Origin: Liolophura sinensis
Lineage: Eukaryota; Mollusca; Polyplacophora; Chitonida; Chitonidae
Length of the DNA: 64,000 nucleotides
Direction of reading: 5' to 3'
Assembly (NCBI RefSeq): GCF_032854445.1
Contig: NC_088304.1
Span: 9,621,704 to 9,685,703 of the forward strand
Shown here: positions 1 through 64,000 of the stretch, piece by piece
Position numbering within the stretch: position 1 is the first letter of the stretch
Layout of the letters: each line of letters starts with the position of its first letter
Notes under the pieces: model-generated
Databases searched by the model: none
Seen by the model: only the letters and a program-made list of their open reading frames with translations
Told to the model about the DNA's origin: nothing
Translations under genes and position numbers: made by a program

Positions 1-1869
1 AGGTGTCAGCACTGAAGTGCCATGCTGTACATGTGTGAGGTTTAGGTTTTGGGACATACACCACATACATCCCTGACCACTGTGTCTGCTTGCGAGGGGG
101 TGGGTCCCTGACACTACAGAGGTGTTAGCACTGAAGTGCCATGCTGTACATGTGTGAGGTTTGGGTTATGGGACATACACCACATACATCCCTGACCACT
201 GTCTGCCTGTGAGGGGGCTGGTCCCTGACACTACAGAGGTGTTAGCATTGAAGTGCCATGCTGTACATGTGTGAGGTCTGGGTGATGGGACATACACCAC
301 ATACACCCCTGACCACTGTCTGCCTGTGAGTGGGTGGGTCCCTGACACTACAGAGGTGTTAGCACTGAAGTGCCATGCTGTACATGTGTGAGGTTTGGGT
401 TATGGGACATACACCACATACATCCCTGACCACTGTGTCTGCCGGTGAGGGGGTGGGTCCCTGACACTACAGAGGTGTCAGCACTGAAGTGCCATGCTGT
501 ACATGTATAAGGTTTGGGTGATGGGACATACACCACATACATCCCTGACCACTGTGTCTGCCGGTGAGGGGGTGGGTCCCTGACACTACAGAGGTGTTAG
601 CACTGAAGTGCCATGCTGTACATGTGTGAGGTTTGGGTTATGGGACATACACCACATACATCCCTGACCACTGTGTCTGCCTGTGAGGTGGCAGGTCCCT
701 GACACTACAGAGGTGTCAGCACTGAAGTGCCATGCTGTACATGTGTGAGGTGTGGGTGATGGGACCTACACCACATTCACCCCTGACCACTGTGTCTGCC
801 TGTGAGGGGGCTGGTCCCTGACACTACAGAGGTGTCAGCACTGAAGTGCCATGCTGTACATGTATAAGGTTTGGGTGATGGGACCTACACCACATTCACC
901 CCTGACCACTGTGTCTGCCTGTGAGTGGGTGGGTCCCTGACACCACAGCGGTGTCAGTACTGAAGTGCCATGCTGTACATGTATAAGGTTTGGGTTATGG
1001 GACCTACACCACATTCACCCCTGACCACTGTGTCTGCCTGTGAGGGGGTGAGTCCCTGACACTACAGAGGTGTCAGCACTGAAGTGCCATGCTGTACATG
1101 TATAAGGTTTGGGTGATGGGACCTACACCACATTCACCCCTGACCACTGTGTCTGCCTGTGAGGGGGCTGGTCCCTGACACTACAGAGGTGTCAGCACTG
1201 AAGTGCCATGCTGTACATGTATAAGGTTTGGGTGATGGGACCTACACCACATTCACCCCTGACCACTGTGTCTGCCTGTGAGGGGGCTGGTCCCTGACAC
1301 TACAGAGGTGTCAGCACTGAAGTGCCATGCTGTACATGTATAAGGTTTGGGTTATGGGACCTACACCACATTCACCCCTGACCACTGTGTCTGCTTGTGA
1401 GGGGGCTGGTCCCTGACACTACAGAGGTGTCAGCACTGAAGTGCCATGCTGTACATGTATAAGGTTTGGGTTATGGGACCTACACCACATACACCCCTGA
1501 CCACTGTGTCTGCTTGTGAGGGGGCAGGTCCCTGACACTACAGAGGTTTCAGCACTGAAGTGCCATGCTGTACATCTGAGTAACTGACACTACAGAGGTG
1601 TCAGCACTGAAGTGCCATGCTGTACATGTATAAGGTTTGGGTTATGGGACCTACACCACATACACCCCTGACCACTGTGTCTGCCTATGAGGGGGCTGGT
1701 CCCTGACACTACAGAGGTGTCAGCACTGAAGTGCCAGGCTGTACATGTATAAGGTTTGGGTTTTGGGACATACACCACATACACCCCTGACCACTGTGTC
1801 TGCCTGTGAGGGGGCTGGTCCCTGACACTACAGAGGTGTCAGCACTGAAGTGCCTTGTGGTACATGTAG
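1..1869. repeat. 119-bp satellite array, about 17 copies
   Basis: Tandem copies of a roughly 119-bp unit, recognisable by GAAGTGCCATGCTGTACATG followed by a CCTGACCACTGTGTCTGCC block and a GTCCCTGACACTACAGAGG block. The array runs off the left edge of the window, so its true size is unknown. One copy near 1556-1607 is cut to about 51 bp. Two sequence flavours exist: copies with ACATGTGTGAGG (mostly left) and copies with ACATGTATAAGG (mostly right). The array ends abruptly near 1869. Open frames on the - strand inside it are by-products of the repeat. Confidence 0.95.
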
Positions 1870-2650
1870 ACACGGATGGCCAATCAAGTCACATTACTGT
1901 CAAAATAATGACAAAAGCCAAGGCCAAGTACTCCTTGCTCTTACCTTTAAATGCATAGTTCCAGTGGTAGGTCATGGAGATGACTATGTTTTCAAATTAC
2001 CTGTGAGACACTACGACCATTATGAGGGACTTCACTATCAAGTATGTTGGCTTTATGTCAGCCGGTGCAACTGTACAAACAAGTTAATAAAAAAAGTATG
2101 GCTGCATGCCAACGGCTCATTAGTATGTGAATTAAGGTCTTTGAAAGTGCTGGAAAACAAAACCATTTAAGTCCTTCAAAGTCCTGGTAAAATATTTTTT
2201 CAGAAGTGTGGGAACCCTGATATCACATGGTTCCTTTTACTGTACCCATGCATTAAATGTACGACTTCAAAAATTGTGTAGCTACACTCACCTAGAGTAT
2301 GACTTTGTCACAAAATCCAGCCATACACAAGGTATATCTCTTATATATGTAATTCACTCTGATCCAACGGCTACTCAACAATCTTTATACCAGAATATAA
2401 TAATAGACAGCCATCGCTGTCCAATTAGAAGAAGTTGGCAGATTGAAAATTTCAGATGTGTTGGTCAGATGCACTGGAAGCTCTAAGAAGTATTTTGTCA
2501 TCATCTTTTGATATGACAGTGAACCAGCCTCTAACTGTTTCTACCAGTTTTAACTCCCATGCATAGAGCGTGTGGAAAGTGCTTGTGTTATGAGGTTTTA
2601 CCTGCCACCAGGCATAAATGCAGACAACCTTTGCATGTTGTTGTTTTTTC

Positions 2651-2803
2651 TATTTATTTATTTATTTGATTGGTGTTTTACACTGTACTCAAGAATATTT
2701 CACTTATATGACACCGGCCAGCATTATAGTGGGAGGAAACCCTGCAGAATTCGGGGGGAACCCATAACCATCCGCAGGTTGCTGCCAGACCTTTCCACAT
2801 GTT
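2651..2803 (-). mobile_element. SINE family A, 3' part
   Basis: Reads on + as the (TTTA)n tail, GATTGGTGTTTTACACTGTACTCAAGAATATTTCAC, CGGCCAGCATTATAGTGGGAGGAAACC and CATCCGCAGGTTGCTGCCAGACC blocks seen in many copies here. The tRNA-like head is missing. Confidence 0.85.
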
Positions 2804-3067
2804 GTTGTTTATTATTTCTGTCCGTTGTTAAGGAAATCACAGTTTGATTGGATACTGTGTCTGTGTTTATATTCATCAGCCAATGAGCTGGGTGGATCGG
2901 GTATTCATCCTTATTAGATCAAGGCATTAAATGTAGCTATACATGAAGTGTCTGACTTGATGGAATGACTTTGGATGATACAGACACTTTAAAAAATGGA
3001 CACAAAGGAAATTGAAAATCACTTTTAACCCACCCTCCTCATTTAAGTAACTGATATTTTTGCTACA

Positions 3068-3279
3068 GGGGGCCTCCACGACCTGGTGGGCAGTGTGCTG
3101 AGAACTCGAGCCTTGCATCAATGCGGTCCCTGTGAGTTCAAGTCTAGCTCGTGCCGACTTCCTTCTCATTGGAAGTGGAATGGTCATAGGTTTCCTCAAT
3201 CTCGGCTTGGTTTCGTCCCACCATTACGCTGGCTACTGTGGTATCAGTGAAATATTCTTGAGGGTTGCATAAAAAAAAT
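3068..3279 (+). mobile_element. SINE family A, near full length
   Basis: Starts with GGGGGCCTCCACGACCTGG, contains the promoter-B-like GTGAGTTCAAGTC, and ends in the AGTGAAATATTCTTGAG tail plus an A-rich end. The tail stops 21 bp before the acceptor-flanked RFC2 exon at 3301. Confidence 0.85.
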
Positions 3280-3300
3280 ATTTCCAGTGAACATTTTCAG

Positions 3301-5920
3301 AGCCCATCCAGTCTCGCTGTGCCGTGCTGAGATATTCCAAACTATCAGATGCCCAACTATTGGCCAGGCTTTTAGAGATTTGTGAGCAGGAGAGCGTGAG
3401 TTATACAGATGACGGACTGGAGGCCATCATCTTCACAGCTCAAGGGGACATGAGACAGGTAGGGGAGTTGATGAAGCCTTAAAGCTGGAAGGAAATCTAT
3501 GCAAGGTTCTATCCACGTTTCAGTCTGGCGCTTTTTGAAGATTGATTTATTGATTTGATTGAGTGTTCAGTCATACTCAATAATATTTCACTTATACGAC
3601 AGCAGCCACAATCATCTGCAGGCTGCTATTGAAGTAATTGGGGTTTAAAGAAAGTACCATTGTGAGAAAAATATTTTTACAAACTCTGTCAAAATTCAGA
3701 TATTTTTATTAGGGGCCTCTCTCCCCTTTAGCAGTGCTTGGACTGAAATCTTGTAATAGAAATAGTGTTTTCAGGTGATGAGATAGGAATCAAGCAGGAA
3801 AAAATAAGCTGTAGTTTATATGTAAACAATAACATTGGTCACTTGTTCTCAAATTTCGAAAACGATGGCTGCTATAAACAAACAGGACAAGACTGTGCAT
3901 CAAGAGTTGAAAAGGTACAGGAAGTTGAGTAGTTACTGTGGAGAGTTTTGTGATTGTCAGTATGTAATATTATGGGGAAATACATGTATGTTGCTGCAAC
4001 TGTTTTCATTGGCTACCAAGTATCTAATTTGCATATGATTGACATGTTGCAGGGATTGAACAACTTACAGTCCACTTTCCAAGGTTTTGGGCATGTGAGC
4101 AGTGAAAATGTGTTTAAGGTAAGCAATCATTTCCCGAGGGAAACCTCTGAAATTATCTCAGTGCTTTACAACCATTCAGAGCTCAGTTGTTTTGTACTTC
4201 ATTTGCTGCTAGCATGTTCGAATATTTGGGCCCAGAAGTTTAAAAAATACCTGTAATGAGTTATTTCTGTATTCTATACAATTGTTTTTTTTTTTTGTGC
4301 CATGCTCAAGAATGGTATCATCATGTAGTAATTTCTTCAAAGAATGGTAGCTAAGTCCCTAGATGGAGGAAATGATGCGTCAAATCAAGCCATAATCTGA
4401 AATCAGTTGGCCTTTCCATTTCACGTTAGTAACGACTTTGTGGGCAGGTATAAACACAATTATGCCACACCTGTCTTGTTGTTGTTGTAATTTCAGGTAT
4501 GTGATGAGCCTCACCCATTGCTCATTAAGGGGATGTTAGAACAGTGTGTGGCAGGTAACATTGACGAGGCGTACACTGTAATGGCACACCTGTGGAAGTT
4601 AGGGTATTCCCCTCATGACATCATCACCATCATCTTCAGGGTCTGTAAGACGACAAACATGCCAGAGTTTCTCAAGCTGGAGTTCATAAAGGTAAAGTCT
4701 TGAAGGGATCATTTCAGTGAATTGAATTTTTGTTCCAGCATAAGATTCTCAAATTTAATAGAATTGGGCCTTGAAAATTGAAGGAAACTTGCTGACTTAC
4801 AGCAGCCAAGACGGTGGGATATTGGACAAAGGGTCACACATAGCCATGGCCTTATGTCAATATACGTCATAACTGCTCATGTAAATGCTTGAAAGAAACA
4901 TTACAACCAGAGATGTTCAGAATTAGAACACGAATTCTTTTAACCTATTCGCATGTTTGCCAGGTGTTTATTCCAGCATATTCTGAAGGCATTATTCTGT
5001 GTAGACGGATAAAATTATGCTTTGTGTGAAGCCCTGAAATTGTGAATCCAACCATTGTAGTTTTGTCTCCAAAATTGTATGAAAATTGTGCATAAATTGC
5101 ACTGGGAGTTGCTCTTTCATTTGCAAAAATGTTGAAGAATTAGGGTGAACGGCCACAACTAACTTTTTCTGATGTGCTTGGTATCTCAACAAATCAGGTT
5201 TCAATCAGGAATTCTGATTGGGCCATGGGATGCGCCATGGTAAAGCACCTGGACACAGTTGTCACATGACTCATACCTGTCACACACATATAGCTAAAAG
5301 GCAAACCAGGGTTCAGGTGATGTAAGCAGAAACAGCTGCAGTCTCGCTTTATAGAGATCTTTCTCCCTTGATTGATCAGAATTGATAAAATCACGGCACC
5401 TTTATTGATTTTATCAGTGTGTGCAATTTTGCTTATGTTCAACTTGTTTATACAACATCACAAGGACAAAAAGTTCTGCTTTTTAAAACTTCATGTGGGA
5501 TACTTTGTTGATGAACATGAACATTTAGTCTGGTGTGTTTTTGTTTTAAATACTCGCAAATTACATGCCACTTATAGCACAGTCATCTTGCATACTGAAG
5601 CTGCTGTTACACATCGTAATCATGTTGTTCTCAGTTTCCATTTGTAGGATATTGGATTCACTCACATGAAGATCATGTTGTTCTCAATTTCCATTTGCAG
5701 GATATTGGATTCACTCACATGAAGATCATGTTGTTCTCAATTTCCATTTGCAGGATATTGGATTCACTCACATGAAGATCATGTTTTTCTCAATTTCCAT
5801 TTGCAGGAAATTGGATTCACTCACATGAAGATTTGTGACGGAGTTGACTCCCTTTTACAGATGTCCGGATTGCTGGCAAGAATGTGTAAAAAGACTTTGG
5901 ATCCCAAACTTAAAGTGTGA
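3301..5920 (+). CDS. RFC2: Replication factor C subunit 2, C-terminal half (last 4 exons)
   Basis: Small subunit of the RFC clamp loader, which opens and loads PCNA at primer ends in the nucleus and also serves the alternative RAD17, CTF18 and ATAD5 loaders. Coding exons: 3301-3458, 4053-4118, 4497-4691, 5807-5920, all with AG/GT borders and continuous phase (the first begins with two bases of a split Glu codon). The first exon reads [12 protein letters not shown], which carries the SRC arginine-finger motif, and ends GDMRQ, the sensor-2 region. Then come [38 protein letters not shown] and FRVCKT, and finally EIGFTHMKI...[16 protein letters not shown] before TGA. These match animal RFC2 almost residue for residue in the lid and collar domain. 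The 5' exons (Walker A/B) lie outside the window. Exon 4 is preceded by three decoy acceptors. Confidence 0.95.
3541..3628 (-). mobile_element. SINE family A fragment
   Basis: Short degenerate 3' piece in an RFC2 intron: TTTGATTGAGTGTTCAGTCATACTCAATAATATTTCACTTATACGAC-type blocks followed by CATCTGCAGGCTGCT. Confidence 0.65.
4932..5147 (+). mobile_element. Foldback/MITE family M1 copy
   Basis: About 215 bp with partly inverted ends (GAATTCTTTTAACC...GTTGAAGAATTAGGG). Internal landmarks shared with other copies are GGTGTTTATTC, CATTATTCTGTGTAGAC, GATAAAATTA, GAAATTG...AATCCAACC, TGTAGTTTTGTCTCCAAAAT and GCATAAATTGCACTG. It sits in the last RFC2 intron. Confidence 0.75.
5648..5806 (+). repeat. 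53-bp tandem repeat made of a splice acceptor plus exon start
   Basis: Three copies of exactly 53 bp start at 5648, 5701 and 5754. Each begins with GATATTGGATTCACTCACAT, a copy of the first bases of the true last RFC2 exon (5807, GAAATTGG), and ends in a pyrimidine-rich stretch plus TTTGCAG. The sequence just before 5648 ends TTTGTAG. Four equivalent acceptors therefore stand in a row, 53 bp apart. Confidence 0.95.
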
Positions 5921-7077
5921 CGAAATCAAAAAATGTGCACTTGTGTCACTGATTGGAGGCCAGTTTCTTGGAACTTCAGAGGAATAATTTTCTGCATGAA
6001 TAATTGCTATCTCTTTTATGTCCCTGATGAAGACGGCAGAGAGCAAATCTACATATATCCATGAAGTTCTGCGAAAGTTTTTTTTTGGCATGTAATTTGA
6101 TAAAAAGAGTAAGCAGAGGCATTTGTTTGCAAGAACACTCATGGTGTAGAAATTAGAGATGGCAAATCCCAGAAAATTGATCTGAAGACCTAGAATTTTG
6201 TTTGTTGAAATGCCTTCATTACACAGAATTCGCATGTTTAACGGAGATAAATGTAATATGTGCAGTCATAAAGATTTCAAAAAGTGCAACCCAAAGAAAG
6301 TAAAGCATTTTGTCAGTTCTGAAATTCATCAGCATTGCCTGTAAATATACACCATTTATGTTCATTGAACTGAGAATATACACATTACAAGCAGTTTTGT
6401 GAAATTGTGTTTTTTGCGTAGTCTGTTGAGCTGGGACATTGATCCAAACGTTTTCTGGATTATCGTTATTGCAGAAATGTTTTTTCCAATTAGTTCCAAT
6501 CATGAAGAGTGATTAGTGTAAAAAAGCCCACATTTGATTGCTTGATTAAAATGCTTGATCAGAACTGACCAACATAAAATCCATTGTTTTGAAAACATTT
6601 TATTCGGTTTGAAAATTCCTTTAAAAAAAAATAGATCCAAAAATTTTTCTGGATAATGTGCAATGGTCTGTCATTTGGCCTACGCTTCATTTTATTGTTT
6701 TCTTTGCCTTTAAGGCATGGGCGTCAGGGCCACCAAAATCTAGAGTAAGGTAGGCCCATTATGCAGATGGCTATGGAAACAGCACACGCGTAGCCATGCC
6801 TATATCCAAGCTCATTAGTCACAAATACTGGTGTAATGAGCTTAGTAACTGACCAAAAAATTCATCAATGATAAAGTTTCACATTACACATATATCTCAC
6901 TTGTGAGATTTCTGTTTATCTTTGAAAGGTGTTTTGAGGTTATTATGGAAGGTAGGCAGATAACCTGCCTTAAAAATTGTTATATTCAGTTGGGGCAAAA
7001 TTTTAGGTCATTTACTTAGCAGGCTTATAAAATCCTGAGGGGCCAGGGGCTGAAGAAATAACAAAGATGACCTCATG

Positions 7078-7421
7078 TATTTATGTCTTTGGTCGATGTT
7101 TAGCACCATACTCAATTCTTCTTCACTTCTGTTGTGGCTGTCCGGGTTATGGGTGGAGGAAACCCATACCTGAAGGAAACCCATGGCTGAAGGAAACTTG
7201 AATTTATTTGGCTGGAGTTTTAGGCCTTACTCAAAAACAGCTCGATTACACCACTGTGGCAGGCATGGTGTAAGGAAACCGAGCAGAGCCCATTGGAAAC
7301 TCACACTAGTCTGTGGCTTGCTGGCAGACCTTCTCACGTACGACCTGAGAGAACGCACGCAGGAGCTGGACTTAAACTCATAGTGATCGCATTGGTGAGA
7401 TGCTGCTAGGTCAACGTGCTT
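7078..7421 (-). mobile_element. Two adjacent degenerate SINE A copies
   Basis: A short piece (about 7078-7195) is followed by a longer one (about 7202-7421) with GGTGTAAGGAAACCGAGCAG, GGCAGACCTTCTCACGTACG and GAGCTGGACTTAAACTCA, the family's antisense landmarks. Confidence 0.6.
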
Positions 7422-7458
7422 CAGACAGAATCCTGAATGGTGACAAAATTTGAGTGTA

Positions 7459-7671
7459 CTCTAATTCCTCAACCATCTCACATTGGAAAGACCAACTTTC
7501 TGTGCAATTTATGCATATTTTTAATTTGATTTTGAAGAAAAAACTACATCGGTTGGATTAGCCAATTTCAGGACATCTCAAAAAATAAATTTATTAGTCT
7601 TCATCCAATATTGCCTTCAGAATATGCTTGAATAAATACCTTGTAAACATGTGAAAATGTTGAAGAATTTC
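7459..7671 (-). mobile_element. Foldback/MITE family M1 copy
   Basis: Reverse-oriented copy: CTAATTCCTCAACC at one end and GTTGAAGAATTTCAG at the other, with TGCAATTTATGC, CATCGGTTGGATT and CCTTCAGAATATGCTTGAAT inside. Confidence 0.75.
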
Positions 7672-7925
7672 AGTAGACCTAAACTACACACAAGTGAATC
7701 GGCCCCTGATTCATGTACATGGTGTAATGCTGGAGCAAACCTAAAATCATGTGAAATTCTGTCACAGCCCCTTAACTTCCACAAATCCGGAAAATGAGTA
7801 CTTTTCAGTTACCTATAAAACAAAAAGTTTATCTATCACTGCCAAAACTGACATTTCAAGGTCCATGTCATATTCTAATATCAGCCAGACTTCTGCACAA
7901 GTCCATGTCAGCGAAAACTTTAAAA

Positions 7926-8108
7926 CCAGAAAGTCCTTGTGTTGGCCTAACTCGCCAGAATGTCCTTGTGTTGGCCTAACTCGCCAGAATGACGTTGTGT
8001 TGGCCTAACTCACCAGAAAGTCCTTGTTTTGGCCTAACTCACCAGAAAGTCCTTATGTTGGCCTAACTCACCAGAGAGTCCTTATGTTGGCCTAACTTGC
8101 CAGAAAGT
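7926..8108. repeat. 29-bp tandem repeat, about 6 copies
   Basis: Unit of the type GTCCTTGTGTTGGCCTAACTC + GCCAGAAT, with drift along the array (GTCCTTATG in later copies). Confidence 0.9.
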
Positions 8109-9212
8109 GTTTATGTAGAACAAACTTTAATACTAGATTTTCAACCCCAAATTCCTGGTTCAAGAATATAACATAGAGCAGAAAACATTCATGCCAGAGC
8201 CAAATTTTTTAGGGCAGCAGTTTTAACATCCAAAATTTCTGACAGTTAAAACCAAGAATCCCACATTTTCCTGTACGGCTCTCCATTCATAACCTAACAC
8301 AGAACCTAACCTGGATAAAACATAACAAATTAAGCAGAGAATGTAATACATGTACTCTTATGCTGTTAAGCATCACCATGAAATACACAAAAGCCAAAAC
8401 AAGTTCATCTAGGCTGTTTATCAGTTTATTTCACATTAAATAAATTCATTATTTCTCTTTTCTTATCACAGTGTCTTCTGTGGTCACAAAGATCAGCCAT
8501 AAAATTAAACATTTTGTCATTTAGATATTACACCTTTAAGTGTACAACATAAATTTTAGTACATACATGACATATTAACGTATTATCAAATCAACAAATG
8601 AATGATGCTTTTGTGAATTTACTTCACATATTATGTTTAGGAATGAAATGTTGTTAACAAATCCAATGTCAAAAAACTGGATGCTATAAAAGTATCTACA
8701 ATTCGAAAAATATAAGAAAATAACAAAATACTGCTGCATTTCTTCCAAAGCCCCCATTCACAACACGATCACAATTTTGGTTGAAAGATCAAAACCGTAT
8801 GGAACAAGCATTTATCGTGTTTTCTGACTTGTCGTACTTGAAACTAGCACACGTGGAATACAGCTTTATCATGTGAACATGTTCACTACATTTGTTTTTA
8901 TTGTGATGTTCATAATCTACCTAAGCTACAATAACTCTGGGACCTGTTCGTATAAAATGCGTAATGCAGAACAGCTATCATATTTTCAATAAATGAGAAA
9001 TATATAAATTCCTGTAATACCCTAGCAGTTATTAATTGTGAATATACAATGTCTTGAGACCCTAAATCAATTAAAAAGTTAACCTTTCTTCATAAAATAT
9101 TGCAAGATTTTTTTTCATGTCACATTAAATCTCAAAATGGGATGATATAATAATTAGTGATAATCACATTATTAAATTAGCTTGTCGTGTGTCATCAACA
9201 TAAAACATGGCT

Positions 9213-9370
9213 CAACCAATCAAATGTCACGCTTCCCAGTGCATACAATATACACTGGCATTACAGGTAATTGCCCAATCAAAACAACTGTAACTTATTA
9301 ACACTCAGCAGCACCCAACCAATCATGTAGATGTACTATGTGGCACTGTACCAATTGACCAATCAAAACG
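9213..9370. repeat. Diverged repeat with four CCAATCA-type motifs
   Basis: CCAATCAAAT, CCAATCAAAA, CCAATCATG and CCAATCAAAACGC lie at roughly even spacing, with similar flanking words (AACTGTAACTTA, CGCTTGTATCTTA). It may be an old tandem duplication. No adjacent gene start was found, so promoter function is not supported. Confidence 0.35.
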
Positions 9371-10140
9371 CTTGTATCTTAAATTGCCCTCTACTACAAA
9401 ATCAAAGTACAAGCAAGTGCACCTGTCACACTATGTGAAGACAAAATACTTAGCTAAACAACCAGACAAAATAAAAAATATCATGTTTGTCTCACTGATG
9501 AATTTAACAGAGAAAAGGCCCCTGAGCCATAACAAAGAATATATTTACACTATGTCATGACCAAACTCCAGTGTGCACAGGGTGCCGTATGGGTACACCT
9601 TAATACGCATCCTTGGCTGAAATGGCAAATTTAAATCATGGAAATTGTAAATACACATAAATGTGCAAATGACCTTGTAAGCCAACTACCTAGGGTCAAT
9701 CTAAACATGGTGTAATTAATGACTTCATCTTCTATTATTAGAATTATTAACATCTCTACATGCACTGTGTGTGGTAAAACAGCTGTTTCCTGCTCACCCA
9801 ACCTCAAATACTTTATTCTGATTGCGCGTGCATGTCAATGCTAACCCAGTCTGAGATCATCTGGCACACAGTGTACAATCATGGTCAACTGTGTATGGAG
9901 CAGCTAACTAAACAGGCTAATGGAACAATGGCCGTAAGGTGTCCTCTTTTTTGTTTTGTTGGGTTTTTTTTCTTTTCTTTTCGGATGACCCATAACAATG
10001 TAAATGCACACGTATGTAACAGTCTCTGTCAGGCCCCAGTTTCATGAAGCGCCCTTGGCCAGACAAGCCCTTAACTACCATCACAGAATATGCTGTAGAG
10101 ATATGAAGTATACTTACAGGTGTAGCTATGTGGTACTTGT

Positions 10141-10452
10141 TATAATTCTTCAATCTGTTCACATCATAGCAAGGTGTTTATTCAAACAAAATCTGAAGAT
10201 ATTATTCTGTGTAGGCTGACAAAACCACACCAGTAATTCTTCAACCTTTTCGCATGTATGCAAGATGTTTATTCAAGCAATTTCCGAGGGCATTATTCTG
10301 TGTAGACTGATAAAATTACAGTTTTTGTTAAGCCCCGAAATTGGTCAATCAAACCAATGTAGTTTTGTCTCCAAAATCAACTTTAAAAAGCGCATAAATT
10401 GCACTGAAAGTTGCTTTTTCATATGCGAAAAGGTAGTAAAATTTGGATAAGG
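10141..10452 (+). mobile_element. M1 foldback element plus adjoining partial copy
   Basis: A partial copy (about 10141-10215, ATAATTCTTCAATCTGTTCA to GTGTAGGCTGACAAAA) is followed directly by a fuller one (about 10230-10452) from GTAATTCTTCAACC to GCGAAAAGGTAGTAAAATT. Both carry GGTGTTTATTCAA and ATTATTCTGTGTAG. Confidence 0.75.
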
Positions 10453-11904
10453 TCACGAACACATCATGAAAGTGACCCCTGAGTGTAAGGCCATCAACTG
10501 ATCTATTTGTTAAGAATTGGTTAGTGAAACGTGACACACATTCTTGACTTAATGTTGATTTTAGTGCACGAACAAGTATTGAAAATGTAGGTTTCAAGAA
10601 AAGACAATGCTGAGTGTTAACTGCATGTAGATGTGTGACTTAAACCATAATCCTTAAACCCTGTTACACCCAAATCCTTCAAAACATTAAAACTGTCAAG
10701 GCCTGATCACAGTTACACTCACAACTACTTAGGACAAGCCACAAATAATACGTCGCTGGTAATCGCTGTAAAACTTAGAATAAATTCCATGCCATTTCTA
10801 GTTGGTTGCTATACATGTAAAAACCAGAAATTTGACTGAAATATTGCCCCATTATTAAAAGAACTTACATGTAGTTCACCTCAATATGAAGCTGCATGCG
10901 AAATTTGGAATTACTCTGACATAGTACAATTCATACCCTCAGAATGCTGGAATGTTCATTTGTAGTCATGGGATGAAGTCAACAACACCTGATAAATAAA
11001 ATACTACCCCCATGGCTTAGAATGGAGGAATGAAAATACCCACACATAAACCATAACTAAAGTTTTTACCATTGGTGGCTGTACTTTTACTTTTGATATA
11101 TCCTAAGTCTTGGGACAAATACAAGTAGTGTTGAAAGTAGAATACTACATTTCTTTACCAGCTTTTTGGAAAAGCAAAGATATGAGTATGTTGTTCATTA
11201 GATGGTCAAACCATTTGAGAAAAAAGAAACTCAATATTCCCGCTCCAATTACATATACATGTATATCAGCTATGATGAGCAGATCACATGTCCCAAAAAT
11301 TAGAAGAAATACAGTACCCATAAACGACAAGTAAAGTTTTTTACAGCTGGTTTACATGTTGTAATCAAGATAACCAACACAGCTGCTGATAACTGTCCCC
11401 ACAATCTCCCCCAAAATACAACAATTACTATACAAGAACTCAACACAAAATACTAATTGCCATGGAAACAAAGGAGGTCAACAAATTTTAAAGTATCAAT
11501 TATTTCCTCAACAATGAAAACATATCATAGACTTCTTCTTATCCAATAAAATAATACAAATGTTACTATGTATGTAACCAACAAAGGAGGGACTTTCTGA
11601 GTGGACGGATGTCTCCTTAAAGCCCTTTTCATATTAAACTACAGTCAAGATTCCTTAATCTTAGAGTTTAAAACTTGTTTGACGTTGTCTTACTACTGCT
11701 AAGTCTGTCCATTATTATGTCTTGAACTGGGGAATAAAATATGCTACAAAGAAAAACATTCAACAATTTAACAAAATAGTTCATAACGGAAATTATGTGT
11801 CATATGTACAAACCTAATGTTTTCCAGAGTGGCATACGTGGAACTGAATTTTACAATATCAACAGTGCCAACTAGACTGAAGATTTACAGTGGCAAGCTA
11901 CCAC

Positions 11905-11952
11905 CAGCAGGCTTCTAGCATTCCACTAGCAGGCTTCTAGCATTCCACTACC
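11905..11952. repeat. Short direct repeat, 2 copies of about 24 bp
   Basis: GCAGGCTTCTAGCATTCCAC occurs twice in succession. Confidence 0.85.
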
Positions 11953-12383
11953 ATTCATCCAGCCCCTATCTACCCTGGAGGACACTTTCACAAAACTTTG
12001 TAGGTCAAATTTATTGTAAAATTTTTGTAAATGACGTTATGTTGGTTGGAGCGCCACAGAGAGACTTAATATACCAAGACAGTTACAAAATATAATTTGC
12101 GAACTTTTGTTTAAGTCTGCCCAGGTCTATAGACAAATGGTGCACTGGAATATCATTTTAGTGTAACCCTTCCATAACCACTCCACAGGCACACACTACA
12201 GACAAATCACAGGCTGACTGCCGGCTTACCACTGAGCCGCCTATAATGAGGACTTTGAGCTCTGAATAGCCATGTGAGGCATACAACAGTCAATTTTCAT
12301 CTATTAACAATTTACCATATATCCCATACACAAAATAACCCAATAAGAAAACCTGAACTCCCCATGCCTTGACCACAGGTATC

Positions 12384-15300
12384 TCAGTATTGCTCATTGA
12401 CCTCTTTCTTCATTCTAGCCTTCTGTAACACCTGTGTTCTCTTCCGTCTCTCTACGGCTTTGTTACCTACGGTCTGCTTCAGAGCTGGTAGTGTGACATT
12501 CTCCCTCTGGATATATGCTATGTCAGGCCTGGAAACAAGATGTATTAATGTACTCAGTAAACGAACATCTTACAATATGTCAATGATTCTTTTTTGCTTC
12601 AGGCAATCTGAAAAGATGGCTTTTGGTATTGCGAGAACAAATACTAAATGCTATGCTAGGTGTTTACTAAACATAAATGCTCCCCCAGCCCTCTAAATGT
12701 ACACTAAATGGATGAACAAACTGACACACCCACTCACGGACACATGCAAACCAAGATGCTCCCATTACAATATCATGAGGTATATCTTTCAAATTTTATA
12801 TCTTTTAATGGGTACCCATCACATGCCTTGACAGCTGGACTCTGACAACATTTTACTGACGTCAAACATTCCTTTCCCAGCACATCATAATGACATCACA
12901 TTAGACAGAACGTTACAGTAGAAACTGATACATTGTAACACTGTGCACAATGTGTTACAAGTAGAAGTCACTCAAAGTCCTCACACTAGTACCACCTCAC
13001 AGGATTAAGAACAAGGCTGAGAAGTTTTATTGTACTTTTCCATCTTGCAACACACCCTAAATTGCAAATTAAGATACAAACTATACATTTCATTGATGTT
13101 CTATTATAAACACAACAACTCACAGTTTTCTTGGCTGATGCTTGGGAACTGGACGACTGGACGGAAGGCGTGACCCAGGCTGATCCAGGGGTGGTGCCCC
13201 CTGGATGAGTGGGGGAGGGGCAGCCCCAGGTTCCCTCCCATCCTCAGCCACGTAGGCTTTAGCCAGCAGGTAAGCATCAGGCGTCCACTTGTGCGAGTAT
13301 AACACGTCCTTCAGGTCTGACTTTAACCTGTCTAACTGAAAACACAGTACCCATTATGTAACATCATAACAGCAACAAGCTGATAGCATAATGATAGGTT
13401 TGCTTTTTTTAAGGCACAAGAAGTACTTTTTGAGTTTCAAGAACTGATTTTTAAGTTTCAAGAACTCCTTTCTTGTTTTAACAACTGTTTTTTGAATTTC
13501 AAGAACTCCAGAATTTCGAGATCAGCAGCTTTTGAATTTCATGAGCCAACAGCACTGGAAAAGGAAAGTGTCATACCGTGTTGTTAAAACAGGGGAGGTA
13601 ACAAGGGTCCAGGTAAAGTACTAAGATAACATTATGTATTAACATTGCTGTGGAAGTATACCACATGAAGCTAGGTACCAAATTGTACTTTATGAGCTTA
13701 CCTCATGAGCCTGCTTCTCATTGACCTGCTGTAGATGTCGTATAATGAGCTCACACTCGGCCAGGGTTGGGGGCCTCTGGGGGTTAGAGACAAGCCCCAG
13801 GGGGTTGAGGTGCTGAGGCAGCCTGTCTATGGTGAAGCCGCTGGCCTGAGCCTGTTGATATTGCTGGTACTGAAGCGCCTCTATAGCCTTGTGCCTGTAA
13901 AATCATGCAAACGGTGTGTTAGCTAGGACTGTAAAGACTTTTGGTATGACACTGGTATGGGTTTGATCCCAGGTCTCCTGACTCCAATGTGGACGCTCTA
14001 AACCATCAGGCTACTGAAACGCTACCAATGTCTTGCAATATCTTATAGTTTCATGGAACGACGTCATACACACGAACTAAGAAACTGAGTAAAGTTACTA
14101 TAAAGTTACTATAAAGTGACTGAAGAAGTTTTACAGAGTTTCTGGAGGGTGGCCGAAAATCTTTATGAGTCTCATACTCACTGTCGCTTCCTCTGGTCTT
14201 CAGACTGCTCTAGCATCTGACTAAGATGAGCGCTGCGACTTTTTGCCTCCCTGACCGTTTGTTTGAGTTCGCGAACTTCTTCCTCCAGGAAAATCACCTT
14301 CAGTTCATCCAGCTTCTCCTCTGTAAACACCAGTAAGATCTATAAACTTTCTGACACATATGCTGGCTTATCAGTTTAAAGGCATCCATGGAGTAACAAT
14401 AAATTTAATAATGAAAATAATACATATATAGAAGTTATTTACTGCTTGTGGAGTAGATCAATATGACAGCTCCAAATCAGATTAATGCCTCAAAATGACA
14501 TTACATACTGTAATTCTTCAACCTTCTCACATGTTCGCAAGGTGTTTATTCCTGCATACTCTGAGGGCACTATTCTGTGAAAGCTGATAAAATTATGCCA
14601 CTGTAGTTTTGTTACAAAATCAAACTTAAAGGGTGCATAAATAGCACTGAAAGTTACACTTTCATGTATGACAGGGTTAAGGAATTAGGGAAATGGTGTA
14701 ACACAATACACACCCTATTTTGTACACCCACACAATATTTTTGCATCTTTAAAAGCAACTTTGATTGCAATTTATCCACCTCAATGTTTTGTGAGAATTT
14801 ATGTTTTGGTGGGTTTGCCAACATCAGGGCAAAAAAATAATGTTTTATTTTACACAGCAGAGAAATATCCTCAAAAAATGCTTAAGACAGCACCAAGAGA
14901 ACATGTGAAAAGGTTAGTAGAAAAAGAGTGTAGGTGAAATTCGCAGTATTTCTCACATCAAGTAACAGATATGTACACATATACCTACCTCTGTCAGAAT
15001 TGTCAGAGACCTTGGATTTCAAAGAGGATGAGGAAAGCTCTGGGAACAAGATTAAATAGCTGTCATGCATAAATAAGAGAGAGAAAGCAGCGCACACACA
15101 GGTGAGCTAGGACATGCTATTCAGTCAGGTCCCTTGATTGAAGAAAAAATGTAAATGCTATCCTCTTATTCCATACTGTCATTTTACAACTGCCATTTGC
15201 TATTTGGCATTTACCATTTGTGTGATTGATATCATATCAGCAATAAAATAAAAATCCCTGTACCGATTTTAGTTCTGACATATTTCATGTATCTACATGT

Positions 15301-16389
15301 TAATGTGTTTTTGATATCTACGAGGAATCCCTCAAACCTTAAGACAGATTGAAGAAATGAATCTGTTTTCCTTTTAAGCCAGACTGTCCAAAAAATACTT
15401 GTCTATTTGATAGATCATGATTCATATGTTCATTTTTAATACCAATTTGTTCACAGAGACAATATGCATAATATGCAAATAAGGGGAGCAATAGGTGGCA
15501 ATGAGTTTAGAGGACACAGAAGGGTAAACACAGATTTTCTGAATTTAATATATAAGGCAAGAGTGTCATTATGTTGTGTTTTACGGGCAAGCTAACAAAA
15601 TCCAAAAATTGAATAAAAATAAAACTTAATATCCACCTTTTCATTTTGTCTGATATTCATGTTGTTCAAAGCTTTTCTATCAGAGAAATATGCCATCAAG
15701 AGGAAATATTCCTGGTCTCGGGACCACGAAGAGATCTTAGACTAAAGTCATAATTTCAAAACCTTAAAATATTGTTATTTCTTATGTAACGAATTCAAAA
15801 TATAGCTTGGCAACATAAATTTCGGGTATAAAAAAGTTATTGTATAACAAATTTCAGCTAATATAATGCAAATGAACATACCAAATTTAATGTTTGAAAT
15901 TTGACTAAGATTGCTTTGTGATCCCAGGCCCTGGGATACTCCACATTTCCCGCAAATTTTAAAGTTTTATTTTTATGCCCTCCTCCAACATTAAAATAAG
16001 ACTTATTCCACCCAAAAAACAACAATCTAAATTAGTGTGGTTTAAAGTAAAAACAAAAAAAAAATCATTTTATCCTTTGCTTCCTGCTCTCACAGAGTTC
16101 ATGTCACATTTAGGTCATGTAACATTAACATTTAGGTCATGTAACATTTACATTTAGGTCATGTGAGTGATAATTCGTTATCCTCTGAAGTGGTGGAAAC
16201 TTTACACAATGTGTTACTATGACTGCACATACATTTGGAAATCCCAACCTATACTGAGCAAATGGCAAACCTTGGTTAAAACAGTGTACACATATGTCAG
16301 ACTGAGGGCATGTTAACACAGTACAGTATGAGAAAGCTTTTAGCTATCTTAGAATATTATGCAGGCTTGTAGATATACATGTGCACACA

Positions 16390-16448
<59 letters not shown>

Positions 16449-18878
16449 CCTAGATGATTATGAAAAGCAATAACATTATAATCCACGCAGCATAGCATTC
16501 TTAAAAAGTACAATGTATGAATACAGATGTATTACTAATCAAACTACAAACTTACTTTATGCATATTTGAGTATATCTGTAATCATCTACCAGGCAAATA
16601 ATATGTGCTACATGTAAGTACTATACTTTATTAATATAATATTTTACTCATTTATTGTTGAGGGCCTCCATAGCTCAGTTGGTTAGCGCGCTAGCGCAGC
16701 ATAATGACCAAGGAGCCTCTCACCATGTGCTGTCACTGTGAGTTCAAGTCCAGCTCCTGCTGGCTTCCTCTCAGACCTGGGAAGGTCTTCCAGCAGCCTG
16801 CGGATGGTCATGGGTTTCTCCCGGGCTCTGCGCGGTTTCCTCCCACCATTGTGCTGACTGCCGTCATATAAGTGAAATATTCCTGAGTACGGCGTAAAAC
16901 ACCAATCAAATAAATAAAATATTCACTGTACATGTTGTGGAAATGATACCATTCACTCAACACAGACATAGAGTATATGACTGTGTAGGGACATTCAAGT
17001 AAGATTAATGGGAAAGCATTGTACCCTAATTCCTCAACCTTTTCGCACATCAAAGAGGAACTTGTAGTGCAATTTAGGCACATACTGAATTTGGTTCAGG
17101 AGCAAAACTCTGTTGATTGGATTGGCCAATTTCAGGGCTTCAGCAGAAGTGTAACTTTATCAGTCTACTTGGAATAATGCCTTCAGAATATGCTTGAATA
17201 AACACCTTTCAAACATGTGAAAAGGTTGAAGAATCACAGTAATCGTAAAACTCGGCAGGCAAGTACATGTACTAACTGTCCAACCTTACTATGAAAATAA
17301 GATTAGAAATGAATACCTGCCACGGACAAATTTACAGACATCTTTACATATACTTTCTAAATTTTTAAAGTCATTCATCCAAAAAAACAATTACAATCTA
17401 TGCAGAAAGTTTTGCAGAGCTCTTAATGAGGCCAGCTGGAAAACAGATATCATCTTTTCAGTGTCATGCTGTTATATCAAATGTTACTTTACCTTTTTCT
17501 GTTATGAGGTTTTCTCTGGCAGCACTCGCCCGCCCAGCTTCTCCATCAGACTTAAAATCGGCATTTGAAGGAGATTTTGATTTCTGTGTCATGATTATCT
17601 TAAAATTGAGATCTATAAAAGAGGTACATAATACAGAAAATGACCAAGTTATTGAAATAAATTAAACTTGTACAACTGTTTCTAGACTAAAGGATTTGAT
17701 CTTGGAAATTTCATTTCAAATGTCATTTCATCACCTTTTGAGAAATTCAGACTTCTAGGCTGGTGGGGAATATTCAAGATATGCAAAAAATAAGAGTGTC
17801 CGAAAAATCAGAAGAATAATGGTAGTCCCTGGTGGCTACCTTATTAACCTCTTTTTACAATGGACTCTACTGAACTCTGAGGCTGTTCGTGGTTGGGCAC
17901 ATGTATACAAGAATGAATGTTACTTCATAATTTCTCGAAGTAGGGTGATCAGGGCAAGACCATGTGGTACAGCCCAAAGTCTTCCTTTTTATATTAAGTT
18001 GAGACTATTTGAATATATTTAGTTGAGACTTTAAATTCAAGCTAATCATATGGTAGGATTAAAACCTTAAGCACAGTGACATCACAATGAATATTCATGA
18101 GGAGGAAAGGAGGCTTTTCACTGGACAAGTTTAAAATCAGTGGATTTTGCAGAAAATGAAGAGGTTTCTTCCTTATGAAAACTTAAAAAAAAAAAATAGA
18201 ATTCCATATAGCTGGTATATCTCTTTTATTCCAGGTATACCATAGGTTGCACACATGTGTTCTTTTCTTTTAAACTGCAATTACTGCAAACGCTCTAAAA
18301 ATTTGTACAAAAAAGGCACATTTAGCAGCAAACACAGGTCATGACATATTACCTTTTGTGAAGAAAAGGTAATATGTAATGTAACATGACAGCTATTTAA
18401 TCTTTTTGTGTTTTTTTACAGGGTTATCATTCTGCCTTTCAAACAATTGCCAAAACACCTTTCTAAGATCAACGGAACTCACTGAATCATGCAAAATAAG
18501 TAAATTAGTCATGCATGGAATTGTAGGTTACGTACAGTATATCTTACAAATACCTTTATTTTCTTTCTTGAGAGCCTCTATTTCCTGGTGCAAACTTTGG
18601 AGAATTTCGTTGTGTTGCTGACGCATGAAAACCACGCTTTTCTCCAAATGATGAACCCTCTGTAATCCGCTCTGCGATGCCATGTCTTGCTCAGAGTTTT
18701 CATCACTTTTGGGGGGCTCCATCGGGGGCAACAATCTGTCCTTCACAAAGGGTTTGGGGTAGCGCGCTTTGTCCAGAGTGTTCACTCGGGACCACTGAGG
18801 AAGTGTCTTCAGCGGGGGTAGGTGATTCATGGGAGACAAATCGGAGATTTTCTCCTGGACAAAGCTCTGCTTCAGCAT
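12384..18878 (-). CDS. CCDC74: CCDC74-family coiled-coil protein
   Basis: Complete coding region, 394 aa. Exons from 5' to 3': 18878-18554, 17612-17493, 15039-14989, 14320-14182, 13894-13702, 13335-13124, 12528-12384; every border is GT-AG and phases close (lengths 325, 120, 51, 139, 193, 212, 145). Human CCDC74A/B are microtubule-associated proteins of the mitotic spindle. Residues about 72-118 (LEKSVVFMRQQHNEILQSLH, then DLNFKIIMTQ) match the CCDC92/74 N-terminal coiled coil. Residues 167-235 form a second coiled coil. PTLAECELIIRHLQQVNEKQ (about 254-273) and the C-terminal LPALKQTVGNKAVERRKRTQ match the CCDC74 C-terminal region. The basic C-terminus ends before TGA at 12386-12384. The start is the first ATG of the first exon's frame, downstream of an in-frame stop. 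A further 5' non-coding exon cannot be excluded. Confidence 0.9.
13420..13560. repeat. Degenerate 24-bp repeat in a CCDC74 intron
   Basis: Four or five loose copies of TTTTTGAATTTCAAGAACT, between CCDC74 exons 5 and 6. Confidence 0.6.
13935..14022 (-). mobile_element. tRNA-like SINE head or tRNA pseudogene
   Basis: On the - strand, TAGCCTGATGGTTTAGAGCG resembles a polymerase III A box and GGGATCAAACCC a degenerate B box, spaced as in tRNAs. It lies in the CCDC74 intron between exons 4 and 5. It does not fold as a convincing functional tRNA by eye. Confidence 0.4.
14509..14690 (+). mobile_element. Foldback/MITE family M1 copy
   Basis: TGTAATTCTTCAACCTTCTC at the left and GGGTTAAGGAATTAGGG at the right, with GGTGTTTATTC, GATAAAATTATGCC and TGCATAAATAGCACTG inside. 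Slightly shortened relative to other copies. Confidence 0.75.
15560..16030. repeat. Dispersed repeat, diverged copy 1
   Basis: Words such as TGTTTTACGGGCAAGC, ATCCACCTTTT, TTCATGTTGTTCAAAG and TTTTATGCCCTCCTCC recur in the same order at about 52975-53260 (GTTTTACGAGCAAGC, ATCCACCTTTTGAATTTGTC, GTATACCCTCCTCC). The two copies are old and the element type is unknown. Confidence 0.45.
16108..16162. repeat. 22-bp repeat, about 3 copies
   Basis: ATTTAGGTCATGTAACATT is repeated with small changes. Confidence 0.85.
16391..16446. repeat. (TA)n microsatellite
   Basis: About 28 uninterrupted TA units in a CCDC74 intron. Confidence 0.98.
16661..16918 (+). mobile_element. SINE family A, full-length reference copy
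   Basis: The best-preserved copy. It has a tRNA-like head GGGCCTCCATAGCTCAGTTG with GTTAGCGCGCTAGCG (A box) and GTGAGTTCAAGTCC (B box). A middle body follows (GGCTTCCTCTCAG, GCCTGCGGATGGTCATGGG, GGTTTCCTCCCACCATTG). The tail is AAGTGAAATATTCCTGAGTA, CGGCGTAAAACACCAATCAA and (ATAA)n. It is antisense to CCDC74. Confidence 0.92.
17021..17241 (-). mobile_element. Foldback/MITE family M1 copy
   Basis: CCCTAATTCCTCAACCTTTT at one end, GAAAAGGTTGAAGAATCAC at the other: a near-mirror pair of about 20 bp. The inside carries CTTCAGAATATGCTTGAATA and GTCTACTTGGAATAATGC. Confidence 0.8.
18340..18395. other. Short hairpin in CCDC74 intron 1
   Basis: ATTACCTTTT and AAAAGGTAAT pair around GTGAAG, with further imperfect pairing of GTCATGACAT with ATGTAACATGAC outside. 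Role unknown. Confidence 0.6.
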
Positions 18879-19542
18879 TCCGAGTGTTCCACTTGCAGTT
18901 CTCCACCTCTTGCCCTCACCACTTACACACACACTGGGAATACACTTCACTAGATACAACTGCCTGTCATTTCCTGAACTTCACCTTAGGTTTCTAATAT
19001 CTTCAAACAACACCTAAACAGGTCCTGCAAAACATATAAATGATTTTAATTAAACACTGGTACACTACATTTTAACGTATTTGGGGCGATCTGCGAAGTG
19101 GGCAGGCTGCTACGGATTAAAGGTGGAATCACCTGCATTGTAGTGTGCATATTTGTAGTGAGATCTGACCTGTATTTTTGCAGTGCATGAGATGGGAGAT
19201 GGTACTACTCCAAGAAAAGCGTATGGAACATTGCACAAGACATCAAAGTATTGGAGCAAAGATGGTGTCAAGTATGTGGGACTAAGCCCACTCCTATGAC
19301 TAATATTGGGAGAATATCAAGACATTAAAGTCTGGATAGCAGCTAGCTTGGACACCCCATATAATTCCTGTCCACTTCTACTACAATGAGAGTTGTATGA
19401 AATATTAAGGAGATCACTTAGCCTGGATTTTCAGATCAATTCGTGGTTCAATTAAATCAAACATTCAGTTCTACAATATCAGAAATTTTTGGACACAGAC
19501 ACCAACATTTAATTTCACGCACCAGCTAGCTGCCTGTACATG

Positions 19543-19545
<3 letters not shown>

Positions 19546-19590
<45 letters not shown>
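19546..19590. repeat. (TA)n microsatellite
   Basis: About 22 TA units upstream of CCDC74. Confidence 0.97.
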
Positions 19591-19593
<3 letters not shown>

Positions 19594-20795
19594 AAATTCA
19601 GTGAAAAACACATCATCTCTCACAAATCAAACAACTTATATCAACTTCATTTCCATAAATCCCACGGTTATACACAGTCAAACTCCTAATCAAATTCAGT
19701 GACTTCACAATTTAGTACACTCAACCGAACATAACAGACATATATAGGAATCTCACCTGCAGTTCACCTCAGTTTACCTTCCAGGCACAACGCTTCTTTC
19801 ATCCTATGGCATGTCATAATTTCATATGTTAATGACCCTGTTTCTAACGGACACAAAGGTAGTAAGGAGAATTTGCACAGAATTGTGACAATTTGTCGGA
19901 GAGGGAAACCAAGGTGAATTATTTTGGGGTGAAATGACTCCAGAAATCCATGTTTTTAGCTCTCCAATTGCTACAAATCTAAACACAACTCATTTTAGAT
20001 TTAGCCTAACGACCAAAAACGAATTTCAGTACAAATATTGTGCGTACTCAGTTGTCAGGAGGCGGGACAGGTGCTCCTCCACGACCAAAGAGTTCCACTA
20101 GGGGAGAGTAGAGTACAGTTATAAAGAAGTACTATAGGGGAGAGCAGCCCACCAGAAAACATTTATCTAAAACTGTGTCAGCGTTCATAATTGACGTCCC
20201 CGTTTGTTTGATTTTTATTCCATCGAAAACTTTAGTAAAACATAAAATGAGAGTTACATTGGCTTATATAACTTGACACATTGTCGAATCAGGCTGTTTT
20301 TGCTCTCATTCAATCTTAACACTTTTGCCGGTTCGCATTATCTCCCTTTGCTCAAATGGCGGATGGTTCGAACGTTGACGGCAAATGTTCTGCAAAGATA
20401 TGAATTGAAACAGTATGTTGGTTTCTATTTCTGCTCTAAACGGTCCTGTTAGTTCAGAGAAAAGATTTAAGATACAGATAATTTTTTTATTGTTGGTTGG
20501 TTTATTTGGTAATTCAGGGCAGTAAGCTGCAGCAAACTGGCGATTGATGTAGGTTGACATGTCACAGCTTGTTGACAACAACAACAACAAAGTGACAGTT
20601 TATCGCCAAAAAAAATCAAACAGCGTACGGCAATTACATGAATTCAGGTAGAGTTGAAATGCAGAGATTGATTCAAAGCATTTGTTGATTTTTCTGTTCC
20701 CCTGTCGTAATTTTGTAGTTTTCTGTATCTTTGGTCTCTCTGGCCCATGTCTTATGAAGCAGTGGAAGAGAAGCCGGGTGTAGTACAAAAAATTC

Positions 20796-21454
20796 CCTGG
20801 ACAAAAAGTCCTTCTGTTACTGGAAGGGTGGACAAAAAGTCCTCTTCAAAACTAAAGCTCGTTTTCCTCATACATTTGAACAAACTGATACTTGTAAAAG
20901 AAGAAAAGACATCACTGTTGTTCTTGATATAAATTGAAGCCTGCTTTTTAAAAGTTATAGCACAAAAACGTGACACAACTTTCTAGCACCATTTATGCAA
21001 AGAAGTACACTTCACAGCTTCAGTTTTAGTGTTAAATTCTCTAATTTCTGGGTGACAGTGCCACTTTAAATTACTATAAACGATAAATCCATGAATGAAT
21101 GAATTGAAAATAATTTCCTTTACTTCATTTTTTTCAGTATATACTGTTATACTGTTGTACAGTATATACTGTTATAGCTGCTAATCACTGTTACCCCATT
21201 ATCTGGTAAGAGGATTAAGAGAAGAATCAAAGTGGACTGCTTTGCATTAATGTTGCTAGAAAGTTGTGCTGCATTCATGTGCTATAGCTTTTAATACATG
21301 TGCTTCAATTTATATCAAGAACAACAGTAATGTCTTTTTCTTCTTTTACAAGTATCAGTTTGTTCAAATGTATGAAGATAACAAGCTTAAGTTATGAAGA
21401 GTTATGAAGACTTTTTGTCCACCTTTCCAGTAATAGGAGGACTTTTTGTCCAGG
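20796..21454. mobile_element. Large inverted repeat, arms of about 220 bp
   Basis: The left arm (20796-21012) starts CCTGGACAAAAAGTCC and runs through ACAAACTGATACTTGTAAAA, GTTGTTCTTGATATAAATTG and CACAACTTTCTAGCA. The right arm (21226-21454) carries the reverse complement of the same blocks in mirror order. By eye the arms are about 85-90% identical. A loop of about 213 bp contains a small nested palindrome (AGTATATACTGTTATACTG). It looks like a non-autonomous foldback DNA transposon. No transposase is present. Confidence 0.85.
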
Positions 21455-22880
21455 TACTTTTTGTCTGGGGATTTTTCATCTGGGGAACTTTTCGTCCGCA
21501 TCCCAGAGAATCCACCTAAAGTTTGCAACAACGCACCACTCCATCTACATGTAGATGAACTTTAGTCTTTGCGTTATTTTTGACACTGTGGCGGAGTCCA
21601 TCAGTGATGTTATGGTACTGTAATAAATTAAGAAAATTGTGTCCCAGATTTTTCCATAATGACATCGATGATGCTATGCAGACTACGACGAAAATCAAGT
21701 TTTAGACCAATTATTATTATCAATAATGGGTGGGAATGAAGCTTTATACACGCCACAGAATTTGACGCGAACGAAACGATCGGTTGCGTTGAGTGTAATT
21801 GTGCAGACCGATAAATAGGTTATCCTGATCTGTCCCACGAAACGTTGTTACAAATGCAGCGCTTGAACTGAGTAGCACTTAACGGTTATACTACAGTTAC
21901 CCACACCAGGTTGCCGGCTATCCTCGGGGTATGATGTCAAGACAGCTAACACAAAATGGAAATCGTGTCAGTTGTTAGAGCTACCTCTTCCCAGTTTGTC
22001 TTAATACTTAACTGCTGACAAAAAACAAGTGCTAATACAACTGTGAACGAAGTTGTCATGTGGTGCTGTGATGCTGCAAACTATTGGACTTGAACTCAGT
22101 GCCATTATGCACTAAATGCAGTCACTAGCTTTCTGTTCTGACCAAATTGGGTTGAGGTCTGTGCTCTATTTATTAATCAGGTCAATGCATCTGCACTGTC
22201 TCGTGTAATTTGTGCTGTAATGTAAAGTCTGCAAACCACCTATTAATTTGGCAATGGCATACAGATAAGCCCTGAGAAAGCTTCCGTCTTTGACAAAAAT
22301 ATAAAACCTTTTCACTGAGAAAGTACTATACAACTGTCAGCCACATTTTCCTACAGTGACCATACGCACTACATGTCTCCTTTGTTATGTACACAACACG
22401 TGTTGGTTGGCAGCATTTGTCAGTCATGTATTGTGCTCTTGGTGAGAAAGTAGCGGTAGGTGGAGAAAGGTGACATTCAATTTGAACCGAATTTAAACTT
22501 TCACTACTCAACAACTTTCCATGAGCTGGTCATTGTTGACATTCCCTTGTGTCAGTGGTTATATCATTGCAGCGTGTGGATGAAACCATTTTATCGGACA
22601 GGGATGCTGCAGGTTCCATAAGCAAATTGGATATTACACACTCTTACAAGTGGCTAACTATAGAAGTAATTAGTAATTATCTACAGAAAATAAAAATTCT
22701 CCGGAATATAACACATGCTTGGTCTGCCGTGAAAGCCATGTGTCCATATTTTCAACGGTTCATATTGAATTGAAACATTTCTTCATCATGCCAAGTTACA
22801 GATTAAGTTTACATGTAAGTATTGAGCTTAAACTTGTTTGGGACATGTATTGCTTTCCCTGTACTTCCTGAATGCTTGTT

Positions 22881-23149
22881 AGGGGCCTTCGTGGGCCGAG
22901 GAGTTTAGCACTCCAGCATGGCGCAATGACCCAGGAGCCTCCCACCAATGTGGTTGCTGTGAGTTCAAGTCCAGCTCATGCTGGCTTCCTCTCTAGTCGT
23001 ATATGGGAACTTCTGCCAGCAAATTGCTGATGGACATGGGTTTTTCCTGGGCCCTCCCAGCTTTTCTTCAACCATAATGCTGTCCACTGTCATGTAAATG
23101 AAGTAATCGTGAGTATGGCATAACATCAATAAAAAAAAATAAATAAATA
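22881..23149 (+). mobile_element. SINE family A, near full length
   Basis: From AGGGGCCTTCGTGGGCCG through GTGAGTTCAAGTCCAGCTC to an A-rich AAATAAATAAATAG end. It lies in the MNR 5' region; its tail stops about 36 bp before the acceptor at 23185. Confidence 0.9.
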
Positions 23150-23218
23150 GAATGCTTGTTTATATATATGCCTTTTGACTTTCAGAAATAATTTATGAAG
23201 CATAGTTAACCAATCAGT

Positions 23219-26200
23219 ATGAAGAACCAGCTGCAGTTCAACATGAGCGTGCCTCCATCTGCCTCAAACCTGGCCTTACGACATCAAGTTATTGACCCGA
23301 TCATTGTGGAAAAAATTGGAGCAGTAGATGGAGGCAGAGTTATGCCCCCTTTGGCTGTCAATGCTGGGAAAACATTCCAGTTTCAGGCTCTTTCACAAGA
23401 CAAACTAGACATCGCAGTTCAGTTGGCAAAACGAGACATGAAGAAGAAAAAACTCGCAGAAGTAATGGGTCAAAAATCAAGGTCACCAAATGAAAGAGAT
23501 CATTCAAGGTCACCCTCACCACTCAGTCGAAGAGGAACAAAAATAGTAAAAAGCAGGGAATACAGAGAAAGACTCAGACAACAGGAATTAAAGAAGAAAA
23601 AAGCAAATGTGCTGAAAATAAGGGAACGGGTTGGGAAGGGAATTCTTGGAAATAACAGCAAACAGGGAAAGCCATTGGTATCAAGAGAAAGGACTGGGAG
23701 TCCAACTCCTACCTCCCAGCTTCCAGGTTTGTGTTTATAGACTGAATCACACTTTTCGCTAAATGCATATTTTCCAAGAATGTCGTTGTGGATTGACGTT
23801 TCCTCCTACATAACATTCAATCACAAACATAAATCCACATAATTAAATGTAGTCTTGTTGACTGAAAAAAACTAAGCATGAATTAATGTTTTTTTTTTCC
23901 TCAAAGACATGTCAGAGCACACCTCCTCCAAACTGGTTGATCTATTTCATTGTTGCTTAATGACACAGTAAAGATTTTTCCGTTGCATTTCATAGGTGCA
24001 GTTAACCGGAGCACCCATTTAAACCAACAACCTTTGGCAAGTTACTGGCAAACTTTCCCACATGTGACCTGCAGATAATTATATGCACATCATATTGCTG
24101 CATTCTACAAAATATTATGGCCTTTCTTTGGTTTTTGCTTGATGCTCAGCAGCGGGGTGTGTGACGTACTGGTCAAACTTTTGCCAGTATATTTGTCAGT
24201 GAGGAAGAGTTATAATACCTGCCAAAGATGATACATGCAGGAACATTATTGTCAAATACCTGCAAAGAAACATCAAAAACATCTTTATTTTATATGTTTA
24301 TTTTTTTTTTTTCAGTAACAACGTCCTCTCCACCTACACGTGACTACAACCCCAGAAGAGCTCTCACAAAAGATGAGCTTCAATCTTCTGAAATTAAGCG
24401 CCTGCAGACAGAGATCCAGCAATTTCTGGTGAAAATACAGGATTTGATTCAGGGAATTTTAGACGGTATTTATCACAAATTATTTTTCATACATTCTTGT
24501 CAAACTATAATGTGATATTTGCCACATTTCGTATTCTTTTGCCATGCGATGGGAAAAAGAAGTTTTTCTCTCTGATTTTTGGTATAAACATATTGAACAT
24601 TTAGTATATGTATTTTAAAATGAAAAAATGTTACTGCAGTTGGTTATGTAAATGCTTTATGCACAAATGAGATATAACAAACAATGAAAACTTAACAAAC
24701 ATTCTATTTCACATAAAGTTTGGCCTGTAAATGCTTTAAAACAGTTACGTGGGATGCAAGCACTTAAGTTTTTGTGATAAGAAATTAATAACACTTTACA
24801 AGAAATCTTACGAGTGGATGATACAGTGGATGAATCAGTCATAATCAAGTAAAATGTGCGACGTGAAAAATACGAAACTTGAGACCAAATACAGTACTTT
24901 CACCATGACCAGCCTGGATAGCACAATTGTTAGAGCGTCCGCTTCAGGAGCGATGGATCCAGTATCAATCCTGGGTCGAGTCACACCTAAAACTTTAAAA
25001 GAGGAAGTTGTAACCTCCTCGCTTGGCGTTCAGCGTAGAGGGAACCGAGCAGAGCTTAGAGATAACAACTCCTCTTCTCAAGGTACCTTACATAAGTACC
25101 CTGACTACATGCCGCAGTTGGACCAGGTAGAAAATACCGATTGAACCGGTTTCAAAAACGCAGCTTCGTGGCCCAGTGGTTAGTGGGCTGGACGTTGGCA
25201 GCGTAGACCACTCAGAGAGTGACCCATTCTTGTATATCTTGCTTCCACAGGCCTGAAAATGGGAGCCTTATATTTTTGGAAACAAGCTTATTCGGTGGAA
25301 GTGGCAAGAACCATATTGTCCATATTATACTGCTCATCTCAGTTTGTCCAAAGGGGTGTTTTCAAAAATATTACAGCTATGGTTGTATGTGTGTTTACAT
25401 TTTAAGTCAGAATTGCTTGAATTGACTGGCTTTTATGTACATCACCTTTTGCTTGGTTTCCCCCACTCTCTGCTTGCTAAGTTGTCCATGAAGCACGTAT
25501 GGCTGTTTGCACAGTCTTAAGTCTAGAAGACCACTTGTCTTCTACCAGAATGGTGTGCATGTCTGTACGTCAAGTGTGGGAAAGTCTGTCAGTAATTTGC
25601 CCGAGATTGGTGGTTTATGCTGGGCATTCTGAGTTTGAATTCCTCCATCCATGAAGCCTACTGCCATCATAGAAGTGAAAAATTCTTGAGTATGGCATTA
25701 TGAAAGCAACAATCAGATAATAAATAAATTTACTTGATGACAGGAGACATGATGCGGGATGGTACAATTAAGCTGAGAGGTCAAGATGACCTACATTTGG
25801 GTCAGGAGGAAGGGGAGGTAAGAAGGCGATTACGATGTGAAGAACAAGCAACGCGCTCATCACGGACAGTCTACTTCCTCAAACAACAGGTGCGAGGGAT
25901 ACAGGAAGACTTCACTCGTTTGGGTCCAGAGAAAATCCTACAAGTGAAAATGGTGAGTATAGCGCCTTTCTATGTTTTCTTCTGTTTCGGTGTTTTTGAA
26001 TCCACAATAAAATGTGGATATTTCTGCAGTGCCTATGAAAGCATCTACGAAAAGATCTACATGTAGCTTTTGATAATCCTTTAACGCCCCTAAGACAGTC
26101 CGTGATTTTGAAAACTTTGAGTGTCACTGGAAAAGTGTTGAATGGTAAATTCTGCCCTATAACATTAAAAAATGTAGAAGCATTTTCATTGTTTTAATGT

Positions 26201-29200
26201 TCACCAAACATGTTGATGCATATTTCAGACTCAAACTCTAACCCGCCTAGCTTCTGCCCATCGAGGTGCTGTGAGGGCATTACAGACATTTGTCACTCAG
26301 TTACAAAACCAGCTGCCCCGTGAGGGCCCCCCAGCTGGGTGCAGGGAACTGACAGGACTTGTCAAACAGTTAACCACTCTGTCATCACAAATTGTTCAGA
26401 ATGGACAGACAGACGCACAAGACAAACAGACGGATGCTCAGACAACAGTCACTCTTCTAGGTCACATTGAAGTAAGTATTCTTATTCAGTGGACATCCAT
26501 GGCCAAGTCGTTAACATGGCAGCATGGCGCAGTGACCCAGGAGCCTCTCACCAATGCGGTTGATGTGAGTTCAGTTCCATTTTCTCCTGGCTTCCTCTCA
26601 GGTCTTAACTGGGAAGGTCTGGCATCAACCTGCAGATGGTTATGTACTTGCTCAGGGCTGTGCCCGGTTTCCTCTGAGCAAAATGCCACCCGACATCTTG
26701 TAAGTGAAATATTCTTAAACACCCACCAAATAAAATATGCACGTACACTGCATGTGAATCTGTACTTTTCAAAGTAAAGCCTATGTACAAATCAAAACAC
26801 TTGTTGAAGTCGGTAAATGTAGTTAGAGTGATCTAAGGGAACAGATTGTGGAAGAGTCGCTAAGACTTGGACAGGGAAAGTGTGGATTCACCTGCTCTCA
26901 TGATATGCATGTGGCCATCTTGTGGAGTGTTACATTTGTGGAATACCCTTTGTCTTCTACCAGTATGGTGTGCATATCCAACTGTCCATCGGTACCTTTT
27001 TGCTGTTCATTTTAGCTTACCTGTACAAAGTAAGGAGGGGTATTGTGAGAGTGGGGATCAGGTTCGGTCGGTTTTGGACCAATCATAGGGTTGCCCTGAT
27101 CATCCATAGTACACAGATAGCCAGTCCTCAGAAGCAATTTGCATATCAGACCAAGGGAGTTTTTTAACCTCATAGCTCAACATTTCCTTAGCCATTCACA
27201 GGGTTGCAGTTGCCACCTATAGTACATGGATTGCTAAATGCTATTCTCAATGTGCATATCAGAGACCTCTGTGGTAAATTTGTGCACAAACTCTCCGCTG
27301 TGTCTTTCACCACGGGAACGATCTACAACTCCAGAACACACGCAGTCACTGTTCTGCAATCCTTACACATGCGACAAACGGTCATAGTTGTTACAGTATA
27401 ATAATTTGTCCTTTCTTGCTGATTAATGGCAAGATCTTAGCACTGTCTAACAAGAGAATAATATCTGTGTATGACAGTGTCAGTCATTCTACCTTTATTT
27501 TGGTTTTGAGGTCTAGATTTGAAAGTTTCACATGACATAAACAGTATGAAGCCTTATGAACTTCAGGCGAGCTATCGGCATTCTATGAATGCCTGAAATG
27601 AATGTCATAGTTCATTTCATAAATACATTGAATCTTTGCAAAAGTGAAATATTCCCGGTTCACTGCCTGACTTTGATGATCATTTTTTCATTTTTTGCTC
27701 TTTAAAGGATCTGCTATCGGTATGGGAGGAGGAAAGTCGAATCATTCAAGCAGCACACAAATCGCCAGAGAGGAACATCAACTGTGACCGACCCAAACAA
27801 AGCGGATGCAAGGTGGACACCAAGAAGAGAGGTGGGTGCAGTCATCGCTGTGCTGGCAAAAAGGTCATTAGGGTTGATTTTGTTGTCAGTACATGTAGTT
27901 AGAAGAAATCAAAATTACCGAGATGGTCATGAAAACAGTAAAGGTATCTTGCAAAATTTCAGACTAAATGCGGTCTTGTCTTAGGCCATAAAAATATGTT
28001 GCTAGCAATATGTGAATGTCAATTTGCATTGGGATGTCACTATGTTATCATAAAGATAACTCAAAAGCTATGTGTTGAGTGCACAAGCCCATGACCATTG
28101 ACATTTGGGAGTTTATATTATAGCTGTAGATTTTTTGCCCATTCTTGAAAATGGTTTAAATAATACCAAAATATTGAATCATACATCGCTTTGTATCGTT
28201 TCTTGAAATTAACACAATCCTCTACTTTTATGAAGCTTATCAGTGGAAATGGAAATATTTGCCCATATTTTTTTTTTTTTTTGTTTGACAATCTGGTGAG
28301 GTACTATACTGATTTTTTAAGATTTCAAGGAACTTGTTTTAGTGTAAATGTATAAACAAGCATATCTTTCCATGTACCCGTAGGTGTGTTGAAAAAGGCA
28401 ACCAAATCCACTGCTGGAAAGTTTAAACCTCAGTCTAAGGGGAGACAATCAGGTAAAGTACAGTCTGTATTTTCTTCACTACCTTCGCCAGCTCTAACTG
28501 TGTGTGTGAGCATTACTGACAATAAGTGGTCAACAGCTCTCCAGTTTCCTCTTTCCCATATAACTGACCACCATCATATGACATGTATAAATGGAAAGGT
28601 CGTGTGCAGATTCTGTAATGTTGTCTAATGTACTCAAGTTACTTCCAGGAATAGTTCTCAGTCTGTCATTTGTTGTTTTTCATTTCTCTCAAAGCTTCCC
28701 GTCTTAAAAAATTAACTTAATATATTTCAAGTTCTTACTCCCCGTGAGGCCTAATAATGTTACGGTCATGTATCATGATCAGTATTTTATTAGTTTGATT
28801 TTGTATTTTTTTGTTGATCTAGTTTTGTTTTCAACAAGCAGGTTTTAATGTATGGTGGAGAGAGTACAGCTAAAAAATTTACCAATCTTAAGTTTTCTGT
28901 AATCATTTTTGCTAATACAAATTCATATTTCCCTCACACAGTAAAATCTGCTAGCCCCGAAAGACGAGCAGCCCTCAGAGCTGGCCTGGCTGCCATACTA
29001 AGGGAAGACAACTCCACTGGTCGCGCAGCGGGGCCAGGGCCAGAGGAAGACAGCGTAAACTGGAGGGGGATGAGGTTTGAGCCTCTGTCCCTACCAGCAG
29101 AACACAAAGGGATACTCTTGCCCCCACACTTACAGGTAAGGTCTGTAGGCCTGCCCCCACTTGTATGAGAAAATTTTTGGTATTTGGTAAACCTTGATAT

Positions 29201-32200
29201 CTGGAAACAATTTGACATTCTTATATGTAATTTTGCCTGGAGTACAAACTTGAACAAAAAGTCAAAGCATACCGATACCTCAAATGAAGAAATGAATTAC
29301 TCTTCAGATTCGCTTACTAATGATGATATATTAGTTACTTACCAATGATGATATATTAGTTACTTAATTCACATCATTCTCACCTGTGCGATTGCAGAGA
29401 GCTCAAGTCCAGCTGCAGGCTCTGACCAGTTCCCTCTCGCCATAATGCTGATCACCGTCATTTTAGTGGGATATATTTTAGTACAGTGTAAAACTCAAGT
29501 CAGATAAGTAAATTCACGCCCCGAAAAATCTGCGACCAAACCGAAGCTGGATTCAGGCACACAGCCTCACTGATCAGAGAAACTATATGAGGTAGCTCAT
29601 CTTGTGATGCTTGCCTTGATGAGTTTTTTTGGTTAAATTTCTGAAAATGTTACATGTAAATACGTTTAGTTGTTTTGAGGGAGGACGGTGGGGATTATAT
29701 AGAAATGTTCCATGAAACCTGTTGTCAGATATTGATAACCGCTTCAGTGATGTAATGATGTGAGCCTCCACTTCAAAGTCAGTAAACCTGTGATCAAACT
29801 TGCGTCAGGTCAAAAATGTTACTTGCTGCCTCGCTTGGAGTTTACAGGGATTCATATACGTCAATTTTAGACCCATTCAGTGGTAAAATTCAGTTAAGGA
29901 CTGAATATTGGGGTTAAAAAACTCAATTCTGTGTTTTCTGGTACAATTACTCAAATTTTTGGATAGAAACTGGAACTGCTTTCAACACTATAAGCGTAGT
30001 GATGAGTGGTTGACTTTCATCGCCGACGGCTGTATCTGTGACAGGCCGAAGTGGTCATGCATATATTGGCTGTAATTATATTAAAATTAAGCTGTAAATA
30101 TATACAGACTATGGTGATATGACTTAGTGAGTATAAAACAAATTAGGAGTTCGTTAGTATTTAGTTTGATTAATCTTTGGTATGCCAAAAAAGTGAAAGA
30201 AAAGTAGATACAACACGTACTAGCTTCAAATGAATATCTCTTTGATACACCTTATCCCATTGGCCAGTGTGTCACCCGTGGACCAGTGAGTGAACTTCTA
30301 ACAAATTAGGAGTTCGTTAGTATTTAGTTTGATTAATCTTTGGTATGCCAAGAAAGTGAAAGAAAAGTAGATACAACACGTACTAGCTTCAAATGAATAT
30401 CACTTTGATACACCCTATCCCATTGGCCAGTGTGTCACCCGTGGACCAGTGAGTGAGCTTCTAACAAATTATGAGTTGTATACGACAACGCAATGGCCGT
30501 TGACTGCTTGACTTAATCAAGCATGAAAGACCGGCTCCGATAATGGTGAATTTATATTTTACGTTCAACTACCTAAAAGGTGACAGGTCACTTTGCCAGT
30601 TGATTAAAACTAAAAGTACTCACTCGACAGAGTTCTAAGATATTTTTTCAGTATTCCCTTCATTAATTCACCAAAGATTAATTTCGGGGAACCCATTTTT
30701 GAAGTAAATCTGTGAAAATAAAAATACTTTACAGGATATACCTCTGATCAGGATAAGTGTTGTCGTTGTTGTGTAGGCCTATGTAGGCCCTATATTTTTA
30801 TCTTTTATGTAATATTTGTTAGTTCCTTTTCTTCTTCTAATATTCATAGCAACCAACAACTGAACATGCATGGTTTATTTCGTTACATACCTCTGAGCAG
30901 GATAAGCCTTATCTCGCCTTATCGTGCACATGTTAAACTTTCTCTCTCATAGATATATATATATATATATATATAATACATACTTTCAGGTTCACAATTG
31001 GTTGCTAGAGCAGAATAAAATTCATTACCCAGTTACAGTCAGCGCTTAAAATATAAATAAACTCAATCTGGTCCAGAAAAAAAACTCAATTTTGTGTTTC
31101 CAGTTGTAAAAATATGGACTTGCATGAATCCCCGAGTTCAGTATTAAGATGTTGAGCAAGAAAACAGGACTGGTTAGCTCTTTGTCAGTATAAAGTGACT
31201 GAAAAATTAAGTATGACATTAAAACAACAGCACACATACATGTACATATGCATCCGATTTTGTCTTTCCAGCGACCTCGGCCTGCCCCCACAATGGGTGT
31301 TCCCGCAGTGCCTAGTGGTCATTTTGCAGAACCTACCATGTCTTTTAACCTGAAGGCAGTTGTCCCCCAGCGAAACAATGTCAGTGAACCCAGGTCATCC
31401 TCTGCTCCAGCCTCCCCTAGGTATGCCAGACAAGCTTCAAATGGACATAAAATCTGCCACTATATATACGTAGAAAATATGATATAGGATACAGTTATCA
31501 CAGAAAAATATGTAAAAAAATTCTATAAAACTCTGAAAGCCAAGAAAATGAAGTTCAGCATTGGGGATATAGCACTGACAGACAATTCATTCCAAGTAGC
31601 CATGTTGTAGAAGCCCTCATCACCTTGGCTAATGACTAACGCTGAAAGCATCACATGATAAATGGCTGTCACGTCAAAAAACTTCTTAGCTGTTGATTGT
31701 CAGTGTGGCTTTTTGCAGTGGATAGATGGATATTGATGCAGTGAATTGGATTTTGAGGTTAGTTTCATTATTAAACTGATGCGTATTGGACCACACATTT
31801 GTGAGTTCTCAGGAAACTGAGAACGGCTGCCCGTATCACAATGCATACATGTTGGGCAGGAGACTGCAATAACTTGTTAGGGTGAGCTGGCAGGAGTGCC
31901 ACCTCGGGAGAGAATGCTTGAAGAAAAATATTGTGACTTTGCATTATTTATGTATAGTTAGACTCATTTTTTCATGAAACTTCCTTTTTGGCAAATTAAC
32001 TCCAGTACAATCAATTTTTATTTATTTATTTTTTTTTCTCACAGCAGAGGAAGAAGTCAACCACCTGACGCCTACTGGATTCCTCCAGGCACCCCAACTC
32101 AGACCCGTAAACTGAGCACCCCACGCAGCCGTTCACACAGCCCTGGGTGTGTCACATGTGCCAGCCTCAATGCTTCCATGGAGGATCTCTCTGTGTAAGC

Positions 32201-35200
32201 ATCTTTTGCTCACAAAGGTCATGTACAATACTAACAGCCTCTGCTCACCTAATGTCACCTAATTGTCATTGACTCATCAAGGGTATATTACTCACCAGAG
32301 GTCATGTGCTCACCACGTGTCATTTAATCACCAAAAGTCATGAACCTACCAAGTGTTAATCACGACATGCCATTTGCTCACCAAGTGTCATTTATTCACC
32401 AAAGGTCATGAGCTTAGCAAATGTTATGTAATCATCACATGCCATTTGCTCACCAAGTGTCATTTAATCACCAAAGGTCATGAGCTTACCAAACGTTATG
32501 TAATCATCACATGCCATTTGCTCACCAAGTGTCATTTAATCACCAAAGCACATTTGCTCACCAAGTGTCATTTACTCACCTAATGCCATTTACTCAGAAT
32601 GACTCAGTTACTTGACCAGTAAGATCAGTAATACTTTGTAAGTATTATATTTATCTGACTTATTTAATCATACCCTTTTTCACTTCATACTTCATATAAA
32701 GGTTTTGAGTTTTATAGGTGGAGGAAATTTGAGCGCCCGAAGTAAACCACTTAAACATTAACGAAAATTAATGAATAAATACATAATGAAATAAATACCG
32801 TGGAACAGGCTTAAACAAGTTGTTGTGCATAATTTGGCATTTAATCAAATTTTTATTCAAATTTGGATTCACTATAGATTTCTTTGTAAAAATGTTCCAT
32901 TATCTATTGTAGTATCCCATTTAAATGTTTGAGAGGAGATCTGAATAATGCATTTTTCTTTTTTAAATATAACAGTGTGCAGTTCTTAATGTGTGGAAAA
33001 GTTTGTCAGGAACTTGCCAATAGTTTTGTTGCCTTCAGCACTTCGGTTTTGTCCACCAATGAAAACCCTATACGTGTACATGCCAGTCATCATGTAAGTG
33101 AAAAACTCTGCTTGTATGGCATTTGATAAATAAATTGAAGCTAACGTGTACATCTGGAGAATATTTACTGTTATCGATACAAAATATATGGTCCGTCAAT
33201 TTTTTTGTCCACAGAGAACTGTTCAGGGAGAAAAGGAGACAAAAATCGGTGAGATCATGTGCAGAAGATTTGTGACAAATGAGACGTTTTATTTTCTAGC
33301 AAGTGGTTTTATCTGTTTTTTAACTTTGTAATCTATCCTGCTTCTGTAAAATTTTTGCCATGTGCTGTATTTTACGTAATATTTGGCACAAGTACACTTT
33401 TAGAAACAAATAAAGGCATGATCATTTTGACGCAAACACTTATGTTTCCAGACTTCATAGAAAACACAGTGGCTCTATGAGGTGGATGAACCAATCAGAA
33501 TCAAGCAAAATGTATCAGAATCAAGCAAAATGTATCAAAGCTTAACTTCAGGTGAAATACAGTATTCAAAGCAGATTTGATGTAAAAACTCTGCCATAAA
33601 CAGAAAAGTCTTTAAAAAAAGCAAGTTTCATCAATTTACAAAACAGATCATACTACAATGTTATCTTGAGGTCATTTCTTTTTTTCATTTTTTAGCCCAA
33701 AGGTCATGTCCATTTTGCAAGTTCAAGGTCTAGGCCCAGGTCAAGGTCGCCATCACCAAGGTATGTTTTTGTAATATAAAATATTTTCATCACCCATAGG
33801 TCATCAACTGTAAGGTTTCTTCCTTGGCTGTTGTTAAACTTCCATCCACACTAAGTGCGTGCAAATTCTCCAATTGTATTACTCTAGCTTTTGTATTTTG
33901 TTGAAACAGTTATAGAAGATTTCCTGTGGCACAACACAGTGAAGAAGATATTGCCAGGCGATTGGAGCCCCTATACAGCCAATCAGAGGTGAGAATGGTG
34001 AAGGGTCTAGAATATAACTACGGATGTCATTTTAATGCATTTTTCGGCAGTGAGAGAAGGTTGCTGGGGTCCTGCTGTTGTTGAAATTTCATATGCCCAG
34101 ATGGCTCACATAGAAATGTGAAAATTGTGTGTTCTTCGATTTAAAATAATGTACATATGTAGAACCAGTGCGTATGTGAGAGTGGGTATGTTATCTGGAG
34201 GCACACAAGATATGAGTTCAATCCCAGCCTTGGACCTGATTTTATACATTCTGCTGCTCTCATTGTTTATCGGAGTTTTGCGACCATAAAGTGTTGACAA
34301 AAATGTGAGAATGTTTTTGAGTGTTTTTCCAATGTTTGGTGGTTTTCCATAGCATTCCTATTTCTGCCACCCACAAAGTTGAGTGCCAGCAGGGCCATAT
34401 CTAGAGCTATTTCAATACCGGAAAACAGAATTCTCGACTATGACATAATTTGACAGCAATCAAATCAATCAATTTGTCTCACATGTAATTATTGCTGGAA
34501 GGAAAACTTTGTGAGAGTTGGAGAGGGGCTCTCTCTCACATGAAAGACTTCATTAGCGTATGAGTAATTCTACAAAGTTTTATATCTCTCCACATGCATC
34601 AGTCGCTATTTTGGTTTATTTCTTTCAATCCAGTTACTAGCCAAGAAGCAAGAGGCAGCGATGAGAGCAAATTTAGACCGGAGGAGAAACTTTCAGTTTG
34701 ATTCTGACATTGATGTGAGTATTTTGCGTAAGGGAGAATTCTTCTTGGTAAGTTTAGATAAATGTTTCTTGGGATCTGTTTTTCTTGTCCGCAAAAACTG
34801 GTTTGGGACTTCCTGCAATTCAAGAACCGTAGATAAGTAAATGAATGCACATTTCATCACAGACCAGAAATGACTGTTTGGTTTATTTTAGCTGTAGAAA
34901 AAAAATCAAGGAGCTTAGGAAATTGCCTCCCCAAAATGACAAATATTAACAACCTGTTCTCTAAGTTTAGCTGAAAATCCAAAACCCCATTTTCTCTGTA
35001 TATTTTGAGAACATTAAAGAGGCTGTACCAGAGATTTTTGGCAAAAAATCCATATTCGCTGATAAAAATAAATTTTCTGTATTGTATACTAAGAATATCT
35101 CTACCTATTGCCTGTCAGACTCATACCTGTACTATTTACAGTGTTAAAATGACTCCAAAGTTTAAAAGAAATTATGAGTTATAATTTTAGGAACTTTATT

Positions 35201-38200
35201 AACAATTTTGATAGGTTACATGTGCATAGATAAGGCTGATATTTTTGGGCTATTCTTAGATAGTAGCAAAGATTTGATGAGATTTACGTGGATCAATTTT
35301 TTGCCAGTAGTCTCTTGTACACTGAAAAAGCTAATATTTAACATTTAACATATCATACTTCAACACTTTAACATGTTTACCCAACAACTGATAATAAGTC
35401 CCCTTTAAAATGTTGATCATATACATTAACAACTTCAAATCACTCTGTTTAAGCAATAAACCCATCCAATTTACTGCATAAATTATTGCATTTATACAGT
35501 AAATGTGAGTATTTATAAAATACTGATAATACTGTATTGATAAAATAAATCAATATATTTATGAAACAAACACGTGTATTTGAAAAACGAACATCCCTTG
35601 AACATGTTAAAAGTAAGCAGTTATTATAGTATGTGCTGGTGTTACCATTCAAAATAGTTGATGAATGTCCTAAAATGTATAAAACATATCAAATTACAGG
35701 CTTTTGAAACTGTTAGATCATTCTAATGCTCTAAATAGTATAGGTACGAGTCTGATATTTACTGAAAGGCATTAATTTGTTAAACTCGTTTGTTATCTGT
35801 TGCAAAGATATGTTTAAATGACAAACATTTGTTTTTTCAGTGTATAGAGAGTACTAAGACATAACCTTGAGAAAATCTTAAGACATCATGAGGGGCCTCT
35901 GTGGCCAAGTGGTTAACTTGCCATCAGAGTGCAATGACTTAGGAGGCTCTAACCAAAGCAGTGAGTTCAAGTCCAACTCATGCTGGCTTCCTCTCCAGTT
36001 GTACGCGGGGAGGTCTGGCAACAACCTGCAGATGGTTGTGGGCTTCCTGTTTCCTCCCAACCATAATGCTGGCCGTCGTCATATCTGAAATATTTTTGAG
36101 TACGGCGTAAAACACCAATCAAATAAATAAATAAATAAATCCTGATCAAGAAGCTTTATTTGGAACCCAGTCTGTCAGTGAAGGGTTTTCTATGATTTGG
36201 GTTTTAAATCTTAAATTCTTTCTTAATAGCAACAGACAAGAGGAGAGGTACTGAGTGAGTTATTGTTTAATGACCTCCTCACCAATACTGTTGAAGAGTT
36301 CCAAGCTATACAGGGAAAGAACTCTGTCACCGAACAAGCTGCCAGTTTGATGAACAACCCCTCACTGGAGGTGATGGTACAGCGACTGGAGCAAATGGAG
36401 GTGAGATGTTGGTTAGGTTGTACAGAGATTGCTGAAGCGTGTATTAGAGCTTAAGCCAGGCTTGTATCTTAATAGGACAGCACACAATAGTCTAATGGTT
36501 AGAGGGGACAGCTTCCTGGGATCAGACCTGGATCTGATGGCACTTGTTGCTGCCTCACGTGGCGCTCAGCAGTGAGAGATTTAGCAAGGAAACATGACTG
36601 GTTGGTCGGATGTAAGGATATTGTGACTGGGTGGAGTGTCGTGTCTGACTTCCTCAGCATGAAGCTTCTGTGGCGGCAACACTTCGGCGACATGGACTCA
36701 CCTGAAACAACTAACGAGAAGACACAGTATTTTATTGTATACACCTTCTGTATATTTGTAGCTTACATATAAAGTTTGGTCAAAATATGGAAACATTAAA
36801 TGTGTGAATTCTCAGCTTTTTAAGAAGTATCTATGCTTTTTTTATGCTAAGCATATATTGGTGGATCAACAAGAAAGAGACGTCATGTATAAAAGTATAT
36901 GTCTTGTTGTTTCTGGTTTGTGTGTTTAATATTTTCCAATATGAAACGTTTTGCAGCTTGAGCAGGAAGCGATACGACGTAGGTGGACATCAGTGAAGTT
37001 TGACACAGAAGAGATACGCAGATGTGGTATGTAGATCTCAATAAAACTTTTATGGTTTGTTTCTTCAATTTTAAAATCCCACCTTTAACAACCATTTTTA
37101 TTTGTTTCGTTTTTGTGAAGAAAGCCATTAAACTAATCAGAAGTAAGAGTGGGTTTCTATGGGGTTTGGTTTGCTCCAGTAAATTTTCAAATGATTGGGA
37201 AATAAGAAAAGCTGATATGTACCCAGCACTGCGAGAGGGCTGTGAGATGGCTGTGAGATACACTTTGAAGCTTAATGTATCATGATAATATTCAGAATAT
37301 CTATTTATTTATTTATTTGATTGATGTTTTGCGCCATACTCAAGAATATTTCACTTATATGGCAGCGGCCAGCATTATTGTGGGCGGAAACCGGGCACAG
37401 CCCAGGGGAAGCCCACAACCATCAGCAGGTTGCTGCAGACCTTCCCACTTACAGCCGGAGAGGAACCAGCATGAGCTGTACTTGAATCAGAATATCTAGA
37501 TCTGTTCTCAAATTTCATACCTTCCAGTTGTTGGTGATGACGGACCCTCCGACCCTGGACCTTTAGATTTGGCATCATTTTCCAGACACGAAGTTGAGCG
37601 ACTGAAATTAGGGTGAGCTATCAATAAGCATATCTACTGGCCAGACACAACTGTCAGTCATATTAGTGCAAAAATTTTATTTTATATAACACTCTCATTT
37701 GAGCTTTGATAGCCCGATAAATTTGTAATGGTGATATATGTGTGGGAAACATTTATTCTGGTTGCCGATTCTAATTTGCCATTTGAATTTTCTTGTATGA
37801 AGAACATGTTATATTGAACGTTCTGAAAACATCTGTCATTCTTTTTTTTTTTTTCAAATACATTGTTTTCTTCCACCATTTCGTCCATGTCATTTCACTG
37901 AACAGAGGTTGATATAAACTCTTTAAACAAGTGGAAAATGTTCGTTTCAAATTACTTGGCTCCAAAGGAAATACGTCTGTTGATATTACTGGTATTTCTT
38001 CAACCTTCTTGCACGTTTACAAGGTGTTTGTTCTGTGTAGCATATTCTGTGTAGACTGATAAAATTATACTTTTTGTGAAACCCTGAAATTGCGCAATCC
38101 AACCAGTGTAGTTTTGTCTCTAAAATCTAATTGTAAATGTGCATAAACTGCACTAAAAATACGTAAGTTGTGTAAAATTGTGGAATTTCACGTCAATTCA

Positions 38201-40839
38201 GAATCTGTTCTCGATTACTTTACACTGTTTAAATGTAATAAATACTTGTTTTAGATCAAGGCCAGAAGCAGATGTTGGACCTATTTTGTTCACAAAGGTG
38301 AATAAACCATTCAGGGCAGACAGGGACAGACAACCCTTGCCTAACTCTGTCAATACTGGTGTTCCTGAGGTTATAACCAGAGTTCCTGTCAAACTGCCAC
38401 AGGAAGTTGTCATGGAGATTAGAAAAAATGTGGAGCAGTATGAGAGCTACCTAAAGAGGACGTGCCACCATGTGGCAGGGAAGTTTGATCCCTGGCAACT
38501 CGTTAAGGAGTGAGTACCGGTACTCATAGATCTACATACATTTACATACACATCTTTTAAACATATTGGATTCTATACTCAGTGAATAGAGAAGTAAAAT
38601 ATAGTGAATCTTTTTATGTGACCAAACATTGTAGGAACAGGGGTGTGACCAATCACTGTAGTAACAGGGTGCGTGACCAATCACTGTAGCAACAGGGTGT
38701 GTGACCAAACACTGTAGGAACAGGGTGTGTGACCAAACACTGTAGGAACAGGTTGTGTGACCAATCACTGTAGTAACAGAGGGTGTGACCAATCACTGTA
38801 GTAACAGGGTGTGTGACCAAACACTGTAGTAACAGGATGTGTGACCAATCACTGTAGTAACAGGGTGTGTGACCAAACACTGTAGGAACAGGGTGTGTGA
38901 ACAACACAGTAGCAACAGGGTGTGTGACCAAACACTGTAGGAACAGGGTGTGTGACCAATCACTGTAGAAACAGGGTGTGTGACCAAACACTGTAGGAAC
39001 AGGGTGTGTGACCAATCACTGTAGCAACAGGGTGGGTGACCAAACACTGTAGCAACAGGGTGTGTGACCAAACACTGTAGCAACAGGGTGTGTGACCAAA
39101 CACTGTAGCAACAGGGTTTGTGACCAATCACTGTAGCAACAGGATATGTGACATATCCCTGTAGCAACAGGGTGTGTGACCAAACACTGTAGGAACAGGG
39201 TGTGTGACCAATCACTGCAGCAACAGGGTGTGTGACCAAACACTGTAGCAACAGGGTGGGTGACCAAACACTGTAGCAACAGGGTGTGTGACCAAACACT
39301 GTAGCAACAGGGTGTGTGACCAATCACTGTAGCAACAGGATATGTGACATATCCCTGTAGCAACAGGGTGTGTGACCAAACACTGCAGCAACAGGGTGTA
39401 TGACCAAACACTGTAGCAACAGGGTGTGTGACCAAACACTGTAGCAACAGGGTGTGTGACCAAACACTGTAGCAACAGGATGTGTGACCAATCCCTGTAG
39501 CAACAGGGTGTGTGACCAAACACTGTAGCAACAGGGTGTGTGACCAATCACTGTAGGAACAGGGTGTGTGACCAATCACTGTAGCAACAGGGTGTGTGAC
39601 CAAACACTGTAGCAACAGGGTGTGTGACCAATCACTATAGTAACAGGGGGTGTAACCAAACACTATAGGAACAGGGTTTGTGACCAGTCACTGTAGGAAC
39701 AGGGTGTGTGACCAAACACTGTAGGAACAGGGTGTGTGACCAATCACTATAGTAACAGGGGGTGTGACCAGTAACTGTAGAAACAGGGTGTGTGACCAAT
39801 CACTGTAGGAACAGGGTATGTGACCAATCACTGTAGTAACAGGGTGTGTGACCAAACACTGTAGCAACAGGGTTGTTTTGTGTGTTAAGGTTGTGAATAC
39901 ATCCATATATCCAGCATTTCTATATGTCCATGCCTAACTCATGCATTTCTGTGTTCATGCCTACTTGTTCATGCCTAACTCATGCACATGTATGTGTCCA
40001 TGCCTAACTCATGCATTTCTATGTGTCCATGCCTAACTCATGCATTTCTATGTGTTCATGCCAAACTCATGCACATGTATGTGTTCATGCCTAACTCATG
40101 CACATGTATGTGCCCATGCCTAACTCATGCATATGTATGTGTTCATGCCTGACTCATGCATATGTATGTGTCCATGCCTAACTCATGCACATGTATGTGT
40201 CCATGCCTAACTCATGCACATGTATGTGTCCATGCCTAACTCATGCATAACTTTGTGTCCATGCCTAACTCATGCACATGAATATATTCATGCCTAATTG
40301 GCACAGTTGTATTAAGTGTTTATGATTTTTGGCCATTTTCAGCTCATTTGTTTTAATGCTTGCATTACAGAGCAGTTAGCTTGGGTTTTCCTTAGGTGAC
40401 ATCAAAACAACATAATGGTACCATCTCACTTGCCCTGATGACATATATGGAAATATAACTACTGAAAGAAGCATTCATGTTGCAGAAGCAGCTCGCTCGG
40501 TTTCCTCCTACCTTAATAATGTCTGCTGACGTTTAAGTGAAATATTCTTGAATACGCCAACAAAACACAAATCAAACAAATTAATAAACAAAGATGTTGC
40601 ACCAGTCATGTGCACGTGTAAGTTACTTTTTACATTTGGAAAAGTAATATAAAAGAATACAAATTTTGTTCTCCTTTTCCAGGGTATCTGATGAAATTAT
40701 CGACGACTGTCTCACAGAAGTTGCTGGGGAACTAGAAGACATGAGCTCTGACATTGTCAATCATCTGTACACCTCTGAGTTTGCCGTGACAACGCAAGAC
40801 CCACCTTCGGCCGCTCCCCTGGATTCCTTTGGTTCCTGA
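23219..40839 (+). CDS. KIAA0753: Moonraker/OFIP (KIAA0753 orthologue), centriolar-satellite scaffold
   Basis: Complete coding region, 930 aa (human 967). Exons: 23219-23726, 24316-24465, 25744-25952, 26229-26471, 27708-27831, 28384-28452, 28942-29135, 31272-31420, 32045-32194, 33215-33248, 33696-33760, 33910-33988, 34634-34714, 36230-36400, 36957-37026, 37528-37612, 38255-38509, 40683-40839. All borders are GT-AG and phases close. The human protein binds OFD1 and FOR20/CEP20 and supports centriole duplication and ciliogenesis. Matching blocks: NQLQFNMSVPPSASNLALRH (start), EEQATRSSRTVYFLKQQVRG, LASAHRGAVRALQTFVTQL, AYWIPPGTPT, LEVMVQRLEQME, GKFDPWQL, and the C-terminal EVAGELEDMSSDIVNHLYTS. 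An SR-rich stretch lies at about 622-631. Start: first ATG, with an in-frame TAA five codons upstream and an acceptor at 23185. Exon 10 has only 34 bases. Confidence 0.95.
24906..25090 (+). mobile_element. SINE family B, 5' part
   Basis: tRNA-like head GGATAGCACAATTGTTAGAG (A box) and GTATCAATCCTGGGTCGAGT, followed by the family's AGAGGAAGTTGTAACCTCC and CTTGGCGTTCAGC. It lies in MNR intron 2. Confidence 0.75.
25577..25732 (+). mobile_element. SINE family A, 5'-truncated
   Basis: Degenerate body plus tail (CATAGAAGTGAAAAATTCTT, GAGTATGGCATTATG, AATAAATAAATTT). The tail ends 11 bp before MNR exon 3 (25744), leaving a purine-rich, weak pyrimidine tract at that acceptor. Confidence 0.75.
26490..26742 (+). 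mobile_element. SINE family A, near full length
   Basis: ATGGCCAAGTCGTTAACATG, ATGGCGCAGTGACCCAGGAG, TGTGAGTTCAGTTCC and AAGTGAAATATTCTTAAACA mark the family. It begins about 18 bp after the donor of MNR exon 4. Confidence 0.85.
29316..29366. repeat. 26-bp direct repeat, 2 copies
   Basis: AATGATGATATATTAGTTAC occurs twice in succession in MNR intron 7. Confidence 0.9.
29382..29512 (+). mobile_element. SINE family A fragment
   Basis: GAGAGCTCAAGTCCAGCTGC, CGCCATAATGCTGATCACCG and a degraded tail (CAGTGTAAAACTCAAGTCAG) in MNR intron 7. Confidence 0.65.
30141..30475. repeat. 163-bp tandem duplication
   Basis: AATTAGGAGTTCGTTAGTAT starts at 30141 and again at 30304; a third start (AATTATGAGTTG) at 30467 is lost after a few bases. 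The two full copies are nearly identical, so the event is recent. MNR intron 7. Confidence 0.95.
30952..30976. repeat. Short (TA)n tract
   Basis: About 12 TA units in MNR intron 7. Confidence 0.95.
32215..32600. repeat. 18-bp repeat with 72-bp higher-order period
   Basis: Subunits of the type CTCACCAAGTGTCATTTA, ATCACCAAAGGTCATGAG and CTTACCAAATGTTATGTA are arranged in sets of four, giving a 72-bp repeat. It begins about 20 bp after the donor of MNR exon 9. The open + frame (about 76 codons) is a product of the periodicity. Confidence 0.85.
32991..33138 (+). mobile_element. SINE family A, 5'-truncated
   Basis: CCAGTCATCATGTAAGTGAA, CTCTGCTTGTATGGCATTTG and an ATAAATAAATTG end, about 76 bp before MNR exon 10. 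Confidence 0.65.
33488..33538. repeat. 22-bp direct repeat, 2 copies
   Basis: ATCAGAATCAAGCAAAATGT occurs twice in succession in MNR intron 10. Confidence 0.9.
35891..36140 (+). mobile_element. SINE family A, full length
   Basis: AGGGGCCTCTGTGGCCAAGT head, GTGAGTTCAAGTCCAACTC, GTACGGCGTAAAACACCAAT and (AAAT)n end. It is sense to MNR and ends 89 bp before exon 14. Confidence 0.92.
36465..36770 (+). mobile_element. SINE family D (tRNA-like head)
   Basis: AATAGTCTAATGGTTAGAGG resembles an A box and GGGATCAGACCTGG a B box. The body (TTGCTGCCTCACGTGGCGCT, AGCAAGGAAACATGACTGG, GGGTGGAGTGTCGTGTCTG) recurs at 52510-52745. Confidence 0.65.
37303..37491 (-). mobile_element. SINE family A, antisense copy
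   Basis: Runs from the (TATT)n tail through GATTGATGTTTTGCGCCATA, GGCAGCGGCCAGCATTATTG and GGCACAGCCCAGGGG to CATGAGCTGTACTTGAATCA. Ends about 37 bp before MNR exon 16. Confidence 0.9.
37993..38158 (+). mobile_element. Foldback/MITE family M1, 3'-truncated
   Basis: GGTATTTCTTCAACCTTCTT, ATTCTGTGTAGACTGATAAA and TGTAGTTTTGTCTCTAAAAT match the family; the right inverted end is gone. Confidence 0.75.
38619..39872. repeat. 28-bp minisatellite, about 45 copies
   Basis: Unit GGTGTGTGACCAAACACTGT + AGCAACAG, with variants AATCACTGTAGTAACAG and AGGAACAG, and two copies of a rarer block GATATGTGACATATCCCTGT. It fills much of MNR intron 17. Because 28 is not a multiple of 3, the - strand shows 28-residue repeats in long open frames (up to about 215 codons). 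These have no start context or homology and are not annotated as genes. Confidence 0.97.
39925..40297. repeat. 29-bp minisatellite, about 13 copies
   Basis: Unit CATGCCTAACTCATGCACAT + GTATGTGTC. It begins about 55 bp after the end of the 28-bp array and is unrelated to it in sequence. MNR intron 17. Confidence 0.95.
40490..40590 (+). mobile_element. SINE family A, 5'-truncated
   Basis: CTCGCTCGGTTTCCTCCTAC, AAGTGAAATATTCTTGAATA and an ATTAATAAAC end. It ends 92 bp before the last MNR exon. Confidence 0.8.
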
Positions 40840-41054
40840 TCTCAAATTCAAACCAAACAAAAAGTGTCTGTGATATATAAACTATTGATTCTGTAATCTT
40901 ATAATATTTATAGAAAAAGCAAGTATTCAGTTCAATAAGAAACAAAAATTTTTAGGATCATGGTTGTTACTGTCAGACAAAACATCTTCTACGGGTAGTT
41001 TCTTGGATATGGTGTAGGCTTAAAGAATTGTGGTTTATCTGCTCCGGCTGGAAC

Positions 41055-42445
41055 CAAGTCCTTCACCACTGTCTGACAAAGACGTCCTGTAGGAAACACA
41101 TTGAATGAGCTCATGGACACATCTGGAATATCTCACTGCCTCTAGTTACAGACAAACCACTGACACCACTAAAACATGACCTAAATCAATATACATTCTG
41201 TAAACCAGACCAGTGAGTGTTCGCCTTGGCCCTTGGTCACTGTCCCACAAAGACCTCCTGTAGAAACACTTTGAGTGAGCTCACGGACACATCTGGAATA
41301 TTTCCCTCCCTCAAGTTACAGATAAACCACAGACATCACTGAAACATGATCTGAATCAATATACATTCTGTAAACCAGACCAGTGAGTGTTCGCCTTGGC
41401 CCTTGGTCACTGTCCCACAAAGACCTCCTGTGGGAAACACATTGAGTGAGCTCACGGACACATCTGGAATATCTTACTCCCTCAAGTTACAGATAAACCA
41501 CTGACACCACTAAAACATGATCTGAATCAATATACATTCTGTAAACCAGACCAGTGGGTGTTCGCCTTGGCCCTTGGTCACTGTCTCACAAAGACGTCCT
41601 GTAGGAAACACATTGAGTGAGCTCACGGACACATCTGGAATATCTCCCTCCCTCAAGTTACAGACAAACCACAGACACCACTGAAACATGATCTGAATCA
41701 ATATACACTCTGTAAACCAGACCAGTGGGTGTTCGCCTTGGCCCTTGGTCACTGTCTCACAAAGACGTCCTGTAGGAAACACATTGAGTGAGCTCACGGA
41801 CACATCTGGAATGTCTCACTGCCTCTAGTTACAGATAAACCACTGACACCACTAAAACATGATCTGAATCAATATACATTCTGTAAACCAGACCAGTGGG
41901 TGTTCACCTTGGCCCTTGGTCACTGTCCCACAAAGACCTCCTGTGGGAAACACTTTGAGTGAGTTCACGGACACATCTGGAATATCTCACTGCCTCTAGT
42001 TACAGATAAACCACTGACACCACTGAAACATGATCTGAATCAATATACACTCTGTAAACCAGACCAGTGAGTGTTTGCCTTGGCCCTTGGTCACTGTCTC
42101 ACAAAGACGTCCTGTAGGAAACACATTCAGTGAGCTCACGGACACATCTGGAATATCTCACTCCCTCAAGTTACAGATAAACCACTGACACCACTGAAAC
42201 ATGATCTGAATCAATATACACTCTGTAAACCAGATCAGTGAGTGTTCGCATTGGCCCTTGGTCACTGTCCCACAAAGACCTCCTGTGGGAAACACTTTGA
42301 GTGAGCTCACGGACACATCTGGAATATCTCCCTCCCTCAAGTTACAGACAAACCACAGACACCACTAAACACACTGGAAACAGCTGCCAAATCAACATAA
42401 ATTCCACCAGATCAGGAAGAATTCGCTTCAACCCTTGTCCCACAA
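41055..42445. repeat. 171-bp satellite, about 8 copies
   Basis: Landmark TAAACCAGACCAGTGAGTGT recurs at 41201, 41371, 41542, 41713, 41884, 42055 and 42226 (spacing 170-171). Units also carry ACTGTCCCACAAAGACCTCC and CTCACGGACACATCTGGAAT. The array starts about 215 bp after the MNR stop and could be part of its 3' UTR. As 171 is divisible by 3, 57-residue repeats appear on -. Confidence 0.95.
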
Positions 42446-42658
42446 AGAGCATTTAGACATTGAGTGAGGTTCATAATGTGTGTTTGTTTGCGGCACAGTG
42501 TAACGGCTGGAAAACACATACGATTGGCTAATGGCTTTGTGACAATTGACTGGTTTGAAAGTTTGTATTGTAGCAAGTGAAAAAATGGGGTACATTAGAT
42601 CTGGTACATTACAGTATGCCAAGGACGGTTAGCTGTACTGGTACATGTATATCATTTA

Positions 42659-42730
42659 ACCGCCGTCGTGTAAGTGAAATATTCTTGAGTACGGCGTTAA
42701 ACACCAATGAAATAAATGAATCAATAAAAT
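42659..42730 (+). mobile_element. SINE family A tail
   Basis: CGCCGTCGTGTAAGTGAAAT, TTGAGTACGGCGTTAAACAC and an AATAAATGAATCAATAAAAT end; the remainder of the element is missing. Confidence 0.85.
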
Positions 42731-44470
42731 GATTTAACAGACGTTGGCTAATTCTGCGATACCAACATCTGCGTGAGAATCAACCCATCCAGGAAAAAGT
42801 TGCGTAAGTCCTTCGTGATTACAATGGGTAGCTTGTGTTGCTGTTATATTTAAAATCAACGTGGTATGTCATAGCTGTCTGAAATCCTAGTTTCTGACCT
42901 AAATCTGCATGTTCACAGGGCCAGATACAAGGAAAACATGTATTCTGACACCCATTGGAGGTGCCCAAGTTACCCAATGCCCTAAAAATCCCAGAATGTG
43001 GAGAATACTGCCTGTTTAACTCGCATGTTCGAAAGAAAGTCCCTATATTCATGTGTACTGACAGTACAAAAATTCAGTACAAAATATAAAACAAACTCAT
43101 TTGATATGTAAGGCATTAATTTCAGGTTTCGTAATACAGTATCTGTAAATAATTTAGGCAAAATTAACCTACTAAAAAGGTATCTAAATGAGAAAGCTCT
43201 CATTCACCATGGGTTTCCAAAACCCCAAAGTTCATGCCTTCAGTTAGTTAACAGATCTTCTGGAGGTCTGAAAAGTCACATGAATAGGGACTGAAAAGGT
43301 TCACAGTTTTGGTATTTGATATATGCCTGGCCCTACAGTGATCAGAGCGGTGTATTGTTAGTTTTGTAGGTTGATTATGACTGGGGTCTGTAATTGGTGC
43401 TTCAGTACGATTTATTGAAGGACAGGTTTTAAATTTTTTATGTCTCTGTTGACCAGTCTTTGAAAAAGGTAACGTGCACCATGAATGTCTACACTAAAGT
43501 CATGTCCTCCACTGCCTTCATTAAATTCTCAATCACTAGATGTGAGGAAATACTCTCAGCACAACTGGTTTGGTTGGTGTAGTGATATAGCTTTGAAATA
43601 ATGACTGCTCCCTCACTATGACAACTGTTTCTGCAACTGGTGTCACATGTAAGCCATCAGCATGTAACACATACAGTAGATATATACAGTAGAAATTTTG
43701 CTGCATCTTGAAATAGAGTTAGCTCTATTTTGTGTTAAGAATACAAACATAACGGTTGGAAAGTTAATATCTGCATTAATAGGTTTAGAAATTTGTTAAC
43801 TTTGTGAATATCTGTACTCAAGGGCACAGACATTCTCTGGAGACTAAAGAGAAGGCAATTAGTGGAATACAAAAACACTTGTAGAGGTATATCAAATTTA
43901 ATGAGGTAGAATCAAAATTTTATTTTGGTGGTAGTTTTCTCAAAGTTTCTCCGCCCATATACCTAACCACCTTTAATTCTTTTGTATGCCATTAAACACA
44001 AATGAAATTTTTAAAAATACGAAATTAGTTAAAGTAAAGAGTTTTAAAAAAAGGGGTATATTGTTATGCTGCATGTATTATGTTCTCTGTAAAAATTAAT
44101 ACATCCTAAAATATATAGGACTGGGATTAGTTCATATGTACGGTTTAATGCTCAGTCAGATTAAAATCTCTGGACAGCAGTCTTAACTTCAATATTATAT
44201 ATATATGCATGTGTATTTGTATTTAGTTTCTGTTTCAAGTTATCTTTCCAAATAAATAAGAATGAAGCTGACGTGTAATTTTTTTTTTTTTTTTGTTACA
44301 GGCGTTGCTTTTGTCAAATATGCAAAGTATTTTATTGATTTATGCACTAACTTGGACATGCCTAATGGCAGACTCAAAAACATTTTCATTTATATGATAG
44401 CACTCAGGTGTAAGATTGGTACAAAGAGTGCAAGGATGAAGCACCTACCTTTGCCAAGTATCTGACAAAC

Positions 44471-44691
44471 CAATGGGGTCCGCCAGCTCTGTACAAAGGG
44501 AAGCAAATCTTGTAACTGATAAAACAGCAGTGCCCTTTACCTACTTAAATAACAATACCACTGATTTCAATACCAACACCAGTAATCATGAATAATAAAA
44601 GCTGACATTGTTATTAAAATAGATAGAGGGCACTGCTGTTTTATAAGTTACAAGATGTGCTTCATTTTGTAGAATGCTGTGAACCCCATTG
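44471..44691. mobile_element. Near-perfect 221-bp hairpin element (MITE)
   Basis: CAATGGGGTCCGCC at the left and its mirror in GTGAACCCCATTG at the right continue inward through GTACAAA, GAAGCAAATCTTGTAAC, AAAACAGCAGTGCCCT and their reverse complements (AGGGCACTGCTGTTTT, GTTACAAGATGTGCTTC). The arms take up most of the element; the loop is about 60 bp. No coding capacity. Confidence 0.88.
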
Positions 44692-45194
44692 ACTTAAAGC
44701 CGCACCAATGCAGCAAGAGCGAGACCTCATGACCCGATTGGCTCACTATATTGTAGGTGTTGAATAGCCTGACTAATCACATGATTGAAGTGGTTGAGTA
44801 AGCATGAAATTCAGGTTCAGCACAAAGGTTAGTTACACATAAGATTTGAAAATTGTCCGTCTTGGCTCTTCTTCATTTGGCAATCCCCCAAAGCTGAATA
44901 TACACTAAACACAGGCCGACCAAATGTTGGTATACTGCGATCATAGTGGTGTGTTCTATGGTGTATTTTTCTTTTTAACAAATTTGCAGGTTGCCAAAAA
45001 CGAACAGAAGGGCCTTTATAGTGCTCTAGTAGAGCATGTCACACAAGTGAGAGAGTGATTGACTGGTGTTTTACCATTATGATAGTGGTGCTTTACTGCT
45101 AGAGGAGGCCAAGGAGCCTGAAGTATAAAGCCCCCTGGCAAGTATCTATAAAACTTTTCTATGCTTGCATGCCTAATTGGTAGAGTGAGCGAGT

Positions 45195-45540
45195 GCTTGC
45201 GGTTTAACATCATACTTAACAATTTTTCAGACATGACGACTAAAGGAATCCTTAGAGTGCATGTAATGTGCCTCCTTGTTGCAGGACGGATTTCCACCGC
45301 TCTTTTATCTAGTGCTGCTTCACTGAGACACCTTACCACTGGCAAGTAAGGCACCCCGCCCGAGCCATTATACTGATACAGGTCAACCAATCGTTGCACT
45401 ATCCCTTCCATGCTGGACACCAAGCAAAGAAGTTACAACTTCCTCTTTTAAGGTCTTAGGAGTGACTCGACCCAGGATTGACCCTGGATCTACCGCCTCC
45501 TGAAACGGACGCTCTACCAACTGTACTATTGGGGCTAGTA
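45195..45540 (-). mobile_element. SINE family B, near full length
   Basis: Read on -, it starts at a tRNA-like head (AATAGTACAGTTGGTAGAGC) and has GATCCAGGGTCAATCCTGGG, AGGAAGTTGTAACTTCTTTG and GTATCAGTATAATGGCTCGG. It ends in TGAAAAATTGTTAAGTATGA plus a TTAAAC end. The 58495-58842 copy matches throughout. Confidence 0.85.
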
Positions 45541-45837
45541 CCTAATCGATAGAAGGCAAATGATTTCTAACAAACTTCATGTTAGACCACATCAACAGTC
45601 ATCAATCAGCAAGCTTCCCTGTAAATGACAGACACTGATTCAATATCTCATGTGTCTGAATTATTGATTTGTTTAAGAATTTTTCAGCCAGTAAGTTTTA
45701 CTGGCAGAAGAAACCAAAGTGTGAGGTAAATCACTGACCTATGGTAAGCTACAGACAAACTTTCCCATTCTCGACATATTGGTATGCACATCATGGTCTT
45801 TGATGAACCTTTGACTGCACACAAGCAGCCACTTGGG

Positions 45838-45965
45838 CACTGTTAACCCCTTATTGTCACCAAGGCCCCAGAAGCAGTGACAGCACGGGAATCTACAAAT
45901 TCTCTGTCCAAGGCCGGATTTGAACCCTGACTGATTGGAAGTTTTGCACAACAGCTTGGACACCA
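45838..45965 (-). mobile_element. SINE-like fragment (family C)
   Basis: On -, GGGTTCAAATCCGGCCTTGG resembles a B box. The block CACGGGAATCTACAAATTCT is shared with 60755-60850 (CTGGGAATCTACAAATTCCC). Confidence 0.5.
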
Positions 45966-48900
45966 ATCCCCACCCACCCAAAACGTAGGAAAAACGTAAG
46001 AAAAATATAGGCATAACAATTTAAATCATAGACTCACAGTATTATTACAAATACAGTTAGCATACAATATATACATGTAAATATCTTACAGTTCAGAAAT
46101 TTCTGGTCAATGCCACAGTAACATTGATATCAGCTGTGCTTGCATCACCAGTATGACTGATCAGCACAGCCATTTTGAAAAAAAACCTATGTCTTCAATG
46201 AAGCAATCTGATTTAATTTGATGACCGGTACCATCAGTGGAATGAGTTTCTGCTATTAAATAGAAACCTTGCCTGTCTTACCTTTATGATCTGATCTTAT
46301 AATTAGCAAACATTTACATACATAATCAGCTCTGTAGGTCATTTCTACGATCTGTAACACTGTTGTAACTGTTAGCTTGTACCTTTGGCATTACTGATAT
46401 CACTCAACAAATTTGGCTGGGCGTGGATTAGTAATCACATAAAAAGTATACAATCACCAAATACCAATTAATAAAATCACAGAACCCACGGCTTTTCATG
46501 AAGCCTAGGTGAAAGAGTTGATGTTTTACACCATACTCTGAAGTACATACCACTTCACACATAATTTTCTTAGGTCTTCTTTGTGAAACACAAATGAAAA
46601 TTGCTACTTGACGTCACCTTATCAGACTGGAGTACGGTACCGTGAATAAAGCAGCAAACTTTGAGTAACGCACCAGCTATGTGCCGGAATTCCCATACAC
46701 ATATAAAGGTCTACATGAATGAAAATAAATCACGAATTTACAACTTTATCCCCACAAATGTCCAAAGCTGAATCATGAGTCAATCAGGACAAATTAAAAA
46801 TTCAAAGAGGGTTTCATTCTAATTGACAAATTGTCGGCATTTCAATTTCACTTCTCACTTGCATGTAAGTCACTACCTTTAATGTGTCCTTCAGATAATG
46901 AGATAACATCGTGCTGTTATATATATCGGTTATTTCTGCATATTAGTTTCATGTACATAACACACAATTATAATATAATTACAATGAATACCTGAATAAT
47001 TAATTAACTGTTAAATAATTAACAATTTAAGACTATACAGTGATATATTAGTAGTCAAAGTATAGTTATATATTGAAATATACGTGTCTGTGACTGAACA
47101 GCTGTGATGTAGGTAGGGAGTATGTAGTTTTGAAGTTTATTTGAAAGGTGGAATGGTATCCTACTTGAAAAATGCAAGTTTCAGTGCCAAAAGCAATACA
47201 TTATGACATATATATTTGACAAAATGCATTTTTAGGAGTGAATTTTTCTTACCATTTACCATAATCGGTATTCTATGTATATGTGTGTATGAGCATTGAT
47301 ATTTTCTTTGGGATATTAAGTCTTTGTTTGTATATTTACACATAACATGTCCTACACATTGCATACAAAGTACTTTAAAGTATACGCTTATGTATGTGTG
47401 TTTACACATAACACATTTTATACACACCGCATACAAAACACCCTATTAAATAGTGATTAAATAGAATATTCTGACATTCACAGTTACACAGAGTCCGTCA
47501 ATAAATCTCTGGACTTCGACTCAGGGGCCCCCAATCACTGACATAACTGACACAAAGTTTCTCAGCATTATCTTCATTTTGATTGGTTAGCTGAAAGGCT
47601 TTTTGAATTGGTTGTTGGGAATGATTTCAGTACCATACAAGCTTTTTTTTTTTCAATAGTGTCCACACACATCTATTAAGATGTTTCATCATTGTTAAGG
47701 AAAGTTAATGGAGACATTAGTTTTTCAAGTTTTAACCGGGAAATGACCAATGAAGGAACCAAGGTAATGAGCTTGGGTAACTGGTGAATTTCAGAATTTT
47801 CAAATCGCACACCATCCAGTGAAATGCTATCTATTTGTAAAAGAAGAATTTCTGAGTTGCAATGCTCCAACAAATTCGAAACAAGCGCAAATTTGCAAGC
47901 TTTTAAAGTGAATGGCCTGTGTTATCAAGTGGCCTGACTGGAAGACACAACACCCTTTATGGTTGACTTTGTGAGGGTCCTCTGAGCTAATGTGAAATTG
48001 TGATTGTTGAACAAAAATGCTTCAGAGAAATCCTTTACAGATACATGTAGCCGTCTTAACCGGTTAATGTGAACAAAGAACAATAGAATACTGTGAAAAC
48101 ATCACAAATCCAGCACGGGTCACAAAACAACTGTACTGTTCAACCTATTCATGTTTTACATGATCACAGTGCATTTCAAAAAAATATATTGTTAAAATAT
48201 CTATAACTGGCAATTTACAAATCTGCATATACCAAACCATAGGATAATTTACCATTACCAGCAGTCTTCATTATACTGACATATAGAGCACTGACAGCAG
48301 ACATATTTACTTTGATATTTGTATATATGGGGTACCACATACAAAATATGGAAGTTTTCCAATGAAATGTAAAATTAATCCGAAATATTTATTCGATCAG
48401 CTTTAGATGCAATTCTAAATAACTACAATCCTACAGAGGTCAAAACAGTGTAGCAAAAGAACGGGTAATGTGGCCTATATTGTCTGAAGTTGTGGTTACA
48501 TGACCAGTTCCTCTGCTTGTATGGCAATGCAACTCTCAAGACAATGTACATGCGAATTACGTTATAATCATGGACTGGTGGCTGGTAAAGCACACACTCA
48601 AATTTGACATTTAGTACACAACTAGACGCTGCACTATGATGTTTATGAAAAACACTTACGCCCTTGTTTGTAAAGAAGTACATACAAGACAGTTGGTTTC
48701 CTGAATCGTGAAGGAATAATACTACGTGTACAGCGTAAGACAAAGAATGAGTGGAAAATCAAACAACTGACCAACCCCTCACCCTATTCCCCCATTCTCG
48801 CCTAGGCTCAAAGTTTAATCAGGTCATGTCCACCACACAAAAGATGTGTGCACCAAATCTGGAAGCTCTATCTCAAACAGCCCTTCAGAAATCCTGAATG

Positions 48901-50171
48901 AAATACACATACACAAGTGTGTGTGCATGTATATTAATTGAGGATTTCTCAAAAAATACACACCTACAGGTACACCCACACTGAGACAGACAGGTGTATG
49001 TTAATAGGCCTCCACTGCATTTGAAAGAACACATAATGAAATTCTACCTAGACCAGCGACATAAATAATCAACCAGCTGATCAGTACAAGACCAATAAAC
49101 GTAAGTGAATATTGGCTGTAACACATACTTCTGTATTCTGATATACACACTGAATATATGTACTGTGATATCTCACAAATTCATTGATACATACACCTTT
49201 ATATATAATGTGTTCTAATGTATTAGGCTTGGTGTTGAGTGTAATGGGAGATGGCACAACTTTTACTAGCCTTATTTCCCATATCAAACTACAGTATTTT
49301 ACATACATAAAATATCCAACCATCCATTCATTTACCACTCAATGCAGTGGTATTCACTACAGGATGTATTAATTATTATGTAGTAAAATTTTTGCCGTTT
49401 GCGATTCCATGTGTCATCTGCAAATACTTGGAAAGCTTCTCTATTTATACCCAACAGGCTATTGACCATGTGACCAAAGTTAACCAATCACATCCAAGCT
49501 TTACCGATCAACCAAATTTGGGAAACTACTTTTCCAGAGAAAAATGCAGACAACTATCCCAATGGAAATATAGTTAACAGGTGCTTTTGTGCCTTTATTA
49601 CCTGAGGAGCACTATTCCTAAAGTAATATTTCATTAAAGCACCTCGTATATTTACCTTGGGGGAGAGACAATTGAAATCCCTGCTACGCCGGACTCCAAG
49701 TTAGGCAGAGTTGGGTTGACAACAAATCTTTAGAAGCACTCGCTCATTGTAAACAATCAAAATGGCTGTTACCGGTAAGGAGAGAGTGAAGCCTACACAA
49801 CATTTACGTTACTACACAGAATATGCAAGGTGTCAAGTACTATAAAAATGGTAATATGTCACATCAGGTCAGGCGGATTTTTCAAACTTTGTCCTGCGTT
49901 ACCCTGGGGAATAAACTATGTTATGAGTTTACAGAATATCTGGCACAGTCCCACACATAACCTTTACACGTCCAACGAGTCCATACAAAGATTTGTAAAG
50001 TGAACTACGAGTGATATAACTACATAAAAATCACACAGTTATTATGCACAGCATTATTTCCTACAGTAATGATGACCTGGTCATCATGGGAAGGAGCACT
50101 GTAAAGTTCTACTTTTGACCAGTCAACATTAATCACAAGTCATTAAAGTATCCCTGCAGCCTGTGCAGATA

Positions 50172-50455
50172 GTAGACTGACAGTAAGCTGCCAGCTGCTT
50201 GCTAAGGGTGTCCTAGTAGTGAGATTGTAGACTGACAGTAAGCTGCCAGCTGCTTGCTAAGGGTGTCCTAGTAGTGAGATTGTAGACTGACAGTAAGCTG
50301 CCAGCTGCTTGCTAAGGGTGTCCTAGTAGTGAGATTGTAGACTGAAAGTAAGCTGCCAGCTGCTTGCTAAGGGTGTGCTAGTAGTGAGATAGTAGACTGA
50401 CAGTAAGCTGCCAGATGCTTGCTAAGGGTGTGCTAGTAGTGAGATAGTGGCTTGA
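50172..50455. repeat. 55-bp tandem repeat, 5 copies
   Basis: GTAGACTGACAGTAAGCTGC starts at 50172, 50227, 50282, 50337 and 50392, exactly 55 bp apart, with only a few substitutions. Confidence 0.98.
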
Positions 50456-50881
50456 CAAGTAGAATACAGTGAGAGCACCCTTATAAAATGTAGATGTTTT
50501 TAAAAAGGCCACATGGATAAACTACTGAATATTAAAAAAAATTCAATTCTCTGAGATGTTCTCCCAGTCCAAGACACACTGACAGTACCGATGCTATTTT
50601 TAAAAATTTGGTCATCCTTATTAGGCCAGCATGAGTTGACATCACTTAATTTTCAGTCAGTACCTTGCACTGTTCCCACGAGAGAGACTACACAGCATCT
50701 GTCAGACCCCTAGCTACTAGACTACAGTATGTGATGACATCTGATATGTAATTTCTTTATTTATTTGATTTTTGTTTAATGTAAAATTCAAAATTCCTGC
50801 CACTTTGCAGGTACCTGCAGTTCAGTAACATTGCATGTATGTGAGAATGGAAGAAAACTGACCATGTTCATAAGTTTCCCT

Positions 50882-50990
50882 GACCGGCCCCGATAGCTCA
50901 GCTGGTTGAGCGTCTGCATCAGGTGCGGTACATCCAGGGTCAATCCTGGGTCAATTCACACTTAAGACCTTAAAAGAGAAAGTTGTACAT
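50882..50990 (+). mobile_element. SINE family B head
   Basis: CCCCGATAGCTCAGCTGGTT with GAGCGTCTGC, then CCAGGGTCAATCCTGGGTC and AAAAGAGAAAGTTGTAC. It stops just before the 59-bp array. Confidence 0.75.
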
Positions 50991-51054
50991 GGGTATACAT
51001 GTAGCAACATACTGGATATGTTTTGGTTGCCTGCTATTGAATGTCTTTCCCACT

Positions 51055-51435
51055 TTTGGTCAAACATCTTGTCCTCTTCCTCTGTCAAGATTCGCCTTCA
51101 ATACTTTCCCCAATTTGGTCAAACATCTAGTCCTCTTCCTCTGTCAGGATTCGCCTTCAATACTTTCCCACTTTTGGTCAAACATCTTGTCCTCTTCCTC
51201 TGTCAAGATTCGCCTTCAATACTTTGCCCATTTTGGTCAAACATCTTGTCCTCTTCCTCTGTCAGGATTCGCCTTCAATACTTTCCCACTTTTGGTCAAA
51301 CATCTTGTCCTCTTCCTCTGTCAAGATTCGCCTTCAATACTTTGCCCATTTTGGTCAAACATCTTGTCCTCTTCCTCTGTCAGGATTCGCCTTCAATACT
51401 TTCCCACTTTTGGTCAAACATCTTGTCCTCTTCCT
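51055..51435. repeat. 59-bp array derived from a coding exon end, about 7 copies
   Basis: CAAACATCTTGTCCTCTTCC starts at 51061, 51120 (one change), 51179, 51238, 51297, 51356 and 51415, exactly 59 bp apart. CAAGATTCGCC and CAGGATTCGCC units alternate, together with matching differences (TTTGCCCATTTTGG or TTTCCCACTTTTGG), giving a 118-bp higher-order unit. Copy 51380-51432 is the last part of the - strand gene's coding sequence; the others lie in its 3' UTR. Confidence 0.95.
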
Positions 51436-54400
51436 CCACTTCTTCCATCACCTCCAATAAAGGGATCATGTCAACTTGTTTCTTCTTATATAATGATTTG
51501 AAGATTGGTAAATGGCGAGCTCTATTCTTCAGCATCTCTAAGAAAAAAAAAAAACAGGCATCCTGAACTATATGCGTCAGTTTCTCAACAACTGTTCTAG
51601 ACGTATGTGTGAGGTTACTCATTTTTTATACTTTGTTTTTCTTTTTTTTTTTGACCAAGAAAATTGGTATTAGATGTTGAGATGGTGAGGTGGGCTTTAT
51701 GGGCCATATTTTTGGTATGTATTTATATGAAAGCATTTTTACACCCTAAAATGCATTTTTGTGAAATCTATTTACATTATTAATCTTATTAAACAGTTAA
51801 TTTAATATTACACAGATTTACAGAGAATTTCAAAACTCATATTAGCTTTTTATCCAAACTAGCTTTCAGCAAACAATAGCCACTATTCATAACAGTAACC
51901 TTGAATGGATTTTCAGTAACTTTTCTAGTCTTCCATGCCTATGGCCAAATAAATATGGCCAACACAGCTGTGCATAATATCTCATTTAGTTGCTATACAG
52001 TAAACCCATTCTAAAAAAAAAAAAAACCTCCATCAAAATTGGTATCAGAAAACCAATCCAGCTAACCTACATCCAAGGCAACCCTTTTGAGAATTCCACT
52101 TTCCATCAAGGAAGAAGCAAGAGGGTTTGCCAACACAAGTTTTGCCTTTTTTTTTTTTTTTTTAATCGAATGACTTACAGATTCAATGCATTTCAACATT
52201 TATTTATCCATTATATTCCACTTATACAACAGCGGCCAGCATTTTCATTGGAGGAAACCAAGCAGAGCCCAGGGGAAACCCAAGACCATCCGAAGGTTGC
52301 TGCCAGACCTTCCTGCGTACAGCCGGAGAGGAAGCCAGCATGGGCTGGACTTGAACTCACAACAACTGCATTGGTGGGATGCTCCTGGATATTCCGATAT
52401 TAAACAAGCTTGAGTTGTCAGAGAGGTATGAGCAACTTTAATACTATCTTCATGCAAGTTAACAGGGCCAGTGTCAGGCTCATACACAGTGGCCATAACA
52501 AAAACTTTGAAAACGGTATTTGTTGCTGCCTTGCTTAGCACTCAGAGATTAGAGCAAGGAAACAAAGACTGGGGGCCAAGTGTCAGTTTAATGTGGCTGG
52601 GTGGGGTGTCATGTCTGGTGTCTTCAACATGATACTTCAATGGCAGCAGCACTTTGGTGGCATTGATTCACCCTGCCACAAGCAGACATAATATACGTAC
52701 ACATATCAATGACTCCTCGCCATCATGTAACTGGAAAATTGTTTAGTAGGACGTTAAAACCCACGCATACAAAGCACCACAGATACTCGTACCTCTGACA
52801 GTCATGTGCTGAATGGCTGTTGAATATTCCACATGAATAAACTCCTCCCTCTTCCCCTTACACATGCCGGAGAACCAGACTGCCCATATTAGCAGGATGA
52901 TGATGAATGAGGTGCAGGCCAGTCCCCACATGGCATCACCACTGAAACACACATGTAGACATTTAATAAGGCTATACCAATTTTTATTCTGTGTTTTACG
53001 AGCAAGCCAACACTAAAAAATTCAAAAGTGGATTAGAAATAAAATTGAAAATCCACCTTTTGAATTTGTCCCAATCTTCATGTTTTAGATGAATTTCCTG
53101 GATTAAATGTCTTTCCCATCAAGTATATATGTGTTTAACAGGAACGATTGCTGTGACAATCCAATTTCAAACAAATTAAATGATTTTTTAGTTTTATTTG
53201 TATACCCTCCTCCCTCCGTTTGGTATATGTCCGTAACACAAAAAAGTGAAAGCGTCATCACTTGGAATTTCAAACTTCTGACCCTCAAATCCTTTTGAAG
53301 GTTTCAAAAATGGCCTGAGTCAGGCATGGTATGGTTGTTATTTCTTATTATGCAGTTTAAAATGTTTTTGAAGTTTTTAAGTGCTACTTCAGTGCCACAA
53401 GTAACATGGTGGAAATATTGAAATGATATGTAGGATGCCCTATCTAGCACATACGGTTCAAACAAATTTTATGACGAATAACACTATTTAACCCTCATGA
53501 GCGGTCAATCCTTAAACACTAAATCCTCAGCAGTTTCCATGAAATTTTCCTGATGTGACGATGAATCAGGCAGATGTGATGTCGAGTAAGGCAGTCATAC
53601 TGGAAAGACATCATGCACATATATGAAAGTACAACGCCATTTGTGGCTATGCTTCAGTGATGAGTGACGTCAAGTGTTCTTGCATGACATCACACCAGGC
53701 AAAATTGGAGATGACAGAGAACTTCTGTTTCAGTATTATATTCCCAAACTAACAACAGCGGGCTTAATACAATGTATTTTCTTTTTGCAATATAAGAAAG
53801 CAATTCCGACTATCCCAATCCTTTTTATTTAACCTAGCTCTGACATACAAGTCTTGACATTAGATTAGTTCTTTAAATAAAAGTGCACAAGCAAAGTCTC
53901 AGCCTTGTTCTTTGGGATAAATTTGGCAGTAAAAGCTGCTCTCTTCCCAAGGCCCCTGTGATCAGTCTGGAAATCACTGACGACTCATTCTTGATTTATG
54001 GCTGGGGTTTGTGTTCATATTTATTTCATGAATTTGCACCTGGTACATGTGGAACCTAGTTCACATGGAACCCAATGCTGAGATGTACAGTTGTGATTTT
54101 GCTTAATATTTTGCCCTTTTTTCCTTAAATGTTTGAAGTTTTATACCCTTGTTTGCCTGGCTGTAATACATACAATGTAATCAAGTGCACAGCAGATGTA
54201 TTAGAAAATACAGAATGAAAGGCCTGTGATTGAAACTGTTTTCGTTTTTTTTTTCATGTAACACACCAAAGAAAGTCGGCTGAGGCAGGCATCTGAACCA
54301 AAAATATGCAGAATGATTGTTTCATTATTCTCAAAGTCTGGAAAGAAACAAAATCCTATATTGCTCACCTTCTTCTGTTCCTCCACCTTCTCTTTGTCAG

Positions 54401-56240
54401 AATCGGGAATGCAGTGGAGTTTTCAGCTGATACATTCACAGATTTGTCTCCCTTTGTAAGCCTTGGTACGCCTGCTCTTGTCCCTTGCTTATCTTTATGC
54501 TTGTCTTGTTCCTCTGTCCCAGACGACACAACTGCAAGGAGCCTTCTTTTTAAACCCCTGTCTTCCGTGTCATAATACAGTCTCATGCTGCCATAATGCT
54601 TTACAGTTTTATGCATTATTAGTGTTTTCTTAACACTATTTTCTCTTAATTTCTTCCTTCCCTTTAGTACTTCTTTTTTTAACCGTGGAGGATTTCGATA
54701 GATCAAAGGTGACCAGTGCTTGTCAACTCCGAAAGCCATCACTGCTTGCCTTGATACTTCTGGCTTTTTAAGGTTGACATGCCCTCCATTTTGTGTCTTT
54801 TTCATTCTTTCTCCATTGTATATTAATGGTCTGTTCCTTTTTTCATACAATTTAGAGAATTTCTCTGTCTTCAGACCTGGATTCCAAGGCCTCAGGACCA
54901 GTAACTCTTGCCCTTTAATGCTGCCAGCATGACCATTCACAGAAGCCTCCTTTTCTACATCTTTATGAAAACCCTGAAACATAAGCCTAATTCAGAACAT
55001 TGCAATAACATATACACGTATCAAAAAGTTAGGTCAATACCCATAATACATCATCAATTCTTTTTGACCTAACAAATTAGTAAAGCACTAGTTCAATTAC
55101 TGGCAAAATTCTACATATGTCTAAGACAGCACCAGAGGCCCAGTTTTATTCATTAGGTTACCGTTAAGAGAGTCTACCATATAGAAAGTCAAAGGTTACA
55201 GTATTCGCAAGACTATGAACTGTTAAGAGGTGTTGAGGGCACAACATGTACGTTGTTGATTGAGATGTACACTACTGTTAGGATGTACATTTAAGACCAA
55301 AACCTGGTGGAAATTACAATCCAATAGTCTGCATATGTAGAACAGTGCACTTATCACATAACTAACAGTCCATTTAACTTTAAATTCATATTCTGTCACC
55401 ATAAATTTGGGTTAAACTTTGTCAAATATCCTCTTTTTTGGTGCACTGATCTCCTGTCATAGTTGGAAAGTCAAGGATCCGAAACTGAGGCTCTAGTACC
55501 TAGCCTAGTGGAAACATGGTGCCATAGTTAGCCCTATTGAAAAAAAAAAAGTTTTGCTTTCTCATAGAATGCTAGTACCTTTATGTCGGAGCTTGCTACA
55601 CAAAAACAGAATTTCTTAAAGTATGTAACTTTCTGAGAAAGTAGCTAAGGGTATAGAAAATTATTTTCCTTACTGTGATGAGGCCTGTATGTCACAGGCT
55701 AGGAGTGGTTTCAGATTAAACCGTCAGAAAAGGTCAGATCAGATAGATGTTGTTGTTGCAACATGTTACACAAGATAATTCTACTCTGAATGATACTTGC
55801 GATGTTTTTTTTTTTAAAGAAATTACTAAGCACTCAACCACTTTTTGACAGAAAAAAAACATCACTTGGTCAGGTACACACAGAGCCTTTGGCACCTGGC
55901 CTCAGATGCAGGTGGGGAAAGACCAGGTAGGTTGGATACGCTGCTAAACATTTCGCACGGGTATTGATCATTGATTGCCAGCAAAATTTCAAGGGCCCAG
56001 GTTGCTGGATTAGAAAAATTAAAGCGTAATAGCAAAGTCCATTTAGAAGACAACGAAAGGTTGGTCCTTATTCGCGTTGAGCTCAACCCGACTGTTCTCC
56101 GACACGTCGAACGTCTAACGTTGTTGTTGTAGCAATCATACCTTCTTTCCAGCTGAAAATCCAGTCAAGCTGACTGCCAAAAGACAAACGACTATTCCTG
56201 CGTTCCACTGCGTGGTTATCAGCACGCATCTTTCTTGCAT
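51380..56240 (-). CDS. Unrecognised single-pass membrane protein with signal peptide
   Basis: Predicted 336 aa from four exons: 56240-56142, 54973-54369, 52941-52793, 51537-51380. Borders are GT-AG, phases close, and an in-frame TGA precedes the ATG. I do not recognise the family. Residues 12-32 (WNAGIVVCLLAVSLTGFSA) look like a signal peptide. Residues 33-234 are basic, with several dibasic sites, two N-glycosylation sequons (NVS at 213, NST at 218) and a polybasic run KRRWRNRR (227-234) resembling a furin site. A hydrophobic span follows at about 239-259 (MWGLACTSFIIILLIWAVWF), then a tail of about 75 residues with basic KSLYKKK and an acidic end (EVMEEVEEEDKMFDQ). A secreted or shed ectodomain and cytoplasmic tail is inferred. 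The last 18 codons lie inside a tandem repeat. Confidence 0.7.
52186..52390 (-). mobile_element. SINE family A, long copy
   Basis: CAGCGGCCAGCATTTTCATT, GGAGGAAACCAAGCAGAGCC, GGTTGCTGCCAGACCTTCC, AGCCGGAGAGGAAGCCAGCA and TGGACTTGAACTCACAACAA follow the family's antisense order. Sense to the surrounding - gene, in its last intron. Confidence 0.88.
52510..52745 (+). mobile_element. SINE family D, 5'-truncated
   Basis: TTGTTGCTGCCTTGCTTAGC, GCAAGGAAACAAAGACTGGG, TGGGGTGTCATGTCTGG and GCAGCAGCACTTTGGTGGCA match 36540-36720 block by block. Confidence 0.65.
52975..53260. repeat. Dispersed repeat, diverged copy 2
   Basis: Counterpart of 15560-16030: shared word order TGTTTTACGAGCAAGCC, AATCCACCTTTTGAA, TTCATGTTTTAGATG, ATACCCTCCTCCCTCC. 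In an intron of the - strand membrane-protein gene. Confidence 0.45.
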
Positions 56241-57314
56241 CCTCGTCACTCACTGTCACATTTTAAAACCAGGTGGATTAGAGTATATAACGTAAATCTT
56301 AAACATTCTTTTCACATGTTTACGTTTACTTTGACATGTTTTGCTATCCAGCCTGCCCTCTATCGAAGAAGAGTGACTGGACCTCAAGGGAAGTCACTCT
56401 CGCCGGACAGACGTCATTAGCGGGCTTTGTATTTCAGAATGTAGACTCCTTAGCGCCAATAATTTGAATTCCTTTAGCGTTGCGCATACAGTGATGACGC
56501 ATTTTGATCTTGAACCATGTGGTGTAAATTGGGTGAAGAGGCAGACTAAAATCGTGTTGATGCAATAAGCTCTAGTATACACATAATGCTTTCATGTAGA
56601 TATTGTGCATGCGTAATGGTACATAGGGGAAAAAACAAGTTAAAATTCCGATGGAATGTGTGGATCCCAGGTTTTTCTGGGGTTTTAGCAAAAAAATATA
56701 TATTTTATTGTGCAACCTGTAGATATTGTGTATGCGTACTGTCTCTTTGTATAATTTATTCGATGGTGGTTATTGGGGGTGGGATGGTGTTGAGGTGTTG
56801 GGGGAGTGTAGCCCAAAATACTGTAGCCCCTCCCCACTTTATTGAGGCCCCATTGGGTTAAAATAAAACCGATATTTAACATGGACACATGTAGACCCTG
56901 TAAAACTTTCGCGTGTACACCATACAGTTTAAATTCCAGCATATAAGTCCATGTACATATATGCTATTCCTCACTGTGTGACCTAAGCCAAATGCCTGCT
57001 ATATATAGGTTAATTAATATTATGTAATGTTATACACCCGCACATGTCTATAGCCGACTTAAAGTCTACTTTCGATAATTATATTTGCTTGTATAGACCT
57101 ACAGGGTAATCCAAGAGAGTACCCGCATAATCTTATCATCGCTTAGCCATCCGGGCGCAGCCTGATCTCTCTTTCACATCTCACTCCCTGCAACTAACAC
57201 TCCGGGAGCCCTGGCAGTGTGGAAGATTGGTTGATTGGTTGATTTATTGAAAGTAAAATATTTTCACTAATACGAAGAAATAAAGGCTGGTATACATAAA
57301 CACTGGCAATTAAA

Positions 57315-57890
57315 ATGCTGGTACTGCAAAATGGAAACGTCGGTGCTTCAGCATGGAAATGTCGGTACTGCAGCATGGAAATGTCGGTACGTCAGAACGG
57401 AAACGTCGATACTTCAGCATGGAAATGTCGGTATTTCAGAAAGGAAACTTCGATACTTCAGCATGGAAATGTCGGTACTTCAACATGGAAACGTCGATAC
57501 TGCAGCATGGAAATGTTGGTACGTCAGAACGGATACGTCGATACTTCAGCATGGAAATGTCGGTATTTCAGAAAGGAAACTTCGATACTTCAGCATGGAA
57601 ATGTCGGTACTTCAGCATGGAAACGCTGGTACGTCATTTTGGAAATGTCGGTACTTCAACATGGAAACGTCGGTACTGCAGCATGGAAATGTCGGTACGT
57701 CAGAATGGAAACTTCGATACTTCAGCATGGCAATGTGGCTACTTCAGCATGGAAACGCCTTTACGTCAGTATGGAAATGTCGGTACTTCAGAATGGAAAC
57801 GTCGGTACTTCAGTGTGGAAACGTGGATACCTCAGCATGGAAATATCGGTACTTAAGAATGGAAACGTCGGTAATTAAGAACGAAACCTC
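57315..57890. repeat. 22-bp minisatellite with 132-bp higher-order unit
   Basis: Unit GGAAATGTCGGTACTTCAGC + AT, about 26 copies. Six-unit blocks recur: the run from GTACGTCAGAACGGAAACGT to the next GTACGTCAGAACGGATACGT is 132 bp. All three + frames stay open (167-205 codons), which follows from a stop-free unit whose length is not a multiple of 3. Decayed copies (TTCAGAATGGAAAC) continue to about 58340. Confidence 0.95.
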
Positions 57891-58494
57891 TGCAAGGAAC
57901 TTAGGTTTCAAATGGTGGTCCTTCAGAGTGAAAACTCTGGGACTTTAGGATGGAAACTTTAGTCCTTCCAGATGGAAACGTATGTAGGCCTACTTCAGGA
58001 TGGAACGCTAATATTGTCGGAGCGGTATTGACTATCCTTCACATCAAAGTTTAGTGGTAGATTGAATGATTTATTGACTGATTGTTGTTTAACGCCCTAA
58101 CCTTTGTATAACTGGCTCTTTCACTTTTACGAATAAACTTAATAAATTTAATATAATAAATTGGTAATTCAGAATGGAAACTTTGGTAAGCCTATTTCAG
58201 AATGATTACGCTCCTTTTTCAATGTGCTAGCATATTTATTTCAAACTAGAAACATTGGTACTTCGAGATTGAATGGTTAGTTCTTCCAAATGAAAGTGAT
58301 GGTACTTCAGAATGAAGAAGTTAGTACTTCGGAATGGGAGCGTTGGTAGGTAACGTTACAGTTAAGAGACGCCAGTCACAGACGACGTCAGAATAGAAAC
58401 GTTGGTAGGCATTTTTAGGGTGATTACGTTGTTATTATGGATTGAAAAAACTAAAAATGTTGATTTAGTCCTACAGAATGGAGTGCGTAGGTGC

Positions 58495-58842
58495 CTAGGG
58501 TTTAACGTCGTACTTAGCAATTTTTCAGTCATATGACGACGAAGGAATCCCTAGGGTGCATGTACGTGTAATGCGCCTCCTTGTTGCAGGGGGGATTTCC
58601 ACCACTCTTTTTTGAGTGCTGCTTCAACGGGACGCCTTACCCAAGGTAAGTAAGCCGTCCCACCCGAGCCATTATACTGATACGGGTCAACCAGTCGTTG
58701 CACTGTCCCCTTCATGCCTTCATGCTGAACGCCAAGCAAGGAAGTTACAACTTCCTCTTTCAAGGGGTTAGGCGTGACTCGACCTAGGATGGACAGCTCC
58801 CGAAACGGACGCTATACCAACTGTGCTATCGGGACCGGTCCT
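58495..58842 (-). mobile_element. SINE family B, full-length reference copy
   Basis: On -, the head GGTCCCGATAGCACAGTTGG with TATAGCGTCCG (A box) is followed by GGTCGAGTCACGCC (B-box region). Then come GGAAGTTGTAACTTCCTTGC, GTATCAGTATAATGGCTCGG, CAACAAGGAGGCGCATTACA and the tail TGAAAAATTGCTAAGTACGA with CGTTAAACCC. Confidence 0.88.
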
Positions 58843-58880
58843 GCACAATGGAAACTTTGGTATCCCAGTCACACTATTAC

Positions 58881-59000
58881 ATTGATATGTTTACTTGATC
58901 GGATTTTTACGCCGTACTCCAGAATATTTCTTTTTATGGTGGGAGGAAACCAGGCAATGCCCGAAGGAAACCCACGTGTAGGTTCCTGGCAGACCAGCAC
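58881..59000 (-). mobile_element. SINE family A, internally deleted
   Basis: CGGATTTTTACGCCGTACTC, GGTGGGAGGAAACCAGGCAA and GGTTCCTGGCAGACC. It lies next to the SINE B head. Confidence 0.75.
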
Positions 59001-59562
59001 TAATGTTCGGCCTCCACTTCACAAAGATGTACGTAGACCGTGTATGTTCCGTTAGCTACACACGCCGTGCAGATGCTTATGGGAAGTACCGGAGGAACCA
59101 TCCCACATATTCACTGAAATACGACCGTATACAAGCGGATAGGAACAATAAAACACTCCTTCGGAAGAGAACACATTAGGATGGGTGCACACTTGTGGTC
59201 AAATACTGAAATCCGCAAATGACGTCATTGCAAGATAACCACTGTGCGCCACAGGCATTCGAGATTTTGGGCGGTGAACACTTTAAAATGCTGGAGGGAA
59301 TATCTGGGAATAGTTTGTACGAGTAAGTATCCATAGATAAAGCTACTGCCCATTTGTCGGGTTACCAATCTTAAGCCAGATCCCAATGTCCCAAGTCATG
59401 CAATCCTTAATATCAAAACCGCAGTATCAGTGACCGTATAGAAAGTTGCTTTAGTCACTAACTCTTATATATGCAAAGGGGGACGGGTCAAAGGGAGAAT
59501 TTCTGTTTTGTAATGTTTTTGTATCGTTTTAGCTCAAAGCACGGTGATATATGCAGGAAAAT

Positions 59563-59765
59563 TATACATATATATCTCAACATATGTCACTTACCATATC
59601 TAAGTATATGTCACTTGTATACTGAAACCATGGATATAGGCCTATATCTCAACATATCTCACTTACCATATCTCAGTATATTTCACTTGTATACTGGGAC
59701 CATAGATATATATCTCAACATATCTCACTTACCATATCTCAATATATGTCACTTATACTAGTAAG
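59563..59765. repeat. Tandem repeat of about 68 bp, 3 copies
   Basis: ATCTCAACATATCTCACTTA followed by CCATATCT and a CACTTGTATACTG block recurs three times. Confidence 0.88.
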
Positions 59766-60077
59766 TGAGATATCTCGCTTAATTCTTTAGCGCCCGGTAT
59801 ATTCAAGAACGGTTCACTTATAGTATGGAGCTCAGTTTTACAGGTGGAACAAACCGACGTGCCCGGGGTAAACCACCGACGTCTGGCATGTTACTGACGA
59901 GATTTCCCACGTGAGATAAAGTAAACGTGATTGCTTGTTGGTGGAATTCACACATCTTTTGTCAGACCTTCGTCCATCTGGCACCAGGGAGCCTAATTTA
60001 TGGACCGCCCAGTCCAACTAGGTTTATGTGTTTGACTGTTATTTAGCTCTGCTCTCAGGGAGAGCTGGGGGTTTGGG

Positions 60078-60275
60078 GGGTTTAACGTCGTACTTAACAA
60101 TTTTTCAGTCACTCTTTAGAATGACGGATTTCCACCGCTCTTTCACTGAGACGCCTTACCGAAGGCAAGATACGTTCCCCTTAAGATCTTAGATGTGACT
60201 CGACCCAGGCTTGACCCAGGATCTACCTCTCCGGAAGCGGACGGTCTGCCAAATGTGTTATCGGAGCCGGTGGCC
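60078..60275 (-). mobile_element. SINE family B, internally deleted
   Basis: On +, TTTAACGTCGTACTTAACAA and TTTTTCAGTCA at the tail end, ATTTCCACCGCTCTTTCACT in the body and a GACTCGACCCAGGCTTGACC B-box region; the middle is missing. Confidence 0.75.
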
Positions 60276-60469
60276 GATATCAGCCATTTTTACTTAAATG
60301 ACAGCTGTCAGGTTGATGGGTGTCGGAGTCCGCAATGTACGTGGTGAGGCCATACCACCTTTCTTCAGAGATCAGCAATTATTCATAGACAGGTTGATCA
60401 CTAGATGGACATTCGCCTGTTATGACACTTAGCCCTCCAACCGCATGTAAATGGCTCCGCCATACTCAT

Positions 60470-60540
60470 GCCCATTTACCCACAAGAACGGGATTCGAAC
60501 CCGCAACCTTATTGATCAGTGACCTGTGGACTGCGAAGAG
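60470..60540 (-). mobile_element. tRNA-like fragment
   Basis: On -, GGTTGCGGGTTCGAATCCCG contains a consensus-like B box. No full tRNA cloverleaf is apparent, so a SINE head or tRNA relic is more likely than an active gene. Confidence 0.4.
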
Positions 60541-60754
60541 AACAATCATGGTTTAGTCAGTGAAGTTATTATAAAACAAGGCGTCTACCATACAACATTC
60601 TTACAGGACCGCGAAAGAGCACTATTGTTAACGCCGTTACGTCTATATGCAAATAATGACGCTCTATATATACATGTACAGTCATAAATCATAACGCCAT
60701 ATATACGCAGAAAGCAAACTCAGTTATATGCACAATGTTGAATACACCCGCGGA

Positions 60755-60850
60755 GTCAATCAAAGACCCCGGAAAACAGTGAGAGCTGGGAATCTACAAA
60801 TTCCCTGCTCGCCGCAAGCCAGCTTTGAACGCGCACCTCGTGTGCCGTAT
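60755..60850 (-). mobile_element. SINE-like fragment (family C)
   Basis: Shares GCTGGGAATCTACAAATTCC and a following GCCAGCTTTGAACGCGC block with 45838-45965. Confidence 0.5.
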
Positions 60851-61205
60851 AGCAACACTAAGGGAACCACCTTAACATTCACTATAGGCCCTGACTTTAA
60901 ACCTAATATATTGCCTGATTTACGGCCAATTAAGCTCAAATTTTGACAGACCTGTCTTAACTGACAGGAATTATTACATGTTATTAACATGTTTCTACAA
61001 TGTAATTTTAACGCCATGAAAGGATCCAAAAATAACACAACTTAAAACTGCATTGCTTTGTGGAATTGGTCTTACATAACAGGCCACGCATTTCATATAT
61101 ACTCACAGCGTGCCAATGAGTCCTTATGCATACATATGTATAATTTATATTTATGTATAATATGCCAAAACTTCAAAACATATAATATGCTAAAACATCA
61201 AAACA

Positions 61206-61372
61206 TCTGTCAATCTCTAAGACGTACCGCAATAATCCCGACACGACAGTGTCCTAAATGTTAAAACATGAAGGTCGTATCAAATTGATCACACCATTCT
61301 CTTTTTTTTGCAATAATTTTACGGGACAATGTCGTGACGGGATTATTGCGGCACGGCTTACAGATTGACACA
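61206..61372. mobile_element. Inverted-repeat element (MITE) of 167 bp
   Basis: The left arm (61206-61254: TCTGTCAATCTCTAAGACGT, CCGCAATAATCCCG) and right arm (61324-61372: CGGGATTATTGCGG, GGCTTACAGATTGACA) are about 49 bp each and complementary with few mismatches. The loop is about 69 bp and non-coding. Confidence 0.85.
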
Positions 61373-61697
61373 ATTCTCTAAAGTCTATTCACCTTACCCT
61401 GCATACAGGATATATATACCACAACACGGGTGTACGTGCTGCTCTTCCTTGTATATTAACTCTTCATACTGGTGAAGGTATGCCTGACTGTGATCAAACA
61501 TCCAGTGAGTGGGACAAATTAGATGCGTGGTAAAGTACCACACCGTAGCGTTTACTGGTTGGTGGCATTTCTTCGCCAAAATGGTGTGCACATTTGTATA
61601 CGTTACACATGTGCATGTCCATCAACAACTTGCCAAAAGTCCGTGGTTTGGCACTCCACACGTTAAAACTGACTGCCTTCGTATATATGTGAAAATT

Positions 61698-61738
61698 ATT
61701 GGGGATGGCGTTAAACAACAATCAAATAAATTAATAAA
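61698..61738 (+). mobile_element. SINE family A tail fragment
   Basis: GGGGATGGCGTTAAACAACA with ATCAAATAAATTAATAAA. Confidence 0.65.
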
Positions 61739-62907
61739 CGATCTCAAACGCTCTTGTATTGCCTTTCCCGCCTATATGAAGAAATAGTTGTGTATAGCCT
61801 ATTGTTCGTCCCTGTCTGTGCGGTGAGGTTTTGTGGGCAAACTGCTCACGTATTATTGTATAGCTGCACGCATTGTAAGAGAACAAAGCATCTTCAGTTC
61901 AGCTTAGACCCCAGTCGCTATTTAGTTTGAAAAGGCTGGCCCACTTCATCGCAAGTAGTGAAGAGACAATAATAAAACTTGATGAATCAAATGCATGCAT
62001 GCTATAAAAATTATCGGAGTTACGGTTTCAAGTTGAAAGCAAGAAGTACCTAGATTATATAATACGCGTCACAATGAAATCTTTAGTTTAAATATATTTC
62101 CCCCACGCACTACTTTAGATCTCAGATATTTACGTGTCCATACATGGGTAAAAAAATGGAATGTCCGCGGAATAAACCACTAGCCATCGGCAGGTAACTG
62201 ACAAACCTCCTGACTTAAAACCACAAACGATATAGGATGTAGGATTAATCCGTACATATGTACATTAATTGCTTTACATTTATTTCATAACGGTTCATAA
62301 TATATACTGAACTAGAACCCATGGCATCAACATGGCATTTGACAGATTAAGTTCCAACTTTGGGTCGTTTTTCGACTTTGGCCATGCAAAATCTGTCCTG
62401 CTACGGCCTTGGAGTTCTACTTGTCATCCGTCTCGTCCATTTTCGACCAATTTAAAAGTTGTTTGGAGTTGATTTCTTTTTGAAAGTTCTTTCTTCAAGT
62501 TGCGTTGATCGTGGCTCCACCATGTATGTAATGTATGTGACAAGTCATACAGATCAAGTTAGAGTTCCGTGCCTGCAGTTTTGTTCATTGACAAATACTG
62601 GCTAATTTGACATGGTTTATGTATGCATATAGTTCAGTTTGGTAATTTGCAGATTTAATTTCGGACTATTTGCTATGACAGTAGTATGAATTTTTCTAAA
62701 TTCTAATAAATGAATAGCAATTCTATTTTGGTACTTGACTCAAGAATCGGTATATAATGTTAACAGTGCATGATGTATTAATATTTTATTACTACAGGCC
62801 TGCAAAAAAGAGGTGAATAAATAATTTATCTTCTCTGTTGTTAGAAAATCCCTATAGATGTGTATCCTATATATACAAATGTAATCTCTGATCCAATCAT
62901 TCTGGCT

Positions 62908-63020
62908 GCTAACTTGCGGATAATCGTGGGCTTTCCCCGGGCTCTGCCAAGTTTCCTCCCACTATAATGTTGACCGCCGTCCTATAAGTAAAATGTTACA
63001 ATAATAATTGAATACGGCAC
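62908..63020 (+). mobile_element. SINE family A, 3' part
   Basis: GCGGATAATCGTGGGCTTTC, CCCGGGCTCTGCCAAGTTTC, CTCCCACTATAATGTTGACC and GAATACGGCAC. Confidence 0.85.
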
Positions 63021-63431
63021 ACGACTGAAAACCGGCACAGGGCATGTAATGCAAAAGCAGTCCTTCCACAGAATACTTGTTCAATTAATTAACTGACCTA
63101 CATACAGGACCACCTTAAGACTTTAACCAAATTTAACTTTAAGCCAAATCTTTAGGGCCCAGTTGTTCAAAAGTGTATTATACTGATGTTAAGTTATATG
63201 TTATACTTTAAATTTTAGCCAAACTCAGAAGCCAGTGTAGTTGTCCTAAGTCAAATTATAACAGCAGCATATTTACGTCATATTTACTAGTTTTTTTTAC
63301 TCATTTATTGTTTTGCTAAGTAAAAAACTGAAGACTTGGGTTTTGAGCAACTGATCCCAGCAGTCTTGCTGCACAAAAAGAATTGTGTAACAGTACATAT
63401 TAAGTACATGTAGGGACTAAATCTGCTGTTC

Positions 63432-63565
63432 TTACATCTGGTCTCTGTACAGCTGTATTGATTCTTCCATCTGGTCTCTGTACAGCTGTGCTGGCTCTTC
63501 CACCTGGTCTCTGTGCAGCTGTACTGGCTCTTCCATCTGGTCTCTGTACAGCTGTACTGGTAGAT
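63432..63565. repeat. 33-bp tandem repeat, 4 copies
   Basis: TCTGGTCTCTGTACAGCTGT followed by ACTGGCTCTTCCA. As 33 is a multiple of 3, an 11-residue repeat is readable on - within a 78-codon frame. There is no splice, start or homology support for a gene. Confidence 0.95.
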
Positions 63566-64000
63566 ATAGATTCTGCTAAAATCTTAAATATATAATAGAG
63601 CTTAATATCGGTATTAGCTAATACACTTTTAAACAACCGGGCTCAGGTTTGCCATTTTATATATAGGACTGAAAAATATCGACCGATGTCATACACATTG
63701 TGCGCTAAACTATCCAGGGAATTGTCGATTACAGTGAGCAAACACTATATAAATGTGTTTGTGGTGAGACTGTCCTTGTTAAAATGATTAAATGACTGAT
63801 TGACTGACTGATTGATTACTAGTTATTTGGATTTAAAATCACTTTCACCATTATTTCCTTCATATGCGTGTTCTCGTGTCGAATCAGTGCTGTCTCACCG
63901 GAATGTACTGTGCACATATAGTGTTTCATTCTAAAATGTCTCGAGACCTTTCTTCAAAAACCGTATGCACACAGAAAGAAATGTTTGGAAACAGCTGGCT

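What the first reader, a model, noticed from the sequence alone, without database searches (positions are those of the whole stretch)
5640..5830. Four splice acceptors in a row before the last RFC2 exon, three of them decoys
The intron-exon junction of the final RFC2 exon has been copied three times upstream in exact 53-bp steps (5648, 5701, 5754, 5807). Each copy has its own pyrimidine tract, AG and first 25-odd exon bases. Only the fourth leads to the conserved C-terminus. Translating from each of the first three gives a TGA about 25 codons in, so their use would remove the collar end of an essential protein or trigger decay. Keeping three intact decoys in a housekeeping gene suggests either a very recent event or regulated unproductive splicing.
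Basis: partly seen in the sequence, partly recalled or inferred. Interest (0 to 1): 0.72.

Follow-up and report, generated by a model that had tools for sequence, protein, structure and literature searches.

The report
Tandem repeat spanning an RFC2 splice junction
A short repeat has copied the start of the last exon of a DNA-replication gene three times into the intron before it, a kind of splice-site "mirage" already described in lancelets (amphioxus) and probably harmless.

Summary
Window 5619-5832 is four tandem copies of a 53-bp unit: 29 bp of intron end plus 24 bp of exon start. The gene is RFC2, 130 of 173 residues identical to human. Only the fourth acceptor (exon from 5807) continues into the conserved C-terminus; the other three reach TGA at codon 25.

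This is a known kind of feature. PMC3087553 and PMC3902484 call such duplications of exon-intron boundaries "mirages" in amphioxus genes, and report allele length variation and regular splicing (passages). The window's species could not be tested.

The "decay" idea is weak: the decoys extend the exon that holds the normal stop, so exon-junction-dependent NMD is not expected unless a 3'UTR intron exists. A decoy product would lack the equivalent of human residues 328-354. Tandem arrays cover 13% of the window, so one hit among seven identified RFC2 junctions needs no special cause.

By sequence alone decoys 2 and 3 score as well as the real acceptor, so some decoy use is possible. Best reading: a young or homogenised, mostly neutral minisatellite, a new member of a known kind.

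The parts
3301..3458 (+). RFC2 exon (E)PIQSRC...GDMRQ; the first codon is split and its G is taken to come from the exon before
   Evidence: tblastn with a recalled human RFC2 sequence; splice sites
4053..4118 (+). RFC2 exon ([22 protein letters not shown])
4497..4691 (+). RFC2 penultimate exon, ends phase 0 in ...LEFIK
4692..5806 (+). last identified RFC2 intron (donor GTAAAG), containing the decoys
5619..5671 (+). unit 1: decoy acceptor, first exon base 5648; TAG, extra AG at 5633
5672..5724 (+). unit 2: decoy acceptor, first exon base 5701
5725..5777 (+). unit 3: decoy acceptor, first exon base 5754 (identical to unit 2)
5778..5830 (+). unit 4: functional acceptor, first exon base 5807; longest pyrimidine run 8 against 5
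5807..5920 (+). last RFC2 coding exon, EIGFTHMK...LDPKLKV, stop 5918-5920

Best explanation
A minisatellite has arisen by tandem duplication of a 53-bp segment that happens to span the 3' splice junction of the last identified RFC2 intron (the anatomy is shown). The exon body is attached only to the 3'-most unit, so that unit must stay functional, while the three upstream units are intronic and free to drift and to be homogenised with each other (inferred). Splicing normally joins 4691 to 5807 (inferred from protein conservation and from published amphioxus cases). Occasional use of a decoy would give a last-exon variant with 24 codons after 4691, probably a low-level by-product rather than a regulated switch. 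It is a new example of the amphioxus 'mirage' class.
For: 53-bp x 4 array exactly across the junction. Conserved C-terminus, including the Glu, follows only unit 4. The three decoys share GAT where unit 4 keeps GAA, and both edge units differ from the identical inner pair; PMC3087553 describes homogenised interior units and excluded edges for the BflGb6 array. The ends of the duplicated segment share only AT, as in a simple local duplication. PMC3087553 and PMC3902484 describe the same arrangement in lancelet globin, Adh, TnC and PGBD5 genes, with 6 and 3 units on two haplotypes of BflGb6 and regular splicing suggested by RT-PCR. Arrays, this one included, cover 13.1% of the window, so at least one of 7 identified RFC2 junctions being hit has probability about 0.62 under random, independent placement.
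Against: No RNA reads, second individual or related species were available. The organism is not established: no whole genome is held, and amphioxus is inferred from the feature and the minisatellite-rich sequence. Decoys 2 and 3 score the same as the true acceptor on my matrix and have the same candidate branch points, so nothing shown here forces choice of the fourth; PMC3087553 itself says such sites could act as cryptic splice sites. The edge/interior pattern rests on four substitutions.
Confidence: 0.85

Rival explanations
1. Regulated alternative splicing: decoy acceptors are used under some conditions to make an RFC2 with a changed C-terminus or to lower its level.
For: Three decoys are intact and two score as high as the real acceptor. 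All three reach TGA at the same codon.
Against: Exon with the normal stop, so classical NMD is not expected. Published mirages are reported to splice regularly. A young or homogenised array gives intact decoys without selection.
Confidence: 0.07
2. Assembly artefact or collapsed haplotypes: extra units created during assembly.
For: PMC3087553 notes that the draft assembly of BflGb6 appeared aberrant, and PMC2632668 that tandem repeats are among the repeat types that confound assembly of amphioxus haplotypes (passages).
Against: The array is only 214 bp, shorter than an ordinary Sanger or long read, and the edge units carry private differences. Other arrays of many periods occur in the window. 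For PGBD5, re-examined reads confirmed the repeats.
Confidence: 0.05
3. An early step of intron gain or exon shift by duplication of a splice junction, as proposed for amphioxus globins.
For: The model in PMC3087553 starts from this kind of structure.
Against: No good donor inside the array on my recalled matrix: the best GT scores -2.46 (unit 1) and the best in the other units -4.87, against 3.8 to 7.0 for the three RFC2 donors, so no decoy piece is likely to act now as an internal exon.
Confidence: 0.03

Closest known systems
[quoted passage not shown] abstract and passages seen)
   Same: Tandem minisatellite-like units; in BflGb6 they are intron 3' end plus exon start, with decoy AGs in many units, a functional edge junction and interior units more alike.
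   Different: Units 150-160 bp there, 53 bp here; BflGb9 duplicates a 3' exon boundary; RT-PCR and two haplotypes (BflGb6) available there, not here.
Mirage minisatellites of amphioxus Adh3 (Canestro et al. 2002, PMC117041; not held; known only as cited in PMC3087553 and PMC3902484)
   Same: Repeat spans an exon-intron boundary; units 10-72 bp as quoted, a range that includes 53 bp.
   Different: Somatic length instability is reported there; not testable here.
60-bp and 108-bp repeats at lancelet PGBD5 splice sites (PMC3902484; passages seen)
   Same: Tandem repeats coincide with or overlap splice sites in a conserved gene; copy number differs between two assemblies.
   Different: Imperfect repeats, and the gene model was confused by them; here the real exon is clear.

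Membership tests
Amphioxus mirage minisatellite | tandem units each spanning an exon-intron boundary | tested here: met
   29 bp intron + 24 bp exon, four units, anchored by RFC2 homology
Amphioxus mirage minisatellite | functional junction is the edge unit joined to the exon body | tested here: met
   only unit 4 continues into the conserved C-terminus
Amphioxus mirage minisatellite | interior units homogenised, edge units divergent | tested here: inconclusive
   units 2 and 3 identical, units 1 and 4 differ by 2 each; the pattern fits but rests on four substitutions
Amphioxus mirage minisatellite | host is a cephalochordate | not testable with these tools
   no genome held; Pfam and solved-structure matches only suggest an animal
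Amphioxus mirage minisatellite | copy number differs between alleles | not testable with these tools
   single sequence
Amphioxus mirage minisatellite | regular splicing despite decoys | not testable with these tools
   no RNA data
Poison exon / unproductive splicing coupled to NMD | premature stop followed by a downstream exon junction | tested here: inconclusive
   decoys extend the exon that holds the normal stop at 5918, which speaks against it; a 3'UTR intron was not excluded, and the nearest AATAAA is 1.7 kb downstream at 7584, with an ATTAAA at 6545

The most novel reading that the evidence does not exclude
The array is a length-variable splicing modulator: each extra unit adds an acceptor, possibly with an exon-derived branch point, so the fraction of truncated RFC2 depends on an individual's copy number, giving heritable and possibly somatic variation in clamp-loader dose.
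Probability: 0.05. Interest if true: 0.7.

Novelty: new member of a known kind. Interest (0 to 1): 0.22.

Why it matters
It would add a conserved clamp-loader gene to the genes reported with mirage repeats, and it offers a natural test of how the spliceosome picks one of four acceptors that look nearly equal. If splicing is faithful, signals in the exon body or the longer pyrimidine run must decide. Otherwise it is ordinary.

Tried and rejected
Whole-genome lookup: none held. Rfam at gathering scores and an ARAGORN scan of the window: no match. Decoy piece as an internal exon: unlikely, no good donor on the matrix.

Branch points: acceptors 2-4 have two perfect yUnAy matches, 37 and 41 nt upstream, in the exonic part of the preceding unit; acceptor 1 has none within 15-60 nt. 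I had taken this as a pointer to mechanism. The control weakens it: 62.8% of 3689 plus-strand AGs have at least one such match and 26.2% have two or more, while two of the three other RFC2 acceptors (3301, 4497) have none.

A second mirage in the 171-bp array at 41067-42369 (minus): eight acceptor copies, the last with the best score (5.01) and a 31-residue frame to a stop. Only a candidate: three of the seven upstream copies have longer frames in that phase (40, 37 and 85 residues), and the last copy's peptide has no match among solved structures. Control: 9 of 15 arrays carry at least one acceptor-like site above 1.5 on some strand, this one on both, and the plus strand of the 51045-51436 array reaches 8.6, as high as RFC2. 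So the acceptor score alone proves no junction; for RFC2 the homology does.

A donor-side mirage at 51045-51436: not supported. The GT sites listed inside it (those above -4) score -2.32 or 0.94, and the frame may simply end in the array.

Exon finder: heuristic; 1 of its 12 training exons was entered one base out of frame (4054-4118), so I cite none of its scores.

Full report
OBSERVATION. The sequence at 5619-5832 is a tandem array of period 53, 4.0 copies, 97% matches. Written out, each unit is 29 bp ending in TAG or CAG followed by 24 bp starting GATATTGG or GAAATTGG. First exon bases are 5648, 5701, 5754 and 5807. The score of 400 compares with a best of 75 over 20 dinucleotide shuffles of the window, and no other place in the window matches the unit within 15 of 53 mismatches.

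GENE. The exons 3301-3458, 4053-4118, 4497-4691 and 5807-5917 (joined by hand; the first codon is split and its G taken from the exon upstream) encode a protein whose best match among solved structures is replication factor C subunit 2, chain 6vvo_B, E 1.6e-87. Against human RFC2, typed from recall and agreeing with that chain's printed alignment, 130 of 173 residues are identical. Pfam gives Rep_fac_C, E 4.9e-28. tblastn with the recalled human protein found no convincing upstream exon in the window. The last exon starts EIGFTHMK, human EIGYTHMK, with its Glu at human residue 319.

DECOYS. From 5648, 5701 and 5754 translation gives 24 residues, DIGFTHMKI then unrelated sequence, and TGA. The part equivalent to human residues 328-354 would be lost. 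These acceptors extend the exon that carries the normal stop, so exon-junction-dependent decay is not expected (established knowledge). A 3'UTR intron was not excluded; the nearest AATAAA lies 1.7 kb downstream at 7584, and an ATTAAA at 6545.

ACCEPTOR COMPARISON. On a simple matrix with recalled frequencies the sites score 7.16, 8.52, 8.52 and 8.52. The matrix begins at -20, so it misses the one base at -21 (T in unit 4, G in unit 3) that gives unit 4 a pyrimidine run of 8 against 5. Acceptor 1 also has TAG and an extra AG at 5633. Perfect yUnAy matches lie 37 and 41 nt upstream of acceptors 2, 3 and 4, in the exonic part of the preceding unit, and none within 15-60 nt of acceptor 1; the nearest upstream one is at 5574. 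This is suggestive at most: 62.8% of 3689 plus-strand AGs have such a match, 26.2% two or more, and two of the three other RFC2 acceptors have none. Another array's plus strand (51045-51436) reaches an acceptor score of 8.6 without any known junction, so the score alone proves nothing; the homology does.

HISTORY. Units 2 and 3 are identical; unit 1 differs at two intronic positions; unit 4 at one intronic and one exonic position. Unit 4 keeps the codon for the conserved Glu, so GAT in the three decoys is most simply a change that spread among units free of coding constraint (inference). The duplicated segment's ends share only AT. This fits local duplication followed by unequal exchange or slippage; timing cannot be fixed from one sequence.

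CHANCE OF HITTING A JUNCTION. Tandem arrays, this one included, cover 8365 of 64000 bases (13.1%), and one of seven identified RFC2 junctions lies in one; random independent placement would give at least one with probability 0.62. No affinity of the repeat process for splice sites is needed.

KNOWN KIND. [quoted passage not shown] six and three units on two haplotypes of BflGb6; homogenised interior units; RT-PCR suggesting that regular splicing is not disturbed, with the remark that decoy signals could act as cryptic sites. Passages of PMC3902484 add PGBD5 and cite Adh and TnC. The Adh paper is not held. Passages of PMC2206037 and PMC2632668 mention tandem repeats and assembly errors at two other amphioxus loci, without describing junction repeats in what I saw. 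In the listings of the 10 answered paper searches I saw no RFC2 case; only one search used RFC2 as a term, and the 8 of 81 papers that it listed had zero occurrences. That is not proof of absence from print.

TAXON. Not shown. Neighbouring CCDC74-like and moonraker-like exons suggest an animal. Amphioxus is an inference from the repeat type.

The branch-point detail was weakened by the new control, two membership rows were set to inconclusive, and interest was lowered from 0.24 to 0.22 for that reason.

CONCLUSION.

Noticed in passing
41067-42369 (minus strand): 171-bp x 7.6 array; eight acceptor-like sites, the last at 41086 followed by a 31-residue frame to a stop. Candidate second mirage, unproven: some upstream copies have longer frames.
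   Followed up: partly
51045-51538 (minus strand): 59-bp array with a 118-bp higher-order period that begins inside a coding-looking frame (EMLKNRARHLPIFK...DKMFDQK).
   Followed up: partly
1-1868: 119-bp minisatellite (13.3 copies in its first stretch, with further stretches of the same unit) upstream of the first RFC2 exon seen in the window.
   Followed up: no
63430-63560 (minus strand): 33-bp repeat that keeps an 11-residue frame (RDQMEEPVQLH), possibly a coding repeat; no Pfam match.
   Followed up: partly
12390-18974 (minus) and 23219-38510 (plus): Exons resembling CCDC74/CCDC92-family and moonraker (MNR) proteins by Pfam; two of the matched stretches (13123-13338 and 38253-38510) are below the family's cut-off.
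   Followed up: partly
54368-54916 (minus strand): 183-codon coding-looking frame with no Pfam match up to E 0.1 and no solved-structure match up to E 10.
   Followed up: partly
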